Shown piece by piece: positions 1 to 64,000 of a stretch of 64,000 nt of DNA. The position numbers and the translations under genes were made by a program. Location: positions 116,220 through 180,219 of the forward strand of contig QQSK01000013.1 of the NCBI GenBank assembly GCA_003602415.1, in the 5' to 3' direction. Origin of the DNA: Candidatus Poseidoniales archaeon. Lineage in GTDB: Archaea; Thermoplasmatota; Poseidoniia; Poseidoniales; Poseidoniaceae. The notes below the pieces were generated by a model. It did no database searches and had not been told where the DNA came from. It worked only from the letters and a program-made list of their open reading frames with translations. The first letter of the stretch is position 1. Every line of letters starts with the position of its first letter.

Positions 1-318
1 ATTGGTGCAGATTTTGCTAAAGTGAATTATCCTCGTGCATTCGAAGGCATGACACAACCAGAAAGTCTTGGTATCGCTGCTGAAGCAGCAGGCCGCTGTG
101 GAATAATCTGTTCAGGAGGAGGAACACTTCCGCCTGAAGAATTCCTAGGACGTTTGGTTGACCAGATGCAAGTTTCAGGTTGTAGAGGTGCTGCAACTGG
201 CAGAAATATTCACCAGAAAACAACCGAAGAAGCAGTCAGAATGACCGCAGCATGTAAAGCGGTAATTTGTGATGGTGCTGGACTTGAAGAAGCTCTAGCA
301 ATTTACAATGGACAGTAA
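1..318 (+). CDS. FbaB/DhnA-type class I aldolase, C-terminal part
   Basis: The reading frame is open from base 1, so the gene starts outside the window and only the last 105 residues are seen. The fragment shows the C-terminal half of a TIM-barrel Schiff-base aldolase of the DeoC/FbaB/DhnA superfamily: GADFAKVNYP (beta strand), an ICSGGG phosphate-binding loop, GAATGRNIHQK (the second phosphate-binding loop, usually GVAVGRNIFQ), and a terminal EEALAIY helix. In archaea this family includes class I fructose-bisphosphate aldolase and 2-amino-3,7-dideoxy-D-threo-hept-6-ulosonate synthase of the alternative aromatic amino acid pathway. The fragment cannot separate the two because the Schiff-base lysine region lies partly outside. 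Confidence 0.75.
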   Translation: MGADFAKVNYPRAFEGMTQPESLGIAAEAAGRCGIICSGGGTLPPEEFLGRLVDQMQVSGCRGAATGRNIHQKTTEEAVRMTAACKAVICDGAGLEEALAIYNGQ

Positions 319-376
319 TCATTGTACCATTCCACAAGATGTACAGAGGCTACCTACGACTAGGCCGCCACAGAAC

Positions 377-392
377 ATGCAGACTCCTGCAT
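377..392. terminator. short hairpin between convergent genes
   Basis: ATGCAG-ACTC-CTGCAT is a perfect 6-bp stem with a 4-nt loop in the 100-bp gap between two convergent genes. Position suggests a transcription end signal, but there is no T-run on either side. Confidence 0.25.
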
Positions 393-417
393 CAGTAATC
401 TCGAGAATGCGAATCAT

Positions 418-744
418 TCAGTTTCGCCTGATTAGGTCGCTGGTTTGAACGTTGCCATCAGGGCCGATGATAATTGGCTGGCCTTCTTCCCATCCTGGGC
501 AGTTATCTGAAACCCATGTTCGTGTAGCCCATTCGCAGATGTCGTATCCGCCAGATAGTATTCCTGAACGCTTGATGTATCCTACTTTGACAATGTCCTT
601 GTCCTTTGAAAGGACGTTTCCGAGTTGTTGACTAGTTGTTCCATGCCTCATGGTGCTGTTGATGTGCTCTAGGATCTCTGCGGTATTTCGCGGTTTGTCA
701 CCTAGGAACTTCTTGATTTTCTCTCGTATTCTTACTGTCTTCAT
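418..744 (-). CDS. small winged-helix-like protein, unknown function
   Basis: A 108-residue protein that I do not recognise as a named family. The N-terminal 55 residues (MKTVRIREKIKKFLGDKPRN, then a TAEILEHIN helix and a TSQQLGNVLSKD helix) have the helix-turn-helix rhythm of a small winged-helix domain, followed by a hydrophobic strand-like stretch (IVKVGYIKRSG) that could be the wing. The C-terminal half has two Cys and is rich in Trp and Gly. The gene has AGGAGGAG directly before its ATG (plus strand 746-760 region reads ctcctcctt), an unusually good ribosome site. It is probably DNA binding, but this is inference from fold-like pattern only. Confidence 0.6.
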   Translation of the reverse strand: MKTVRIREKIKKFLGDKPRNTAEILEHINSTMRHGTTSQQLGNVLSKDKDIVKVGYIKRSGILSGGYDICEWATRTWVSDNCPGWEEGQPIIIGPDGNVQTSDLIRRN

Positions 745-1006
745 TAGTCATCTCCTCCTTGTCATTTGGCTGTTTCCTGTGTCTTGGATGGGCCGTTGAA
801 TCCAAGGAGCGAAGCAGCCCATATAACCGTTGCTACTACATCGAGTTCAAAGTTACATTAACTAACTCGATTTTTGACATAAAAGTGGTTTTATTGTTAA
901 ACCGAGTTTAATAAAGGGAGTTCTCCAGTGGAAATATGTAACAAAATGTAACAAAATAGTGTAAAGTAAGTAAAAATCCTGATATATCAAGTATTATTGG
1001 AACAAA
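745..1006. promoter_or_regulatory. AT-rich divergent intergenic region with CGAGTT repeats
   Basis: A 262-bp gap between two divergently transcribed genes that both look like DNA-binding proteins. It holds an inverted repeat TCGAGTT (841-847) / AACTCGA (864-870) with a 16-nt spacer, a third CGAGTT half-site at 903-908, a GGAGTTCTCC palindrome at 917-926, an ORB-like element at 923-934 and a perfect tandem 10-bp repeat TGTAACAAAA at 937-946 and 947-956. The density of short repeats suggests operator sites for one or both neighbours, possibly autoregulation. Confidence 0.45.
917..934. promoter_or_regulatory. ORB-like element (candidate Orc1/Cdc6 site)
   Basis: CTCCAGTGGAAA at 923-934 resembles the dyad core of euryarchaeal origin recognition boxes (TTCCAGTGGAAAC type, from family knowledge). 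It is preceded by GGGAGTTCTCC; a related GGGAGTTTACTCC is found beside orc1 at 7774-7786. A single box without the G-run that usually follows is weak evidence, so this is tentative. Confidence 0.3.
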
Positions 1007-1015
1007 TTGGTGACA

Positions 1016-3295
1016 ATGGTGCGTAGTAATCGTATTAGATCTACATACCAAAGAAGAATCCTAGATTGGCTTGCAGATGGAGGAGGAACTGTAACTGAAG
1101 TTTCTCAGGCGCTGGGGATCAGAATCCCTCACGCTTCTGCAGCCCTGAAAAAACTCAGAGAATCGGGCGACGTCGCCAGAGATCATGTTAGTCAACGCGG
1201 CTCTAGATATCGCTTATCTTCTCAAGGATTGACCCGTTTAGAATCAGATGGTTTGTCTAGATTGAATGAGTTGGTAAGGTGGCCTCCGCCACCAGGTGCG
1301 GCAGGGATAGTTTTGGCTAGAGAAGGGCCTATGCTACTACTTGGTTACGCCTCAATGCCAGCTGGACCTCTGCTTGGACTACCTGAAAGGCCAATGAATG
1401 AGGAAAGTGGAGTGATGGAAGATTCCACTGGAAATCAAGGGGAGTCTGACACATGGATTTGGGCTGTACAAAGAGGAGATGGTCCAGTATGGTGGGATTT
1501 AGATTCCTCGAGGAGGGCACAACCACCAGAAGAACCGAGTTCTCTAACATTAGCTGCTTGGATGGAACGTCCAAAAGTAATGGGTATTGTTCGAGCAAGA
1601 ATATTGGATGAAACAAATCCTTGGCCCTTAGGAGTTGGAAGTTGGTTCAAAACTTTACCAACTGGTTACTGGCCTGAATTACCACAGGTATTACGCGATG
1701 GTGATGCAGCAATTGGTCGTGCAGGTAATTCCGGTCCATTGGTTAGCCCTAGAGGCGGGATGCATGCTAGAATAGGAAGGAGAACAGATCGTTCATTATT
1801 GATCAATAGTTTCGTTGAAGAATCATTTACGGTTGCAGATGGCGACCTTTTGGCACGTCCAGAATCTGCTTTACCCAAGGGTTTGCTCAAGCATTGGCTG
1901 AAGATTATCCATCCACGTCTCAATCAACATTCAATCAATGAGAGATTCGAGAGGTTATCTAAAGACATAGATTCTTCATCATCCAATGCATTAACCAGAA
2001 AGTTACTCAATGATTTCCCAGGAAGGGTTTGGAAGAATCAGAAGACCAAATTCATAGACACTCGCTCTCTTTCACAAAGAGGTGGAGAGGCAGCGTTAAG
2101 ATACGCTATTGAGGTTAGTGAAGATTCCATTGTCTTGGATTGGAGATGGAATGAAAATGTGGAATTGTTGAACAGGTTTTCAAGTGATACTCGTTGTAAA
2201 TTATTGATTTCAGAATCGTCTCAAACCAATTTGCCATTCATCCTGACTTCGACAAATGAAACTGGTAAATTCAAATTAGAAATTCCTGGCAGACTATACC
2301 TCCCAATTAGTATCAAACAAGACGAATCTGTACCTGAGGATTGGAAGGCTCCAAAATCTCCATCAGAATTAGTTCGAGGTAATTCGAATACAATTTCAAA
2401 TGCAGATAATGAGTTAGATGCTATGTGGAAAGCGTGCATGCTACAATCTGGTAACGATGTCTGGGCAGATAGACACGAGAAAGAATATCCTCTAGCCTCA
2501 TGGATTGCAACCAGTAAAGAAAACCAGGTGGCAAGATGGAGGAGAATTGGAAATCAAATCGATCCGGTTTGGGCTGGCTTGGCCGATATGACAATTTTTG
2601 ATGATGATGATTTAGCAGACCTAGCGTTAGTTGATGACAAGGCACTTTCGATATTGATAGCTAGAATTAGGAATAATCCTTTGCGAATATTATCGAAAAC
2701 CGTGACAAATCCTGCTATTGCAACCGCAATTTTGCTTAGCACAGAATGGATTGATATCGACGCAGATGTCATAGATTGTTGGCTAACCAATCCTCTACGT
2801 GTATCAGATGTCCTTAGAAGGAATTGGGGCAAATCAGAAATCGGGAGATTGGTAGATGCCTGTCAACATCACAGTGTTCTATTCAATAATTCCAAAATTC
2901 ACGATAGAATTCAAATTCTTGCGATAATGGAAGATGTGCATTATTCGTTGTGGAAAGAACATTCTGTTGAATGGTTATCCATTTGTTTGGGCTCTACTAT
3001 TGGCAGAAATGCCTTGTCTATGCTAGATTTACCTTGGCCTGCTATCGTATACGAACAAAATCTAGATTCAGGTGATTTAGTCTTGATTCACCACATGCCA
3101 GATGGAATAGGAACAGATTCACTGAAAGATGTGATGGAAGGGTTAGAGGCTAGGGAGAATAATCGTCCACCAAGCCAAGGAAGAACACATCCATTGGCAG
3201 GATGGTTATTCCAGGAATTGGTTCCTCAGCCTGAATTAGATACTGAATATGATTTGGATATTCATATCGCTTTGCACCGACGCTTTGAACAATGA
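1016..3295 (+). CDS. large protein with N-terminal winged-helix domain
   Basis: A 759-residue protein. Residues about 5-75 form a MarR/ArsR-like winged helix: an YQRRILDWLADGGG helix, VTEVSQALGI and PHASAALKKLRESGDV as the helix-turn-helix, then a wing RGSRYRLSSQGLTRLE. The remaining 680 residues match no family I recognise; they contain WLAD/WMER/WNEN tryptophan-rich segments and a C-terminal helical half. It is likely a sequence-specific regulator or a DNA-associated protein peculiar to this lineage. TTG (1007) and GTG (1010) codons lie upstream in frame; ATG 1016 was chosen because the winged-helix begins directly after it. The upstream region is packed with short repeats that could be its own operators. 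Confidence 0.7.
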   Translation: MVRSNRIRSTYQRRILDWLADGGGTVTEVSQALGIRIPHASAALKKLRESGDVARDHVSQRGSRYRLSSQGLTRLESDGLSRLNELVRWPPPPGAAGIVLAREGPMLLLGYASMPAGPLLGLPERPMNEESGVMEDSTGNQGESDTWIWAVQRGDGPVWWDLDSSRRAQPPEEPSSLTLAAWMERPKVMGIVRARILDETNPWPLGVGSWFKTLPTGYWPELPQVLRDGDAAIGRAGNSGPLVSPRGGMHARIGRRTDRSLLINSFVEESFTVADGDLLARPESALPKGLLKHWLKIIHPRLNQHSINERFERLSKDIDSSSSNALTRKLLNDFPGRVWKNQKTKFIDTRSLSQRGGEAALRYAIEVSEDSIVLDWRWNENVELLNRFSSDTRCKLLISESSQTNLPFILTSTNETGKFKLEIPGRLYLPISIKQDESVPEDWKAPKSPSELVRGNSNTISNADNELDAMWKACMLQSGNDVWADRHEKEYPLASWIATSKENQVARWRRIGNQIDPVWAGLADMTIFDDDDLADLALVDDKALSILIARIRNNPLRILSKTVTNPAIATAILLSTEWIDIDADVIDCWLTNPLRVSDVLRRNWGKSEIGRLVDACQHHSVLFNNSKIHDRIQILAIMEDVHYSLWKEHSVEWLSICLGSTIGRNALSMLDLPWPAIVYEQNLDSGDLVLIHHMPDGIGTDSLKDVMEGLEARENNRPPSQGRTHPLAGWLFQELVPQPELDTEYDLDIHIALHRRFEQ

Positions 3296-3299
3296 GAGC

Positions 3300-3592
3300 C
3301 ACCGACACTAACTCGACCGCACATGCAACATCGCACGGAGAGCGTCCGCTCAGTGAACTGCGATACCAATGTATGCGGTCGCGTGCCATCGACGAAGACC
3401 AGGGTGACTCTTAGGAGAATGACCTCTGATGCAAACCGATGGACAATGTGGTCGGTAATGGGTCCTCGCTGGACGAGAGAATGAGAGTGAGACAACCAAC
3501 CGGCTGCACAGATAAGCCCTGACCCTGGGTCAAGCCTCCGAGGAGACAGTGACAGGGGCTGTTACGGGTCGGGGCACAGATTTCTTTGCGAT
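3300..3592 (+). ncRNA. rnpB: candidate divergent archaeal RNase P RNA
   Basis: About 300 bp of clearly higher GC than the flanks and without a coding frame lies between two plus-strand genes. Segments occur in the order expected for the conserved regions of RNase P RNA: GCAAACCGATGG (3431-3442; compare AGCAAACCGCCGAUGG), GAGTGAGAC (3485-3493; compare GGGUGAAA), GCACAGATAAGCC (3506-3518; compare GGCACGGUAAACUCC), GGGTCAAGCC (3527-3536; compare GGAGCAAGGCC), and CACAGAT near the 3' end (compare ACAGAA). Perfect stems are visible: GACCGCA 3315-3321 with TGCGGTC 3374-3380, and TGACCC-T-GGGTCA at 3519-3531. The 5' GAGGAAAGUC box is not clear (GGAGAGCGTCC at 3338-3348 is the nearest), and end points are approximate. 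RNase P RNA is the best reading; another structured RNA remains possible. Confidence 0.5.
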
Positions 3593-3625
3593 TCATTGAA
3601 TAGCCATCCAAACCCAGTGGATAGT

Positions 3626-4615
3626 ATGGGGAAGTTGGAGCGCTGCTTAGTCGGTGGCACTTTCGACAGATTTCATGATGGCCACAAGGCTTTGCTCGAA
3701 ATGGCATTAGATGTCGCAGAGTTAGTCGAAGTTTGGATCACAAACGATGAAATGTCGGCCTCTAAATCTCCTGTACTCGAATCTTTTGAAGATAGAAGGG
3801 AAGCAATTCTGGTCTGGGCCGATGAAAGAATCACTACTCATGAATTAGAAGATAGTCTTGGTCCTGCTCCAATCCGAAAAGATTGCGACAGTATCATTTG
3901 CACTCCTGAGACTTTGAACAACTGTCAAAAAATCAATGAAATGAGATTACGAAATGGTTTGATTCCTTTAGAAATCATAGAAGTTCCTCACACACTTGAT
4001 GAGAATGGCGGAATAATTTCTAGTTCTAGAATCAGAGCTGGATTGATTGACAAAGAAGGGAAAGTTTGGCTAAATGAGACCAACCGACTAAACACATATC
4101 ATTTTCATTCTGGTTTGGATTCAGAACTCAAGAAACCATCTGGTGAATTATTTCCAGGTCCAGAAGAATCTCCAGAGATTGCAATGTCTGCAGCGATGGA
4201 GAATATTGCTCCAGGCGGCATTGTAGCGGTTGGAGATGTAAGCGTGGCGACATTGCTTGACATGGGTGTAATTCCAGATATTGCACTAGTGGATGGGATG
4301 ACTAAGCGTACAGAGTTAATCGAGAAAGTAGAACTCTCGCAATTTGATTTGCTAATCTCAGCAGTCAATCCTGCCGGTCAAATCACTCCCTCTCTCATCC
4401 AATCAATCGATGCTGCACTCCATAGTGACCAAACAACTTGCATCGAAGTCGATGGGGAAGAGGATTTAGCTCCAATTATTGTACACCTATTGGCACCTAT
4501 AGGCACTAATGTTGTTTATGGGCAACCATCCAAAGGAGTCGTATTACGCATTACCGACCTTGCAGCAAAAGAACAATGTCGAGGCTTGCTATCAAGATTC
4601 GAGGTGAGAAATTGA
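3626..4615 (+). CDS. coaD: phosphopantetheine adenylyltransferase / GTP-dependent dephospho-CoA kinase fusion
   Basis: A 329-residue bifunctional enzyme for the last two steps of coenzyme A synthesis. Residues 1-150 are an archaeal-type pantetheine-phosphate adenylyltransferase: the nucleotidyltransferase signature GGTFDRFHDGHK near the N terminus and the ISSSRIRAG motif near residue 130. Residues about 165-329 match the DUF359 family, identified as GTP-dependent dephospho-CoA kinase in archaea: VAVGDVSVATLL, PDIALVDGMTKR, NPAGQIT, DGEEDLAPI and VVYGQPSKGVV. The two activities are normally separate proteins. ATG 3626 was preferred over TTG 3596 because the catalytic domain begins directly after it. 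The downstream glycosyltransferase start overlaps this stop codon. Confidence 0.88.
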   Translation: MGKLERCLVGGTFDRFHDGHKALLEMALDVAELVEVWITNDEMSASKSPVLESFEDRREAILVWADERITTHELEDSLGPAPIRKDCDSIICTPETLNNCQKINEMRLRNGLIPLEIIEVPHTLDENGGIISSSRIRAGLIDKEGKVWLNETNRLNTYHFHSGLDSELKKPSGELFPGPEESPEIAMSAAMENIAPGGIVAVGDVSVATLLDMGVIPDIALVDGMTKRTELIEKVELSQFDLLISAVNPAGQITPSLIQSIDAALHSDQTTCIEVDGEEDLAPIIVHLLAPIGTNVVYGQPSKGVVLRITDLAAKEQCRGLLSRFEVRN

Positions 4616-5628
4616 CATTGGTTTCTATTGCAGTATGCGTTAGAAATGGATTAGATTGGATAGACGGGTGTCTAGAATCCTTGGTCAATCAAACCCATTC
4701 ACCACTTGAAATCATATTGGTGGATGATGGTTCAACCGATGGGAGCCAGGATAAAGTGAAACAATGGTCTGAACATGAATTAGTTTCAACAATCCTGCAA
4801 AAACCGCTTGGACTTTCTGCAGGAAGAATGGCAGCACTTAGTGAAGCAAAAGGCGAATGGTTTGCGATTACTGATATTGATGTTAGACCCGAAGCGGATT
4901 GGATTCAGAGGATGTTGGAGTCTTCAGAATCTCGAGATGGTGAAAATGTAGTAGCGGTGACGGGACGGACAGTCTTTGGCAGATCGGATGATGTCATTTC
5001 TCGCATTAGGTCGTTAGAAATTGAATCCAAGTATCGTTCTCGTCCCCGTCGGACCAAGTTAGCTAACGGTCCGTGTTCAATGTTTGATAGAGAGCAGTTA
5101 TTGGAAATTGGCGGATTTGATCCTTCTTGGTATCATGCTGAAGACATGGAAGTTTCTCTCAAACTGGTCGAAAATGGAGGGACGATTGTTTACACTCCTG
5201 AAGCCGTTGTTAATCACGTTCCAGAAACTGGGCTTTCCCGATTTTTGCATAAGAGAAGAAGAGACGCTAGAGCCCACGTCAGAATCCACAGAAGATACAA
5301 AGGAGTTAGGCACGACTTCATAGGTTCATCTTGGATGGTTTTGTGGATGATACCATTGATGGCTTTAGGCTCATATGGCGCATATCTGTATTCATTAAAT
5401 CTCACAAATTATTCTTCGATTGATTTAGAATCGCTGTACTATTCTCTAACAAGAGAAGTTTTGCTGATTATGTTTTTACCACTATTTTGGCTGGTCTCAA
5501 TCATTAGAAGCCATTTGCCAAAAAGAAGTCTGAAAGCACTAATTGTACTTTTCACATGGTCGATATACCTGTGGCAAGGAATCTTGCTAGGCTATTTAGA
5601 TGCGTTATTGAGGCGTAATGGCCACTAA
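4612..5628 (+). CDS. family 2 glycosyltransferase with C-terminal membrane segments
   Basis: A 338-residue GT-A fold enzyme. Visible features are the nucleotide-sugar motif VSIAVCVRNGLDWI..SLVNQTH, LVDDGSTDGS, the DxD-like TDIDVRP and an acceptor-side segment WYHAEDMEVSLKL (ED motif). Three C-terminal hydrophobic segments (around residues 240-262, 283-302 and 313-330) anchor it in the membrane, so it probably adds sugars to a lipid-linked acceptor for surface glycan or protein N-glycosylation. TTG 4612 is the likely start: it overlaps the previous stop as TTGA and has GAGGTGA 4 nt upstream. ATG 4576 would overlap the previous gene by 40 bp. Confidence 0.8.
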   Translation: MTLVSIAVCVRNGLDWIDGCLESLVNQTHSPLEIILVDDGSTDGSQDKVKQWSEHELVSTILQKPLGLSAGRMAALSEAKGEWFAITDIDVRPEADWIQRMLESSESRDGENVVAVTGRTVFGRSDDVISRIRSLEIESKYRSRPRRTKLANGPCSMFDREQLLEIGGFDPSWYHAEDMEVSLKLVENGGTIVYTPEAVVNHVPETGLSRFLHKRRRDARAHVRIHRRYKGVRHDFIGSSWMVLWMIPLMALGSYGAYLYSLNLTNYSSIDLESLYYSLTREVLLIMFLPLFWLVSIIRSHLPKRSLKALIVLFTWSIYLWQGILLGYLDALLRRNGH

Positions 5629-6180
5629 TCACTCATCATCTTCTACAGTTGAAAGCATTCTCAGGACTAAACCTGTTGCCATCAATGCAATTGCGATAGA
5701 ATAAACTCCAGGGTCAATCCATGATGTGTACATGATTCCCCAATAGAAGTAGAATACAACACTTGCAAGCATGGACCAAGTTCCTAGGACCAATGACCAT
5801 CCACCATTTCCTGGCTCGATCAAGTCGTTGTACCACTCGCTTTTTACCATTGACTGAATCCAATCGGATGCACTACCATCGCCGATTAATGAGCGAGATC
5901 CGAGGAAGGTCAAAACACCACAAAGTACCATGAAAACAGCGTCTCCTGCAACAAATGCAGATGCAGTATCCTTGTTATCAAATGCTGCGTTAGTATATTC
6001 AAAAGTGAATACTCCACCCCAAGATACTCGATAACTTGGATGAATAATTCCCATAATGTTGAGAATTGCTAGCATTAAACCAAGGATTCCTAGCCAAAAA
6101 TACCAGTTAGCAAGAGTCTTTGATGGGTTTGTCAGCATATCGAACATACCGTTCTCTGCATTCTCACCTTCGTTGCTCAT
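5629..6180 (-). CDS. four-helix membrane protein, unknown
   Basis: A 183-residue integral membrane protein that I cannot name. Hydrophobic stretches lie at about residues 27-48 (WYFWLGILGLMLAILNIMGI), 78-95 (AFVAGDAVFMVLCGVLTF), 128-150 (LVLGTWSMLASVVFYFYWG) and 157-175. The N terminus is polar and acidic, and the C terminus ends in EDDE. Its stop codon abuts the stop of the convergent glycosyltransferase exactly. ATG 6180 is taken as start; an in-frame ATG at 6225 would add 15 polar residues. Confidence 0.6.
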   Translation of the reverse strand: MSNEGENAENGMFDMLTNPSKTLANWYFWLGILGLMLAILNIMGIIHPSYRVSWGGVFTFEYTNAAFDNKDTASAFVAGDAVFMVLCGVLTFLGSRSLIGDGSASDWIQSMVKSEWYNDLIEPGNGGWSLVLGTWSMLASVVFYFYWGIMYTSWIDPGVYSIAIALMATGLVLRMLSTVEDDE

Positions 6181-6244
6181 GCGTCCGTCGACCTTGGACG
6201 CGTTTAAGAGTCTTGGCATAGCCAAAATAAGGCCGGATTACAAC

Positions 6245-7486
6245 TCAAAGTTGAGTTTGGTGTCGATATTTTGCTGAGAAAACATCGGTCAAAGCAGGTT
6301 CAGCCTTTGACATTACATCACAAGGGTCTATGTTGGTAGGAATACAAGAATTGATTTCTTTACTGCGTCCATATCGTCCACGTGAAATGGTTTTAGCGGT
6401 GATTAATCCTAACATGTCCAAGTTTGAAATGATTCCAGAGATTCTCCTGGCTGTAAGGAATTGCTGTCCGATGTGAGAACAAGCTTGCTTGTAAATATGG
6501 TAAACTTCACCAGTTTGTATATTCCTCAAACCATTCTTTTCGTTGATTAAAACTGAGGATAATACCAATTTTTGCTGAGTTGGAAGGGTTCTGATAACAG
6601 GAGTTACTTGGTCGGACTCAATTTGAGCCTGAGCAATTCTGACATGATTTTGTTCAACCACTTCAACGCCTTCTTGTTCTGCTTTTTCTGTTGAGACTCG
6701 CAACAAGTCTAGAGCACATCGAGCATCTCCATGTTCTTGTGCAGCAAGGGCCGCACATAACTCGATCACTCCTGGACCAATCGCCTCAGTACTAATACCA
6801 AGACTTGCTCGAGAGCGCAAAATGTCCTGAAGTTGCTCAGCATTGTATGGATTGAAAACAATATCTTGTTGTCCAAGTCGACTTCTAACTCTTGGATCTA
6901 AGAAATCTGTGAATTTGAGGTCATTAGAAATCCCGATAACACAAGCCCTTGCATTCTTCAATTCAGCATTCAAGTTTGTTAGGTTGTAGAGAAGGTCATC
7001 GCCTGCTTTCTTTACTAGATGGTCGATTTCATCAAGAACCAGAACATAAACTCCTCCTCGAGAATTCATTCTTTTGACCAATTCTGAGAAAACTCTGTCG
7101 GTAGGCCATCCAGTGAATGGAATCTCTTCTCTTTCATGATCTTCTAATAATGCATTTCCAAGATGTGAAAGTACTCTGTACTGTGTGTCGATTTGTCGAC
7201 AGTTAACCATTACTGGATGGACGATTCTTCCAATCGACTCTCCCTTCCTTTGCAGTTGGTCACAAACGTATCTAGTAACTGCTGTTTTTCCTGCACCGGT
7301 TACGCCGTACAAAATCATGTTAGATGGAATATGTCCCTTTAGGGCTTCAACTAGATTAAATGAAAGCTGGTCTCTCTCGTAGTCACGATGAGGTAGTGTC
7401 TCTGGTTGGTAAGTGTGGCGCAGTACTTCTTTCTGAATAAACAGAGTTTTTTGATTGAGAATTCCATCGAAAATATTTCTCTTCAA
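6245..7486 (-). CDS. cdc6: Orc1/Cdc6 replication initiator
   Basis: A 413-residue AAA+ protein that binds origin DNA and helps load the MCM helicase. Walker A is GVTGAGKTAV (residues 61-70), Walker B VLVLDEIDHL (148-157), sensor 1 ISNDLKF, and the DPRVRSRLGQ region corresponds to the arginine-finger/box VII area. Sensor 2 lies in EHGDARCALDLLR. The last 120 residues form the winged-helix DNA-binding domain (QQKLVLSSVLI, GEVYHIYKQAC, RRISGIISNLDMLGLI). The start is TTG 7486 with GAGGTG 7 nt upstream. The gene sits next to a 420-bp AT-rich non-coding region, the usual arrangement for an archaeal oriC. Confidence 0.93.
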   Translation of the reverse strand: MKRNIFDGILNQKTLFIQKEVLRHTYQPETLPHRDYERDQLSFNLVEALKGHIPSNMILYGVTGAGKTAVTRYVCDQLQRKGESIGRIVHPVMVNCRQIDTQYRVLSHLGNALLEDHEREEIPFTGWPTDRVFSELVKRMNSRGGVYVLVLDEIDHLVKKAGDDLLYNLTNLNAELKNARACVIGISNDLKFTDFLDPRVRSRLGQQDIVFNPYNAEQLQDILRSRASLGISTEAIGPGVIELCAALAAQEHGDARCALDLLRVSTEKAEQEGVEVVEQNHVRIAQAQIESDQVTPVIRTLPTQQKLVLSSVLINEKNGLRNIQTGEVYHIYKQACSHIGQQFLTARRISGIISNLDMLGLITAKTISRGRYGRSKEINSCIPTNIDPCDVMSKAEPALTDVFSAKYRHQTQL

Positions 7487-7631
7487 AAAATAACACCTCT
7501 GATTTTTATCTTAGTCGTTTGAGCCCGGTCCATACCATGCGTGATGCCTACGGGGAGTCCGAGTCCACCATATAAGGATAATCCCGTGCAAGGATATTTG
7601 CAAGCGGTTTTGTCCATAAACTGAATTTCAA

Positions 7632-7659
7632 TTGGGGGTATAAAAAGGGAAGGGGGTAT
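7632..7659. repeat. paired G-run direct repeats in origin candidate
   Basis: TTGGGGGTAT (7632-7641) and AAGGGGGTAT (7650-7659) share an 8-bp GGGGGTAT core 18 bp apart. Euryarchaeal origin recognition boxes carry a G-string on one side of the dyad, so these may be degenerate initiator sites. Confidence 0.35.
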
Positions 7660-7774
7660 TTTTGTTTTCACTTATAAAAAAAGACAACTGTGGTCCTAAA
7701 AATTTCAAGCTTTGCGGGTGATAAAAAATTCTCCGCCGAACATAAAATCCATTTTTATCGGAACAAAATTTGAG

Positions 7775-7786
7775 GGAGTTTACTCC
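7775..7786. promoter_or_regulatory. GGAGT-TT-ACTCC palindrome
   Basis: A 5-bp-arm palindrome inside the AT-rich origin candidate. A similar GGAGTTCTCC occurs at 917-926 beside an ORB-like box, suggesting one protein may recognise both. Confidence 0.3.
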
Positions 7787-7907
7787 AATTTAAGTTTGAA
7801 TAATTTCTCGATCGAATTTTTTTATAAATTTTTGATATTGAAGACGTTGAAAAAACCGCAGAATAAATAATAACAATAAAAAATGTTATTTTTAGTATAT
7901 TTTATTC

Positions 7908-8672
7908 TTACAAAATGATGCCATTCGAATTTAAATTGAATTTCATACCATCTTCTCCATGAATGACATTTGGTGGAAATTCAGGGATTTCTTTGGTCAA
8001 AATTTCATAATCCGAATCTATGTATGTGTGAGTGAGTATTATTTTGGTTTGTGAACATTTTTTTGCCAAATCTGTAATGTGACTTGGCTTGTGATGATGT
8101 TCGGTAGCAACCCATTCTGGAACACCCATTTCTACAATCGCAAATTTGCACTTTTCAACACGATTCCACAATTCTTCACAAGGACCAGAATCTCCTGAGT
8201 GTAGCATCGACCATCCTTCTTTGTGGTCCATCATCCATCCGTGAGGTTCAACTTCAGGGTCATGTAAAACCTCAAATCTTTCAAATTTCCAATCCGATGT
8301 TTCTAAATCGTCTACCCATTCAATAGTTTGAAGCATATCATCAAGAGAGCCAGGGTATGCGAGCTTACAGAGTGTAGTCAATCTTTCACGTACAATTTCA
8401 GAGCCTGCCACAATCAATTTTTTTTGTCCTTCTCTATCTGAAATGTATTTTCTCTCAAGAAGGAAATTTGGGAAGCCAAATACATGATCTCCATGAACAT
8501 GCGTGACTAGTAATACGTCAATATCTGCCGGACTAATGCCTGCAATTCTTAGGCTTGCTAATGCAGTAGGTGGGCAATCAACGATGATGTGTCTATCGAT
8601 TGCCAAGAATGAATGGAGCCTTCCCGAAGGTAGGAATGCATTCCCACTTCCTAGTAACTCCACCAGTGCCAT
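7908..8672 (-). CDS. metallo-beta-lactamase fold hydrolase (RNase Z-like)
   Basis: A 254-residue MBL-fold enzyme. The zinc motif HVHGDH (THVHGDHVFGFPNF) is intact, with LHSGDSGPC as the metal-bridging Asp segment, EHHHKPSH, and ILTHTY as the final His. The overall pattern (LGSGNAFLPSGRLHS at the N terminus, a product that reads as an RNase Z/ElaC or phosphodiesterase relative) suggests a phosphodiester or related ester hydrolase, but it lacks the long exosite arm of tRNase Z. ATG 8672 is preferred, with GAGG 4 nt upstream; the frame is open to 8720. It is divergent from the reductase gene. Confidence 0.75.
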   Translation of the reverse strand: MALVELLGSGNAFLPSGRLHSFLAIDRHIIVDCPPTALASLRIAGISPADIDVLLVTHVHGDHVFGFPNFLLERKYISDREGQKKLIVAGSEIVRERLTTLCKLAYPGSLDDMLQTIEWVDDLETSDWKFERFEVLHDPEVEPHGWMMDHKEGWSMLHSGDSGPCEELWNRVEKCKFAIVEMGVPEWVATEHHHKPSHITDLAKKCSQTKIILTHTYIDSDYEILTKEIPEFPPNVIHGEDGMKFNLNSNGIIL

Positions 8673-8762
8673 CAAACCTCCCAATCGTATCGAGAATATG
8701 ACATCATCGTCACCTAACATTCATCTATCCGTTTCAGGTGGCCGGACCAATTGGTGGTCAAT

Positions 8763-10025
8763 GTGTCTAACTGGAGTGCAAAAAATCCGTACATGTCTAA
8801 GATTACAGAGTGCTATGTATTGAACGGTGAAGGTTCTAGAAAAGAAACTCGCCACGTCGTTTTCGATTTGGGAGACTCAGGACTTGATTACAAAGTCGGA
8901 GATGCTTTAGGAGTTCTATCTGAAAATCCTGAAAACACTGTGGATTTATTGATTGAAACTGCAGGTTGGGATGCTGACCACATGGTAACTACTCACAACG
9001 GTGAGAGAACACTCAAAGAAGCATTGAAGAAAGATTTCGAAATTCATCGTGTTAACAAGAAGTTCGTAAAATCACTAACTGAGAAAGTCAGTTCAAACGG
9101 AATGAGAATCTCTGTCAAATTGATTGAGAGTTATCGTGAATCCGTGGCAGGTCAAGGTTCAGGTTGGATGAGTGCCGATTCAGATTTATCCAATGGATTG
9201 CTTCCTTCAATTCCGGGAGATGACCCCGTGGGCAGAGTCGAGAACCTTGCATCTGATGCAGATGCGATGGAGGATTACATTTGGTCAAGAGACTATATTG
9301 ATGTAATGAACGATTTTGAGGTATCATACGCTCCAGAAGAATTCCTTGAGTTAGCTGACAAACTGAAGCCTCGATTGTACTCAATAGCCAGCAGTCATGA
9401 TGTCCACCCTGGATTTGTTGAATTGACAGTAGGTATTGTACGCTATTCGCATCATGGTAGAGATCGAGGCGGTTTGTGCACAGTCTACATGGCAGATGAA
9501 GTTGAAGTCAACAAGACCGATGTAGGAGTCTTTATGTCTCCAACTAAATCATTCGTTCTTCCTGAAGATAAGTCAACCGACATCATCATGGTTGGACCTG
9601 GAACAGGAATTGCGCCATTCCGTGCGTTCATGGAACAAAGAGTACACGATGGCGGCGACGGTAAGAACTGGCTATTCTTTGGCGACCAATCTTCAAAGAC
9701 TGAATTTTACTACAAGGACTCTATTGAAAACTGGTTAGATGAAGGTCATCTATACAGATTCACCACCGCTTGGTCCAGGGACCAAGAAGAGAAGATCTAT
9801 GTTCAACACAGATTGAAAGAACACGGTGCTGAAGTGTGGGAATGGTTCGAAAGAGGCGCATACTTCTACATTTGTGGTGACAAGCAATACATGGCAAAAG
9901 ACGTCCATAGAGCACTAATCGATATTGCTATTGATCATGGTGGAATGTCAGAAGCTGATGCTACACACTTCATTGAAAAGACGATGATGCGTGAAGAGAA
10001 GAGATACCTTAGAGATGTATACTGA
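8763..10025 (+). CDS. CysJ-like FAD/NADPH reductase without flavodoxin domain
   Basis: A 420-residue flavoprotein reductase resembling the C-terminal two-thirds of sulfite reductase flavoprotein CysJ. Landmarks are RHVVFDLGDSGLDYKVGDAL (N-terminal FAD-domain strand), RLYSIASS (FAD-binding RxYS), GGLCTVYMAD (GVCSxx-like), MVGPGTGIAPFRAFM (NADPH pyrophosphate), YICGDKQYMAKDVH, and a C-terminal RYLRDVY nearly identical to CysJ ends. The N-terminal FMN flavodoxin module is absent, so electrons must pass to a separate flavodoxin, ferredoxin or sulfite reductase subunit. The start is uncertain (TTG 8751, GTG 8754, GTG 8763, ATG 8793). GTG 8763 is chosen because the SAKNPY stretch still aligns with the family and GGTGGT precedes it. 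Confidence 0.85.
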   Translation: MSNWSAKNPYMSKITECYVLNGEGSRKETRHVVFDLGDSGLDYKVGDALGVLSENPENTVDLLIETAGWDADHMVTTHNGERTLKEALKKDFEIHRVNKKFVKSLTEKVSSNGMRISVKLIESYRESVAGQGSGWMSADSDLSNGLLPSIPGDDPVGRVENLASDADAMEDYIWSRDYIDVMNDFEVSYAPEEFLELADKLKPRLYSIASSHDVHPGFVELTVGIVRYSHHGRDRGGLCTVYMADEVEVNKTDVGVFMSPTKSFVLPEDKSTDIIMVGPGTGIAPFRAFMEQRVHDGGDGKNWLFFGDQSSKTEFYYKDSIENWLDEGHLYRFTTAWSRDQEEKIYVQHRLKEHGAEVWEWFERGAYFYICGDKQYMAKDVHRALIDIAIDHGGMSEADATHFIEKTMMREEKRYLRDVY

Positions 10026-10496
10026 TCATGCTTCGCCTTCAGGCGGAGTTGGTACAGTTACTGCAGGTATTCCTTTCTCCCTTGCTCGATTAATCATAAT
10101 CGTTGTCCACTTTGATTTTGGACCAGGGAAAGCTATGACATGAGTTGCATGTTCCAACATCTTGTCACCCAATGTTGGAGATGCTTCTGGCCTTCCTGAA
10201 TCCTCAAGACCTCGTCGAGGTTCATTCCATGCTTCAGTAAAAATCGCCATCGGTATGGCGTTATTATTTGCCCACCTTTCTACCAGGTAATCTACTCCAC
10301 TCGCTCCTCCAATGATAATTAAATCCGGATGTGAGTTCCATTTTATCCACTGCTCTAATTGTTCTTCAATCCATTCATAATTGTAAAATCTAGAATTTCC
10401 ACAAATTACCAAATTGATGACCTTTCCATCTTGATTAAGGTCTCTTCCAGCCAATTTTTCGACCGTGGCGGCTCCGGTGTTGATATCGTCGGACAT
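10026..10496 (-). CDS. SLOG-domain protein (YspA/DUF2493-like)
   Basis: A 156-residue Rossmann-like protein. The region INLVICGNSRFYNYEWI, IIIGGASGVDYLVERWA and HVIAFPGPKSKWTTIMINRA carries the features of the SLOG superfamily DUF2493 branch: a GxxR-type first loop, a GGA-SGVD nucleotide-binding loop, and an FPG...GT-like helix start. Family members bind nucleotides or nucleotide-derived ligands, and relatives occur in stress and phage-defence settings, but no defence partner is present here. The first 25 residues are polar. It is divergent from the biotin carboxylase operon. Confidence 0.7.
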   Translation of the reverse strand: MSDDINTGAATVEKLAGRDLNQDGKVINLVICGNSRFYNYEWIEEQLEQWIKWNSHPDLIIIGGASGVDYLVERWANNNAIPMAIFTEAWNEPRRGLEDSGRPEASPTLGDKMLEHATHVIAFPGPKSKWTTIMINRAREKGIPAVTVPTPPEGEA

Positions 10497-10655
10497 AACT
10501 GACGATTGTTGAGGTAACCTATAAGTAAATCTGATTTATTTTCCATAAAAATACACAAACCCTCCTCTACTTTCCGCTTTTCGGGGAGAGAAACCGTACT
10601 TTCGAAGACGTTTTCGACCGCTTTCATCATAGAATAGTTGCTATTGGCGAGTAAC

Positions 10656-11996
10656 ATGGGATTCAAACGCGTACTAATTGCTAACCGCGGAGAAATTGCA
10701 TTGAGAATTCTCAGAACCTTGAGAGATATGGGTATTGAAGCAGCAATTATTCATGGTCGAGAAGATAGATTATCGCTTCCTGTAAGATTAGCAGATGTGG
10801 CTTATCCAATCATGCGCTCCAATCCTCTAGATTCATACCTTGACATCGAAGCAGTTGTTCAGGCAGCTAAAGATTTGAATTGTGATGCAGTCCATCCAGG
10901 ATATGGATTCCTTGCGGAAAACGCTCACTTCGTAAAGAGATTAGAGGAAGAAGGAATTACTTTCATCGGTCCAGCATCGGGTGTAATCACACTTCTTGGA
11001 GATAAAATCGAAGCAAGAGCAGCGATGGAGGCTGCTGGTTTACCTACAGCAAAAGGAAGTAGCGAGCCAATTTCTTCTGCAGATGTAGCGAGCGAATTGG
11101 CTAATGAAATTGGCTATCCTGTGATCATTAAAGCAGCAGCAGGTGGCGGTGGAATTGGTATGCAAATCGTCCATGCGTCAAATGAGTTCGAAGGCGCTCT
11201 CAAACTATGTCAGGGCCGTGCAAAATCAGCATTTGGCGATGACAGAGTTTTCGTAGAGAAATATATCGAAGGCGCTCAACACGTCGAGTTCCAAGTTCTT
11301 GCTGATGGAGAAAAAGCCATTCACTTTGGTGAAAGGTTTTGTTCAATTCAGAGACGCCATCAAAAATTGATTGAAGAAGGACCATGGCTGACCGATGAAA
11401 AAAGAGCTGAAGTTGGCGCATTGGTTTGTGCTGGTGCAGAGTCAGTTGGTTACAAAGGTCTAGCAACTTTCGAATTCCTCAGAGATAAGAACGGTGATTT
11501 CTACTTCCTTGAGGTCAATCCAAGAGTCCAAGTTGAACATACGGTTACTGAATTGATCACAGGATATAATTTGGTAGAATTAGGAATTAGAGTTGCTCAG
11601 GGTGAAAGCTTACCGCTTACCCAAGACGATGTAGTGATTAGAGGTCATGCAATTCAATGCCGCTTGAATGCTGAAGATACGACCAATTTCGTACCTTCTC
11701 CTGGGCGACTTTGGGAATGCCATTTCCCATCTGGTTTTGGTATACGTTGCGATACTCATGCACATCCAGGATATGAAATGCCAGGTTGCTTCGATAGTTT
11801 GCTAGCTAAATTATTGGCATGGGGACCAGACCGTGATTCTGCAATTAGGAGAATGAGAACTGCTCTTGATGAAACAATCATCACAGGAGTTGAGCATCTA
11901 ATACCTCTTCACCGTCGAATTATGGACGAAAAGGACTTCTTAGCAGGCGATATTACAATCGCTTACATCGACGAACATCAAGACCTATTGGGTTGA
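10656..11996 (+). CDS. accC: biotin carboxylase subunit (acyl-CoA carboxylase)
   Basis: A 446-residue ATP-grasp enzyme that carboxylates biotin on a carrier protein. It has RVLIANRGEIALRILR at the N terminus, HPGYGFLAEN, the glycine-rich ATP loop AAAGGGGIGM, ERFCSIQRRHQKLIEE (catalytic loop), FEFLRDKNGDFYFLEVNPRVQVEHTV split over the metal site, and a normal C-terminal subdomain. Length is that of a stand-alone subunit, without carrier or carboxyltransferase domain, and neither partner is encoded in the window. It may serve acetyl- or propionyl-CoA carboxylase; malonyl-CoA for the megasynthase or methylmalonyl-CoA for a mutase are plausible uses. ATG 10656 is used although TTG 10638 is in frame. 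It heads a three-gene run. Confidence 0.9.
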   Translation: MGFKRVLIANRGEIALRILRTLRDMGIEAAIIHGREDRLSLPVRLADVAYPIMRSNPLDSYLDIEAVVQAAKDLNCDAVHPGYGFLAENAHFVKRLEEEGITFIGPASGVITLLGDKIEARAAMEAAGLPTAKGSSEPISSADVASELANEIGYPVIIKAAAGGGGIGMQIVHASNEFEGALKLCQGRAKSAFGDDRVFVEKYIEGAQHVEFQVLADGEKAIHFGERFCSIQRRHQKLIEEGPWLTDEKRAEVGALVCAGAESVGYKGLATFEFLRDKNGDFYFLEVNPRVQVEHTVTELITGYNLVELGIRVAQGESLPLTQDDVVIRGHAIQCRLNAEDTTNFVPSPGRLWECHFPSGFGIRCDTHAHPGYEMPGCFDSLLAKLLAWGPDRDSAIRRMRTALDETIITGVEHLIPLHRRIMDEKDFLAGDITIAYIDEHQDLLG

Positions 11997-12001
11997 TAAT
12001 C

Positions 12002-12928
12002 ATGGATGTGTTAATCGTTGGCAGTTTGGCCTACGATTCATTAGAAACTCCGGTTGGTTCAATCGAAGATGAATTAGGTGGTTCAGCATCCTATGGAGGC
12101 TTTTCTGCAGCATTTCATAATCGAAAAACCAACGGTAAAGGTGTAGGATTAGTTGGTGTAATAGGAGAAGATTTCGAACAAAAGCATCTTACTTGGTACA
12201 AAGAATCGGGTTTGGATATCGGCGGAATCGAGTCGATGCAAGGTAATACATTTCGCTGGAAAGGGTCGTATCATGGAAACATGTCTGAAGCTGTAACTCA
12301 TGAAACACATCTGAATGTGTTTGAACATTTTCAACCTAAAGTCCCCAATAGCATGGCGAATCCAAAGATATTGATGTGTGCAAATTTACATCCTAGTCTA
12401 CAATCTTCAGTAATATCTCAGACCAATGTAGGTAGAGTCTCTCTACTCGACTCGATGAATCTTTGGATAGATATCGCACATGATGATTTGTTGGATGTAA
12501 TGAAAAAGGTCGACATCGTTGTTCTGAACGATGGAGAGGTGCGCATGTTGGCATCTGATGATAATTTGATCCGAGCCTCTCAAACGGTTTTATCGATGAA
12601 GGGAGGCGGAATTTTGGTGATTAAAAAAGGTGAAAATGGCGTTTTAGCATTGCATCCAGATGGGATGATTTCTATACCATCTTATCCAACATTAAATTTG
12701 ACAGACCCTACGGGGTGTGGTGATTCTTTCGCTGGAGCAATGGCTCAATTTCTCTCTCTAGGGAGTGGAAATGTTAGCCATGAAGAATTAGCAGAAGCAT
12801 TGGTTCATGCCACAGTAACTGCCTCGTTTACCATAGAAAGTTTCGGCACTGAACGACTACGCAATCTATCTGTTGAGGAATATGAAAATCGATTGAAAGA
12901 GTATAGATTAATCTCTAGAACTTCTTGA
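12002..12928 (+). CDS. PfkB-family sugar/nucleoside kinase
   Basis: A 308-residue ribokinase-fold kinase. It starts with the family strand MDVLIVGSLAYDSLETP followed by GGSASYGGFSAA, and ends with the anion-hole/catalytic signature LTDPTGCGDSFAGA, where the base Asp is retained (usual form DTxGAGD). The substrate cannot be read from sequence; ribokinase, adenosine kinase-like and ADP-dependent relatives all share these motifs. It begins 5 nt after the carboxylase stop (TTG 11993 would overlap as TTGA) and its stop touches the next start, so the three genes are probably one transcript. Confidence 0.82.
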   Translation: MDVLIVGSLAYDSLETPVGSIEDELGGSASYGGFSAAFHNRKTNGKGVGLVGVIGEDFEQKHLTWYKESGLDIGGIESMQGNTFRWKGSYHGNMSEAVTHETHLNVFEHFQPKVPNSMANPKILMCANLHPSLQSSVISQTNVGRVSLLDSMNLWIDIAHDDLLDVMKKVDIVVLNDGEVRMLASDDNLIRASQTVLSMKGGGILVIKKGENGVLALHPDGMISIPSYPTLNLTDPTGCGDSFAGAMAQFLSLGSGNVSHEELAEALVHATVTASFTIESFGTERLRNLSVEEYENRLKEYRLISRTS

Positions 12929-13987
12929 ATGCAGTATGCTCAAGAACAGGTCGTAACTCGCAGTGTTATGACCGTACTAAATATTGCAATGATTGGCAGT
13001 GATGACCTTGCCAAATCGATTGCAAAGGCTACAGACCAGCGCGACGTTCATACCTATGTTCACAAAGAATCAGGAGCAGATGGTCCTAGGATTCTTTCCA
13101 TAATTAGACCGGCTAAAATGCCGGAAAGGATTCGTCCATTTTTCAATTCACTTTGTGCAGCTAGAGTTGGTCTGATAGAAATCTCAGGAATCGATGCAGC
13201 ATTTGGTGAAGTACTGGTTGGCTTTGCTTCGGCTGGATTGAGCAAAGGTCTGTTTGTAATCAATCCTCCAGAGGGCGAGTGGATAGACGAAGACCAAGTC
13301 AAAGGTTTCCTCAATCAAGCGGGTCTATCCACATGGAAACAATGTGGTACAGACGGTATTGAATTACGCACAGCATTGTACGATTTGATGGATGAAATTT
13401 CTAGCGATTTAGAGTCTGCTAAAAAGGAGCCGCTGGTTGTTCCAATCGATCAATATTTCAATGTCAAGGGAATAGGATTAGTCGCCATAGGATATGTTCA
13501 ATCGGGCTCAGTTTCAGTACATGATGAATTACATCTATTGCCAGCAGAAGGACCTGGTACGGTCAAGAGTTTGCAGGTTATGGATGATGATGTTTCAGAG
13601 GCAGTAGCAGGCGATCGAGTTGGGATCGCACTCAGGAATACGAAAGAGGAACACTTGACAGGTGGTTCATTGGTCATCCATCCTGCGATTGAAGACAAAA
13701 ATAAGGGGGTCTCGATACCTCTTTGTTTGGAGAAACATGAGAAAAGTTCAGTTGAATTAACAGTTTCACCTTTCCAAAAGAGGATTTTGGCAGTAGGGGA
13801 TGTAGTTCATGCCAGCGTTGATTTGCAATTCGTTGTAGGACGCGTCGAATCCTTAGACTCCGGGCTTGAAGTGGCTTGGGAGTCTCCTTTGTTTATCCGT
13901 AAAGAAAACCCGCCTACAGTGATCATTGCTCAACTTGATTCAAAGCCTAGAATTATGGGCAGTGCAAAATTATCTCGGCTTTCATAA
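12929..13987 (+). CDS. EF-Tu/SelB-like protein with degenerate G domain
   Basis: A 352-residue protein with the translational-GTPase layout but without a working P-loop. Residues 14-170 have the fold rhythm of a G domain (VLNIAMIGSDDLAKSI at the position of GHVDHGKS-T; IRPAKMPERIR; ARVGLIEIS; KGLFVINPP) yet lack GxxxxGK[ST], DxxG and NKxD. Residues about 173-250 are a clear EF-Tu domain 2: VPIDQYFNVKGIGLVAIG, VHDELHLLP, VKSLQVMDDDVSEAVAGDRV. A domain 3-like barrel follows. This resembles SelB-type factors. It may be a non-GTPase paralogue that binds tRNA, ribosome or a GTPase partner. ATG 12968 is an alternative start that would place the first strand at the N terminus. Confidence 0.7.
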   Translation: MQYAQEQVVTRSVMTVLNIAMIGSDDLAKSIAKATDQRDVHTYVHKESGADGPRILSIIRPAKMPERIRPFFNSLCAARVGLIEISGIDAAFGEVLVGFASAGLSKGLFVINPPEGEWIDEDQVKGFLNQAGLSTWKQCGTDGIELRTALYDLMDEISSDLESAKKEPLVVPIDQYFNVKGIGLVAIGYVQSGSVSVHDELHLLPAEGPGTVKSLQVMDDDVSEAVAGDRVGIALRNTKEEHLTGGSLVIHPAIEDKNKGVSIPLCLEKHEKSSVELTVSPFQKRILAVGDVVHASVDLQFVVGRVESLDSGLEVAWESPLFIRKENPPTVIIAQLDSKPRIMGSAKLSRLS

Positions 13988-14004
13988 TCCACTGCAAAGA
14001 ACGG

Positions 14005-14021
14005 CCCCCCCATAGGGGGGG
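14005..14021. terminator. C7-ATA-G7 hairpin after three-gene operon
   Basis: A perfect 7-bp all-GC stem with a 3-nt loop lies 17 nt after the stop of the EF-Tu-like gene and just before the next promoter box. It is followed by AAAA rather than T residues, so if it ends transcription it does so without a U-tract. Confidence 0.4.
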
Positions 14022-14030
14022 AAAACGGTG

Positions 14031-14040
14031 GGTTCATAAC
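14031..14040 (+). promoter_or_regulatory. GGTTCATAA promoter-like box
   Basis: GGTTCATAAC ends 26 nt before the ATG at 14067, the distance expected between a TATA-type element and a leaderless start. The same GGTTCATA core precedes the ABC exporter, pcn and icmF genes. Confidence 0.45.
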
Positions 14041-14066
14041 CTCGGGTTCGACTTCAGCGGTTCGGG

Positions 14067-15596
14067 ATGCTTATGGACACGAGGCCAGAGGGGCTCGGTG
14101 TCAATGGAGGGGGGATTAAATTCCGCTCCTTGTCACTGGGTGGAGTTCGCGGTAAGGTCAGGGCGACCTTAAACGAGAACCAAATCTCATTTGAGTCACG
14201 AAATGGTCATGCATTAGACATTCGTTTGAATGCAATTCAAAGGGTCCATCACCACCATACAACTCTGGTTCCAGGATGGCTTGCAGTAGTTGGGTTAATT
14301 TTGGTATGGGTGGCATGGAGAGGCGTTACTGGTAAATTGCAAGCACTTCTTGGTTCAGCAGGAATCGTTCTTTCAGCATCTCACTACGCCACACGTAGAC
14401 CTACTCTTACAATCGATACAAAGGCCGAAGATTGTCATACGGTGTTTGGTTCAGATATCGCAATGATGCGCTTATGCGCTCTAATCCAACGAATTCAGAA
14501 TGGGATGAGTTTAGAGGATGCGAAGTTGAGTGTTGACAATATGGTTAGCGATTCAGAATATCCTCGCTCAATGAATACTGATGAAATGGAGTTAATCCCT
14601 GAGCCGGTTGAATTATTCCCCTCTCCAGTGCTTAGTCACTTCATCGATGCTATGGAAAACGACGGAGAAGTCGACCCTGAAATAGAAATCGTTAGTCCAG
14701 CAATTGCGATTGACGACCTGGATTTACCTATGTGGGAAGAAGAACCCGAACCGCCGGTAATCGAGCAACAGATGCCTGCTGGATTGATGGACAGATCTCG
14801 AGCAAATTTGTTCACCCAGAGAAATCAAGTTGTTCAAAACGGATGGCAACCTCCTCAGCAACAACATCCATACGACCAAATTCACAGATCTCAACCAGAT
14901 AATATTCCCTCATATGGGATGATTCCTCAACAGGGAATGGAATCTCATATCCATAGGCCTGTACAAAATCCCCAACCTACTCCAATTCCAAACGACTTTT
15001 TGCCATCTTTCGTAGGGGCAAACGGAGCTCACATTCCAAACACTAGTGCGGAACAATTCTCGGTTCCTGATTCCCCTCTGCCTCAAGCCCAAGAGACTGA
15101 AGAAGATGTTCAGTCATTGGTTGCTTCTGCACGCCGAGATGATATTCCTCTGGATGCGGAATTGATTCCAAAAGATGTCGAGCCACCTAAACAAAAATAT
15201 CCAAAGATGCGCGCATTAAAGTCCCAACCAACCACGACTCGTCTAGTAGTTCGCAAAGGTAGGACAGGACGAATTACTCCTCGTTCAGTATTATCGGAGT
15301 TAGTAACTCCAGCACTTGGCAAGGCATCTAAGCTCTCTAGGAGAATCTGGCCTAGAGGCAGAAGAACCGGCGAATCATTACGCCTTCAAGCCGAATATAA
15401 TCTTCAATCACAGGCTGCAGAATCCATTCAAAACCTAGCTAAGAGTAAGGGTGGAGAAGTTAGTGACGAAGAGGTGAATCAGATGCTATCGCACATCCCT
15501 TCACAACCGGTAATTCCAACAACTTTCAATGAACTTGTAAGTTCAAAATCCAAAGGCTCTGAAGATGTTGAATCAATTCCAAGAATCGATGAATGA
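14067..15596 (+). CDS. membrane protein with PH-like N-terminus and long disordered tail
   Basis: A 509-residue protein not assignable to a named family. Residues about 20-70 (RSLSLGGVRGKVRATLNENQ, ISFESRNGHALDIRLNAIQRV) look like a small beta-rich PH-type domain; residues 73-110 contain two hydrophobic helices (LVPGWLAVVGLILVWVAW and LQALLGSAGIVLSAS); a strand LTIDTKAEDCHTVFG and a helix follow. From about residue 165 the chain is acidic, then rich in Pro, Gln and Asn, and finally basic near GRTGRITPRSVLSE and SRRIWPRGRRTGES, before an acidic end. It is probably a membrane-attached scaffold whose tail binds partners, but this is inference. Confidence 0.6.
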   Translation: MLMDTRPEGLGVNGGGIKFRSLSLGGVRGKVRATLNENQISFESRNGHALDIRLNAIQRVHHHHTTLVPGWLAVVGLILVWVAWRGVTGKLQALLGSAGIVLSASHYATRRPTLTIDTKAEDCHTVFGSDIAMMRLCALIQRIQNGMSLEDAKLSVDNMVSDSEYPRSMNTDEMELIPEPVELFPSPVLSHFIDAMENDGEVDPEIEIVSPAIAIDDLDLPMWEEEPEPPVIEQQMPAGLMDRSRANLFTQRNQVVQNGWQPPQQQHPYDQIHRSQPDNIPSYGMIPQQGMESHIHRPVQNPQPTPIPNDFLPSFVGANGAHIPNTSAEQFSVPDSPLPQAQETEEDVQSLVASARRDDIPLDAELIPKDVEPPKQKYPKMRALKSQPTTTRLVVRKGRTGRITPRSVLSELVTPALGKASKLSRRIWPRGRRTGESLRLQAEYNLQSQAAESIQNLAKSKGGEVSDEEVNQMLSHIPSQPVIPTTFNELVSSKSKGSEDVESIPRIDE

Positions 15597-16058
15597 TTAT
15601 CGGTTCTTTTGAGACAACATGTGTGTTCTGATGGCCTTGGCGATTTCCCAATCTGCCTTTTCTTCATCAGTTTCAGGATTAAATTGTGGTACAGGAATCG
15701 GGCGCATCATCGAATCGATCGCTATCATGAAGAAGTAACCTTGACAAATTTCGGTTTTGCTCCAGTCTGACTTATTCATTGCCCATGCAGTAACCTTGGC
15801 ACATGCAGTTCTGTTAGATGTGAATACCACCTTGCCGGTTACTTCGATTAGGTCACCCTGTCTTGCAGGTGCCTTAAACTCCAAAGTATCAATAGAAATG
15901 GTTACGAATTCTCTGTGTGCAAATTTAGCACAAACGATACCAGCAGCCTTGTCCATTAGCGATAGTAATCGGCCACCAAACAAGGTGTTGTATGAATTTG
16001 TGTCTTGAGGAAACACTTCCTCAATCAAGGTTACAGGTTCGGTACTGTATGGCTCCAT
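15597..16058 (-). CDS. hotdog-fold acyl-CoA thioesterase (YciA/BFIT-like)
   Basis: A 153-residue thioesterase. The sequence begins with FPQDTNSYNTLFGGRLLSLMDKAAG, whose NxxxxxFGGxLLxxMD pattern is the helix and catalytic Asp of the YciA/brown-fat acyl-CoA hydrolase subfamily, then VTISIDTLEFKAPARQGDL and a second beta hairpin containing VTAWAMNKSDWSK. It should release free fatty acid from acyl-CoA and might help release or edit acyl chains for the megasynthase 11 kb away, although it is not in that operon. Its 3' end abuts the convergent neighbour. Confidence 0.85.
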   Translation of the reverse strand: MEPYSTEPVTLIEEVFPQDTNSYNTLFGGRLLSLMDKAAGIVCAKFAHREFVTISIDTLEFKAPARQGDLIEVTGKVVFTSNRTACAKVTAWAMNKSDWSKTEICQGYFFMIAIDSMMRPIPVPQFNPETDEEKADWEIAKAIRTHMLSQKNR

Positions 16059-16151
16059 TGGTATTAGGGAAGAGTATCTCCTCCTTCAATCCATGTACGA
16101 ATCATGCCAACAATGTGAGATTTGATGAGGTATAGGTCACGCCAGTGTACC

Positions 16152-16817
16152 ATGTCGGGCATTTGTGTCGGCCTTGTGAGCGGAGGAATAGATTCGCCCG
16201 TCGCCGTTGCTCGAATGTTAATGGCAGGATGGAAAATCTATCCTTTACACGCATCTCAAGAGCCTGTTACCGGTCCCGCAGCAGAAGAGAAAACAGTTGC
16301 TTTACTTCGTCATTTGTTGAATATGGAAGGCCCGGTAGGAGATGCAGCTAGAGAAAATCTTTCTCGCGAGTTAATCGTTGTTCCAGTTGCAGAATCTTTG
16401 GCTTTGTTTACAGAAAAGTGGAATCATTCCGAATATTTCATTCATATGAAGAGATTATTCAACGCAATTGCAACACTGCGAGGCGAGCAGATCGATGCAA
16501 CACATGTGCTAAGCGGTGAGAATTTAGGTCAGGTGTCAAGTCAGACACTTGGAAATCTAGGAGGGGTTGAGATAGCAACTCCTCTTTTGCCATTAAGGCC
16601 ATTACTTGCTATGGATAAAGTAACGATAATGACAATGGCTCGAAAATTAGGTACTCTTGAAATTAGTGAAGGCCCTGAAGTTTGTGATGCATTGGGTCCT
16701 AGCAAACCTACCACAGTCGCCAATAAGGAGTGGCTTGAAAGTTCTGAGGAAAGAGTAGGTGGCTTGCAGCACCTCGCTTCTAGTAATTTTTCTCAACTTA
16801 GAATTGTAAATCTCTAG
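16152..16817 (+). CDS. stand-alone ThiI-type PP-loop sulfurtransferase domain
   Basis: A 221-residue ATP pyrophosphatase. The PP-loop SGGIDSPVAVARM is at the N terminus, followed by LSGENLGQVSSQTLGNL and PLLPLRPLLAMDKVTIM with C-terminal EVCDALGPSKPTT, all characteristic of the ThiI adenylation domain that activates U8 of tRNA for thiolation. The N-terminal ferredoxin-like and THUMP domains of ThiI, which bind tRNA, are missing, and no rhodanese domain is fused. It may work with a separate THUMP protein or have another substrate. ATG 16152 was chosen; ATG 16122 would add ten residues without homology. A strong GC hairpin follows. Confidence 0.78.
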   Translation: MSGICVGLVSGGIDSPVAVARMLMAGWKIYPLHASQEPVTGPAAEEKTVALLRHLLNMEGPVGDAARENLSRELIVVPVAESLALFTEKWNHSEYFIHMKRLFNAIATLRGEQIDATHVLSGENLGQVSSQTLGNLGGVEIATPLLPLRPLLAMDKVTIMTMARKLGTLEISEGPEVCDALGPSKPTTVANKEWLESSEERVGGLQHLASSNFSQLRIVNL

Positions 16818-16823
16818 GCTTTG

Positions 16824-16851
16824 CGGGTTTCCCCCTTTAGGGGGGAACCCG
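16824..16851. terminator. 12-bp GC-rich hairpin
   Basis: CGGGTTTCCCCC (16824-16835) pairs with GGGGGGAACCCG (16840-16851) with one G-U wobble and a TTTA loop. It starts 6 nt after the PP-loop gene stop. A short T-rich stretch appears only 20 nt later, so it is either an unusual terminator or an RNA 3'-end stabiliser. Confidence 0.5.
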
Positions 16852-16915
16852 TTGGTACACATCTCCGTCGGTATTTTATGCCCGACTTGAGTGGGGAGGG
16901 GAGAGGGTGGCCCCT

Positions 16916-19900
16916 ATGAATGAAAATAAGAATGGAATAACCGCTTTGGTACTGACATGCTTGATGTTGATTACTCCGCTTGCAGGAGCAGCAGATGTCA
17001 CAACATTTAGCAACGGAGGAAGTGATGTTACTGTTGAAGTTCGAGACAGTGCAGAATACACAAATTACGAAGATGGAACAATTTCATTACCATCTGGGGA
17101 CACAGTTACCAGTGCTTCGATGAAGATATCAACCGATATGGCCACTCATGAAACTTTTACATCCATCAATTCTGAGACTGCTCAATATGTTTGGGATCCT
17201 GTATACAACAACCAACAAACCGAGTATTCCACGCTTACTGATTTCACATATCATGAAGATACTGTTCAACTGGTAAGCGGTGGTTTCTCAACCGACTTCG
17301 AAAGGTCAGAATCTTCATTCTTTGACCACACAGTGCCGCCTGTCTATGATGGCACAGGTTGGCAACATGGAACCCTTTCAGAAGCAACAGTCATCAATGA
17401 CAATTGTAACACTGGTAACGATTGTTGGGGTACAAACATGTACGACTGGGACAACGATTACACCAACGACGATAATGGCGGTGGATTCTCATACAGTCTG
17501 ATTACTCCAGAGATGGAAGTCGACCCAAGTTCCCACATTGCTCGCTTCTCCAGCTGGCACGGTATGCACTGGACACAAACCAATCCAGGTTCAAATCCAA
17601 CCAATACCTACTATGATTGTGGATATGTGATGGTAAGAAACTCATCATCACCAAACTTCCCTCCACCTGATATGGGTTGGAGTTACATTCCATTCGATGC
17701 AACAAATTCCACAGGAATCAGTTATGCAAATGGACTATATCCAATTGGTTCTGGAAATGGAAAGATTCAGAATTGTGATGGATTAACAGGTACTGATTAC
17801 GCAATTGGGGGAGAATCTACTCATCCAACTACCAACCCGTCCGGTTGGGCAACACTAGCTGTAAATCTGAACGAGCACATCCACAAGTATGTACAACTGA
17901 AATTCGTTATGAGCCACAACAATGGCGCAGGTACACCTGAAAATACCACAATGCCTGGTTGGTTCATCGATGACTTCAGAATCGGTGACCCTCTTCCACA
18001 ATCTGGTTCAATGACTGTGAAAGGTTTCACTCCTCAGCAATCACCTAACCCTGGTTTCCCAGACGGATACGGTGTTCTAACAATGGAGCAAGAAACAACT
18101 CCTACCAACTCTCTAACAGTTACTGCACTTCGTGGAGGAACTACTGATATCGTAGTCGACAAGTTTGGAGAATTGATGACAGGTCTTGAAGGTCCTATCG
18201 TTGAATTGTGGGATATTGATTCTGCAGACTACCCTGTTATCGATTTGAGATTCGACTTTGATACAGGACAATATCGGTTATCGACTGCAGTTCTTCACGG
18301 CATCAATGTAGGGACTCGTGTGGGTACGGGAATGAACGACACAAATGTCGTGCTAAGTCCAATGATCCAGGACGGAGTTTGGCAAACCTCTGGCGGAGGT
18401 CAGCCATTATTCTACACTCCAACATTAACTGATAATACGTTCACTCCAACGCTTTACAGTACTAAATTTTCACAACCAATTGTCGGTGTAACACCTGTTG
18501 TGGTTGACGATTGTACTGAATCTCCTGGTGTCGAATTGAACTTAAGAGACAATTCAATTCACAATTTGACCGTTGGACAGAAGTGGATTCCAGATGATCC
18601 AATCTTCGGTTTCTCTTCAGTTGTTTCTTATGCTAACCCTTGTGGATTGTCAGAACTTTGGTTTGACCTAGAATTCGGACACAGTGCGGAAGCGGTTGAA
18701 CTTGATATCGCAAACGATGGAGATATTGAATGGGCAATGAATGAGCCGGCATTCGGCTCGTTCGGCCGTCAAACAGTATTCTGGGCAGGTTACGCTGAAG
18801 GCGTCAATCATGCTATGCACGAATCAACGCTCACACTGAACACATTCGGTGAAGCAACAGGTGGTAGTTTCATGCTACCTATGGGCGCTGATGTTTCGAT
18901 TGCTGACATTATTCTATCAGATAACACAGCAGGAGATTTCGATTTGACATTAAGGTCTAGTGGCCAAGAAGTATCTCTTGGAACAATGGCTAATCAATCT
19001 TTGATATCCTATGAAACGGTGTTCCCAATGTTTGCATTTAACGATGCAATCAATTCACTGCTAACCAACCCATTACTTCAAGCGTCTCACATTGACAATT
19101 ATGGAAATGAATGGGCTACATTCCACTTCGATGTAGCAAACGAGAACGCTCCAAGTGGAACACAGGTTGTGTTTGGACACTTGGATATCGTTTACGAATG
19201 GGACACCACAATCGGTGGTTCAAGCAATTTCGACCGTGAATTGAACCAAGGTATTGCTCTTGGAAGCGGTTCCACTGTTGAGGTTCCACTTTCACTATCG
19301 GCAGGTAGTGGAGGCGCAGTTATGTTCTCTGACCTATCGGTCACAACATCTACAGGGTATGATTCATCACTTACTCTAACCGGTAGCCCAGAGGGATTGT
19401 ATCCAAATGGTGACATCGTAGAAGCTGTGTCTATTCACAGCGTAGATTCATCAACTGGAACTTCGTTTGCTGAATCAAGACTACGCATGGAATCTTCCAG
19501 TGGAGTTGTTGAATTAGCATTCTCCGAACTATCTCTGTTCACAGAAGCATATGACCCAGATAACCTAGTTACAATGGAATCATCCTCCTATACCGAGGTT
19601 GGAGATGAAATGCATGTCACATGGAGATTCAGAATTAACACCGCTTGGGAGGATACTGCTGAATTGAGATTGTATGCCAGTTTGATCGCAGCAAATGGCG
19701 TTAATGGAATGCCTGGAGCGGTTGTTCTAGCACCTAGTAATGGTAATGCAATTGAAAATGACGCTATGATCGCTTCTTTCGAATTGCAAAATGATGCGGG
19801 AGTAACACAGAACTTAGAATCAGCAAGTTCGAACCAGAACATCAATTTGGTTGGAAGCATTAGACTAGAAGGTCTAGATGTTGCACCAGACCCAACTTCT

Positions 19901-22750
19901 TACAATCTATCTTTGCAAAGATGGGACGTTCAAACAATCAATGGAAGCGTTGTATCTGAGTGGATCGAAGTATCCAACAGTACTGGAATCATCGGTGGTG
20001 ATTTCAATTGGGCTGTTAACCTTGGATTAACAGCAGCGGGTCAAGCAACTTACAGATTCATGATCGACGGATATGAAGGCGGAGACACACTTTGCCCACC
20101 ATCTCCAATCATATCTGATTCTGATTGTGCGATTCCATTCAATCTTTCAATCGATACATATTCTCCAACATTGGTGAACATTTCTGTTCTGAAAGCATCC
20201 AATTATGACCCGACAATCTGGACTAACTGGAGAGGCTTGGTAGATGACACATGGGTGCTTCCTAACGCTCAACAAAAGGTTAGAGTTCTAGCACAAGATA
20301 TTCCTTCGCCTCCAACAACACTGGATATGTATTACTGGGTTGAATACGACCATGATCAAGACCAGGATGGCATCGCTGACCCTGATGAATACGCATTGCT
20401 TATTCTGAACAGTGACGGTAATGCTCCAACAGCAAACTATTCTGGAACATTCAGTGATGATGCCAACAAGGGGCAAGACCCTCCTGGAAAAGTTAGTATC
20501 TACATCGAAGGTACTGACCTAGGAGGAAACCCAATCGATGGCGGTATGCCTGGATTTGAAGACGATTTGGTAACCTATGTTTCAATGGATGCAAAGACAC
20601 CGAACATCAGGAATTTCTTCATCGAAGACTCTGATGGAAACCGTCTGCACAATCCAAACGAAGGTGCTCCATTCTATCAGGGGCCTTGGAATATGACAAT
20701 GTACGCTGGCAATCAATATCACCTGATTGTTGAAGCTACAGACGAAAATGGTTGGAGAGATATCAACTACTTCGAAATCGATCTAGGTCCTGAAAATATG
20801 GTTGTCTACTATTCTCCTCGCAATGAAACAGCATGGTCAGATTCTGACGACATTCAGATTGTTCCAGCCGGTAATGATAGCGACGGACCTAAGGTTGTCA
20901 GAATGGATGGAGGACGACTAATCGATCCGTTCGAGGATGAATTCTATCTTGATTTACCTATTAGGATGAATTGGGATATTATCGGAATCGAGTCCACTAC
21001 CTATGTTCCTCAATTGAGAATCAAGGATATGGATAGAGATCCTTCTTTGATGAGTGAATCTGGTGGAAGGCACAAGCAACGCTGGGTCTACAGTGACGGT
21101 ATCCAGTTGGATTACAGAAATGGAATCAGTCCAACCTTCACAGATATGTCTGAGCCTTACTCACAGAATGTTGAGTTAGCGTTCGTATTCCCTGGTGACA
21201 CAATCTCCATGGAAGGCAAGTATGCGTACTTGGATGGAATCAACAATGGAGTATACGTTCTGCCTGAAGGTGAATTTACTCTTGAAGTGACCAGAGAAGC
21301 AGCAATGATGGATGGAAACAAGGGTTACCTTGCTTATCCAGCAGGTGGTGCAGATGGTTCTAGAACCGATGGCCCAACATTGCATACCATCGATGGTGGA
21401 GCATTCAACATCAACATTACAGCACCTCCACTATCAAATGAATATGTATACACTTTCAAACTGGTCAATCTACCAGATGGTGCTACTGACACTACTGCAA
21501 CCATCTGTGATGGTAACAATGCATTTGGATGCGCATCATTCAAGATTAAGGTAGATGGACAGAAGCCAGAAGTTGAGAAAGATTCCTGGTCTGTAAGTTC
21601 GGGAATTAACCAAGAAGTTCTTGGAATCACTCTACCTTCTTCTACCATGCATTGTGTGGATGTACAAGCAATAGTTGAAGAGAATGCAGCATTATTGGCC
21701 GGAGAAGTCGATTTAATGTGGTCATTCTACTCTGATGCAGATTCTAATCTAACATGGCCAGTTTACGGACAGAGATTTGGTGCAGATGCACAATCTCATC
21801 CAATGGACTTGAAGATTCAAGGTGGCGACTACTTGCTCAGTGCTGATTGTGTTGACCTTTGGCCAGACCCACAAGATCCAACTCAGGCACAAATTACTAC
21901 AGTCGATGTTGTCATGTGGATTGAAGGACGAGACTCAGCAGGATGGACTATCGATGGTGGCGGCCCTAACAGCGCAGGTGGAATCAGTTCTATCTGGTCA
22001 TCAGACCCAGTTCATAACTCGCAATACAGGCTCGTTCACGAACAAGCCAAGTTCAGTGTAATCGATGTCAGAATGACGCCGAAGAGTCCAGAAGTAGGGG
22101 ATGTTCCTGAACTAGAAATTTCACTTCAGAACATTGGAACCAAGGATGGAAACATTACACTTGAGGTGCAATCTGTCAAAGAAGGCGGATTCCCTACAAC
22201 AGAAATCACCTGGACTACAGATGAAATTGCTCAAGGAACAATGGCTAACGTATTCGTTACAGACTTAGAGATATTCGCAAACCCTACAAGTGGAATGTAT
22301 TTCCTAATTGTAGATGCAGAAACCAATGAAGTACTTTGGAATGGTTCAGAGAACTCTAAGTCATTCAATGTCGCTGAAGCAAGCGATGATGAAGGATTTT
22401 TGTCAGGTTCTGGAATGTTGATAGTCATTGGATTAGCAACTCTGATTCTAATTCTATTGGTCGCAGTTGTAATCTTGGCACGAAGAGATTCTGGTGATGG
22501 TACTTACGAATACGAGTATGAGTATGATGAGGAAGACAAGTCATACGCTGATATTCCGTCAGCCGGAACTGCAGCAGGGCCACCATCTTCAGGACCTCCA
22601 TCTGCGGGGCCTCCTCCTACGTCCGTGGACCCATTGATGGCAGCAGCATTAGCTGAATTCCCACAATGGGATGAGGCTACTATCCAAGGATACTTCGATC
22701 AGGGCTGGGATATAGACAGCCTACGTGATTGGGTTAACAGCAATCAGTGA
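16916..22750 (+). CDS. giant secreted, C-terminally anchored surface protein
   Basis: A 1944-residue protein. A signal peptide (NGITALVLTCLMLITPLAGA) is followed by an ectodomain of about 1800 residues made of beta-rich modules, with repeated Asn-, Asp- and Gly-rich strands. Near residue 1135 there is a calcium-type DHDQDQDGIADPDEYALL segment, and near residue 1720 a CARDB/Ig-like module (RMTPKSPEVGDVPELEISLQ) typical of archaeal cell-surface proteins. A membrane helix (MLIVIGLATLILILLVAVVI) lies at about 1838-1858, then an acidic Tyr/Glu strip, a Pro/Gly/Ser-rich linker and a 35-residue helical tail with WDEATIQGYFDQGWD. It is probably a structural or polymer-binding surface protein. ATG 16916 replaces the GTG 16907 frame start. 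Confidence 0.75.
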   Translation: MNENKNGITALVLTCLMLITPLAGAADVTTFSNGGSDVTVEVRDSAEYTNYEDGTISLPSGDTVTSASMKISTDMATHETFTSINSETAQYVWDPVYNNQQTEYSTLTDFTYHEDTVQLVSGGFSTDFERSESSFFDHTVPPVYDGTGWQHGTLSEATVINDNCNTGNDCWGTNMYDWDNDYTNDDNGGGFSYSLITPEMEVDPSSHIARFSSWHGMHWTQTNPGSNPTNTYYDCGYVMVRNSSSPNFPPPDMGWSYIPFDATNSTGISYANGLYPIGSGNGKIQNCDGLTGTDYAIGGESTHPTTNPSGWATLAVNLNEHIHKYVQLKFVMSHNNGAGTPENTTMPGWFIDDFRIGDPLPQSGSMTVKGFTPQQSPNPGFPDGYGVLTMEQETTPTNSLTVTALRGGTTDIVVDKFGELMTGLEGPIVELWDIDSADYPVIDLRFDFDTGQYRLSTAVLHGINVGTRVGTGMNDTNVVLSPMIQDGVWQTSGGGQPLFYTPTLTDNTFTPTLYSTKFSQPIVGVTPVVVDDCTESPGVELNLRDNSIHNLTVGQKWIPDDPIFGFSSVVSYANPCGLSELWFDLEFGHSAEAVELDIANDGDIEWAMNEPAFGSFGRQTVFWAGYAEGVNHAMHESTLTLNTFGEATGGSFMLPMGADVSIADIILSDNTAGDFDLTLRSSGQEVSLGTMANQSLISYETVFPMFAFNDAINSLLTNPLLQASHIDNYGNEWATFHFDVANENAPSGTQVVFGHLDIVYEWDTTIGGSSNFDRELNQGIALGSGSTVEVPLSLSAGSGGAVMFSDLSVTTSTGYDSSLTLTGSPEGLYPNGDIVEAVSIHSVDSSTGTSFAESRLRMESSSGVVELAFSELSLFTEAYDPDNLVTMESSSYTEVGDEMHVTWRFRINTAWEDTAELRLYASLIAANGVNGMPGAVVLAPSNGNAIENDAMIASFELQNDAGVTQNLESASSNQNINLVGSIRLEGLDVAPDPTSYNLSLQRWDVQTINGSVVSEWIEVSNSTGIIGGDFNWAVNLGLTAAGQATYRFMIDGYEGGDTLCPPSPIISDSDCAIPFNLSIDTYSPTLVNISVLKASNYDPTIWTNWRGLVDDTWVLPNAQQKVRVLAQDIPSPPTTLDMYYWVEYDHDQDQDGIADPDEYALLILNSDGNAPTANYSGTFSDDANKGQDPPGKVSIYIEGTDLGGNPIDGGMPGFEDDLVTYVSMDAKTPNIRNFFIEDSDGNRLHNPNEGAPFYQGPWNMTMYAGNQYHLIVEATDENGWRDINYFEIDLGPENMVVYYSPRNETAWSDSDDIQIVPAGNDSDGPKVVRMDGGRLIDPFEDEFYLDLPIRMNWDIIGIESTTYVPQLRIKDMDRDPSLMSESGGRHKQRWVYSDGIQLDYRNGISPTFTDMSEPYSQNVELAFVFPGDTISMEGKYAYLDGINNGVYVLPEGEFTLEVTREAAMMDGNKGYLAYPAGGADGSRTDGPTLHTIDGGAFNINITAPPLSNEYVYTFKLVNLPDGATDTTATICDGNNAFGCASFKIKVDGQKPEVEKDSWSVSSGINQEVLGITLPSSTMHCVDVQAIVEENAALLAGEVDLMWSFYSDADSNLTWPVYGQRFGADAQSHPMDLKIQGGDYLLSADCVDLWPDPQDPTQAQITTVDVVMWIEGRDSAGWTIDGGGPNSAGGISSIWSSDPVHNSQYRLVHEQAKFSVIDVRMTPKSPEVGDVPELEISLQNIGTKDGNITLEVQSVKEGGFPTTEITWTTDEIAQGTMANVFVTDLEIFANPTSGMYFLIVDAETNEVLWNGSENSKSFNVAEASDDEGFLSGSGMLIVIGLATLILILLVAVVILARRDSGDGTYEYEYEYDEEDKSYADIPSAGTAAGPPSSGPPSAGPPPTSVDPLMAAALAEFPQWDEATIQGYFDQGWDIDSLRDWVNSNQ

Positions 22751-22756
22751 TTCATC

Positions 22757-23554
22757 ATGAATCTTGATTGGGAAGACATACATTGGAAAGACCCAGATGG
22801 TGGCACAATTGTGCTGCATGGGATTCTTCCAACAGTAGTTCTGCCTAATGGCATGAGGCCCAGATTTAATTGGCATGGTTTAGGCATAATGGGCTCGAGT
22901 GAAGAGATTGAAGTTTGGACTGAAGAGGAAAAGGCAGAATTGAAAGATTCTGGAATAAATCTCGATAGTGCAATCCTGAATGGAGGGCTAGACAGTCTGT
23001 ATTTGGAAATGCTCACTTGGGTCGAAGGATTACAAGTGGGAAGATTCCCAGACCCAGAACCGCGCAGATTGCATAAGGCAGCAGTCAATCATGACCGTCC
23101 AGTTTTCTTTGCAGAACCGGATATGGATGATGAATCCTGGGCAACCTATCTCGAGAAAGAAGCGAAAGCAATGACTCGTCCTCGTAAATTATTGAAAATG
23201 ATATTTGTTTCAAGACGTTGGAGAAAGTGCATCAAGAAAATGCGTAAGCACGTAATCGAACAACCGGTCCGAGAGCCAGATGGATTACAAGCAGCTAGTG
23301 CTCTTGCAGCCACCTGGTGGACTCTAAACAGAGAAAACTCGGAACAGGATTTGAATGAGGAAAAAGACTTGAGATTCGCAGGACGCCTAAGAGGAGGATT
23401 GGCGAAATTGAGAGAGGATTTCAAAGATGATGCATTACTCTTAGTGCCAATACAACAGGCTGGTAGAAAATCTATGCTAGCCGCATTAGAAAAACTTCCA
23501 GAACCAGAGGAGAGTTCTTCACTTGCCTCCTCCTCGGATGGAGAGGAGGAGTGA
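22757..23554 (+). CDS. conserved hypothetical cytoplasmic protein
   Basis: A 265-residue protein without signal or membrane segment, not recognised. The N-terminal 60 residues are strand-rich (GTIVLHGILPTVVLPNG, WHGLGIMGSSEEIEVW); the middle is strongly basic around KLLKMIFVSRRWRKCIKKMRK; the C terminus is Ser/Glu-rich (SSSLASSSDGEEE). It starts 6 nt after the surface-protein stop, and its stop overlaps the next gene by a GTGA. The C-terminal codons form the left arm of a hairpin that covers the ribosome site of the TBP-like gene, implying translational coupling. Confidence 0.6.
   Translation: MNLDWEDIHWKDPDGGTIVLHGILPTVVLPNGMRPRFNWHGLGIMGSSEEIEVWTEEEKAELKDSGINLDSAILNGGLDSLYLEMLTWVEGLQVGRFPDPEPRRLHKAAVNHDRPVFFAEPDMDDESWATYLEKEAKAMTRPRKLLKMIFVSRRWRKCIKKMRKHVIEQPVREPDGLQAASALAATWWTLNRENSEQDLNEEKDLRFAGRLRGGLAKLREDFKDDALLLVPIQQAGRKSMLAALEKLPEPEESSSLASSSDGEEE
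23527..23551 (+). promoter_or_regulatory. 9-bp hairpin enclosing the ribosome site of the TBP-like gene
   Basis: CTCCTCCTC (23527-23535) is a perfect inverted repeat of GAGGAGGAG (23543-23551) with a GGATGGA loop. The right arm contains the GGAGG Shine-Dalgarno sequence for ATG 23557. In mRNA the stem would hide the site until ribosomes finishing the upstream gene melt it. Confidence 0.55.
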
Positions 23555-23556
23555 TT

Positions 23557-24096
23557 ATGAGCGGTTCAAATAAAATCGATGTTCGTGTCGATAACCTTCT
23601 GGTGAGATTCACCCCAACACCTGCTGTAGACCTTGAAGAAGCGGTTGAGAGACTTGGTGGAGTAGTCAATGGCGACGTCATTATCAAGATGTTAGATGCT
23701 CCTAGAGCGACTTTGATTATCGATGCTGAAGGTCGAATTATTGTCCATGGAACACATCGTATCGAAGCAGCCAGAGCAGCAGCAAAGGAAATGCTACTGC
23801 GAATGGGAAGAGATGATTCAGGACTGGTTACCGAATTAGGACCAATCGTAGCCTCATTTGATTTTGGCGAAACTGTACCAATTCACAATATTCGTTCAAA
23901 TTTAGGAAGCGGCACTTCCTCTGTTGATGAAAGACTTGGCTGCCTTAGAATAGAAGACTCTCGACATGATCTGGAATTATTGATTTGGCCAAATGGTCGC
24001 TGTGTAGCTCTGAATGCTCGACACCCTAACATGGTGGCAATGTCTGCAGTTCATTGGAAGTCGAAATTCGCTGATAAGAAATCTCTCAAGGCGTGA
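23557..24096 (+). CDS. TBP-like protein (divergent TATA-binding protein)
   Basis: A 179-residue protein of TBP length. The first half follows the TBP repeat well: KIDVRVDNLLVRFTPTPAVD, LEEAVERLGGVVNGDVIIKM, LDAPRATLIIDAEGRIIVHG, THRIEAARAAAKEML. The second half (LGPIVASFDFGETVPIHNIR, then LELLIWPNGRCVALNA and MSAVHWKSKF) keeps strand and helix spacing but has lost most conserved residues, including the canonical PGLVYR-like segment. It could be a second, specialised TBP that alters promoter choice, or a TBP-fold protein with another ligand. ATG 23557 has GGAGG 7 nt upstream. Confidence 0.6.
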   Translation: MSGSNKIDVRVDNLLVRFTPTPAVDLEEAVERLGGVVNGDVIIKMLDAPRATLIIDAEGRIIVHGTHRIEAARAAAKEMLLRMGRDDSGLVTELGPIVASFDFGETVPIHNIRSNLGSGTSSVDERLGCLRIEDSRHDLELLIWPNGRCVALNARHPNMVAMSAVHWKSKFADKKSLKA

Positions 24097-24944
24097 GTCA
24101 AATGGATTGGAATGGACCAATCCTCGATGACCATTTCCATCTAAACCGTAACGGTAGATTCTTGGATGCTGCTAGAGATTTTTTACGAGTAGGCGGTACG
24201 GATTTAGTACTGGTTCACTGTCCCGATTTCGCTTCACCTCCAGTCACAAGGCAAGGGCACAAGGATGCCTATGCAGATACGATTGCCATGGCTGAACAAG
24301 TTAGAGAATTAGGCCTAGGTGTACGAGTCATTTTGGGCCCTCATCCGGCAGCGTTTGCTCACCAATTCGAAACACTTGGAGATAGAGCTGAAGAAAATTA
24401 CTGGGATAGTATTGAGACGGCATTGGAGTTTGTTCACGAAGGTAAAGCACACGGTATTGGTGAAGTAGGAAGGCCCCACTGGAAGGTTACCGATGAGATT
24501 TGGAGTCGCTCAAACACTCTATTGTTAGAGACTATGCAACTGGCGGCTAAGGAAGGAATACCTCTGCAATTGCACGTTGAAGGCGAATCGGATGAAACCT
24601 ATGGTGATCTTGCTGTAATGGCAGACAAGGCAGGTCTAGCAAGAGAGAAACTGGTTAGGCATTATGCACCACCTAGAGTAGATGAATCCTATACTCATGG
24701 GCTAACTCCAAGTGTTCTGGCAGGTAGTGGTTCAATAGACCAATTAATGGCGACATTTGAATCATCATCACATGGTTTCATGCTTGAAACCGACTACATG
24801 GACGACCCCAGGAGGCCAGGTGCAGTTTTGGGGCCAAAGACAGTTCCTAAACGGACCAGACAATTACTGGCCGCAGGTTTAGACGAAGAGGTTCTGTATC
24901 TCTGTCACAGAGATTTACCAAACAGGATTTATGGGGAAATGTAA
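24093..24944 (+). CDS. archaeal TatD-related metal-dependent hydrolase
   Basis: A 283-residue amidohydrolase-fold protein. The metal ligands of the TatD/COG1099 type are visible: DDHFHLN at the N terminus (HxH), GIGEVGRPHW (Glu), LQLHVEG (His), and a C-terminal His/Asp region (LVRHYAPP, LETDYMDD). The archaeal branch is annotated as predicted hydrolase, possibly nuclease, with no proven substrate. Its GTG start overlaps the TBP-like stop (GTGA); ATG 24102 is an alternative that begins MDWNGPI. It is co-transcribed with the two preceding genes by spacing. Confidence 0.75.
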   Translation: MSQMDWNGPILDDHFHLNRNGRFLDAARDFLRVGGTDLVLVHCPDFASPPVTRQGHKDAYADTIAMAEQVRELGLGVRVILGPHPAAFAHQFETLGDRAEENYWDSIETALEFVHEGKAHGIGEVGRPHWKVTDEIWSRSNTLLLETMQLAAKEGIPLQLHVEGESDETYGDLAVMADKAGLAREKLVRHYAPPRVDESYTHGLTPSVLAGSGSIDQLMATFESSSHGFMLETDYMDDPRRPGAVLGPKTVPKRTRQLLAAGLDEEVLYLCHRDLPNRIYGEM

Positions 24945-25000
24945 ACCAGCCCCCCAAAGAGTTCATGACCTTGGATATATTCGCACGGTTTGGTGGAAAC

Positions 25001-26131
25001 ATGAAGAGAGTGTTACTTATCTCAATCCTCATGTTATGTTTGCTTGTTCCTATGAATGCACAAGCACAATTTCCTCCGATCGGTGTAGAAGTCGAATGTG
25101 ACCAGTCTACCATCAATATCAATGTACACCCTGAACAGAATGAGCCGGTCTCAGTTTCTTGCACGGTCAAGAATACAGGTTCAGTTTCTCAAAATATCGA
25201 TATTGAGAGTGAATTAGATGGTAACGATTTCTCTCTGGTTCTATCTGAAGACACATTTGAGCAAGTAGAGGCAGGTGGTGAAGAACCCTTCATCGCAACG
25301 TTTTCTGCATCACCAAGAATCGAGGTCTTGTCTGAAGATTTTACAATTACTGCAAGAATTACCAGTTGGGGTACTGAGCCAATAATGATTCCTTGGGGTC
25401 AATTCAATTCGACCTCAGAGGTTGGAGGAACAGTCAACTCTTTGCCATATTCTAGAATGGATTTGGAAGTCTCAAACCCTTCTACAAGGAACATCGAAGT
25501 TTCTGAAGAAGCAACCATTCAATTCACGATTTTCAATGATGGAAATCGAATAGACAATCTTGAGGTCGTGATTGTAAATCAGCAAGAAATTGAAGATGCT
25601 GGTTTCAAATTCGTTTCAGACCCGTTCTTCCGTGCTACTGTGAATCCAGGAGCATCTTCTGACCAAGGCAATATTATTCTTGAAGCACCTAGTGATGCTT
25701 CCAGTGAGATTTCAATACAGGTCGAACTTCTAGCATATTCTAAACTTGATACCAATGCTGAAGCCAGTGAAGTTTCAATTCGTGTAGTGGTTGCAGCATC
25801 TAGCGGAGGCGGGGGCTCAATCGGCCTTGATGACTTTGAAACACTTGATGGAGACAGTATGGCAATGATTGGAATGGCCGCTGGTGGCCTATTCGGTGTC
25901 ATCATCCTATTGGTCATCATCTCAAGGCTGACCAAGAAAGCAGGTAAGCAGAAAATTGCTGCAAAGGAAGCAAAGAAAGCGGCTAAGGCTGAGCGCAAAG
26001 CGGGACGTGCTTCAAAGAAAGCCGATGTTGCAGAAGAAGAATTCGATGATGATTTCGACGATGATTTGGATTTAGGAGATCTCGACGACCTTGACGACCT
26101 CGATGACGACTTCGATTTCGACGACCTTTGA
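25001..26131 (+). CDS. secreted Ig-like protein with membrane anchor and acidic tail
   Basis: A 376-residue surface protein. A signal peptide (MKRVLLISILMLCLLVPMNAQA) precedes two CARDB/NEW3-like beta domains (VSCTVKNTGSVSQNIDIESE; ATIQFTIFNDGNRIDNLEVV), a Gly-rich linker, and one membrane helix (IGMAAGGLFGVIILLVIIS). The cytoplasmic part is basic and Ala/Lys-rich, then ends in about 35 residues almost entirely Asp, Leu, Phe and Glu (DDLDD-type repeats). The mixed charge tail may bind a cytoplasmic partner or be a sorting signal. ATG 25001 is the start because the signal peptide begins there; the frame is open to 24965. Confidence 0.7.
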   Translation: MKRVLLISILMLCLLVPMNAQAQFPPIGVEVECDQSTININVHPEQNEPVSVSCTVKNTGSVSQNIDIESELDGNDFSLVLSEDTFEQVEAGGEEPFIATFSASPRIEVLSEDFTITARITSWGTEPIMIPWGQFNSTSEVGGTVNSLPYSRMDLEVSNPSTRNIEVSEEATIQFTIFNDGNRIDNLEVVIVNQQEIEDAGFKFVSDPFFRATVNPGASSDQGNIILEAPSDASSEISIQVELLAYSKLDTNAEASEVSIRVVVAASSGGGGSIGLDDFETLDGDSMAMIGMAAGGLFGVIILLVIISRLTKKAGKQKIAAKEAKKAAKAERKAGRASKKADVAEEEFDDDFDDDLDLGDLDDLDDLDDDFDFDDL

Positions 26132-26229
26132 CGATTTCTTAAATCGGCGGCTAAATTTTTCCACCCTTCTAATGTGTTTCACAGGCCTTTCATTCATGGT
26201 AACAGTCATAGGCGTAGTGGCTAAGGAAA

Positions 26230-26250
26230 CACCTACCCTAAGGGTAGGTG
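26230..26250. promoter_or_regulatory. perfect 10-bp-arm palindrome before fabI
   Basis: CACCTACCCT-A-AGGGTAGGTG is a perfect inverted repeat ending 6 nt before the fabI start codon. The right arm includes the AGGTG that would serve as ribosome site. As DNA it has the form of a dimeric repressor operator (compare fatty-acid regulators in bacteria); as RNA it would occlude translation initiation. Confidence 0.55.
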
Positions 26251-26256
26251 CTAATC

Positions 26257-27051
26257 ATGCTTGGTTTACAAGGTAAAGTTGCATTCGTTTTTGGCGTGGC
26301 CAGTGAAGACTCAATTGCATGGGCTATTTGCAAAAGTTTAGCCGATGCAGGAGTCACTCTGTATCTGGGATATCAGAAGAGATTCATGTCTCGTGTATTC
26401 CAATTGAAAGACAAACTGCCAGCCATTGCGGGATTCTATCCATTGGATGTTGCAAACGATGCGGACACCAAAGAATTCTTCGATGCATTCGGCAAAGAGA
26501 ATCCCGGCATGAAAGCTGACATCTTGATTCATGCTATCGGTTTTGCACCACGAGAATGTTTTGATAGGCCGATATTATTCGTTGATGATGAAAGTATCAA
26601 TACTGCATACACAATTTCTGCAAACTCATTGCAACGTTGCCTAAAATTCGCATTACCTTATCTAAATCCTGGCTCATCAACAATCACTCTAACCTATGCG
26701 GCTTCTACAAGGCACGTCCCTTCCTATGGAATCATGAGTATGGCAAAAGCAGCACTAGAATGCTGGACTAGAGAATTAGCTTGTCATCTTGGGCCTGAAG
26801 GACACCGAGTCAATGCGATATCTAGTGGGCCGATTAGAACGATTGCTGCTAGCGGTATTCCTGGGTTTGACAACATCCTTGACCATGTTGCTGCCAATTC
26901 GCCACTGCGTCGAAATGTTACACAAACAGATGTTGCAGGATGCACAACATGGTTGGCAAGCCCTCTGTCATCTGGTGTGACTGGACAATGTATACACGTC
27001 GATGCTGGATATTCGATCACTATGGTTCCTCCAAGCATTATGGGTGAGTGA
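26257..27051 (+). CDS. fabI: FabI-type enoyl-ACP/CoA reductase
   Basis: A 264-residue short-chain dehydrogenase-like reductase of the FabI subfamily, which reduces trans-2-enoyl thioesters with NAD(P)H. The N-terminal FGVASEDSIAWAICKSLADAG matches the FabI cofactor loop (G-x5-SIAW), and the catalytic pair is Tyr157 and Lys164 in SYGIMSMAKAA (Y-x6-K as in FabI). The region HVAANSPLRRNVT and a terminal GQCIHVDAGYSI are also typical. It is the first gene of the megasynthase operon, 4 nt upstream of that gene, and supplies the enoyl reduction that the megasynthase lacks. Most archaea do not have FabI, so bacterial origin is likely. Confidence 0.9.
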   Translation: MLGLQGKVAFVFGVASEDSIAWAICKSLADAGVTLYLGYQKRFMSRVFQLKDKLPAIAGFYPLDVANDADTKEFFDAFGKENPGMKADILIHAIGFAPRECFDRPILFVDDESINTAYTISANSLQRCLKFALPYLNPGSSTITLTYAASTRHVPSYGIMSMAKAALECWTRELACHLGPEGHRVNAISSGPIRTIAASGIPGFDNILDHVAANSPLRRNVTQTDVAGCTTWLASPLSSGVTGQCIHVDAGYSITMVPPSIMGE

Positions 27052-27055
27052 AAAA

Positions 27056-30000
27056 ATGACAATCACTACGACAAACGGTAAGCAAGTCGATGGCCTAAAT
27101 CAGGCTCCTTTCGAGCCTGTTGCGGTTATTGGAATGGCTGCATTGATGCCAGATGCCACTTCAATGGAAGAGTTTTGGCAGAATATTATCGATGCGCATG
27201 TCTCTATCAAAGAGGTATCCAAAGATAGATGGGACCCAGATATCTATTGGGAGAATGGGGCTCCAGGCAACGTTACCGAAGGCAAGACATATTCTAAAAT
27301 CGGAGGATTCGTAGAAGACTATGAGTTCGATTGGCGAAGGTGGAGGCAACCTCCAGGTACTCTTCCACAAATCGACCCATGTCAACTTTGGGCGGTAACC
27401 GTATCAGCAGATGCAATCGATGATGCAGGATACGGAGAAGGTGGGAAAACACTGGACAGAGCAAGGACTGGAGTCATTTTCGCTAATGCTTTAGGGGGGG
27501 AAAATCGCTCAGAATCAAACATCAGAATTTTTAGTTCTGAAATGAGGAAGATTGCTCTAGATAACGGAGCAACTCCAGAACAAGCAGATGCGATGGTAGA
27601 GAAAATGTGCGAGGGCAAACCTCGTATCGATGAAGATACAATGCCAGGAGAATTGGCTAATGTAGTCAGTGGGAGAGTTGCAAATCTTCTAGATCTGCAA
27701 GGTCCAAATTATTCCACAGATGCGGCTTGTGCTTCGTCTATGGCTGCACTTCTAGACGCATGTAGACTTCTACAAACACGCCAGGTAGACACAATGCTAG
27801 CAGGTGCAACAGACCGTTGCATGGAAGCTCCGACCTACGCTAAGTTTAGCGCAATCGGCGCACTTTCTCCAAGCCACTCTACTCCTTTCGATGCCCGTGC
27901 TAATGGATTCGTTATGGGTGAAGGAGCAGGTGTTCTTCTTCTCAAGAGATTGTCTGATGCAATCGATGCCGGTGACGACATCAAAGCAGTAATTCGCGGA
28001 GTAGGTGGTTCTTCGGATGGTAGAGGGAAAGGGATAACCGCTCCTAGTCAAAGAGGGCAAGTCCAAGCGGTAAGTCGAGCATATTCACAAGCGGGTTACG
28101 AGCCTTCAACAGTAGAGTTAGTCGAAGCGCATGGTACTTCAACCAAGGTTGGTGATGCAACGGAATTGTCGACATTGTCTCTATTGTGGACAGGCTTGGA
28201 TGGGGGAGACCACATCGCAGTGGGTTCAGTCAAGAGTCAAATTGGGCATCTGAAAGCGGCTGCAGGAATTGCTGGAATCATGAAAGCATGTAATTCAGTA
28301 TATCACAAGACAATACCTCCTAGTGCAGGGTTCCAAACTCCAAACCCAACGGTTGAATGGGACGAGATACCATTTTTCGTACCAACAGAAGCTAGAGACT
28401 GGCCAGAGCCAGAATCTCACCCACGTAGGGCAGGAATCTCAGCATTCGGCTTCGGTGGAACAAATTTCCACGTAGCAGTTGAGGGCTATGACCTCGAATA
28501 TCACTCCAAATTAGTAGAACACTGGAATGGGAGATGGGAAGCATATGCAGGAATCGAATCTTCTTCATCTGAAGCCAAACCAACTATGACGCACGAGGAG
28601 TTGAAGGCTGTTGAAGGCGGATTACTACTATTGTCTGGTGACTCGATAGATTCTCTCAAGTCAAAATTGAGTGCACTTACATTCTCTGGTCCAAACTTTG
28701 ACGATGATCCACGAGGCATGCGTCTATCATTTACTCTAGACTCTCACTGGTCTTTCGATGTTAAAGACACAGTCAGAATGGCTTTGTCAGCCACCAGTTG
28801 GGCTGAGTTTAACAAACGTAAGGACTTGGCAATCAAGGCTATGGATGACAAGGAGAAATGGGGCTTTTTGATGAGTCAAGGCATCATGATTAGCGATACT
28901 CCTGCACTGCCTAAACAAGCAAAAGTCGCACACATGTATCCTGGTCAAGGAAGCCAATATGTTGGTATGACCAACGACTTACATTCTCGTTTCAGTGGCG
29001 TAGGCGATGTTTGGGACAAGGCTGATGTTACCATGGTCGATGTTTTGGATGGAGAGACATTGTCTTCTTTCGTACTTCGTGATGGATTAACCGCTGAAGA
29101 AATGAAAGAGGCTGAGCACAAACTCAAGCAGACTGAATATACTCAACCCGCAATGTTGACAGCAGATTTAGCAATTGAAGCGGCACTGAATGCTCACGGA
29201 CATAAGCCAGATATGGTGGCTGGGCACAGTTTAGGAGAATATGCAGCACTAATGAGTGCAGGTATTCTTGACATGGATGGTGCATTGAGAGCGGCAGCAG
29301 CTCGTGGTACTGAAATGGGTAGTGTCGAAATTGATGACAAAGGCTTGATGGCTAGTGTAACCGCACCTTACGATAGAATCGCAGAGATTATCGAAGAAGT
29401 GGACGGTTATGTCATTGCAGCAAATAAAAACTCACCGAAGATGACGGTAATCGCTGGAGAAACCGAACCCGTAAAGCAAGCAATGTCACGCTTTGAGGCT
29501 GAAGGTTTCCAGTGTGTTGCATTAGCAACAAGCCACGCATTCCATTCTCGAATCGTTGCACCTGCAAACGAACCACTTCGCAGATTCTTAGAAGGGCTGG
29601 ACATTAGATGGCCAAAAATCCCGATCACCAGCAACGTTGACGGCGGGTGGTATCCAATGGATGATGGCGGCGATTCAAAGGCAGCAATACTATCCAAACT
29701 TGCACCTCAAATGGCATCAAGTGTTGAATGGACTTCGCAGATAAATTCGATGTATGATGCAGGAGCACGATTATTCCTAGAAGTAGGACCTAAGCGTGCA
29801 CTCACAGTATTCGCATCACAAATCCTTGAAGGCAAACAAGCCCTTCCAATAATGACAAATCACCCTAAGGCCGGAGGAATTGCAACGTTCCTTACCGCTT
29901 TAGGAACGCTAGCTCTTGCTGGAAGAGTTCCCGAATGGCCTGGCCCTAACAGCGCTCACTTAACTCCAGCATTCCGTGCAGGACCTATCGAGGCAGCAGG

Positions 30001-33000
30001 CGGAGCCAAGCAGCCTGCAACTCCTCTGAAGGAGAGAAGCAGGCCATTGCCATCAAAGGGTGGCCAAACAGTTACTCAAACCGTCATCCAATCGAGTGAA
30101 ACATACGTTGATCCCGATGCAGCAAAGAAGGCATTAGTGGGCGAGTTAATCGCTGCACAGACTGGATATCCTGCAAAATTCTGTCAAGGTAATGTCGACA
30201 TGAGAGCGGTTCTTGGTATGAGCGATGAGCAAATCCAAGTCGTAGTATCTTCAGTTCATGCAAGGTGTAGTACTGACCCCGATTGGGACATTACGATAGC
30301 AAAAACTCCTGGAGATATCACTAGATGGATAACTTCAGCACCAGCAATTGGCTCCAAGTCCAAGTCGATGAAACACGATGATAGAGATGACGACCCGTTC
30401 GTAATCACGGGTATTTCAATGGGCCTTCCTGGTGGAGAAAGAGTGTTTGATGAAGGTAATTTCGAGAAATTGGTGAGGGGTGAAACTTGTATCACCGAAG
30501 TGACCGACGAATACAAACAACGCCTTCTAGACAAAAATATCGTACGTCTAATAAAAGGAAGAGACGGCAGTGTCGGAATGGATGCTGCTACTGAATTTGG
30601 AGATATACCTCAATTAGCTGGAGTGAAATCCGCTTTCGATCCTACAGAAGAGTTCGGAATCGATGCCAAAGTCGCAGCAGCTTGGGATATTGCAACTCAG
30701 TTATCTTGTGCGGCTGGATTAATCGCATTGAAAGATGCAGGTATTCCATTAACTCCTGTGGAACAGGTTGGTAAAGGTGGATTGAGATTGATTCGTTCTT
30801 GGCAAATGCCATCCGCTTACAGAGATAGAACTGGAATAGTATTCGCATCTTGCTTCGCAGGCCATCAAATGGCTGCAAGGCATGCTAAGGTCAATGGAGA
30901 CGATGGTGAGGGAAGATTCGACAGAAGATATCTTTTCCAAATATTGAATATGGGCCATTCACAATTCGCTCAGCATGTTGGAATTAGAGGTCCGAATACC
31001 ACAATTAACCTAGCATGTGCTTCTGCAACTGCAGCATTCGGCGTCGCAGAAGATTGGCTTGCCAACGATAGATGTGACCGTGTAGTCATAATCTCTGCAG
31101 ATGATGTAACGGGAGACGACCTATGGGAATGGATTGGTTCAGGTTTCGCTGCCAGCGGAGCTGCAGCAACCAATAACTCGGTTGAAGAAACCGCATTACC
31201 TTTCGACAAGAGGCGCAATGGTTTGATTCTGGGAATGGGTGCAGCAGCATTCGTAGTCGAACGAAAATCAGAATCCGACGCTAGAGGAGTTCAGCCGATG
31301 GCTGAGTTATTGGGAACTAGAATTGCAAATTCCGCATTCCATGGAACTCGATTGGACGTTGAGCATGTCGCTAGTACCGTTGATGATTTCGTTTCTGAAA
31401 TGGAAGAAAGATGGGGATTAGACAGACACCAAATGGCTCCTGATACCGTGTTCTTTTCCCATGAAACATATACTCCTGCTCGTGGAGGTTCAGCTCAGGC
31501 TGAAGTCAAGGCCCTCAGAGACACATTTGGTGCTAGTACGGATTCAATAGTCATTGCAAACACCAAAGGTTTCACAGGACATCCAATGGGTGTAGGAATT
31601 GAAGATGCTGCCATGTTCTATGGTTTAATGACCGGCAGAATACCGCCAATCGCCAATCACAAAGAAACAGATCCAGAACTTGGAAATCTGAAATTATCCA
31701 AGGGGGGAGATTATTCCAATCTGAAGTATGGAATGAGATTTGCAGCAGGGTTTGGAAGTCAAATCGGTTTGTCATTAGTTCGAAAGTGTGAATTCACAGG
31801 AGATAGAATCAACAAACAAAAACTGCTGACCTGGAACCAATCTCAGGCAGGAACTACCAATTTAGAATTAAGAGTATTACAAAACAAACTGGTTGCATAT
31901 GTTGATGCAGACAACAATTTACACGGCGGAATTCTAGGAGATGAATACGCAGTACCACGAGAAATAGATAGCATCGAGGCTCCAGTAATCGAATCTAGTC
32001 CTGCTCCAAAACCAGAACCTGTGGCTCCAGCACCTGCTGAACCAACTCCTGTTGCGTCGGCGCCTTCAGGTGATACGACTTCTATCGTAATCGAAGTCGT
32101 AGTCAAGCACACAGGATATCCTGCTGACTTTGTAGAGTTAGACCAAGACCTAGAAGGTCAACTTGGAATAGATACTGTCAAGCAAGCAGAAATAATGGCA
32201 GATATCAGAGAAAAATTCGGTTTACCTATCGATGAAGACTTCGTACTTTCAGATTATCCAACACTGAATCATATGATCGCCTACATCCACAAGATGCAGG
32301 GAGGAAGTCCTGCTCCTGTTGCACCAAAAACAGTAACTGAAGTTTCAACTCCAGAACCAGTTCCAAAAGCAGAACCAGCACCTGCGCCAGCACCAGTTGC
32401 TAGCGAGCAATCTTCAGCAGTAGATATTCAGCCGAAATTAATCGGAGTAGTGGTCAAGCACACAGGCTATCCCGAAGATTTCATCGAAATGGACCAAGAC
32501 CTTGAAGGAGAATTGGGAATCGATACGGTCAAGCAAGCCGAAATCATGGGTGATGTAAGAGAAATTTTCTCATTACCTATCGATGAAGACTTCGTTCTAT
32601 CCGAGCACCCTACTCTGAACCACTTCGTAGCCTACATTCAGAAGATGACAGGCGGAAACGCTCCAGTGCCTACTCCAGCACCGGTCGAGACGACAAGTCC
32701 AGCCGCTCCAACGCCTGTTGAAGTTCCAGCAACTCCAACGGTTTCAGCAGATAGCGGAGACATTCAGCCGAAATTAATCGGTGTAGTGGTCAAGCATACA
32801 GGCTATCCTGAAGATTTCATCGAAATGGACCAAGACCTAGAAGGAGAATTAGGAATTGATACGGTTAAACAAGCCGAAATCATGGGTGACGTAAGAGAAA
32901 TTTTCTCATTACCAGTGGATGAAGACTTCGTTCTATCCGATCACCCTACTCTGAATCACTTCGTAGCCTATATTCAGAGAATGACAGGCGGAAGCACTCC

Positions 33001-36000
33001 GGCATCTACTCCAGCACCAGCGCCGGTTGAAGTGAAAAGTCCAGTTGCTCCAACACCTGTTGAAGCTCCAACAACTCCAACGGTTTCAGCAGATAGCGGA
33101 GAAATACAAGTGAAATTAATCGGTGTAGTGGTCAAGCATACAGGCTACCCAGACGACTTCATTGAAATGGACCAAGACCTAGAAGGCGAACTAGGAATCG
33201 ATACGGTCAAGCAAGCCGAAATCATGGGTGACGTAAGAGAAATTTTCTCATTACCAGTGGATGAAGACTTCGTTCTATCCGACCACCCTACTCTGAACCA
33301 CTTCGTAGCCTACATTCAGAAGATGAAAGGAGGAGGTGCACCAGCGCCAGCGCCAGTTGCGAAACCAGTTCCACAACCAGTTGCACCTCAGCCAGTGCCT
33401 TCAACACCTGTTAGCAATTCCAAGCCAATAGCCGAATCTACCACAAGACGATGGCAGGTAGAGGTCGAACCATGCCCTGCAGTAGCCGAAGGTCTTCCAA
33501 TTGGAGGAACAATCGTGCTAACACAGGATAGCTGGGGCGTAGCAGATGCTTTGGCAGATAGGCTAGTCGAAAAGGGCCTATCTGTAGCGAAGATTGGATT
33601 CGAATTCGGTGCTAAATCAGTTACTGAACAAGAGGAGTTGTCGGGTCATACCTTCAGAGCAGACCCAGGTAGTGAAGAGCAAATCGCCGAGGTTTGCTCT
33701 AGAATTTCAGGTGTTGCTGGAATCATCCACTTAGCACCACTTTCCCTAACCGGAAGTTCTTGGGAAGCCGATGGTCCATCAAATCAGGTGAATCTTGCAG
33801 CACAATCTTGGTTTGGATTACTGAAAGGCTTAGATTCACAATTAGGAGTAATCTCCTCAGGCATTGTTGGTAGTGTAACCGCTTTGGATGGAAGACATGG
33901 AAATAGGGGCGAGCGATTCAATTCACTTGCTTGCGCAGCAAGTGGAGTGACCAAGTCCTATGCCTTTGAGAGGGAAAACCTCAGATGTCGTGCACTTGAT
34001 TTACACCCTGAATTGATTATTGATGCAGCATCAGCAGCAGAAGTAATCGACAACGATTTATTCACCGCAGGCGGAGAAATCGAAATAGGAATCGACAGAG
34101 ATGGCCGAAGATGGACGATGGTCTGTTTCGCAGAAGATGTCGTTGAAGATGTTGAACCATTACAATCCGATGATTTGTGGTTGGTCAGTGGTGGTGGCTC
34201 TGGAGTAACAGCAGCATCAATAATCGGTGTATCAAGCGCTAGTAACGGCGCTGGTGCGACATTCCTACTACTTGGTAGAAGCAAACTCGTTGAAGAAACA
34301 TCGGGATGGTTGGATTGGAGCGATGACCAACTCAATCAGAGGAAGATGGAACTTAGAGAATCATTGATCGCCGAATCTGAATCTGGAAAAGTGACAATGG
34401 TGGAATGGAATAATGCTTGGACTAAATTAACTCGAAGTATGGATATTTATCGAACGATAAGCGATATCGAAGCAAGTGGAAACAATGCAGAGTACCACTC
34501 AGCAGATGTTACCGATTCTGAAGCGATTAAGTCCGCAGTCAATGGAAGAGATGTAACCGGTATCGTTCACGGTGCAGGTCTTGAAGAATCTAAACTGGTA
34601 GCAGACAAAGCATGGAACACATTCGACTTGATTGTTAGAGTCAAGGTCGATGGATGGAAAGCATTAGCCTCTGCTGCAGGAGATTCTCTACGGTTTGCCT
34701 GTGCGTTCACAAGCGTAGCGGGTAGATTTGGAAATCGTGGTCAAACAGATTATGCAGCGGCCAACTCAATTTTGGACGCAGAAATGGCTCGCATGACAGC
34801 TAACTCTGAATGCAGAGCGGTTGCTATTGGATGGACAGGATGGAGAGATGTTGGAATGGCAACTCGCGGCTCGATAGAAGCGGTGTTTGAGTCATCTGGA
34901 ATTGAGACATTGTCTGTTGAAGATGGTGTCGAGATATTCGTCAAAGAAGCATTAGCAGGCGGCAAAAGAAGAGTTCTAGGCTGCGGCTCATTAGGAAATA
35001 TGGACCTATTCGATTCATTTAGAGAAGCGCCTTTGAAATTACCTGCAGAAATGGCTGCATCGATTGCAGACCCTCGCAGATTCCCTCTTATCGACAAACT
35101 CTTGTCTATTGAGGAAGGCGAATCCTTAGTATCTCAGTGTACTCTTTCAATGCAAGAACATCCATTCTTGGTAGATCATGCAATCGATGGAGTTCCTTAC
35201 CACCCAGGCGTAATGGCGTTGGAGATGTTTGCAGAAAACTCTCTACTGCTGATGCCAAGTCATTGTTTAGCAGGTTTCGAAGAAGTCACATTTGGTTTAC
35301 CTGTCAAGATAATGAAAGGCGATATGACTGTTAGAGTTGAAGCAACATTATCCAGAACCGATGGTGACTTGTCTTGGGTAAAATGCCGCTTAGTTTCAGA
35401 TTTGACTAATTCAAAGGGTGAAGTATTCGGTGAACCAAGATTACATCACGAAGCGATGGTACGACTGGTTGCAACATCAGATGACCTTCGCCCATTCTTA
35501 CAAAATGAAGTTGACTCCTTACCAGCAATAGGAACTCCACCTCATGGTGATTTACTACATCACTCTAGTTTCATCTATCTGAGATATTTCCACGGCCCAA
35601 GGTTCCAATCTCATGGCGGAGTTCTACGTGGCGTTGAAAACGGCGTAGACGGTATTGCACTGATGCGCCACCAACTGCCTGCAACCGACCAATTTGCATT
35701 GGAAAGCGATGGTGAAGAAGTTCTGTTGGATGCTCTACCAATGCTAATCGAAGCAGGTTTCCAAAATGCTGGATTGGCAGCCATGGAAAGCGATGGATTC
35801 TCGAGTCTACCTATTGGAATCGAGTGGACTACAATGTTGCGAGTTCCCGATGCAAACGAATCTTTGCGAATGCGTTCAGTCAAAGTTGCTACCGAGGATG
35901 CGGGAATAACTGTACACGATGTGGTAATCGTTGGAGAAGATGATGCTCCTGTTCTATCGCTCAAGGGTCTACGACTCAAAGCGATGGGCCAAGTGCCTGA

Positions 36001-36028
36001 AGATCAGAGATTCAGTCTTGAGAGGTGA
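27056..36028 (+). CDS. multidomain polyketide/PUFA-synthase-like megasynthase (KS-AT-ACP*-KS-ACP4-KR-DH)
   Basis: A 2990-residue type I synthase. Ketosynthase 1 (about 20-480) has DAACASS (Cys225), EAHGTST and KSQIGHLKAAAG, a complete triad. The acyltransferase (620-930) has GQGSQ, GHSLG (Ser725) and HAFH, the malonyl-type signature. A carrier-like segment without the site serine lies at 1020-1080. Ketosynthase 2 (1113-1580) has NLACASATAAF (Cys1321), SHETYTP and TGHPMG. Four ACP repeats (1676-2092) follow, each with LGIDTVKQAE. A ketoreductase (2130-2655) has SGGGSGVT and Tyr2566 in DYAAANS, and a dehydratase (2690-2980) has HAIDGVPYHP (His2708) and Asp2892. Order and tandem ACPs recall bacterial PfaA-type synthases. 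There is no thioesterase or enoyl-reductase domain. ATG 27056 is used; the frame is open to 27002. Likely acquired from bacteria. Confidence 0.92.
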   Translation: MTITTTNGKQVDGLNQAPFEPVAVIGMAALMPDATSMEEFWQNIIDAHVSIKEVSKDRWDPDIYWENGAPGNVTEGKTYSKIGGFVEDYEFDWRRWRQPPGTLPQIDPCQLWAVTVSADAIDDAGYGEGGKTLDRARTGVIFANALGGENRSESNIRIFSSEMRKIALDNGATPEQADAMVEKMCEGKPRIDEDTMPGELANVVSGRVANLLDLQGPNYSTDAACASSMAALLDACRLLQTRQVDTMLAGATDRCMEAPTYAKFSAIGALSPSHSTPFDARANGFVMGEGAGVLLLKRLSDAIDAGDDIKAVIRGVGGSSDGRGKGITAPSQRGQVQAVSRAYSQAGYEPSTVELVEAHGTSTKVGDATELSTLSLLWTGLDGGDHIAVGSVKSQIGHLKAAAGIAGIMKACNSVYHKTIPPSAGFQTPNPTVEWDEIPFFVPTEARDWPEPESHPRRAGISAFGFGGTNFHVAVEGYDLEYHSKLVEHWNGRWEAYAGIESSSSEAKPTMTHEELKAVEGGLLLLSGDSIDSLKSKLSALTFSGPNFDDDPRGMRLSFTLDSHWSFDVKDTVRMALSATSWAEFNKRKDLAIKAMDDKEKWGFLMSQGIMISDTPALPKQAKVAHMYPGQGSQYVGMTNDLHSRFSGVGDVWDKADVTMVDVLDGETLSSFVLRDGLTAEEMKEAEHKLKQTEYTQPAMLTADLAIEAALNAHGHKPDMVAGHSLGEYAALMSAGILDMDGALRAAAARGTEMGSVEIDDKGLMASVTAPYDRIAEIIEEVDGYVIAANKNSPKMTVIAGETEPVKQAMSRFEAEGFQCVALATSHAFHSRIVAPANEPLRRFLEGLDIRWPKIPITSNVDGGWYPMDDGGDSKAAILSKLAPQMASSVEWTSQINSMYDAGARLFLEVGPKRALTVFASQILEGKQALPIMTNHPKAGGIATFLTALGTLALAGRVPEWPGPNSAHLTPAFRAGPIEAAGGAKQPATPLKERSRPLPSKGGQTVTQTVIQSSETYVDPDAAKKALVGELIAAQTGYPAKFCQGNVDMRAVLGMSDEQIQVVVSSVHARCSTDPDWDITIAKTPGDITRWITSAPAIGSKSKSMKHDDRDDDPFVITGISMGLPGGERVFDEGNFEKLVRGETCITEVTDEYKQRLLDKNIVRLIKGRDGSVGMDAATEFGDIPQLAGVKSAFDPTEEFGIDAKVAAAWDIATQLSCAAGLIALKDAGIPLTPVEQVGKGGLRLIRSWQMPSAYRDRTGIVFASCFAGHQMAARHAKVNGDDGEGRFDRRYLFQILNMGHSQFAQHVGIRGPNTTINLACASATAAFGVAEDWLANDRCDRVVIISADDVTGDDLWEWIGSGFAASGAAATNNSVEETALPFDKRRNGLILGMGAAAFVVERKSESDARGVQPMAELLGTRIANSAFHGTRLDVEHVASTVDDFVSEMEERWGLDRHQMAPDTVFFSHETYTPARGGSAQAEVKALRDTFGASTDSIVIANTKGFTGHPMGVGIEDAAMFYGLMTGRIPPIANHKETDPELGNLKLSKGGDYSNLKYGMRFAAGFGSQIGLSLVRKCEFTGDRINKQKLLTWNQSQAGTTNLELRVLQNKLVAYVDADNNLHGGILGDEYAVPREIDSIEAPVIESSPAPKPEPVAPAPAEPTPVASAPSGDTTSIVIEVVVKHTGYPADFVELDQDLEGQLGIDTVKQAEIMADIREKFGLPIDEDFVLSDYPTLNHMIAYIHKMQGGSPAPVAPKTVTEVSTPEPVPKAEPAPAPAPVASEQSSAVDIQPKLIGVVVKHTGYPEDFIEMDQDLEGELGIDTVKQAEIMGDVREIFSLPIDEDFVLSEHPTLNHFVAYIQKMTGGNAPVPTPAPVETTSPAAPTPVEVPATPTVSADSGDIQPKLIGVVVKHTGYPEDFIEMDQDLEGELGIDTVKQAEIMGDVREIFSLPVDEDFVLSDHPTLNHFVAYIQRMTGGSTPASTPAPAPVEVKSPVAPTPVEAPTTPTVSADSGEIQVKLIGVVVKHTGYPDDFIEMDQDLEGELGIDTVKQAEIMGDVREIFSLPVDEDFVLSDHPTLNHFVAYIQKMKGGGAPAPAPVAKPVPQPVAPQPVPSTPVSNSKPIAESTTRRWQVEVEPCPAVAEGLPIGGTIVLTQDSWGVADALADRLVEKGLSVAKIGFEFGAKSVTEQEELSGHTFRADPGSEEQIAEVCSRISGVAGIIHLAPLSLTGSSWEADGPSNQVNLAAQSWFGLLKGLDSQLGVISSGIVGSVTALDGRHGNRGERFNSLACAASGVTKSYAFERENLRCRALDLHPELIIDAASAAEVIDNDLFTAGGEIEIGIDRDGRRWTMVCFAEDVVEDVEPLQSDDLWLVSGGGSGVTAASIIGVSSASNGAGATFLLLGRSKLVEETSGWLDWSDDQLNQRKMELRESLIAESESGKVTMVEWNNAWTKLTRSMDIYRTISDIEASGNNAEYHSADVTDSEAIKSAVNGRDVTGIVHGAGLEESKLVADKAWNTFDLIVRVKVDGWKALASAAGDSLRFACAFTSVAGRFGNRGQTDYAAANSILDAEMARMTANSECRAVAIGWTGWRDVGMATRGSIEAVFESSGIETLSVEDGVEIFVKEALAGGKRRVLGCGSLGNMDLFDSFREAPLKLPAEMAASIADPRRFPLIDKLLSIEEGESLVSQCTLSMQEHPFLVDHAIDGVPYHPGVMALEMFAENSLLLMPSHCLAGFEEVTFGLPVKIMKGDMTVRVEATLSRTDGDLSWVKCRLVSDLTNSKGEVFGEPRLHHEAMVRLVATSDDLRPFLQNEVDSLPAIGTPPHGDLLHHSSFIYLRYFHGPRFQSHGGVLRGVENGVDGIALMRHQLPATDQFALESDGEEVLLDALPMLIEAGFQNAGLAAMESDGFSSLPIGIEWTTMLRVPDANESLRMRSVKVATEDAGITVHDVVIVGEDDAPVLSLKGLRLKAMGQVPEDQRFSLER
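32080..33330 (+). repeat. four tandem ACP repeats with Thr at the carrier site
   Basis: Four carrier repeats are spaced 112-117 residues apart with Pro/Ala/Val-rich linkers. Repeats 2-4 are nearly identical in protein and DNA, pointing to recent duplication or gene conversion. In each, the residue aligned with the phosphopantetheine serine is Thr (codons at 32174, 32525, 32861 and 33203). Confidence 0.85.
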
Positions 36029-36032
36029 TTTT

Positions 36033-36722
36033 GTGGAGTTAATGGATCCTCCATCGGGTCCACGAATGCTAATTGCTAGAATGCCGATTTCCGATTGTCG
36101 AAGTGTACTAGCTGAAGACATTCCTCGTGCGACAGCCAAACGTCTTGCAGACCATAATTCGGGCCGCCTATTATTGGAGAAATGTTTGGAGCACTGGGAA
36201 TTGCCTATCGGCTCGCTAGAAGTTCTACGAACCCAACATCGAGCACCTTACCTGTCTTGGTTAAACGGGGTTTGGAGAAATGAACCATTGCCGGGAATTA
36301 GCATTGGACATTCAGGAGATTGGGCGGTTTGTGCTCTCATCGAACCTGGGTACTGGATAGGTATTGATGCAGAGCCAAAAGATAGGGGGATTCAGACCAA
36401 TGCATTCGACATGATGGCCAAAGGTAAAGAGTTAGATTTTCTAATTGAAAATTCAAAAATAGCAATTGAAACATGGACCGCAAAAGAGGCGGTTCAAAAG
36501 GCCGAAAAACTAGGAATGCACCTAAACCCAAGAGACATCAATTTGACCGAATATAATGTTGAATCTTTCATTCATGATGACCTGATGGTTTCAGTCTCAT
36601 GGAGGGAGGCAGGAGATGCTCCAAGGTCTGCTGAAGACGACCTCTTGGATGCTACTTTAGAAGCAATGAAAGATAATCCTAACTTTTCGGTTGGATGTAA
36701 AACAACCAGAAATAATGTTTGA
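36033..36722 (+). CDS. Sfp-type 4'-phosphopantetheinyl transferase
   Basis: A 229-residue enzyme that would transfer phosphopantetheine from CoA to carrier domains. The three family motifs are present: PGISIGHSGDWAVCAL (motif 1), WIGIDAEPKDR (motif 2 with metal-binding Asp and Glu) and WTAKEAVQKAE (motif 3, W-x-x-KEA). GTG 36033 has GAGGTG 5 nt upstream and starts 4 nt after the megasynthase stop, so the two are co-translated; the longer frame from 35931 would overlap the synthase. Its presence shows that the operon's carrier domains are expected to be modified, in spite of their missing serine. Confidence 0.88.
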   Translation: MELMDPPSGPRMLIARMPISDCRSVLAEDIPRATAKRLADHNSGRLLLEKCLEHWELPIGSLEVLRTQHRAPYLSWLNGVWRNEPLPGISIGHSGDWAVCALIEPGYWIGIDAEPKDRGIQTNAFDMMAKGKELDFLIENSKIAIETWTAKEAVQKAEKLGMHLNPRDINLTEYNVESFIHDDLMVSVSWREAGDAPRSAEDDLLDATLEAMKDNPNFSVGCKTTRNNV

Positions 36723-36723
36723 A

Positions 36724-37194
36724 TCACTTATTCCAAATTCTACTAGATTCCCAAGGTAGACCAAGCAGAATTCCAATTTCTGTCAAGATGACATAATTCA
36801 GTAAGAGGTAACTCAAGTAAGAGATAATTATGATCATTATTGATGTGTTAATAATTTTCCTTCGCTCGCGTTTAGCTTGGTCTATGGTGCAAATACCTCG
36901 GCTTCTGAAGTAGAATACCAGCCCAACACATACAGTGATTGCAGCAATTGCTAGCATTAGCGGTCTGAACCATGAATATCCATCTTCGCCCCAGTACAAT
37001 GTGTCAGATAATGCAGCACCAGTCGATACCGATGCAATACCAAACATCACCAATACAACTGATGGAAGACAGCACATTGATGCAATAACGGAAGAACTAG
37101 CGACAAGTTTCCACAATTTGTGCGGTTGCTCTTGGTCTAAACCGTCAGCAGTAGTTTCTTCCTGCACAACTAATTTTTTTTTGATAAAGTACAA
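36724..37194 (-). CDS. MerT-like small membrane protein
   Basis: A 156-residue protein with four hydrophobic helices. Residues 30-100 recall the mercuric transporter MerT: VIASMCCLPSVVLVMFGIAS (a CC-x-P helix), a short loop, then WFRPLMLAIAAITVCVGLVF and a further Cys in RGICT. MerT uses such Cys pairs to move Hg(II) across the membrane. A fourth helix (TSIMIIIISYLSYLLLNYVI) follows. No merA or merR neighbour is present, so the metal substrate is open. The gene is convergent with the transferase (1 nt apart). Confidence 0.55.
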   Translation of the reverse strand: MYFIKKKLVVQEETTADGLDQEQPHKLWKLVASSSVIASMCCLPSVVLVMFGIASVSTGAALSDTLYWGEDGYSWFRPLMLAIAAITVCVGLVFYFRSRGICTIDQAKRERRKIINTSIMIIIISYLSYLLLNYVILTEIGILLGLPWESSRIWNK

Positions 37195-37246
37195 AAAACA
37201 TTGTCTAAATCTATCATTGCATAACTTGCAAAAGTTTGCGATGTTG

Positions 37247-37414
37247 TCAATATACAGTCCAAACGTAGAACCCGACTAATATTGAGATTGGTACTATGTA
37301 GTACAAAGCGTGAATTATTCTAGATTTGGTTTTTTCTTCAGAGTTAAGAAAATCACTATCTTTTGCTATAGCATCTCCAATGCCAAGCATTAATTCACCT
37401 AAAGGGTCAACCAT
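37247..37414 (-). CDS. 55-residue single-pass membrane peptide
   Basis: A short gene of 55 residues. The N-terminal 30 residues are soluble and acidic (MVDPLGELMLGIGDAIAKDS), and the C-terminal 20 (HALYYIVPISILVGFYVW) make one membrane helix. GGTG lies 5 nt upstream of its ATG. It sits between the M28 peptidase stop-side neighbour and the MerT-like gene on the same strand, with 8 nt to the peptidase gene, so it may be co-transcribed. No family recognised. Confidence 0.55.
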   Translation of the reverse strand: MVDPLGELMLGIGDAIAKDSDFLNSEEKTKSRIIHALYYIVPISILVGFYVWTVY

Positions 37415-37422
37415 ATTTTCAC

Positions 37423-38829
37423 CTAAGCGTTTAGATTTCTAATCTCTGGAGTCTGGTCTGCGATGATGAACTCAAGCATAGCAGCCCACATTACGAACTC
37501 CATACTCTTCTCTAATTCTTCTTGCCCGCCAACTTCTGCGACCATATTGTCCAGTGTATCTGATGGTGAGTGGTATGCTGAGTAGTCTGCATCATACGCA
37601 CCCAAGTGGAAAATCGTTTGAGCACCTAAGTTACGGAAGGTGACGTGGTCTGAGCGTCCAAAGGTATCCTCGTGAACATCGAAAACAAGGTCTTCGTGCT
37701 CATCCCAGTGCTGGTCACAACCAGCACCATATGTTCCATCAATTCTCAGCGTCATCGGTGCTTTGAGAACATTCCAATGTACGTGTTCTAATACCGTGGT
37801 AATCTCAACATCTTGGACCTCAGGGTCAGAATCTGGACCAGACCAAGCGTGGTAAGGGAATGGGTCTCCATTGCCGTTCTTTTTGGCAGGCCAAGACATT
37901 CCCATCATGTCCATATTGATGTAGAACTTCAATTCCTTGTCGTGGGGTAAGCAGTAATCACATTGATTGTTAGCGAATGCGTTAGAGCCTCTGAGACCTT
38001 CTTCTTCGCTTGACCATAGTGCCAAGAATGTATCACATTCGAAGGTCAAATCTGCAAATGCACGAGCATAGAGCATCATTGCAACTGTTCCTGCGGTATT
38101 GTCGTATGCTCCTTCGTATGTTCCACCGCCAGGAGGGCCACCAGGAGGTGCGATGTCCATGTGTCCGCCCATTCCTTGAACGCAACTATCGTTACGACCT
38201 TGTTTCCAAGCGACAACGTTCAGGCTTTCAGGTTGAGCTAGATTACCGTGATCGGTAACTCTTAGCAAATGAGTCTCATATCCAAGACCTTCGAAGTGTC
38301 CTTTGAAGTATTCCGCAGCACGCTCATAGAATGCATTTCCTGCTCCCATCCATCTGTTCACGTATCCACCACATTTTGTGGTATCAGTACAGACGCTTGT
38401 GATGAAATCTATTTTCTCAAACCATTCTTCTCCATTTACTATTGGAACGCCTTCAGTAATTGGGACTTTGACCACTTGTGATTGTCCATCATTACTCATG
38501 AATGTAATATTTACTTCAGTGGTGTATGGAGTTGTGATAAACTGGCCAAAAACAGTGTTATCTTCAACCATTACACTGTGACTTTTGACATAAGTATCGT
38601 TAATGAAGATTAGAACATCAGCCTCGGTTGAAATCGCATTTCCTTTTCCTTCCAATGTGAAGTCATGGAATTCTCCAGTTCGAAGTATCGCATCTTCTGG
38701 ATTCACGAAATCGATTTGGAATGATTCAGATGCTACCACCGATTCTTTTTCATCGTCGCCAAAGCATCCAGCTAATGGTGCAACAACGAACAATGTCGCC
38801 AAGACAAATGCTGTTAGTCTACGGTTCAT
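37423..38829 (-). CDS. lipoprotein M28-family zinc aminopeptidase
   Basis: A 468-residue exported peptidase. The signal peptide ends in a lipobox (VVAPLAGC, Cys22), so the enzyme is lipid-anchored on the outer face. An N-terminal beta domain of about 110 residues precedes the M28 catalytic domain with zinc ligands GGHMDIAP (His), YDNTAGT (Asp), SSEEEGLRGS (catalytic Glu and ligand Glu), FYINMDMMG (Asp) and a late His in SDHVTF/IFHLG. It would trim peptides taken up by the cell and fits a protein-degrading lifestyle. A short palindrome overlaps its start codon. Confidence 0.88.
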   Translation of the reverse strand: MNRRLTAFVLATLFVVAPLAGCFGDDEKESVVASESFQIDFVNPEDAILRTGEFHDFTLEGKGNAISTEADVLIFINDTYVKSHSVMVEDNTVFGQFITTPYTTEVNITFMSNDGQSQVVKVPITEGVPIVNGEEWFEKIDFITSVCTDTTKCGGYVNRWMGAGNAFYERAAEYFKGHFEGLGYETHLLRVTDHGNLAQPESLNVVAWKQGRNDSCVQGMGGHMDIAPPGGPPGGGTYEGAYDNTAGTVAMMLYARAFADLTFECDTFLALWSSEEEGLRGSNAFANNQCDYCLPHDKELKFYINMDMMGMSWPAKKNGNGDPFPYHAWSGPDSDPEVQDVEITTVLEHVHWNVLKAPMTLRIDGTYGAGCDQHWDEHEDLVFDVHEDTFGRSDHVTFRNLGAQTIFHLGAYDADYSAYHSPSDTLDNMVAEVGGQEELEKSMEFVMWAAMLEFIIADQTPEIRNLNA

Positions 38830-38842
38830 GCGCTACGCGCAT
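38828..38842 (-). promoter_or_regulatory. palindrome over the M28 peptidase start codon
   Basis: On the minus strand ATGCGC-GTA-GCGCAT ends at the first two bases of the start codon of the M28 gene. It has the same GTA loop and ATG-ended arms as the palindrome at the icmF start. Confidence 0.4.
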
Positions 38843-38909
38843 ATTGCAAACCACTTCAACATATGGTTGCTCGGATTTTTCTCAATTAATGTTAATGGCA
38901 TAGGATTTG

Positions 38910-39002
38910 GAGTGCGGATAGCGGGAGGAGCAACTTGCTAAGCAAGTTGTGACTAGCTATCGCACGTTGGATACGATGAGATTCAGAGTGCGGATAGCGG
39001 GA
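38910..39002. repeat. 17-bp direct repeat duplicating the tRNA-Gly 3' end
   Basis: GAGTGCGGATAGCGGGA occurs at 38910-38926 and again at 38986-39002, where it covers the 3' end of the tRNA-Gly gene (38989 onward). The 59 bp between copies contain a 9-bp inverted repeat. Such duplication of a tRNA 3' end is the mark of an att site. Confidence 0.6.
38931..38949. terminator. 9-bp inverted repeat downstream of tRNA-Gly
   Basis: CAACTTGCT-A-AGCAAGTTG is perfect with a 1-nt centre. It lies 3' of the tRNA on its strand and inside the duplicated tRNA-end interval. GTGCGGATAGC before it and GCTATCGCAC after it (38955-38964) can extend the stem with one bulge. Confidence 0.35.
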
Positions 39003-39060
39003 ATCGAACCCACGACATGAGGTTGGAAACCTCAGGTGATAACCACTTCACCATATCCGC
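38989..39060 (-). tRNA. tRNA-Gly (anticodon TCC)
   Basis: A 72-nt tRNA reads from 39060 to 38989. The acceptor stem is GCGGATA/TATCCGC with discriminator A. The anticodon stem is TGAGG/CCTCA around loop TTTCCAA, giving anticodon TCC. The T arm is GTGGG-TTCGATT-CCCGC. CCA is not encoded and there is no intron. It decodes GGA and GGG glycine codons. Confidence 0.95.
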
Positions 39061-39104
39061 GAAGTAATCTGTCCGAGGGCGTTTACTTCTTAGCCAATTC
39101 GGTT

Positions 39105-42100
39105 CTAATTCATTGGAGGAAATCTACTCCTCATTGGGTTTTCATCCATGATAAAAGAATTAGCAATGTGCTGATTTCGACGCTCTTCTCTCTCTGCTTT
39201 CTTCTTCTTCGAATTACGAATAGCGTTGAGCGAAAGGAACAGAGCCAAGAGTATGGCTACTGCCACAGCCACAATTTCTTGAATATGCGGCACATCTTTT
39301 GCTTGTTCGAGGAGGTCATCGAAAGTATCTCCATCATCTGAGTTGATAGCTTCGATACTTAGTGATGTAAATGCCATCGAAGACAACGCACCAGGTTCAG
39401 TGGCTTCAATTACAGAATTGAAGTCGCCCTTTTCGACGATTTGACCAGAGAACGCAACAGTTTGTTGTCCTTCACCAGGAATAATCAGAATGTGTGTTCT
39501 CACTCCAGTATCAATGGCATTCATCGATTTCCATTCTACCTTGACAGTTAGGTTATTTTGAATCATATTGGTGATTGTACAAGTGAATGTAACACTCGAT
39601 TCAAAGGCTAGATCTAGTGCGAATTCTTCTGGTCCACATTCAAGCAATACCTCTGCAGTGTTTCGTGTCGGGTCATCAGGCCAATGGTCTGCCAACTCTG
39701 CACCAGGTGAATTGTTGTCTCCGTATCCATCTGCGTCAGAATCTTGGTATTGTGAACGATGTTCAGGGAACGCATCACCAGAGTTAGACCATCCATCTTG
39801 GTCATTATCTGGACAGCCGATTAGATCGAATGCTGCATTTCCTGCCTCATTCGGACAAGAATCACCATCAGTTCCTGAAGTATTGTCACCATACCCGTCG
39901 CCATCAGAATCTAGCCACTGTGAAGGATCTGTTGGCATGAAGTCATGATTATTTGACCATGAATCGCCATCGTCATCCAGACAACCAATCGATCCATTAG
40001 TGGAAGTTCCCGCAGTTATTGGACAGAAATCGATGTTGTTTCCAAAACCATCAGAATCGTTATCTGCCCACTCTGTAATATCATCAGGGAAAACATCGAT
40101 TGAATCTGCCCAGGTATCGCCATCAGAATCTAGGCAACCTAGGATTAATGATGTACTGTTACCCGAAACCGATGGGCAAGCATCAGGATTGTTTCCTTGA
40201 GCGTTGTCTCCAAATCCATCGTTATCAGTGTCATTCCATTGAGTGTTATCCAATGGGAATGAATCGTCAACGTCTCCCCAAGAATCCTGGTCTGCATCAA
40301 AGCAACCCAATGAGCCGTTTGTAGAAGTACCTGCAACATTTACACAGTCGTCTTCAACATCATCATATCCATCACCATCAGAGTCTAGGTGACGTGTTGG
40401 GTCTAGTGGAAAATCATCGTTAACATCTGAATATCCGTCACCATCAGTATCTACACATCCTAGTCTGTCAATGGTCGAGTTACCGTATGTGATAGGACAG
40501 TCGTCGGCATTGTTTCCGTTAGGGTTGTCACCATACCCGTCACCATCTTGGTCAGCAAATTGAGTATCGTCGTTAGGTAGAGCATCAATTGCGTCGGACC
40601 AGCCATCACCATCAGAATCAGGGCATCCTAATGCTCCGCCTTCTGTTGAATTACCCCAGACAGTTGGACAAGAGTCAGGATTAGTTCCGCCGATGTTGTC
40701 TCCATATCCATCACCATCGACATCGTGCCATTGAGTTGGGTCATCGATGAAGCTATCCTCTTGGTCGGCCCAACCATCGCTGTCTGTATCTGGACAACCC
40801 AAGGTTCCATTTTGCCAAGAATCACCAAATGTATTCGGGCAATCATCTGCTAATGTTCCACTTGGGTTATCACCAAATCCGTCACCATCTGTGTCATTCC
40901 ACTGAGTTGGGTCGGATGGGAATTCATCATATTCAACGGTTCTACCATCACCGTCAGCATCGAGACATCCAACTAGTATCCAAGTTGAATTTCCTGCAAA
41001 GTTTGGACAGTCGTCTTCATTGTCAGCAAATCCGTCACCGTCTGTATCAATAGATTTGGTAGGGTCGTTAGGCCATTGGTCTCCAACATCGGAAACGCCA
41101 TCGCCATCAGTATCTACACATCCCTGCAAGTCGATTGTTGAATCACCCCAAACGCTAGGGCAATCGTCCCAGTTTGTAGCTGGATTTGCATTGTCATAGT
41201 ATCCATCTCCATCCGTGTCAAGCCATTGAGTAGAATCATTGGTAAGTGCGTCATTTAGGTCTGATTGGCCATCGCCATCTTCATCCAAACAACCATTCCT
41301 ATCAAGCGAGGAATTACCCCAAACCGTTTCACAGGCATCTGCACCCTGAATTGCTCCCCATCCTCCATCAGGGTCAGACCAAGAATCAGAATCTGTATCT
41401 GGACATCCGTACCTATCGCTGCTTGATGTACCTGCAACCGATGTGCATGAATCTGGATTGATTCCTCCTGGGTTGTCTCCAAACCCATCACTATCAGTGT
41501 CAGACCACTGTGTTCCTTCGTTAGGGAAATCGTCTCCAACATTGGACCATCCGTCACCATCGCCATCAGGGCATCCTGTTTGGTCTTGAGTAGAGGTTCC
41601 AGGTGTGTTGACGCAGTCGTCTAAGGTATCGATGAAACCGTCACCATCTGCATCGGCAGACATGTTGATCATCGTGTAAGCAGCATCGATAACCATTGCG
41701 AACTTCTGTGGACCAGTAGGAATGTTTGTTCCATTTACATGAATCTCCCATTGTCCAGCCATCGGAGAAGAGATTGTAGTTCCAATGAGGTTGTCAAGGT
41801 TATTTCCATACTCTGCCCAGTTTCCATTAGGGTCTTTTACAGCGAAATCAATGTCATTAACCAAGTTTGTAGATGCGGCCGGAGTGCTTGCAGGGTCGGT
41901 CCATGAGACCATCACCTTGAGGTCTGGCGCAGAAGAAGGTACTGTGAACTTCCAAGACCTTGAATCTCCAGTATTCACCGACTCATCATCAACCCATGAT
42001 GTGTTAACTGCCCTATCTAAATCCAAAAGGCCCCAGCCTTCGTGATTGTTTGGTGCAGTTTCTCCCGCACCATTGGATGAAGAACCATATTGGCCAGTCA

Positions 42101-43799
42101 TGTCATGAGCGCTAGCAGTAATAATTCCCTTCACCAAAGCGCTGGAAGGTGTGGTGTGCCCCAAGTTGTCTATCAAATGCTGATAGAGAAGTGCAGATGC
42201 GCCTGCTGTGATAGGAGTGGCCATACTTGTTCCTCCCATGTATGTGTAATCTGAATTGGAGTGCGCTCCCCACCCAGTCGATGTTGTAGAGCGACTCTTT
42301 GCAGAAAGAATGAATGTGCCTGGTGCTGAAACATCGGGTTTCAATCGACCATCATCGACAGGTCCTCTGCTTGAAAACGCAGCCATTCCTTCGGTATTGT
42401 TTGCAATCTTGTCAGAGTTGATTGGGTCAGTTGGGTAATCTCCAGGCCACCATTGTCCCCATTCGCTCGAAATCTGTGTTCCTCTATCATTTTCAGAAGC
42501 GCCTACAGTTAGAACATTCTTGCTGGTAGCAGGTGCTCCCATACTATCCAAATCAATCTCTCCATCGCTATTTGCATCGGTTCCTTCATTCGCAGCAGCG
42601 AACAAAATCAGCATTCCGCTATGATTTCTAGCAGAGTGATCAGCTTGCATTGAGTTGGAGGTATATTGGCCCGCAACCGATGATCCCCAAGAGTTGGTGT
42701 GAATGTGAGAGCCATTAGCCGCGGCATCATCAAACATGTCAGACAAATCATCAGGGATTCCCATCAATGTGTAATCATCAGTGTAACCGTAGTTATTCTC
42801 TACGGTCGTTGTCCAATCGGTCCAAACTTCGGTTGCTTGCATGTACAAGTGTGCTTCAGGTGCTATACCCTTAATCGAGCCTGAGGATTGTGTTCCATCT
42901 CCTAGAACAGAACCTGCAACGTGAGTTCCGTGACCAGAATCTAGGTCAGAAGCACCATCGTTGTAAGGTGCGTTGACGTATGATTGTGAAGCAGGAGGGA
43001 TTCCATAGGAGTGAATTCCTACTATGTGGTCTCTGAAGTCAGGATGCATGTTGGTATTATTGACACCATTATCCAGTCCTGTGTCGGATACGGTGACAAC
43101 TATTCCAGTACCATCTAATGCATTCCATGCGGAATTAATCCCTGCCATTTGAGTTGCACTTTGCAGAACGGTAGCACCGATTACTCCATCTGCAACATCA
43201 TTGAGGAGAATCTTCTCGAATCTTGGCTCGACCCACTCTATCTCAGGTTGCTCGATTAGCCATTCAACACCACTTGTGCGAACTTCGACAGTAGCCCATC
43301 TCCAACTGTGAGATAGAACTTCTATGTCTCCTCGATTTTCGATTCCATCAGGAAGTTCATCTCCTGAAAGAACTAGATTGATTACTCCCATGCCTTCAGT
43401 GATGAACCAAGATTCCATCTCTCCCTTCAATGATGGCATAATGTGAGGGTGAAGTTTTGCAGTAGGGGGCATTTTCACCATTCCATCAACCTCTAACTTG
43501 GCTAATTCTGATGATGTTTGTCCAGTCAATTCACAATGGAAAGCAGATGTTGGCAAAAACGACCAACATTCAATGCCTTCGTCTGCTAAGTCATGTACCC
43601 AATTTGAAGGTACAGGGTATTCGTGAGTCAGCATCCAGAATCCGAAATGTGGAGTATTAGCAATTTGCTCAATTGGAATGGATTCAACGTCTCCATTTGC
43701 TAAATGAATAGTCTCTGAGTGTCCCGTTTGTGGTTGCCATGCTGCTACCGAAACGAAAGATGACAAAACCAAGAGCCCGACCAGTGCTACTGCGCGCAT
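39105..43799 (-). CDS. giant subtilisin-like (S8) protease with calcium-type repeats
   Basis: A 1564-residue secreted protease. A signal peptide (VALVGLLVLSSFVSVAA) and a propeptide of about 190 residues precede the S8 domain, whose catalytic residues are Asp in VSDTGLD (about 237), His in SGHGTHVAGS (about 290) and Ser in GGTSMATP (about 523), with the oxyanion Asn in FAAANEG. A P/homoB-like beta domain follows. From about residue 725 to 1375 there are some twenty thrombospondin type 3-like repeats of the DxDGDGxxD kind that should bind calcium and form a rigid stalk. A beta domain, a membrane helix (VAVAVAILLALFLSLNAI) and a basic tail close the protein. It likely degrades protein at the cell surface. 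Confidence 0.88.
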   Translation of the reverse strand: MRAVALVGLLVLSSFVSVAAWQPQTGHSETIHLANGDVESIPIEQIANTPHFGFWMLTHEYPVPSNWVHDLADEGIECWSFLPTSAFHCELTGQTSSELAKLEVDGMVKMPPTAKLHPHIMPSLKGEMESWFITEGMGVINLVLSGDELPDGIENRGDIEVLSHSWRWATVEVRTSGVEWLIEQPEIEWVEPRFEKILLNDVADGVIGATVLQSATQMAGINSAWNALDGTGIVVTVSDTGLDNGVNNTNMHPDFRDHIVGIHSYGIPPASQSYVNAPYNDGASDLDSGHGTHVAGSVLGDGTQSSGSIKGIAPEAHLYMQATEVWTDWTTTVENNYGYTDDYTLMGIPDDLSDMFDDAAANGSHIHTNSWGSSVAGQYTSNSMQADHSARNHSGMLILFAAANEGTDANSDGEIDLDSMGAPATSKNVLTVGASENDRGTQISSEWGQWWPGDYPTDPINSDKIANNTEGMAAFSSRGPVDDGRLKPDVSAPGTFILSAKSRSTTSTGWGAHSNSDYTYMGGTSMATPITAGASALLYQHLIDNLGHTTPSSALVKGIITASAHDMTGQYGSSSNGAGETAPNNHEGWGLLDLDRAVNTSWVDDESVNTGDSRSWKFTVPSSAPDLKVMVSWTDPASTPAASTNLVNDIDFAVKDPNGNWAEYGNNLDNLIGTTISSPMAGQWEIHVNGTNIPTGPQKFAMVIDAAYTMINMSADADGDGFIDTLDDCVNTPGTSTQDQTGCPDGDGDGWSNVGDDFPNEGTQWSDTDSDGFGDNPGGINPDSCTSVAGTSSSDRYGCPDTDSDSWSDPDGGWGAIQGADACETVWGNSSLDRNGCLDEDGDGQSDLNDALTNDSTQWLDTDGDGYYDNANPATNWDDCPSVWGDSTIDLQGCVDTDGDGVSDVGDQWPNDPTKSIDTDGDGFADNEDDCPNFAGNSTWILVGCLDADGDGRTVEYDEFPSDPTQWNDTDGDGFGDNPSGTLADDCPNTFGDSWQNGTLGCPDTDSDGWADQEDSFIDDPTQWHDVDGDGYGDNIGGTNPDSCPTVWGNSTEGGALGCPDSDGDGWSDAIDALPNDDTQFADQDGDGYGDNPNGNNADDCPITYGNSTIDRLGCVDTDGDGYSDVNDDFPLDPTRHLDSDGDGYDDVEDDCVNVAGTSTNGSLGCFDADQDSWGDVDDSFPLDNTQWNDTDNDGFGDNAQGNNPDACPSVSGNSTSLILGCLDSDGDTWADSIDVFPDDITEWADNDSDGFGNNIDFCPITAGTSTNGSIGCLDDDGDSWSNNHDFMPTDPSQWLDSDGDGYGDNTSGTDGDSCPNEAGNAAFDLIGCPDNDQDGWSNSGDAFPEHRSQYQDSDADGYGDNNSPGAELADHWPDDPTRNTAEVLLECGPEEFALDLAFESSVTFTCTITNMIQNNLTVKVEWKSMNAIDTGVRTHILIIPGEGQQTVAFSGQIVEKGDFNSVIEATEPGALSSMAFTSLSIEAINSDDGDTFDDLLEQAKDVPHIQEIVAVAVAILLALFLSLNAIRNSKKKKAEREERRNQHIANSFIMDENPMRSRFPPMN

Positions 43800-43846
43800 G
43801 AATCTATGTTACACTGAGTAGGGGATGAATGTTATCATCTTACGCA

Positions 43847-43856
43847 GGTTCATAAT
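43847..43856 (+). promoter_or_regulatory. GGTTCATAA promoter-like box
   Basis: GGTTCATAAT ends 21 nt upstream of the ABC exporter ATG, close to the spacing of a TATA-type box in a leaderless transcript. Confidence 0.4.
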
Positions 43857-43877
43857 CTGAACCCTAGACGGCAGTTT

Positions 43878-45743
43878 ATGGGAGCAGGTAATCCACGCGC
43901 GGCACAATACAATCACCTTTCTCCAGAGGAATTAAACGACTCCAAAATCGAGGTTCTAGGCAAACAAGTTTGGAGAGTTATTCCATACGGATTACGCTAC
44001 AAAAAGAGAGCACTAACCGGTATTGCGGCTAATGGAATGGCAAGGTTCGCCGATTTGCTTCCATTCGTATTCATTGGATTTGCCGTGGATTATTACGCAG
44101 GTAATGATACCGAGGGATTCTTTGGCGGAATGAGAGATTTCTTGGATAATTCATTGTTCCCCCTACTAACAGATAATTTGGCGGTGGGTTATGGAATTCT
44201 GATTTTCCTAGGTTTCGCCAGCCTTGCAGTCTTCCAAGGAATCAGTGAATACTGTTGGCAGACACTGGGTTACAAAGTTCAGCACGACTTACGTCTCGAT
44301 GCTACACGCTCGTTAATCGATATGGAGGCATCATACTACGATCTTCGCCAAACAGGGCAATTGATGAGCGTATTATCAGCTGATGTCAATCAATTGGAGG
44401 ACGTGATTAGCGATGCATCAACATCGATAATTCGGATTGTTGTTACCTTTGGAACAGCGTTCTTGATATTGGTTCTAATGAGTTGGAAATTAGCAGCTGT
44501 ATTGTTTGCTCCTTTACTTCTCATCATTCCGTTAGTATATCTCTTCTCAACTAGAGTTCAAAGGAAATATCGCCAACAAAGGGAATCTACTGGCGATATT
44601 ACTGCGGTTTTAGAGAATGTAATTTCGGGTATTGCTGTTGTTCAAGCATACAATGCTCAGGAATGGGAATCCAATAGAGTTGACAGTGAGTCTACCTCTT
44701 ACAGAGACCAAGCAATCGGCGCAAGCCGTGATAGAAACCGTTTCCTTCCTGGACTATACGCAATTGCAGGTATTGCATTCGGATTGCTGGTTACAGTAGG
44801 TGGATATCTTACCAAATCTGGAGACATAACCACTGGACAATTGGTTACTTTCTTACTAATTTCAACAAGGATGACCATGCCTATGTTCATCTTTGGAATG
44901 CTGGTAAATCAGTTGCAAAAGGGCGAGGCTAGTGCTCGCAGAGTATTCGCTTTGGTTGATTTAGAGCCAACAATTACCGACAAACCAGATGCTAAGGAAT
45001 TAGAAGGTTCAATCACTTCTGTGGAATTCGAAAATGTTCATTTCACATATCCAGGGACTTCAACCAAAGTACTAGCGGGTATCTCATTCAAAGTTAGTGC
45101 GGGCCAATTTTTGGGAGTAATGGGTCACACAGGTGCAGGAAAAACCACCATTCTGAAACTCTTGATGCGTTATTATGAGCCTCAGGAAGGTAGAGTTCTA
45201 GTAAACGGAATCGATGTTCAAGATTTGACACTTGATTCAGTAAGAGCAGGCATGGGATTCGTGAGTCAAGAGCCATTCCTTTTCTTTGGTTCGCTCAAAC
45301 AAAATGTAGCCTACAACCGTGATGCTGACGATGAAGAGATTATGAAAGCATTAGAATTAGCAGGTGCTGCTGAATTCGTCAAAGAATTTGAAGACGGCTT
45401 GGATACCATGGTTGGTGACAGAGGAACAATGTTATCTGGTGGACAAAGAGCCCGTGTTTCTCTAGCAAGGGCACTTCTAAAGAATCCAAGTCTATTGGTT
45501 CTAGATGAAGCATCCAGTGCATTAGATGCTGAAACAGAGAAGAGAATCCAAGAGAATTTGATTGCCAGTGGTGGAGATAGAACCACCATCGCAGTTGCTC
45601 ACAGACTGTCTACAATTCGCAACGCTGAAGAGATTATTTCCATGGTTGATGGAGGAATCGTTGAGCGTGGAACTCATGAGGAATTGATTGCCAATAACGG
45701 TGTCTACGCTAGCCAATGGCAGATACAAACCGGTGAAAGATGA
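43878..45743 (+). CDS. ABC exporter, fused membrane and ATPase domains
   Basis: A 621-residue half-transporter of the type IV (MsbA/multidrug) fold. Residues about 45-360 hold six membrane helices (ALTGIAANGMARFADLLPFV, GILIFLGFASLAVFQ, IIRIVVTFGTAFLILVLMSW and others) with an ELARG-like coupling region; residues 370-615 are the ATPase with Walker A GHTGAGKTT, Q-loop FVSQEP, signature LSGGQRARVSLARALL, Walker B LLVLDEASSALD and the switch His in VAHRLST. It works as a dimer; the substrate could be lipid, peptide or drug. The gene is divergent from the protease gene. Confidence 0.9.
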   Translation: MGAGNPRAAQYNHLSPEELNDSKIEVLGKQVWRVIPYGLRYKKRALTGIAANGMARFADLLPFVFIGFAVDYYAGNDTEGFFGGMRDFLDNSLFPLLTDNLAVGYGILIFLGFASLAVFQGISEYCWQTLGYKVQHDLRLDATRSLIDMEASYYDLRQTGQLMSVLSADVNQLEDVISDASTSIIRIVVTFGTAFLILVLMSWKLAAVLFAPLLLIIPLVYLFSTRVQRKYRQQRESTGDITAVLENVISGIAVVQAYNAQEWESNRVDSESTSYRDQAIGASRDRNRFLPGLYAIAGIAFGLLVTVGGYLTKSGDITTGQLVTFLLISTRMTMPMFIFGMLVNQLQKGEASARRVFALVDLEPTITDKPDAKELEGSITSVEFENVHFTYPGTSTKVLAGISFKVSAGQFLGVMGHTGAGKTTILKLLMRYYEPQEGRVLVNGIDVQDLTLDSVRAGMGFVSQEPFLFFGSLKQNVAYNRDADDEEIMKALELAGAAEFVKEFEDGLDTMVGDRGTMLSGGQRARVSLARALLKNPSLLVLDEASSALDAETEKRIQENLIASGGDRTTIAVAHRLSTIRNAEEIISMVDGGIVERGTHEELIANNGVYASQWQIQTGER

Positions 45744-46049
45744 TCATCGTCTTTCGGATTTAGCAACACGCTTTCTGCGCCTTTCTTCTAGGTCTGGTGC
45801 AAATCGCTTATCTCCCTGAATAATCCCTATGGATATCAATAGGAATAGCGGGAATCCAATTATTATCGCCCATACGGAAAGTGAAAGATTGAACATACTA
45901 CTTTCTTCAAATATTTCTGCAACGAGTATTATTGCAATTACCAAAACCACTCTGATAATGGTTAGCCAACTTCGAATAAACATCCAAATTTCTCTGGCAT
46001 CATTCGTACCATCTGGCGAATCCACCCTATCTTGGAAAGACTGCGCCAT
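45744..46049 (-). CDS. small two-helix membrane protein
   Basis: A 101-residue protein not recognised. Two membrane helices (WLTIIRVVLVIAIILVAEIF and VWAIIIGFPLFLLISIGII) connect a polar N terminus with a highly basic C-terminal tail (EERRRKRVAKSERR). Its stop touches the stop of the convergent ABC exporter. It is on the same strand as the following glycosyltransferase, 34 nt downstream of it. Confidence 0.55.
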   Translation of the reverse strand: MAQSFQDRVDSPDGTNDAREIWMFIRSWLTIIRVVLVIAIILVAEIFEESSMFNLSLSVWAIIIGFPLFLLISIGIIQGDKRFAPDLEERRRKRVAKSERR

Positions 46050-46083
46050 AGGGTGTCCTACTTCTACTGATGAATAAAATTAG

Positions 46084-47211
46084 TCAAGCAGTTCGGATTC
46101 TATCGTCTATCTGTTCGCCTACACCAGCACTTCCGCCAGTCTTTCGAATCTCTTTCCAAGCCTTGTTGACTCCTGCTCCGTAGGCCCAGTGTGCTAGGAA
46201 TACGAATAATGGTGCAAAGAATACAGTCCCAATACTACGATGTGGACTAGTTCCAATTGCAGCGCCTAACCAAGAGATGCCGATGTAAATTGCAGCCAAT
46301 CCCAACGGGATATGGAATGCGACTCGTGACAAATCCCATTCGCCATCCAGTGTGAACCAGAGGTCTGCAGCAGCGCCTCCCGTAGCAGCTCCAAAGATTA
46401 CTGAAATGGTTGCTGCAACAACTAGCCAAGGGAAGAAGCCGATTGCTGTATGAGACCACTCAGCAATCTCCGGCCATCGCTTGTTAGCAACCATTCGAGT
46501 GTATCCATAATTTCTCATCTGCTTCATGTATGGTCTGAATGGGCGACGACGTCGATGAGGCATTACGTTCTCAGGGTCGATGAACAACTTGTGTCCTGCA
46601 CGCTGAATCTTAGCATCAAGGACAACATCCTCTGCACCGATACAACCATCTTCGAAGAATCCAACTTCTCGCAAGTTGGCCATTCTGTGAGCACAATTGA
46701 CTCCTGGATTGTGAGTGATTGGAACTAATTTACCCTTGGGCTGAGCGCCGTATCTTGTTCCAGCAGTCATGAATCGTGTACAGAATGCAACATCGGCACA
46801 CTTAGCGCCGAATGGGTCTTCATCAGGTGCGAAGTTAGGTCCTCCAACAGCTCCAACTTCAGGGTTGTCGAACCAGCGAACTAGTTTCTCGACCCAATCC
46901 AGAGGAGGAATTGTGTCATCGTCGGTGAATAGAACGAGGTCGTGGTCCATTCTCTCCAGAGCATAATTGCAAGCGTTTGCTCGGTTTCTGGACGGGTCAT
47001 CAATCCATGTTACTCCATACTTCTCACACACTTCTTTTGTGTGGTCTTTAGACTTCGAATCTGAAATAACAATTTCAAAATCTGTGTAGGTTTGTTTTGA
47101 TAATCTTTCGAGAACTATATCCAACTCATCTGCATTGTTGATAGTAGGAATTAGAACTGCCACCTTGAATGGCTCGCCATCTTCTTTGAGCAGGGGCGTA
47201 ACTTCTGCCAT
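46084..47211 (-). CDS. membrane-anchored family 2 glycosyltransferase
   Basis: A 375-residue GT-A enzyme. Motifs are VLIPTINNADELDIVL, IVISDSKSKDHT, FTDDDTIPP (DDD metal site), GGPNFAPDEDP and GAEDVVLDAKIQRAG (acceptor ED), followed by HRRRRPFRPYMKQMRNYGYTR-type lysine/arginine-rich segment, which resembles the QxxRW region of processive synthases. Three hydrophobic helices near the C terminus hold it in the membrane. It is expected to build surface or lipid-linked glycan. The start is divergent from pcn. Confidence 0.8.
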   Translation of the reverse strand: MAEVTPLLKEDGEPFKVAVLIPTINNADELDIVLERLSKQTYTDFEIVISDSKSKDHTKEVCEKYGVTWIDDPSRNRANACNYALERMDHDLVLFTDDDTIPPLDWVEKLVRWFDNPEVGAVGGPNFAPDEDPFGAKCADVAFCTRFMTAGTRYGAQPKGKLVPITHNPGVNCAHRMANLREVGFFEDGCIGAEDVVLDAKIQRAGHKLFIDPENVMPHRRRRPFRPYMKQMRNYGYTRMVANKRWPEIAEWSHTAIGFFPWLVVAATISVIFGAATGGAAADLWFTLDGEWDLSRVAFHIPLGLAAIYIGISWLGAAIGTSPHRSIGTVFFAPLFVFLAHWAYGAGVNKAWKEIRKTGGSAGVGEQIDDRIRTA

Positions 47212-47311
47212 ATACGGTCCACATTACACCCCTTCATCAAACCATCTCACTATTATGTGACAGTCAAAATACACTGTAAAGGCGCGCGTTTTGAGTGATT
47301 ATTGATTAGAA

Positions 47312-47321
47312 GGTTCATAAG
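47312..47321 (+). promoter_or_regulatory. GGTTCATAA promoter-like box for pcn
   Basis: GGTTCATAAG ends 36 nt before the PCNA start codon, leaving room for a short leader that ends in aggggtgctctc before the ATG. Confidence 0.4.
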
Positions 47322-47357
47322 CCTCCCAATGAGCAAACAAAGTATAGGGGTGCTCTC

Positions 47358-48098
47358 ATGTTGAACGTCACAGCCCGTCAAGAACTCATGCGAACCATAG
47401 TAGAAACACTTGGGGTCGTAGTTGAGGAGGCAAGACTAGACTTTGGAGAAGATGGACTTTCGGTTAGGGTTGTTGACCCTTCTCACGTAGCCATGATCAA
47501 GATGGATGTTGATAGTGCAGCGTTCGATACTTGGGAATTAGATGACACAAAATTAGGTCTTGAAATGAGACCACTCAAAGAAATCATGTCCCAAGGCCAA
47601 GGTACTGATATGGTCGAGTTATCATACGACGACAATACTGGACAAGCAAGCATCAAAATCGGCCGCATCGACATGAACATGCGCCCTCTTGACAACTCAA
47701 CCTTGAATCCTCCAAATCTTCCTAACCTAGACTTGCCATGTGGAGTCACAATCGCAGGGGCTGAACTGGCTCAAGCAATTCGTGCATCCAAGCTAGTTGG
47801 AGATTTGATTAACATGTCTCTAACCGAATCTGAATTTTCAGTCAATGTCAAAGGACCAAACCGAGAAGTGAATGCTAACTTCTCCAAGGATGAATTACAT
47901 GCAATCGATTGTGATTCTGCCGCACGTTCTCAATACTCTCTGACATACCTGATTCCATTGGCTAAAGTATTCCAAGGAATTGAGCATGTAAATCTAAGGT
48001 TCGGAGAAAACTTCCCACTGATGATTACATTCGACTTTGCAGATGGTGCAGGTCACGTTGAATACTTCTTGGCTCCAAGAGTCGAAGGCGATATTTGA
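47358..48098 (+). CDS. pcn: DNA polymerase sliding clamp PCNA
   Basis: A 246-residue clamp subunit, the usual length for archaeal PCNA, which forms a homotrimeric ring around DNA. Recognisable parts are VRVVDPSHVAMIKM (inner strand), the interdomain connector around LPNLDLP, and a C-terminal strand LMITFDFADGAGHVEYFLAPRVE, with the APR-like end that receives PIP-box clients. It is the only clamp gene in the window. Confidence 0.95.
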   Translation: MLNVTARQELMRTIVETLGVVVEEARLDFGEDGLSVRVVDPSHVAMIKMDVDSAAFDTWELDDTKLGLEMRPLKEIMSQGQGTDMVELSYDDNTGQASIKIGRIDMNMRPLDNSTLNPPNLPNLDLPCGVTIAGAELAQAIRASKLVGDLINMSLTESEFSVNVKGPNREVNANFSKDELHAIDCDSAARSQYSLTYLIPLAKVFQGIEHVNLRFGENFPLMITFDFADGAGHVEYFLAPRVEGDI

Positions 48099-48100
48099 GA

Positions 48101-48796
48101 CTAATTTGTCACAAAATACAGACAATGATTGTCTTCAAGACCATGAAGGTCAATCTGTTCTTCAATGTTCAATCCCGCTTGTTCTAATTGTTCTCGAACT
48201 TGATTGAAAACAACTCTCTCTCCGCCTTCTGTGAATCTCTCAGAAGCGGCTTTCAATGATAACAATCCCTTGCCACCAGGTTTCAGGAATCGCTTGACAG
48301 CACTGATGAAAATTTCAGCCTGCCCTGCTTGACTAACATCTTGAAGTAGCCAATCTACTTTGTTGGCAACCATTATTCCCCATGCAGCGTGCTTTCTAGC
48401 ATCTCCCAATACAGGGACCAATCCTGGGCGAATTGTCGATAGATGAACGAGATCTCTCAAGCACCTAGGTGACAAATCAACCGCAATTATCCGGCCACCT
48501 TTCTCATTGTTCTGTCCACATACCTGGTCATGAAGATGAGATAGTGAAGTTCCGTGACCGGCTCCCAAATACAAACACGTATCTCCTTCCTGTGGAAGTA
48601 ATTCGTACTGCGTATTTCTCGCTCTAGAAATTGCAGCGCCTAGTTTTGAGCGGGTAGGGTCCCATCTTCGGTACTCAATACCACGGAAACGGCGAAGAGA
48701 TTCACCGTATTGTGATTTTTTAGGAACCGCATTCAATGTCCAAATGGCTCTACCATCAATCATTACAGCCCAAGATAAACGGCGCTTTTTTGCCAT
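48101..48796 (-). CDS. flpA: fibrillarin-like rRNA 2'-O-methyltransferase
   Basis: A 231-residue class I methyltransferase, the catalytic subunit of the C/D box RNP that methylates rRNA and tRNA riboses. It has YRRWDPTRSKLGAAI, the SAM motif CLYLGAGHGTSLSHLHD, IIAVDLSPRCLRDLV, VDWLLQDVSQAGQAEIF and KPGGKGLLSLKA with catalytic K-D-K-(H) residues of the fibrillarin family. It ends 4 nt upstream of and reads in tandem with nop5, the classical archaeal pairing. Its 3' end faces pcn with 2 nt between. Confidence 0.95.
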   Translation of the reverse strand: MAKKRRLSWAVMIDGRAIWTLNAVPKKSQYGESLRRFRGIEYRRWDPTRSKLGAAISRARNTQYELLPQEGDTCLYLGAGHGTSLSHLHDQVCGQNNEKGGRIIAVDLSPRCLRDLVHLSTIRPGLVPVLGDARKHAAWGIMVANKVDWLLQDVSQAGQAEIFISAVKRFLKPGGKGLLSLKAASERFTEGGERVVFNQVREQLEQAGLNIEEQIDLHGLEDNHCLYFVTN

Positions 48797-48800
48797 TTAA

Positions 48801-49808
48801 TCACCTTTGAGGGGGGCTCGAGTTTTCTTTACGAATAGTCTCCACCTTTGCAGCAACAGAGTCAATTCTGTCTTGGTCCCAAACCTCTCCTCCATAAGCA
48901 TCACATCTAGCTGCAATGGTTGCTTTTGCGGCAACAGTTCGAGCGATTTTTCCTCTTACCCATCGAGGTGAGCGAGATATCCATGGGTGCATGAATATGT
49001 GACCATGTTTTGGTGAAGGAGCGCCTGTCTTCAAGTGGTTGAAGAAAGCCTTCTCTGCCCCTAAAATTTGCATAGTTCCAGCGGGTAACCTCGCCAGTCT
49101 ACTTCTTCCATGGGCTTCTACACAAAGCCTTGCAGCCAAAATTGGACCTAATAGTCCTGATAGGGACGGAAGGTGCGCGGTCGCTAATTCTCTAACAACA
49201 TCTTCCATCTTTTCTAAACGCTTTTTGATTTCTTGAACGCTTAGAGCCCAATCGTGTAAACTAGCCCACTCAGCATCGGTTGGCCCTTCTGGAGGCATGC
49301 CGATGTCGAGCATAGTAGCAAGTTCTTCTAAAGATGAGGATTCAATCACTTTCTTAGCAAGTCCACTTCGATCTCTTTCGAATCTTGCTTCAGGAAGGAA
49401 TAATCCAACCCATTCTACCAATCTTCCTTCGATTGTAATGAATGATGCACGTAATTCATCAGATGCCTTGAGGATGTGTTCTAATCTTCTGTCAGGGTCA
49501 CCTGCAGCAGCATCAACTCCTCTCTTTGAAAGAAGAATTGCTGCTTTGTCTAAACACTCAAGCGCTTCTGGAGAAGGTGTCGGCCAATCAGCATCAGGAA
49601 GTTCTTCATCACCATGGATTCTGATTTTTGCATCCGGGAATCTTTCCGATAGCCTCTCAGCCTCAGGAGTAATCGCTTGGTAAGCTATCATGTCCATTCT
49701 TGAACAAACAGCATCAGTATCTCTCCAGCCATCCCACTGCTCGACATCTAGGATGTTACCATCATCGTCTGCAACGGCGGCGGCCCTCCAATCATACCAT
49801 AGCCACAT
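48801..49808 (-). CDS. nop5: Nop5 (Nop56/58) C/D box RNP protein
   Basis: A 335-residue scaffold of the C/D RNP that joins fibrillarin, L7Ae and guide RNA. The N-terminal domain and coiled coil (VQEIKKRLEKMEDVVRELAT) precede the NOP domain: LPSLSGLLGPILAARLCVEA, RLARLPAGTMQILGAEKAFF, KHGHIFMHPWI and GKIARTVAAKATIAARCDAY. The lysine-rich tail of other Nop5 proteins is very short here. ATG 49808 is preferred, with GGATGGT upstream; TTG 49820 is in frame. The gene is divergent from tfs, so one short region holds both promoters. Confidence 0.93.
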   Translation of the reverse strand: MWLWYDWRAAAVADDDGNILDVEQWDGWRDTDAVCSRMDMIAYQAITPEAERLSERFPDAKIRIHGDEELPDADWPTPSPEALECLDKAAILLSKRGVDAAAGDPDRRLEHILKASDELRASFITIEGRLVEWVGLFLPEARFERDRSGLAKKVIESSSLEELATMLDIGMPPEGPTDAEWASLHDWALSVQEIKKRLEKMEDVVRELATAHLPSLSGLLGPILAARLCVEAHGRSRLARLPAGTMQILGAEKAFFNHLKTGAPSPKHGHIFMHPWISRSPRWVRGKIARTVAAKATIAARCDAYGGEVWDQDRIDSVAAKVETIRKENSSPPQR

Positions 49809-49867
49809 ACGACCATCCAACAGTTACCACTTGATGAACCAATTGCTGTAGATTTATTACAAATCTC

Positions 49868-49876
49868 TATATAAAT
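49868..49876 (+). promoter_or_regulatory. TATA box of tfs
   Basis: TATATAAAT is centred 23 nt upstream of the TFS ATG in the 86-bp divergent nop5-tfs region, which fits a leaderless or nearly leaderless transcript. Confidence 0.5.
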
Positions 49877-49894
49877 CAACTTCCACCTCTTCGT

Positions 49895-50242
49895 ATGTTC
49901 TGCCCAGAATGCGGCACAATGGCTTTCCCTAGTCCTAGTGGCATTATCGATTGTACCAATTACAAATGTGGTTACAAAGGACCCGTTGGTAAAATGAAAG
50001 TTCAAGGAAAAGAAATCGATTTGTCAGATGTTCAATCCTCAAGTAAGGCCGAAACTCGACAGTATGAAGTCATCAAAGATTCCGATGAATTGAAGGGTGT
50101 ATTAACCAAAGGAGATTACATGTGTCCTAAGTGTGATTGTGTAGAGGTATTCTCTTATCTCGAACAAACCCGTTCATCTGATGAACCTGAAACCAGAATG
50201 CTAACCTGCAAGGATTGCGGTAATGGTTGGAGAGAATACTGA
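49895..50242 (+). CDS. tfs: transcription elongation factor TFS
   Basis: A 115-residue two-zinc-ribbon protein that rescues backtracked RNA polymerase, the archaeal counterpart of TFIIS/RPB9. The N-terminal ribbon has FCPECG and CTNYKCGY; the C-terminal ribbon has MCPKCDCVEV and CKDCGNGWREY. The loop SSDEPETR carries the Asp-Glu pair that promotes RNA cleavage, so the protein should be active rather than an inhibitory paralogue. Confidence 0.93.
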   Translation: MFCPECGTMAFPSPSGIIDCTNYKCGYKGPVGKMKVQGKEIDLSDVQSSSKAETRQYEVIKDSDELKGVLTKGDYMCPKCDCVEVFSYLEQTRSSDEPETRMLTCKDCGNGWREY

Positions 50243-50252
50243 GTGATAAGTT

Positions 50253-50831
50253 ATGCAATTCCGAGTCCTGCTCGTTTGCTTAATTCTACTAATTCCAGGT
50301 TGTTTTTCCGATGAGGAAAGACCTGATTTTAATGGTAAAGACCTCGGTGAGGTGGATGTTTTCAAATTTACATTGAATGACCAGAATCAATCAACCTACT
50401 CTTTAGAAGATGATGAAGGAAAGGTGGTTGTTCTAGCATTTGTCTACACACGTTGTGATGATGTCTGCTTACTGATTGCAAACAATCTGAAAGTGGCTAA
50501 GTCTCAGTTAACTGAGGATGAATTATCTAAGGTGCAATTTGTTTCCGTGACTATTGATTGGCGACATGATTCACCTGAAGTCCTCCGTAATTGGTCGGAA
50601 GATATGGGGCTGGATTGGCCACATCTTACCGATTGGAATTCAGATCAAATCCACACAACATATTCTGCATATGATGTAGTTCCTTACGATGAGGAAGATT
50701 ATCAGGACATACACCTTCAACCGGTTTACATTCTTGATACCAATTTGAAAGGGCAAGTCGTATGGAGTGAATACGATTGGCCAATCGATTTGTTCTTGGA
50801 AGACTTGCGTACTGTAATTGATATGGAGTGA
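50253..50831 (+). CDS. SCO1/SenC-family lipoprotein (copy 1)
   Basis: A 192-residue thioredoxin-fold lipoprotein. The signal peptide ends in a lipobox (LLIPGC), and the copper site is CDDVC (C-x3-C) in VYTRCDDVCLL plus His in DIHLQPVYILDT. SCO proteins deliver copper to cytochrome c oxidase subunit II or act as thiol oxidoreductases. It begins 10 nt after tfs and is followed by a membrane peptide and a second SCO gene. Confidence 0.88.
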   Translation: MQFRVLLVCLILLIPGCFSDEERPDFNGKDLGEVDVFKFTLNDQNQSTYSLEDDEGKVVVLAFVYTRCDDVCLLIANNLKVAKSQLTEDELSKVQFVSVTIDWRHDSPEVLRNWSEDMGLDWPHLTDWNSDQIHTTYSAYDVVPYDEEDYQDIHLQPVYILDTNLKGQVVWSEYDWPIDLFLEDLRTVIDME

Positions 50832-50836
50832 TTTTA

Positions 50837-50992
50837 ATGACTATTTCTCAATGGTTAATGTTGTTCGCTTGTTTATTGTTCATCATTGGGGGTATTTTCA
50901 CATTCTATGAAAATAGAAATTGGCGAGTAGCTTCAGCCATGATTTTGTTGGGAATCGCTAATGCATTATTGCTTTGGGAGGCATCATCATGA
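50837..50992 (+). CDS. 51-residue two-helix membrane peptide between SCO genes
   Basis: A 51-residue reading frame with two hydrophobic helices (WLMLFACLLFIIGGIFTFY and VASAMILLGIANALLLW) separated by ENRNWR. It starts 5 nt after copy 1 and overlaps copy 2 by ATGA. The tight packing supports translation. It may assist SCO proteins or the oxidase they serve; no family recognised. Confidence 0.65.
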   Translation: MTISQWLMLFACLLFIIGGIFTFYENRNWRVASAMILLGIANALLLWEASS

Positions 50993-51582
50993 GAATCCAA
51001 GCATTTGTTTTGGCAATGATTTTACTTCTTCCTGGATGCTTTTCTGAGGATGAAGAAGAGATTACCTTCAACGGTCGTGACCTTGGTGGTAGCGATACTT
51101 ACATGTTCACATTAGAAGATGCTCAAGGTCCACTTTGGAATCTAAGTGACCAAGAAGGCAAGGTTGTAATCCTTGTATTCATGTTCACCCGTTGTGACAA
51201 TACTTGTCCAGTGACAAGTCAAAACGTCAAAATGGTTCAAGACACACTGACTGAAGATGAATTAGAAAAAATCAGTATTGTATCAGTAACGGTAGATTGG
51301 AGGCATGACTCACCGTCCGAATTGAGAAATTGGACCGAAGACAGAGGTTATGATTGGCCACATTTGACAGGTTCAAAGCAATCTCTTGACCCAGTCTACG
51401 AAAATTATGGAGTATTCCCTGTCGAGGAAGGAGATGATTCAGAGGAAGGCTATTCTGTTGCTCATCCGTCACCAACTTACATCCTTGATACCAAACTCAA
51501 AGGTCGAGTAGTATGGTCAGATTATGACTTCCCCGTCGATCTATTTGTTGAAGATGTCAGAAAAGTGCTAGAGCACTACTGA
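50989..51582 (+). CDS. SCO1/SenC-family lipoprotein (copy 2)
   Basis: A 197-residue paralogue of the gene 160 bp upstream, with lipobox LLLPGC, C-x3-C in FTRCDNTCPV (with the Pro usual in SCO, which copy 1 lacks) and His in VAHPSPTYILDT. Shared stretches such as VDWRHDSP and EDMGLDWPHLT/EDRGYDWPHLT show local duplication. ATG 50989 is the start; the upstream frame to 50974 would be inside the membrane peptide gene. Its 3' end abuts convergent fpg. Confidence 0.88.
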   Translation: MRIQAFVLAMILLLPGCFSEDEEEITFNGRDLGGSDTYMFTLEDAQGPLWNLSDQEGKVVILVFMFTRCDNTCPVTSQNVKMVQDTLTEDELEKISIVSVTVDWRHDSPSELRNWTEDRGYDWPHLTGSKQSLDPVYENYGVFPVEEGDDSEEGYSVAHPSPTYILDTKLKGRVVWSDYDFPVDLFVEDVRKVLEHY

Positions 51583-52386
51583 TTATTTTTGACATGAAGG
51601 ACACCAGAATGTAGAGCGTCCACCTTGGACTAATCTCTCGATAACTCCTCCACATTCACAATCTCCTCCTTCCTTGTCATACACCTTGAATTGATGTGGG
51701 AAGTAACCAAGTGTGCCGTCGACTCCAGCGAAATCCCTCAATGTAGAGCCACCTGCTTGGATTGCTTCAGAGAGTATAATCTTGATTTCATTTACCAAAA
51801 CCTCACATTCCTTTTTCTTGATTTTATTCCCCAATCTTTTGGGAGAGATCTTACTTCGATTCAGAGCTTCACATGCGTAAATATTGCCTACGCCGACTAC
51901 GATTTTTTGGTCGAGAATACAGATTTTGATAGGGCTCTTTCGTCTCTGAAGTTTCTCATACAGGTCGGCAGCGGTCCATTCTTCGAGGGGCTCCGGCCCC
52001 AAATGGTCTAGCAGTTTGTGTGAATCTCCTCGATAGATGTCGATTACTCCGAACCGCCTAGGGTCGTTATACACGGACATAGACCCATCATCGAGATGCA
52101 ATACCATGTGGTCATGTTTACCCTCACATTCACTGGCATCGAGAGTCCATTTGCCACTCATTCCAAGATGAGAGAGCAATATGTCGTCATTGTCAAGGTC
52201 GATTAGAAGATATTTTGCTCTACGTCTAATTTTGATTATTGTCCTTCCAGTCAGGCGCTTTTCTAAATCTTCGGGGAATGGGAATCGTAGTCCTTCACGT
52301 CTCAACTCCACGCCATCGATACGTTTGCCAGTCCATGAACGAGCAAGACCGGTTCGAACGGTCTCTACCTCGGGTAGTTCTGGCAT
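51583..52386 (-). CDS. mutM: formamidopyrimidine-DNA glycosylase (Fpg/MutM)
   Basis: A 267-residue base-excision repair enzyme for oxidised purines. It begins MPELPEVETVR, leaving the catalytic Pro and Glu at the N terminus once Met is removed, which fixes the start at 52386 rather than 52407. The helix-two-turn-helix (ILDQKIVVGVGNIYACEAL) and the zinc finger (CECGGVIERL...FWCPSCQK) are complete. Fpg is bacterial in distribution and unusual in archaea, so transfer is likely. Confidence 0.93.
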   Translation of the reverse strand: MPELPEVETVRTGLARSWTGKRIDGVELRREGLRFPFPEDLEKRLTGRTIIKIRRRAKYLLIDLDNDDILLSHLGMSGKWTLDASECEGKHDHMVLHLDDGSMSVYNDPRRFGVIDIYRGDSHKLLDHLGPEPLEEWTAADLYEKLQRRKSPIKICILDQKIVVGVGNIYACEALNRSKISPKRLGNKIKKKECEVLVNEIKIILSEAIQAGGSTLRDFAGVDGTLGYFPHQFKVYDKEGGDCECGGVIERLVQGGRSTFWCPSCQK

Positions 52387-52425
52387 GAGGTGGTGGCTAA
52401 ACTGCACCTCAATAGTATTGATGTG

Positions 52426-53034
52426 TCACTGGAAGATTAATCGATACCCAGTCCATATTGCTAAACCAATCATCAGTACCCCAGTAATGATGTTGAGTAG
52501 GCGTTGATTGTTTTCGATCTTTTTCAACATATTCGAATTTGATAGAACCAGTGCGACCAAAACATACCATATCGTATCGATTGTCATACCCATTCCTGCA
52601 ATAATCCATTTTGTATCATTAGACATGGTCGGTTCAAGAACTGTTGAAAGAACTGCAAGCATGAATACAGCAATCTTTGGATTAAGGAATGCAATGAAGA
52701 AACCTTCCACGAATCCTTCTCGTTTTCCTTCTGAATGTTTGATTTCCTTCACTTCACTACGCATCATTTCGATACCAAGGTACAGCAGAAATAGCCCGCC
52801 GAATACTTGCATCACAGTGAATATGTCTGGATTATTTTCCATTATTACTACTAAACCGAATACTACGGTGATAGCATAGAAACCGAAACCGATACCGTGA
52901 CCCACTGCACATGCTAAACCGCGCCCTCTTCCGCCTATCATGGTGTTACGCAATACAACAGCTAGCGATGGTCCTGGAGATGTTGCTCCGAGAATGAACA
53001 TCGCGGCTGCAGCAGAGATTGCAGTTAAGTCCAC
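52426..53034 (-). CDS. LysE/RhtB-family exporter
   Basis: A 202-residue, six-helix transporter. The family signature GATSPGPSLAVVLRN is at the N terminus, followed by VGHGIGFGFYAITVVFG, GGLFLLYLGIEMM and a middle FLNPKIAVFML. Relatives export amino acids such as lysine, threonine or homoserine lactone, or act in osmotic relief. A second family member is at 60995-61609. Confidence 0.85.
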   Translation of the reverse strand: MDLTAISAAAAMFILGATSPGPSLAVVLRNTMIGGRGRGLACAVGHGIGFGFYAITVVFGLVVIMENNPDIFTVMQVFGGLFLLYLGIEMMRSEVKEIKHSEGKREGFVEGFFIAFLNPKIAVFMLAVLSTVLEPTMSNDTKWIIAGMGMTIDTIWYVLVALVLSNSNMLKKIENNQRLLNIITGVLMIGLAIWTGYRLIFQ

Positions 53035-53075
53035 GTTGCTCGCAACATGGGTTTGGCAATGACCTTTCTGTATCT

Positions 53076-53237
53076 TTAACCAAGTAAAGTAATCGAATGA
53101 GCACCTAATGCCTTTGCCGTTTCAAATGAGGCTCTATCCATGTGCGCCTGGATTTCCAAATTGTCAAGCACTGTGATAGTGGCTTTGACTAGGTTTTCAG
53201 CAGCAGATGGACGTTTGTTAGCAGTTTCGCTCGCCAT
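53076..53237 (-). CDS. 53-residue small protein, unknown
   Basis: A short frame MASETANKRPSAAENLVKAT... that reads as one amphipathic helix (TITVLDNLEIQAHMDRASFE) with a soluble end (HSITLLG). It fills the 259-bp gap between two same-strand genes, and composition is protein-like. A 7-bp-arm inverted repeat lies 3 nt upstream of its ATG. Without homologues in sight it remains provisional. Confidence 0.45.
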   Translation of the reverse strand: MASETANKRPSAAENLVKATITVLDNLEIQAHMDRASFETAKALGAHSITLLG

Positions 53238-53240
53238 GTA

Positions 53241-53260
53241 GTGCAGTTATACTACTGCAC
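53241..53260. promoter_or_regulatory. 7-bp-arm inverted repeat before small ORF
   Basis: GTGCAGT-TATACT-ACTGCAC is perfect. It is placed directly before the start codon of the 53-aa frame (minus strand), suitable for an operator or an initiation-blocking hairpin. Confidence 0.4.
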
Positions 53261-53293
53261 CTATGTACCTTTGTCTCCATGCATCAAATGAGG

Positions 53294-54337
53294 TCATGCG
53301 TGATAAATTACGGAATCCTGAGAATGGATTCCGGATGACGGAATTGTAGTTTCCACAAGTGGGAATTTTCTCTTCACAACACGGAAAGAAATTGGACTTT
53401 TGACCCTTCTAGACACTCCGGCCATCGCTAATCGCCTTCGAGCTTTTTCTCGTGCGGCATCGACCTTTCTTGCGCGCCGACGTAACTCCGCCAAACCGAA
53501 GTGTTCTGCGACAGGAGATTCTCTAGTTTCGGTTTTCAGCCACCAATGTTCACTCTTCAGCGTTCTTTGTCTGATTGTTTGTCCGGTACCAAGGTCAAAT
53601 GCCGCAATGCAGGGGTTTTCTTGGTTGTAAGCACAAGTGTCCATTGCAATCCATGATGGTCTGCCATCTGGAATCACCATGTTTGATTTAGCGACATTGC
53701 CCACTTTACCGAACTTTGTTGTTGGAGTGTGGCCAAATAGAATTGTTCGCTTGGGATCTATTGGTTCATCATGCTTGAAGAAAGCCCTGCGAATCCATAG
53801 CAATGTTTTCTCGTCTTGTTCTTCAAGATCTATCCGTGGATGATAACCGGCATGTACCAGCCGCCAATGGTCTAGGACAATATGGCTAGGAAGGTCTGCT
53901 AACCATGCACAGTCTTCTGCAAATGTGAGTTTCGCTCTGTGCAAATCTCCTTTTGCAGCGACGATATACGAACCCCAAGTCGATGCTCCGCCTTTGGACA
54001 TCCATGTCGAGTTTAATTCGATACTAGTTGCTTGTAGTGATTGAATTGCCATTTGCTCATGGTTGCCTTTGATGGCAATGATTTGTGGATGTTCTCGAAT
54101 ATATTCGATAACGCCTGCTGAATCAGGGCCTCTGTCTATCATATCTCCAAGCAGTACAACTCTGTCTTCCTTGCCGAGTTTAAGGCGATGCATCAGCGCT
54201 CTAAGAGTAGCTAAGTGCCCATGTATATCTCCAACAACCCAAACTTGGTTGCCTGCAAAAAGACGAGCCTGCAGGTCGGCTTCGACGCCTCGGTCGCGAA
54301 CGGCCGGGGCACGACGAATGTCGTGTTTGCTTCCCAT
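53294..54337 (-). CDS. PPP-family metallophosphatase
   Basis: A 347-residue phosphoesterase. The signature blocks GDIHGHL, GDMIDRGPDS and IKGNHEQM define the PPP-type serine/threonine phosphatase or ApaH-like diadenosine tetraphosphatase branch; later metal ligands appear in HAGYHP and LFGHTPT. The last 90 residues are basic (ELRRRARKVDAAREKARRRL) and may bind RNA or act as a targeting tail. Substrate, protein or dinucleoside polyphosphate, cannot be settled from sequence. Confidence 0.85.
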   Translation of the reverse strand: MGSKHDIRRAPAVRDRGVEADLQARLFAGNQVWVVGDIHGHLATLRALMHRLKLGKEDRVVLLGDMIDRGPDSAGVIEYIREHPQIIAIKGNHEQMAIQSLQATSIELNSTWMSKGGASTWGSYIVAAKGDLHRAKLTFAEDCAWLADLPSHIVLDHWRLVHAGYHPRIDLEEQDEKTLLWIRRAFFKHDEPIDPKRTILFGHTPTTKFGKVGNVAKSNMVIPDGRPSWIAMDTCAYNQENPCIAAFDLGTGQTIRQRTLKSEHWWLKTETRESPVAEHFGLAELRRRARKVDAAREKARRRLAMAGVSRRVKSPISFRVVKRKFPLVETTIPSSGIHSQDSVIYHA

Positions 54338-54345
54338 AAGGTTCC

Positions 54346-54369
54346 ACCGGAGGGATTACTCTCTCCGGT
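54346..54369. promoter_or_regulatory. ACCGGAG/CTCCGGT inverted repeat before phosphatase
   Basis: Perfect 7-bp arms (54346-54352 and 54363-54369) with a 10-nt loop lie 8-32 nt upstream of the phosphatase start on the minus strand, in the 165-bp divergent gap. Confidence 0.35.
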
Positions 54370-54470
54370 CTCACGGCACCTATGACGGTATATTGTCTTC
54401 GGTTGCAAAGTGTAATCGAAAGGCCGTTTTCGCTACCTTTTGGGTTAATGCCAACCATTTGCAAACGGTG

Positions 54471-54480
54471 AGTCCATAAG
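54471..54480 (+). promoter_or_regulatory. AGTCCATAAG promoter-like box for ABC-F
   Basis: A CATAA-containing box (GTGAGTCCATAAG) ends 22 nt before the ABC-F ATG and resembles the GGTTCATAA elements elsewhere in the window. Confidence 0.3.
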
Positions 54481-54502
54481 CGAGAGTCAGCCGCCTCGCA
54501 TT

Positions 54503-56179
54503 ATGTCCCGTGAACTCATCCGTGTCGAGGGTGTGGACCGTGCGTTCGGTCCTGTCACAGTTCTTCAGGACATCAACCTCATGGTCAATGAAGGAGATCG
54601 TATTGGAATCGTTGGCCACAACGGTGCAGGGAAAACAACACTTCTCAATACTATTTCAGAACAAAAGCAAGATGTTGGAGACATCGAATTTTCCTCTGGA
54701 ATTAGAATCGCCTATCTCACACAGATAAGAGATATTGATGAGGATTCTACTATCGAAGAAGAGTTATCTCGAAAGGGAAGACAATTCCAAGAATTGGAAG
54801 AAGAGATTGCTGCGATAGAAGCGCAGATGGTTGACCCTACCTTCTATGAGGGCGACTGGCAACCGGTCATGGATAGATACTCCGAATTACAAACCATGCT
54901 TGGTGCATCAGGTGGAGGTAATGTTGCAAATATCGCTAAGGCTATTCTTGAGAGGCTCGGTCTTGACCAGCATCCTATGGAGATGAAAGTAAGTTCATTA
55001 TCTGGTGGAGAAAGAGCAAAACTTGCTCTGGCACGTCAGTTGGTAGGTCTTGCTGGTGTCGATGTAATTTTCCTCGACGAGCCGACAAATCACTTGGACA
55101 TTCAGACAACTGAATGGCTTGAAGAGTTCATCAATGAGTTCATAGGAGCTCAACTAATCGTTTCTCACGACAGATATTTCTTGGACCAAGTTTGTACTCG
55201 AATTGTTGAAATTGATAATTTACGCAATTGGAATTACAAGGGTAATTATTCTCAATTCCTAAAGCAAAAAGAAAACTTCTTGGCTGCTCTTGATGATAGA
55301 ATAAAGAATGTTGAAAAGAAGATTTCACATACCCAAAGCGCACTTCGTTCCATGAAGTCAGCTAACAAGTATGACAAGTCTATCTCAGCCAAGCACAAGA
55401 TGATTGAGAGGATGCAACAGGAATTGAAGGCGCTAAAGGCTCGTAAGCCTAAGCAGAGAAAGGGCTTGAGATTCAATCTAGAAGCAGCTGATAAATCTAG
55501 TAACGACATCATACAATTCTTAGGAGCATCAAAGAAATTCGATGGGCTCAAGCGTCCGATTTTAGATAACCAAGATATGGAAATCTCAAAGGGTGACAGA
55601 ATTGGAATTGTCGGTGGAAATGGTCAAGGAAAAACCACACTTCTGAAAATGATTACAGGTGATGAAGAGATCGATTCAGGAACTAGAGATTTGGCACCTG
55701 GTGCGATTATTGGTTACTATCACCAAGACCATCGAACGCTTGATTTCAAGTTAAATCCAGTCGAGCAGGTCGAGGTACTTCGCCCCGATATGCAGTATGG
55801 AGACATTCGTGCGGCTCTTGGTAGATTCCAATTTGCTAAAGAACAGGTAACCACTCCTCTTGGCAAATTATCCGGTGGAGAAAGAGCAAGAATCGCTTTG
55901 CTCAAAATATTGCTAGAAGAGAACAATCTCTTGCTATTGGACGAACCAACCAATCACTTAGACATGGATGCCAAAGAAACTCTGGAAGAAGCATTGGTCG
56001 ATTATGAAGGCGCTATTGTCACTGTAAGTCACGATAGATGGTTCTTAGATCAAGTCGTAAATCAAATCTGGGAATTACAAGATGGAATCGTTACCAAGTA
56101 TTTCGGAAATTACACCGACTATATCAGGAAGAAGAAGGGTCTTCCTGCTTTGGTGGATGGAGAAGAACCGGTCCAGTAA
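54503..56179 (+). CDS. ABC-F family ribosome-associated ATPase
   Basis: A 558-residue soluble protein with two ABC ATPase domains: GHNGAGKTTLL, LSGGERAKLALAR and IFLDEPTNHLD in the first, and GGNGQGKTTLL, LSGGERARIALLK and LLLDEPTNHLD in the second, joined by a charged coiled-coil linker (about residues 245-330, FLAALDDRIKNVEKKI, MIERMQQELKALKARK) of the P-site-tRNA-interaction type. ABC-F proteins relieve ribosome stalling. There is no membrane domain. The last 56 bp overlap the convergent Nnr gene. Confidence 0.9.
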   Translation: MSRELIRVEGVDRAFGPVTVLQDINLMVNEGDRIGIVGHNGAGKTTLLNTISEQKQDVGDIEFSSGIRIAYLTQIRDIDEDSTIEEELSRKGRQFQELEEEIAAIEAQMVDPTFYEGDWQPVMDRYSELQTMLGASGGGNVANIAKAILERLGLDQHPMEMKVSSLSGGERAKLALARQLVGLAGVDVIFLDEPTNHLDIQTTEWLEEFINEFIGAQLIVSHDRYFLDQVCTRIVEIDNLRNWNYKGNYSQFLKQKENFLAALDDRIKNVEKKISHTQSALRSMKSANKYDKSISAKHKMIERMQQELKALKARKPKQRKGLRFNLEAADKSSNDIIQFLGASKKFDGLKRPILDNQDMEISKGDRIGIVGGNGQGKTTLLKMITGDEEIDSGTRDLAPGAIIGYYHQDHRTLDFKLNPVEQVEVLRPDMQYGDIRAALGRFQFAKEQVTTPLGKLSGGERARIALLKILLEENNLLLLDEPTNHLDMDAKETLEEALVDYEGAIVTVSHDRWFLDQVVNQIWELQDGIVTKYFGNYTDYIRKKKGLPALVDGEEPVQ

Positions 56180-57569
56180 TCAGCGCTCTTGAAAGGTAAG
56201 GCGGAACATCTTCAGCAACCAAGCCTGGTCCAACTTCCTCGCCTGCAAGCACTCCTGCAACCCGCATTATATGAACGCCCAATCTAGCGGCTCCCCATGG
56301 AGATAATCCGAGCCCCAGTAATCCGCCTATGCACCCGGCCAATAGGTCTCCAGTACCGCCCATTGACATGCGCGGATTTCCGCCTTTACCGATTCCTCCG
56401 CGCCCAGCGGAACCAATGATTAAATCTTCAGCGCCTGTTCTTATGACGACTCTACTTTCGCCTGAGTTGGATAACAAATCTGGTACGGAGTCAATTGTTC
56501 CAATCCAGTTTTCTAATTCTCTTTGGTGTGGGGTTACCACTCCAACTAATTCTTTTGGCCATCCCTCAAGAGCCTTAATTGCGTCTGCATCGATTACTTT
56601 TGGAATGTTAGGTGTGGCTTGAATTAGCATCCTCACAGCTTCTAATGATGCTGGGTCATCACCCATTCCTGGGCCAATGACCATCGCTTGAACACCACGC
56701 CCAGTCATACAACGTTTGACCAAAGAAGAAACATCTCTGATTATCTCTTTGTCTGTGATTTTTTCTTGAATCAATTCACTTGGCCATTTTGCCCTCGCAG
56801 CAGCATGAATAGGCATAGCAACATGAACCAAATCCACCCCCATTCTTGCAGCAGCCATACCTGAAAGAATTGGAGCACCATGATATGGCCCTCCGCCAAT
56901 GATTAGCACTCTTCCCCTATCTCCTTTGACTTGATTTTCTTGTGGTTGAGGATAGCGTAGCAGATCTCCGGGGCCAGGGTCTAATGTTCCGACTGGCCAT
57001 CCAACCGGTGCTACGAATACATCACCGACCTCCGGTAGAAGTTGGCCATTTGCAGAAACCATGTTTGTTTTGGGTGCTTCGAATGTAACTGTTCGAAATG
57101 CGTTGAAAGAAATGCCTGAACCACAACCGGTCGGCATATCACAAGCCAAAACCATCGGCCTTCCGGGTATTGATTCCATTAGCCGTAGTATTTCTCCACG
57201 AGGTTGACCCACTGAACCAGCGCCTAATAGACAATCTACTATCGTAGCAGGTGGCGTTTTTGGTAAGGACTCTATCGAATGAATTTCACCTTTCCAGTCA
57301 TCGCGTGCTCGCTGAGATAGAGCTGTCTTTTGCTCAGAATGCGTTGCGATTACTGAACACTCATCAAGCATCTGAGCCAGTCTGAAACCATCTCCTCCAT
57401 TGTTACCTGGCCCACATAGAATCCAGATGGGATTAGGTGCTCCTTCCAATGCATTAGCAAGATGCTCTGCAGCGGTAATCATCAGTTGGTCCATATTTGC
57501 TCCAAGAGATTGTGCATTGGCATCCAAGATTGCAACCTCGTTTGGGGTCATAATCCAGCGTGGCCGCAT
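56124..57569 (-). CDS. nnr: bifunctional NAD(P)H-hydrate epimerase/dehydratase
   Basis: A 481-residue repair enzyme for hydrated NADH and NADPH. The N-terminal third is the NnrE epimerase (ILCGPGNNGGDGFRLAQML; CDMPTGCGSGI), and residues 215-475 are the NnrD ADP- or ATP-dependent dehydratase of ribokinase fold (VLIIGGGPYHGAPILSGMAA, VIGPGMGDD, GVVTPHQRELE, MSMGGTGDLLAGCIGG with the catalytic GTGD). ATG 57551 is an equally good start, just before TPNEVAILDA. The stop lies 56 bp inside the ABC-F gene on the other strand. Confidence 0.92.
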   Translation of the reverse strand: MRPRWIMTPNEVAILDANAQSLGANMDQLMITAAEHLANALEGAPNPIWILCGPGNNGGDGFRLAQMLDECSVIATHSEQKTALSQRARDDWKGEIHSIESLPKTPPATIVDCLLGAGSVGQPRGEILRLMESIPGRPMVLACDMPTGCGSGISFNAFRTVTFEAPKTNMVSANGQLLPEVGDVFVAPVGWPVGTLDPGPGDLLRYPQPQENQVKGDRGRVLIIGGGPYHGAPILSGMAAARMGVDLVHVAMPIHAAARAKWPSELIQEKITDKEIIRDVSSLVKRCMTGRGVQAMVIGPGMGDDPASLEAVRMLIQATPNIPKVIDADAIKALEGWPKELVGVVTPHQRELENWIGTIDSVPDLLSNSGESRVVIRTGAEDLIIGSAGRGGIGKGGNPRMSMGGTGDLLAGCIGGLLGLGLSPWGAARLGVHIMRVAGVLAGEEVGPGLVAEDVPPYLSRALITGPVLLHPPKQEDPSSS

Positions 57570-57574
57570 GTTGT

Positions 57575-57584
57575 TGGTTCATAC
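57575..57584 (+). promoter_or_regulatory. GGTTCATA promoter-like box for icmF
   Basis: GGTTCATACT lies in the short divergent nnr-icmF region, with about 57 nt to the proposed icmF ATG and 15 nt to an upstream in-frame TTG. Confidence 0.3.
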
Positions 57585-57626
57585 TTCTAGGCCTTTGATT
57601 TGAACGGTATCATGATGAACGAATGT

Positions 57627-57643
57627 ATGCTCCGTAGGAGCAT
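57627..57643 (+). promoter_or_regulatory. palindrome over the icmF ribosome site and start
   Basis: ATGCTCC-GTA-GGAGCAT is a perfect 7-bp stem. The right arm contains both AGGAG and the first two bases of ATG 57642; an in-frame upstream ATG (57627) forms the left end. It could switch initiation between two ATGs or occlude both. Confidence 0.45.
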
Positions 57644-60600
57644 GTCCGAGGAGGCGCCGGTGTTTGAGACTACTACCGGTCCGGTTCGTGTAATTACTGC
57701 TGCAAGCCTATTCGATGGTCATGATGCGGCAATCAACGTCATGCGTAGACTGATTCAATCCAGTGGAGCAGAAGTTATTCACTTGGGTCATGATAGATCT
57801 GCAAAAGATGTGGTCGATTGTGCAGTCCAAGAGGATGCTCATGCCGTTGCTTTAACTTCCTATCAAGGCGGCCATATGGAGTACTTCACTTACATTCGAC
57901 AACTATTGGATGAGGCAGGGTGCGCTCATGTACGCATCTTTGGTGGTGGTGGCGGAACTATCACTCCTCCTGAGATTAGAGACCTACACAAGAGTGGAAT
58001 CTCGAGAATCTATTCTCCAGATGATGGACGAAAGATGGGTCTTATGGGCATGATTCATGATTTGATGGGTACTGCAAGCGAAGTCGATTTGATTTCTAAC
58101 GATAGACTGGCAAGTCTTGATGGCCCGATTACCGCCGATGATATGGCAAAGGTTGGTTTGTTGCTAACTCTATCAGAATCAGCATCTGATGAAGAGTTCA
58201 AGTCCACTCTAGGTAAAGTTCGTTCGAGTGATGCAGATGTGCCTGTAATCGGTTTTACTGGCACAGGTGGTGCTGGAAAGAGCAGTCTTTTGGATGAATT
58301 GATGCTGCGAATCCTTCGTGATAATCCTGACAAGAAAGTCTGTCTTCTCTGTGTCGACCCAACACGAAAGCGAACCGGAGGGGCGCTTCTTGGTGACAGA
58401 ATCAGAATGAATTCACTATCCAACAATAACCTCTACATGCGCTCGCTTGCAAGTCGTGGCAGTGGCTCGGAAATCAGCGCAAATCTTGACCGCGCAATCG
58501 AGGCGGCAAAGGCCGTAGGATTCGATTTGATTTTCTGTGAGACAAGCGGTATCGGTCAAGGTAGTGATGCGATTACTACCGTTTCAGACCGCTCGTTGTA
58601 TGTTATGACTGCAGAGTTCGGCGCACATACTCAACTTGAGAAGATTGAGATGCTTGACGTTGCTGACCTCGTCGTTCTAAACAAGTACGAAAAGAGAGGC
58701 AGTGAAGATGCACTACGTGCTATTCGCAAGCAAGTTCGCCGCAACAGAAACAAGTTCGATGTTGAGGACCATGAGTTGCCAGTTGTAGCAACAATCGCTA
58801 GCCAATTCGCCGACCCAGGTGTCGATGTCCTATGGCAGAAATTGGCCGGAATGGTTGGATTTGAAGCCAGTGAGCCGATGGGTGTAATCGGTGAGCGCAA
58901 GGGCGTAATCCCTCCAGAAAGAGTTCACTATCTATCTGAAATCGCTTCGGTTATTCGTGAATACCATGAGGCAAACAAGACTGTCTCAGAGAAGCTGCGT
59001 CTAATTCAGCACCTTGAAACTGCAAGCCAAGAACTTCCATCAATCAAAGGAGAGGTTGATGAGCACTTAGCGCAATTACGTGAAGAAATTGCAGAGGCAA
59101 AGCAATCTGTAGAAGACTTCAGATTATTGGCTGAAGAATATTCTAGTGGAGAATACACCTACCACGTCCGTGGTAAACCATTCAAGGTTTCAACAGTCAC
59201 CGAATCTCTATCACATCAGATGATCCCTCGTGTTGCACTGCCAAAGTACAGCGACGATGGTGACATGTTCAACTGGTTGACAAGAGAAAATGCGCCGGGG
59301 CATTTCCCGTTCACAGCAGGAGTATTCCCATTCAAGCGAACCGATGAATTGAGTGCTAGAATGTTCGCTGGAGAAGGAGAAGGCGAGCGTACAAACCGCA
59401 GATTCCACCTTCTCTCGCAAGGCCAAGATTACGTCAGACTCTCCACCGCTTTCGATAGCGTAACCCTGTATGGACGAGACCCCGACCGCAGGCCTGACAT
59501 TTGGGGTAAGGTCGGTAACTCAGGCGTTTCAATCGCTAGCATCGATGATGCGAAACGCCTGTATTCTGGATTCGATTTGTGTGATGCTAACACCTCGGTA
59601 TCGATGACAATTAACGGTCCAGCACCGATTATTCTTGCATTCTATCTCAATGCAGCTATCGACCAACAGGTCGAGAAGCATCTGAAATTAGAAGCAGATG
59701 CAAGCGGCTATCGTGGAGATTTACCAGAAGGCCACGATGGATTTGGATTGGCTACTGTAGGCAAGCGTGGAGATGAAATGGTTGACGGCGCAACCTATGC
59801 GGATATCAAGGCAAAGACTCTACAGACAGTTCGTGGTACAGTTCAGGCTGATATTCTCAAGGAAGACCAGGCGCAGAATACCTGTATCTTCTCTACACCG
59901 TTCGCTCTCAAGATGATGGGTGACGTTCAGCAGTACTACATCGACCATGGAGTTCGCAACCACTACTCGGTTTCAATTTCGGGATACCACATCGCAGAAG
60001 CAGGAGCAAACCCAATCACTCAGTTGGCTTTGACACTAGCAAATGGATTCACCTATGTCGAGTATTATCGCAGCAGGGGAATGGATGTAGCGCAATTCGC
60101 ACCTAACTTGTCCTTCTTCTTCTCGAATGGACTAGACCCTGAATATACAGTAATTGGAAGAGTTGCTCGCCGTATATGGGCCGTAGCAATGCGTGACTTG
60201 TATGGTGCAGATGCGCGCAGTCAGAAGTTGAAATATCACATTCAGACCAGTGGACGCAGTCTACACGCACAGGAAATCGACTTCAACGATATCCGCACAA
60301 CCTTACAGGCTCTATTAGCGATTCAAGACAATGCAAACTCGCTGCACACCAATGCATACGATGAAGCGATTACCACCCCAACCGAGGAATCGGTTAGAAG
60401 AGCGCTTGCAATCCAGTTGATTGTCAACAAGGAAAGCGGCTGGACCAAGACCGAGAACCCAATGCAGGGTTCATTCATTGTTGAGGAATTGACCGACTTG
60501 GTCGAAGAAGCAGTTCTACAAGAGTTCGAAGCTCTATCTCGCAGAGGTGGAGTTCTTGGTGCTATGGAGACGATGTATCAGCGTGGTAAGATCCAAGATG

Positions 60601-60935
60601 AAAGCATGTATTACGAGCATCTCAAGCACGATGGTACACTTCCAATTATTGGTGTTAACACATTCCTGAATCCAAATGCACAGGACTTCGATGAGAACGC
60701 TGCTGACGAATTCGATATGGAATTGGCAAGAGCGACACCTGATGAGAAACAAGCGTGCCTTGAGCGTACTCAGGCGATTCCAAAAGACGAGAAAGCACTA
60801 CTACGCCTACAACAGGTCGCTAGAGAAGGCGGCAACGTATTCGAGGAATTGATGGAGACAACCAAGGTTGCTTCCCTAGGTCAAATCACAGATGCACTGT
60901 TCGCTGTTGGTGGGCAGTATCGCCGCAACATGTGA
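57642..60935 (+). CDS. icmF: IcmF-type fused B12-dependent acyl-CoA mutase
   Basis: A 1097-residue three-part enzyme as in bacterial IcmF. Residues 12-140 bind cobalamin (ASLFDGHDAAINVMRR, axial His27; FGGGGGTITPPEI). Residues about 195-420 are a MeaB-like G-protein chaperone (GFTGTGGAGKSSLLDEL, CVDPTRKRTGGALLGDR, VLNKYEKRG). The rest is the mutase barrel (GKVGNSGVSIASIDDAKRL, TVSMTINGPAP-like SVSMTINGPAPIILAF, ISGYHIAEAGANPITQLA). IcmF interconverts isobutyryl- and n-butyryl-CoA and sometimes pivalyl/isovaleryl-CoA, so it could feed branched or straight acyl-CoA to lipid or energy metabolism. Methylmalonyl-CoA use is less likely from the fusion order. Confidence 0.92.
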   Translation: MSEEAPVFETTTGPVRVITAASLFDGHDAAINVMRRLIQSSGAEVIHLGHDRSAKDVVDCAVQEDAHAVALTSYQGGHMEYFTYIRQLLDEAGCAHVRIFGGGGGTITPPEIRDLHKSGISRIYSPDDGRKMGLMGMIHDLMGTASEVDLISNDRLASLDGPITADDMAKVGLLLTLSESASDEEFKSTLGKVRSSDADVPVIGFTGTGGAGKSSLLDELMLRILRDNPDKKVCLLCVDPTRKRTGGALLGDRIRMNSLSNNNLYMRSLASRGSGSEISANLDRAIEAAKAVGFDLIFCETSGIGQGSDAITTVSDRSLYVMTAEFGAHTQLEKIEMLDVADLVVLNKYEKRGSEDALRAIRKQVRRNRNKFDVEDHELPVVATIASQFADPGVDVLWQKLAGMVGFEASEPMGVIGERKGVIPPERVHYLSEIASVIREYHEANKTVSEKLRLIQHLETASQELPSIKGEVDEHLAQLREEIAEAKQSVEDFRLLAEEYSSGEYTYHVRGKPFKVSTVTESLSHQMIPRVALPKYSDDGDMFNWLTRENAPGHFPFTAGVFPFKRTDELSARMFAGEGEGERTNRRFHLLSQGQDYVRLSTAFDSVTLYGRDPDRRPDIWGKVGNSGVSIASIDDAKRLYSGFDLCDANTSVSMTINGPAPIILAFYLNAAIDQQVEKHLKLEADASGYRGDLPEGHDGFGLATVGKRGDEMVDGATYADIKAKTLQTVRGTVQADILKEDQAQNTCIFSTPFALKMMGDVQQYYIDHGVRNHYSVSISGYHIAEAGANPITQLALTLANGFTYVEYYRSRGMDVAQFAPNLSFFFSNGLDPEYTVIGRVARRIWAVAMRDLYGADARSQKLKYHIQTSGRSLHAQEIDFNDIRTTLQALLAIQDNANSLHTNAYDEAITTPTEESVRRALAIQLIVNKESGWTKTENPMQGSFIVEELTDLVEEAVLQEFEALSRRGGVLGAMETMYQRGKIQDESMYYEHLKHDGTLPIIGVNTFLNPNAQDFDENAADEFDMELARATPDEKQACLERTQAIPKDEKALLRLQQVAREGGNVFEELMETTKVASLGQITDALFAVGGQYRRNM

Positions 60936-60994
60936 TTCAACTATTGAGATTGTAGTCTCAAGCATTATCTATCATAACAGGGTCGGCAGACCTC

Positions 60995-61609
60995 ATGGAT
61001 GCAACGACTGCTCTACTTCAGTTGTTGCTGATTATCGCCATTGCTTTACTCACACCAGGTCCCAATGCATTGACTGCATTTGCTCATAGTGGTCTATTTG
61101 GAAGAAAAAGCAACATCTCCTTAATCACAGGAATGGCGATTGGATTATTCATAATGGAATTTACAGTAGGGTTGGCTATTGATTCATTAAGCGAAAATGA
61201 GACAGCGTTAGTTGCTCTTCATTGGATAGGGATGTTATTCTTGTTAGCTATGGCTGTGGCTCTATTCAAATTTGATATTTCATCTCTAAATGTTTCAGAT
61301 TCAACAGGTAAACTGGGATTAAAAACAGGTATTGCAATGCAATTCGTTAATGGTAAAGAATGGGCTTTCGTCATTCTAATTATGAGTCAATACATTGAAC
61401 CATTGGGGGGAGGTGTCGTTGGTATCTTATCGATAATCTCAGTCACTTTGAGTATCTGCGTTGCTGCAATGATCGCTTGGACTTTCTTTGGCGCTCGTCT
61501 TTCAGGACTATTCAGTGATGACATAAAGGGTCCAAGAATCTTCAAGATTTGCGGAATCTTGCTTTCGCTATTATGGGTGGCTTTCCTGATTAGAGGCCCT
61601 ACGGCCTAA
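60995..61609 (+). CDS. LysE/RhtB-family exporter
   Basis: A 204-residue membrane protein with the LysE N-terminal signature LLTPGPNALTAFAHSG and six predicted helices (ISLITGMAIGLFIMEFTVGL, WIGMLFLLAMAVALF, GVVGILSIISVTLSICVAAM, ICGILLSLLWVAFLI). The middle FVNGKEWAFVIL corresponds to the FLNPK loop of the other LysE gene. The substrate is unknown. It starts 59 nt after icmF and its stop abuts the convergent neighbour. Confidence 0.82.
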   Translation: MDATTALLQLLLIIAIALLTPGPNALTAFAHSGLFGRKSNISLITGMAIGLFIMEFTVGLAIDSLSENETALVALHWIGMLFLLAMAVALFKFDISSLNVSDSTGKLGLKTGIAMQFVNGKEWAFVILIMSQYIEPLGGGVVGILSIISVTLSICVAAMIAWTFFGARLSGLFSDDIKGPRIFKICGILLSLLWVAFLIRGPTA

Positions 61610-64000
61610 TCACTTGCTACGTTCTTTAGCCTGCTTAACCCACTGGTCACGCTTGACTCTTCCTGGGAAGAACTCGATTGCAATGTTGACCTCATCTTCA
61701 ATATCTGATGTCATCTTGGCAATTTGCTCGAACTTGTAGATTCCCAAAGCGTTCAACTTCTCTTCGATGAACGGACCGATTCCCTTCAATTCCTGAAGGT
61801 TGTCTTTGTCAGTAGCAGATGCAACACCAATTGTGGCGAAGTCAATCTTCTCTGCCTTCTTTGCAACACGTTCCAATTCCTCAGCCTTCTTCAGTGCCTT
61901 TTCGTCAATCTTGACATCCTCGCCAAGTAGAATCTTAGCTTGTGCAACCCATTGGTCACGCTTGACTCTTCCAGGGAAGAACTCGATAGCCAGGTTAACA
62001 TTGTCTTCGAGTTTACTTGTCATCTTTGAAATCTGCAGGTATGTGTAGATTCCAAGAGCATTCAACTTCTCTTCGATGAATGGACCAATTCCCTTGATGA
62101 TCTGAAGGTCGTCCTTATCAGATGCCTTTGCAGTTCCTAAAACCTTGAAGTCGATCTTCGAAGCGTTAGCTTTGACTCGCTTCAATTCTTCTTTCTTCTT
62201 TGCTTCCTTAGTTACTGGTTTTGCAGCAGCTGCGGCTTCTTCTTCGGCCTTCTTCTTAGCCTCGGCTTCTTTCTTGGCTTTGGCTTCGGCAGCCTTCGCT
62301 TTCTTGGCTTCAGCATCTGCCTTCTTCTTGGCAGCAGCCTCTTCTTTGGCCTTCTTCTTGGCAGCAGCCTCTTCTGCTTTCTTTGCCTTCTCTTCTTCTT
62401 GTTTCACAAGTAGAGCAGCGGCAGCAGCTTCTTCCTCTTCTTCAGCGAGCAGAGCAGCGGCTTCTTCCTCGGCTTTCTTCTTAGCCTCAGTTTCTGCCTT
62501 AGCCAATTTCTTGGCTTCTGCTTGTTCTGCCTTCTCGGCAGCCTTTCTCTGCTTCTCAATTTCTTTGAGTTTCTTCTTGTCAGGCTCAACAGTAACTGTC
62601 CAAGATAGGTATACGCTAGCACGGCCAAGTTTCAGTAGTCCAGTGAACTCTCCACCTTCATAGGTAGGCTCGCCAACTCCATCGTCGAACAGTACGTTGA
62701 TGATGATCTCTCCATTTTCTCCAACTTCGATAACTCGTGTACCGTTTTCGTCGAAGTTGGTTTCGTACATGCTGAATCTATCACCGTTAATTTCCTGGTT
62801 GAAGTCCATCATGTCAACATCGATTCTTGACATCCTATTGATTGTTATAACCTCTGTACTGCTAATAGACTCACCAGGCATCACTCCTTCAGCAGGAGCA
62901 AGAATGAATGGGTCATCTTGAGTTCCAGCGCCACCAACAAATTCAGGTTCTGAAGTTGTGTTCTCTGGCTCAGGACCAACTAGTATCATTCCCAATACTC
63001 TGTCACGTCCAATCAGCATTGGTATTAGCAGCAAGATAAGCAGAATCAGCAGACATGGGAAACACCACATGTAATTGAATCCATCATCGTTATCTCCACC
63101 TGCAGATGTAGAGTCTTTACAACTGCCATCATCATTTAGAGTAGGAACAGATTCTGCATCCAATGGGTCGGTGTCACAATCAGATTCTAATTCATCATCG
63201 ACGCCGTCGTTATCATCATCAAGGTCCTCAACAAGAGGAGGAATCGAAGTCGAAGTTCCAGTCAGTGTGTCTGGCATTCCGTCACCATCAGTATCCTTGC
63301 TAGCAGATGGGTCGAATGGGAATGCATCAGGTCCTGCTTCACATCCGCCATTAGCGGGTGCGCTAGGTCCGTCACAGAATCCATCCCCATCACTGTCAGG
63401 GTTGTTTGGATCTGTGCCCAATGCATCCTCTTCAGTGTCGAGCAGTCCATCGTTGTCATCATCCAAGTCTTCGACTAAGATTCCAACAGTTGGGTCATAA
63501 TCATCAGGCAACTCATCAGGCATTCCATCGCCATCAGAGTCTTCGAGAACAGTTAGTCCGAATGTTGCCATTACAGATAGAGCGACTGAATCGCTTCTGC
63601 CGAAGTCAGAGACGTTAGCCCACAAGGTGTAGGTTGTGTTGTCACTTACTTCGGTAGCTGCACCAGTTATTTTCCCAGTTGATGTATCGAGAGTTAGTCC
63701 AGCAGGTAGTGCAGGAGAAATCTCCCAAACCGCACCAGGAACTTGGTTCGGTGGCGGGATTGGTGTGTCGATCTCAATATTCTCAACTAGGACGATGTTT
63801 CCTCCATCGTGTGTTCCGAATGGGTTAGAGTCAGGTCCGTTGATACAGATTGGCCAAACTGAGTTCGGTCCATCACAAACTCCGTCACCATCGGTGTCAG
63901 GGTTCAGTGGGTCTGTTCCGTAATCGGATGTTCCGTTGTAGACTCCAGTTCCAGTCTCTGCCAAATCAGACAGGCCATCACCATCATCATCATCGTCTTC
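61610..64000 (-). CDS. membrane-anchored protein with calcium repeats and two cytoplasmic HhH domains (N-terminus outside window)
   Basis: The frame is open to base 64000, so at least 796 residues are present and the start lies beyond the window. From N to C: thrombospondin type 3-like DxDGDGxxD repeats, a putative Ig domain (LPAGLTLDTSTGKITGAATE), more calcium-type repeats (EDLDDDNDG), a membrane helix (CLLILLILLLIPMLIG), a short beta domain, a coiled coil of about 130 residues almost wholly Lys, Ala and Glu, and two 85-residue copies of a helix-hairpin-helix domain (DLQIIKGIGPFIEEKLNALG; NLQELKGIGPFIEEKLNALG). HhH domains usually bind DNA or the protein's own partners. Both should face the cytoplasm. 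Confidence 0.8.
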   Translation of the reverse strand, partial: EDDDDDGDGLSDLAETGTGVYNGTSDYGTDPLNPDTDGDGVCDGPNSVWPICINGPDSNPFGTHDGGNIVLVENIEIDTPIPPPNQVPGAVWEISPALPAGLTLDTSTGKITGAATEVSDNTTYTLWANVSDFGRSDSVALSVMATFGLTVLEDSDGDGMPDELPDDYDPTVGILVEDLDDDNDGLLDTEEDALGTDPNNPDSDGDGFCDGPSAPANGGCEAGPDAFPFDPSASKDTDGDGMPDTLTGTSTSIPPLVEDLDDDNDGVDDELESDCDTDPLDAESVPTLNDDGSCKDSTSAGGDNDDGFNYMWCFPCLLILLILLLIPMLIGRDRVLGMILVGPEPENTTSEPEFVGGAGTQDDPFILAPAEGVMPGESISSTEVITINRMSRIDVDMMDFNQEINGDRFSMYETNFDENGTRVIEVGENGEIIINVLFDDGVGEPTYEGGEFTGLLKLGRASVYLSWTVTVEPDKKKLKEIEKQRKAAEKAEQAEAKKLAKAETEAKKKAEEEAAALLAEEEEEAAAAALLVKQEEEKAKKAEEAAAKKKAKEEAAAKKKADAEAKKAKAAEAKAKKEAEAKKKAEEEAAAAAKPVTKEAKKKEELKRVKANASKIDFKVLGTAKASDKDDLQIIKGIGPFIEEKLNALGIYTYLQISKMTSKLEDNVNLAIEFFPGRVKRDQWVAQAKILLGEDVKIDEKALKKAEELERVAKKAEKIDFATIGVASATDKDNLQELKGIGPFIEEKLNALGIYKFEQIAKMTSDIEDEVNIAIEFFPGRVKRDQWVKQAKERSK

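What the first reader, a model, noticed from the sequence alone, without database searches (positions are those of the whole stretch)
23557..24096. TBP-fold protein with a decayed second repeat
The first repeat follows the TBP pattern, the second keeps only spacing. TBP binds DNA with both repeats, so one-sided decay suggests altered DNA contact, heterodimer use, or a new function.
Basis: partly seen in the sequence, partly recalled or inferred. Interest (0 to 1): 0.5.

Follow-up and report, generated by a model that had tools for sequence, protein, structure and literature searches.

The report
Displaced TBP with rebuilt DNA-binding face
Marine Group II archaea (Poseidoniales) all carry, besides a normal TATA-binding protein, a second and heavily altered copy at the old TBP gene locus; it keeps the saddle fold but has lost nearly all residues that grip TATA DNA, so it has probably been recruited to a new, still unknown job.

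Summary
The ORF is real: an intact 179-aa protein with a complete two-repeat TBP fold (Pfam TBP 28.2 bits; AlphaFold pLDDT 90; TM about 0.8 to archaeal TBP). It is not the genome's TBP: a canonical one lies on another contig.

The claimed asymmetry is wrong. Repeat 2 matches TBP better than repeat 1. Both repeats have lost DNA contacts: of eight landmark residues (Asn, Phe, Phe, Thr in each repeat) only the repeat-1 Asn is kept, with Trp or Phe at one Phe position. In repeat 1 the DNA-facing positions carry an invariant polar set (Arg17, Thr52, Asp/Glu56, His64; 103 of 103 homologues), so this is remodelling, not decay.

The gene is single-copy in 22 of 22 genera of the order, absent from the rest of the phylum sampled, and under strong purifying selection. 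It overlaps or abuts an equally order-specific 265-aa gene and a TatD-type hydrolase gene wherever the contig extends far enough. In other Thermoplasmatota the ordinary tbp gene often sits next to the same tatD. The altered gene therefore occupies the ancestral tbp locus, and the TBP role is held by a copy elsewhere. The most likely role is a TATA-independent TBP-fold adaptor working with the 265-aa protein. Function is untested.

The parts
23557..24096 (+). TBP-like protein (here TBPL), 179 aa; complete two-repeat TBP fold; an alternative GTG start lies at 23551
   Evidence: Pfam TBP 28.2 bits; hhalign to canonical TBPs E 3e-10; model pLDDT 90.1; Foldseek TM 0.82 to 1mp9
23578..23811 (+). repeat 1 of TBPL (residues 8-85); both intercalating Phe lost (Gly39, Asp56), Thr replaced by His64, Asn13 kept; invariant polar set Arg17/Thr52/Asp56/His64 at DNA-facing positions
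   Evidence: alignment to canonical TBP; residue counts over 103 homologues
23833..24072 (+). repeat 2 of TBPL (residues 93-172); best Pfam TBP stretch; Asn replaced by Pro96, Phe pair by Leu127 and Trp144, Thr by Leu152
22757..23554 (+). 265-aa protein K, order-specific, no known family; stop codon ends 2 bp before the TBPL ATG (overlaps the alternative GTG start)
   Evidence: present in sampled Poseidoniales and no other Thermoplasmatota; no Pfam match; model pLDDT 88.9 without a convincing PDB match
24093..24944 (+). TatD-type metal-dependent hydrolase, 4-bp overlap with TBPL; likely metal-site residues H14, H16, E124, H161, H190, D234 conserved
   Evidence: Pfam TatD_DNase 78.5 bits; conserved columns over 180 sequences; orthologue next to tbp in other Thermoplasmatota

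Best explanation
TBPL is the occupant of the ancestral tbp-tatD locus. In the stem lineage of Poseidoniales the job of TATA-binding protein passed to a tbp gene elsewhere, and the gene left at the old locus was remodelled and fixed in the whole order. Shown: homology and full TBP fold, a separate canonical TBP, loss of the TATA-intercalation residues, conservation, purifying selection, ancestral locus, strict linkage to gene K. Inferred: TBPL does not bend TATA DNA; its saddle, polar in repeat 1 and with Leu127/Trp144 in repeat 2, binds a different partner; that partner includes protein K, made from the adjacent gene; and the complex acts as a TATA-independent auxiliary factor near the transcription machinery, comparable in logic to metazoan TLF/TRF2.
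For: Canonical TBP elsewhere in the genome. All eight landmark residues (N, F, F, T in each repeat) are invariant in the canonical TBPs compared; TBPL keeps one, plus a Trp at a Phe position. Arg17, Thr52 and His64 are 103/103, and residue 56 is Asp or Glu in 103/103. One copy in 228 of 244 genomes of the order, 35 of 35 of the most complete, 22 of 22 genera. dN about 0.07-0.18 while synonymous sites are near saturation. tbp lies at most 145 bp upstream of the tatD orthologue, same strand, in 10 genomes of 7 other families (coordinates). The trio is contiguous in 108 of 111 loci, the other three cut by contig ends. K has the same order-wide and order-only distribution.
Against: No direct evidence for a K-TBPL contact, for a transcription role, or for loss of DNA binding. 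Repeat 2 keeps bulky hydrophobic residues where Phe wedges sit and an acidic residue near the TFB-contact stirrup (Asp124 in 99/103), so some DNA or TFB binding remains possible. The tree cannot place TBPL: its stem is 3.2 changes per column, so in-place descent from the old tbp rests on gene order, not on the tree. Adjacency to tatD is inherited and says nothing about function.
Confidence: 0.45

Rival explanations
1. TBPL is an alternative TBP that still binds promoter DNA, through repeat 2 and a partner TFB, but with a different site preference, giving a second promoter class.
For: Repeat 2 keeps Leu127 and Trp144 (or Phe in the second family) at the wedge positions. Multiple TBP/TFB combinations occur in other archaea (PMC7289017). 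The genome has a second, divergent TFB, present in most genomes of the order.
Against: Both wedge Phe of repeat 1 are replaced, one by an acidic residue in every sequence. Additional TFBs also occur in the sister order, which lacks TBPL, so a second TFB is not specifically tied to TBPL. A factor that binds DNA through repeat 2 would be expected to conserve repeat 2, yet repeat 1 is the better conserved within the family (63% against 53%).
Confidence: 0.2
2. TBPL is a negative regulator that competes with canonical TBP for TFB or forms an inactive complex with it.
For: The fold is retained while DNA contacts are lost, as expected for a decoy. Asp124 and often Glu125 are kept near the TFB-contact stirrup. 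Metazoan TLF can sequester TFIIA (PMC3142196).
Against: The most invariant residues lie on the DNA-facing side of repeat 1, not on the TFB-facing stirrup. The strict partner gene K is unexplained.
Confidence: 0.15
3. [quoted passage not shown]
For: Genes overlap and are adjacent wherever the contig allows. The hydrolase keeps its likely metal site. The RNase H3 N-domain shows that a TBP-like lobe can bind substrate for a nuclease (PMC4132731).
Against: The same tatD orthologue lies next to ordinary tbp in some other Thermoplasmatota and exists apart from it in most others, so the adjacency is inherited and the enzyme does not need TBPL.
Confidence: 0.1
4. A decaying, non-functional tbp duplicate.
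For: The sequence is very divergent from TBP (16% identity in the profile alignment).
Against: Present and open in nearly all genomes, low dN, invariant residues.
Confidence: 0.02

Closest known systems
Archaeal TATA-binding protein (PF00352)
   Same: Two-repeat saddle fold over the full length; each half matches its cognate TBP repeat best in the medians
   Different: Seven of eight landmark DNA contacts changed (one of them conservatively, Phe to Trp or Phe); the stretch leading to the repeat-1 stirrup Phe position is about 3 residues shorter; a separate canonical TBP is present
Metazoan TLF / TRF2 / TBPL1
   Same: A divergent, faster-evolving TBP paralogue beside a canonical TBP, with a changed wedge residue (PMC7221094); reported not to bind TATA (PMC3142196)
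   Different: No orthology shown; TBPL is far more divergent from TBP and in an archaeon
Multiple TBPs of haloarchaea and other archaea
   Same: More than one TBP-family gene per genome (PMC7289017)
   Different: Those are used in TBP-TFB combinations at promoters; whether they keep all canonical contacts was not tested here, TBPL does not
RNase H3 N-terminal TBP-like domain
   Same: TBP-type lobe that uses other residues than the canonical Phe pair (PMC4132731)
   Different: Single lobe fused to a nuclease; TBPL has two lobes and is a separate protein
Second TBP of the sister order (same class)
   Same: Divergent second TBP with the repeat-1 stirrup Phe lost
   Different: Keeps the other Phe wedges, not next to tatD, and not closer to TBPL than canonical TBP is

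Membership tests
TBP family (homology and fold) | Sequence profile match to PF00352 above the curated cut-off | tested here: met
   28.2 bits against 22.9; 24 of 24 family members match at E <= 0.01
TBP family (homology and fold) | Two tandem repeats forming one saddle | tested here: met
   model and Foldseek; hhalign over 172 columns
Canonical TATA-binding protein | Two intercalating Phe pairs | tested here: not met
   Gly/Ser39, Asp/Glu56, Leu127, Trp/Phe144
Canonical TATA-binding protein | Central Asn and Thr of each repeat | tested here: not met
   Asn13 kept in 96 of 103; His64, Pro96 and a variable residue 152 elsewhere
Canonical TATA-binding protein | Being the genome's TBP | tested here: not met
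   canonical TBP at G000:C20:58404-59030
Canonical TATA-binding protein | Binds and bends TATA DNA | not testable with these tools
   needs binding assays
TLF/TRF2-like (works like) | TBP-fold factor that no longer binds TATA but contacts the initiation machinery | not testable with these tools
   only the loss of wedge residues was seen
RNase H3-type substrate-binding domain | Fused to or acting with a nuclease | tested here: inconclusive
   separate gene next to a TatD-type hydrolase, but the adjacency is ancestral

The most novel reading that the evidence does not exclude
A whole order of abundant marine archaea moved its TATA-binding function to another locus and turned the old tbp gene into a new, order-wide factor whose saddle carries a conserved Arg/Thr/Asp/His site instead of the minor-groove surface, working with a partner protein (K) of unknown family.
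Probability: 0.35. Interest if true: 0.75.

Novelty: new variant of a known kind. Interest (0 to 1): 0.55.

Why it matters
TBP is among the most conserved proteins of archaea and eukaryotes, and its DNA face is almost invariant. An order-wide paralogue in which that face has been rebuilt and then frozen gives a clean natural experiment on what else a TBP saddle can do, and may reveal an unrecognised general factor in Marine Group II archaea. The gene-order evidence also suggests a case in which an essential function moved away from its ancestral locus.

Tried and rejected
One-sided decay of repeat 2: rejected by half-by-half scoring. Pseudogene: rejected by conservation and dN/dS. The only TBP of the genome: rejected. 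Viral or mobile origin: no relative in IMG/VR with the single-sequence query, no PHROGs or PADLOC match. Functional link to TatD from adjacency alone: dropped after the ancestral tbp-tatD pair was found. Orthology with the sister order's second TBP: not supported by profile comparison and not resolvable by tree. Origin from the order's own canonical TBP: the profile score to it (37) is lower than to other Thermoplasmatota TBPs (61), but profile depth and the insert in the canonical protein confound this. Identity of K: no Pfam match, weak PDB Foldseek match only (TM at most 0.44 to a ciliate complex IV subunit), none convincing in BFVD, none by sequence in the PDB. No upstream gene resembling K was found beside tbp in other families. 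Literature: no paper found on a TBP paralogue in Poseidoniales; a main paper on the evolution of the superfamily (PMC3597702) is not held.

Full report
What is there. The window belongs to a Marine Group II (Candidatus Poseidoniales) genome; close relatives in the named collection are Poseidoniales or Poseidoniaceae MAGs and single-cell genomes. The ORF at 23557-24096 (+) encodes 179 aa. It matches Pfam TBP above the curated cut-off, as do all 24 homologues in alignment A1 at E <= 0.01. A profile of the family aligns to canonical TBPs over both repeats with E 3e-10. The AlphaFold model, made from the window protein and 40 relatives, has mean pLDDT 90.1 and the strand/helix order of two TBP repeats. 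Its best PDB matches are all TBPs, TM mostly 0.7-0.8.

Is the second repeat the decayed one? No. HMMs were built separately from repeat 1 and repeat 2 of canonical TBPs and each half of the family was scored. Each half prefers its cognate repeat in the medians (first half 15.5 bits to repeat 1 and 12.3 to repeat 2; second half 17.4 to repeat 2 and 8.3 to repeat 1), which fits descent from a complete TBP. In the window protein the second half scores higher, 18.2 against 13.0 bits. Within the family, repeat 1 is the better conserved of the two (63% against 53% mean pairwise identity).

DNA-contact residues. In the canonical TBPs compared, the Asn of strand 1, the two intercalating Phe and the Thr of the last strand are invariant in both repeats. 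The roles of the Phe pairs are described in PMC3142196; the roles of Asn and Thr rest on general knowledge of TBP-DNA structures. Mapped by the profile alignment and counted over 103 homologues: repeat 1 has Asn13 (96/103), Gly or Ser39 for the first Phe (102/103), Asp or Glu56 for the second (103/103), His64 for Thr (103/103). Repeat 2 has Pro96 for Asn (96/103), Leu127 for the first Phe (98/103), Trp or Phe144 for the second, and a variable residue at 152. Arg17 and Thr52, which lie at alternating, DNA-facing positions of their strands by analogy with TBP, are 103/103. So the DNA-facing side of repeat 1 carries an invariant polar set Arg17/Thr52/Asp56/His64, where TBP has a largely hydrophobic minor-groove surface. 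The 103 sequences are mostly from one of the two families of the order (10 from the second).

Not the only TBP. The genome has one canonical TBP at G000:C20:58404-59030, 209 aa, next to a mevalonate kinase-like gene. Nearly all Poseidoniales genomes sampled have this canonical gene, with 90% mean identity among 31 sequences. TBPL evolves faster than that but is constrained: dN 0.07-0.18 at near-saturated synonymous sites within the genus.

Distribution. A1 finds the family in 228 of 244 genomes of the order, 35 of 35 of the most complete and 22 of 22 genera, one copy each. In the rest of the phylum the hits are far weaker (mostly E 1e-4 to 3e-9, one at 1e-12), and those read were TBPs or other TBP paralogues. 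No hit occurs in the sister order of the class.

Neighbours. At 111 loci with flanks, the order K - TBPL - TatD on one strand holds in 108, and the three exceptions end at a contig edge. Median gaps are -4 bp on the K side and 4 bp on the TatD side. Outside this trio the neighbours differ between groups of genera. K (22757-23554) has no Pfam family, a confident model (pLDDT 88.9) and no convincing structural match. It was found in 64 genomes, all of them Poseidoniales, and in none of the other Thermoplasmatota searched. The TatD-type hydrolase keeps its likely metal-binding residues and is widespread in the phylum (107 of 116 genomes).

Ancestral locus. Comparing the positions of tatD and TBP in the same genomes, tbp lies at most 145 bp upstream of tatD on the same strand in G326, G310, G277, G274, G261, G331, G340, G281, G299 and G267, which belong to seven families outside the order. 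In G267 the adjacent TBP is itself divergent. Looser pairs (0.4-5 kb) occur in G258, G270, G278, G286 and G291. In most other genomes of the phylum the two genes are apart. Several adjacent pairs were re-read in DNA. The tbp-tatD pair is therefore most simply read as old in the phylum. In Poseidoniales the partner of tatD is TBPL, and the canonical TBP is elsewhere. The simplest reading is that TBPL is the in-place descendant of the old tbp. The trees cannot confirm this because TBPL has a very long stem. Profile scores put TBPL nearer to other Thermoplasmatota TBPs (61) than to the order's own canonical TBP (37) or to the sister order's second TBP (46), with caveats about profile depth.

How it may work. 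Losing both Phe wedges of repeat 1, one to a conserved acid, makes TBP-style bending of TATA DNA unlikely (inference). The retained fold, the invariant polar face and the strict partner K suggest a saddle that holds another ligand or protein. The closest functional precedent is metazoan TLF/TRF2, a TBP paralogue reported not to bind TATA but to contact other initiation factors (PMC3142196; for the changed wedge residue in TBPL1 see PMC7221094). Alternatives are a second promoter-specific TBP, a competitor of TBP, or a substrate-binding subunit for TatD. The last is weakened because the adjacency is inherited. A second divergent TFB exists in the genome and widely in the order, but additional TFBs also occur in the sister order without TBPL.

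Verdict. The finding is real and more interesting than described, but for a different reason: not a half-decayed TBP, but an order-wide remodelled TBP at the ancestral tbp locus. Function remains untested.

Noticed in passing
L285-L292 (sister order, e.g. L285:2416-2967): Genomes of the sister order carry their own second TBP, about 183 aa, with the repeat-1 stirrup Phe lost; not next to tatD and not clearly related to TBPL.
   Followed up: partly
L243:482-2179 (G132:C152): A canonical TBP with an insert of several hundred residues between its two repeats in one open frame; no Pfam match for the insert; could be an insertion or an assembly chimera.
   Followed up: partly
L284 (G345), L101 (G363), and G337, G339: Tandem pairs of a canonical and a divergent TBP gene in other Thermoplasmatota families.
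   Followed up: partly
L108:1836-2483 (G267): A divergent TBP next to tatD, with canonical TBPs elsewhere in the genome: a possible independent parallel to Poseidoniales.
   Followed up: partly
L001:1126-1755 and alignment A5: The canonical Poseidoniales TBP has about 20-26 extra residues at the start of repeat 2 compared with other Thermoplasmatota.
   Followed up: no
L223:1444-2466: A second, divergent TFB with a zinc ribbon; a divergent second TFB is found in most Poseidoniales genomes sampled.
   Followed up: partly
window 26248-36028: A short-chain reductase-like gene followed by a 3008-aa multidomain polyketide/fatty-acid synthase with repeated carrier domains, between tatD and an ABC transporter gene (43878-45743); in part of the second family the ABC transporter gene follows tatD closely.
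   Followed up: no
window 16907-22750: A 1947-aa secreted or surface-type protein directly upstream of K, with relatives at the same place in most of the first family.
   Followed up: no
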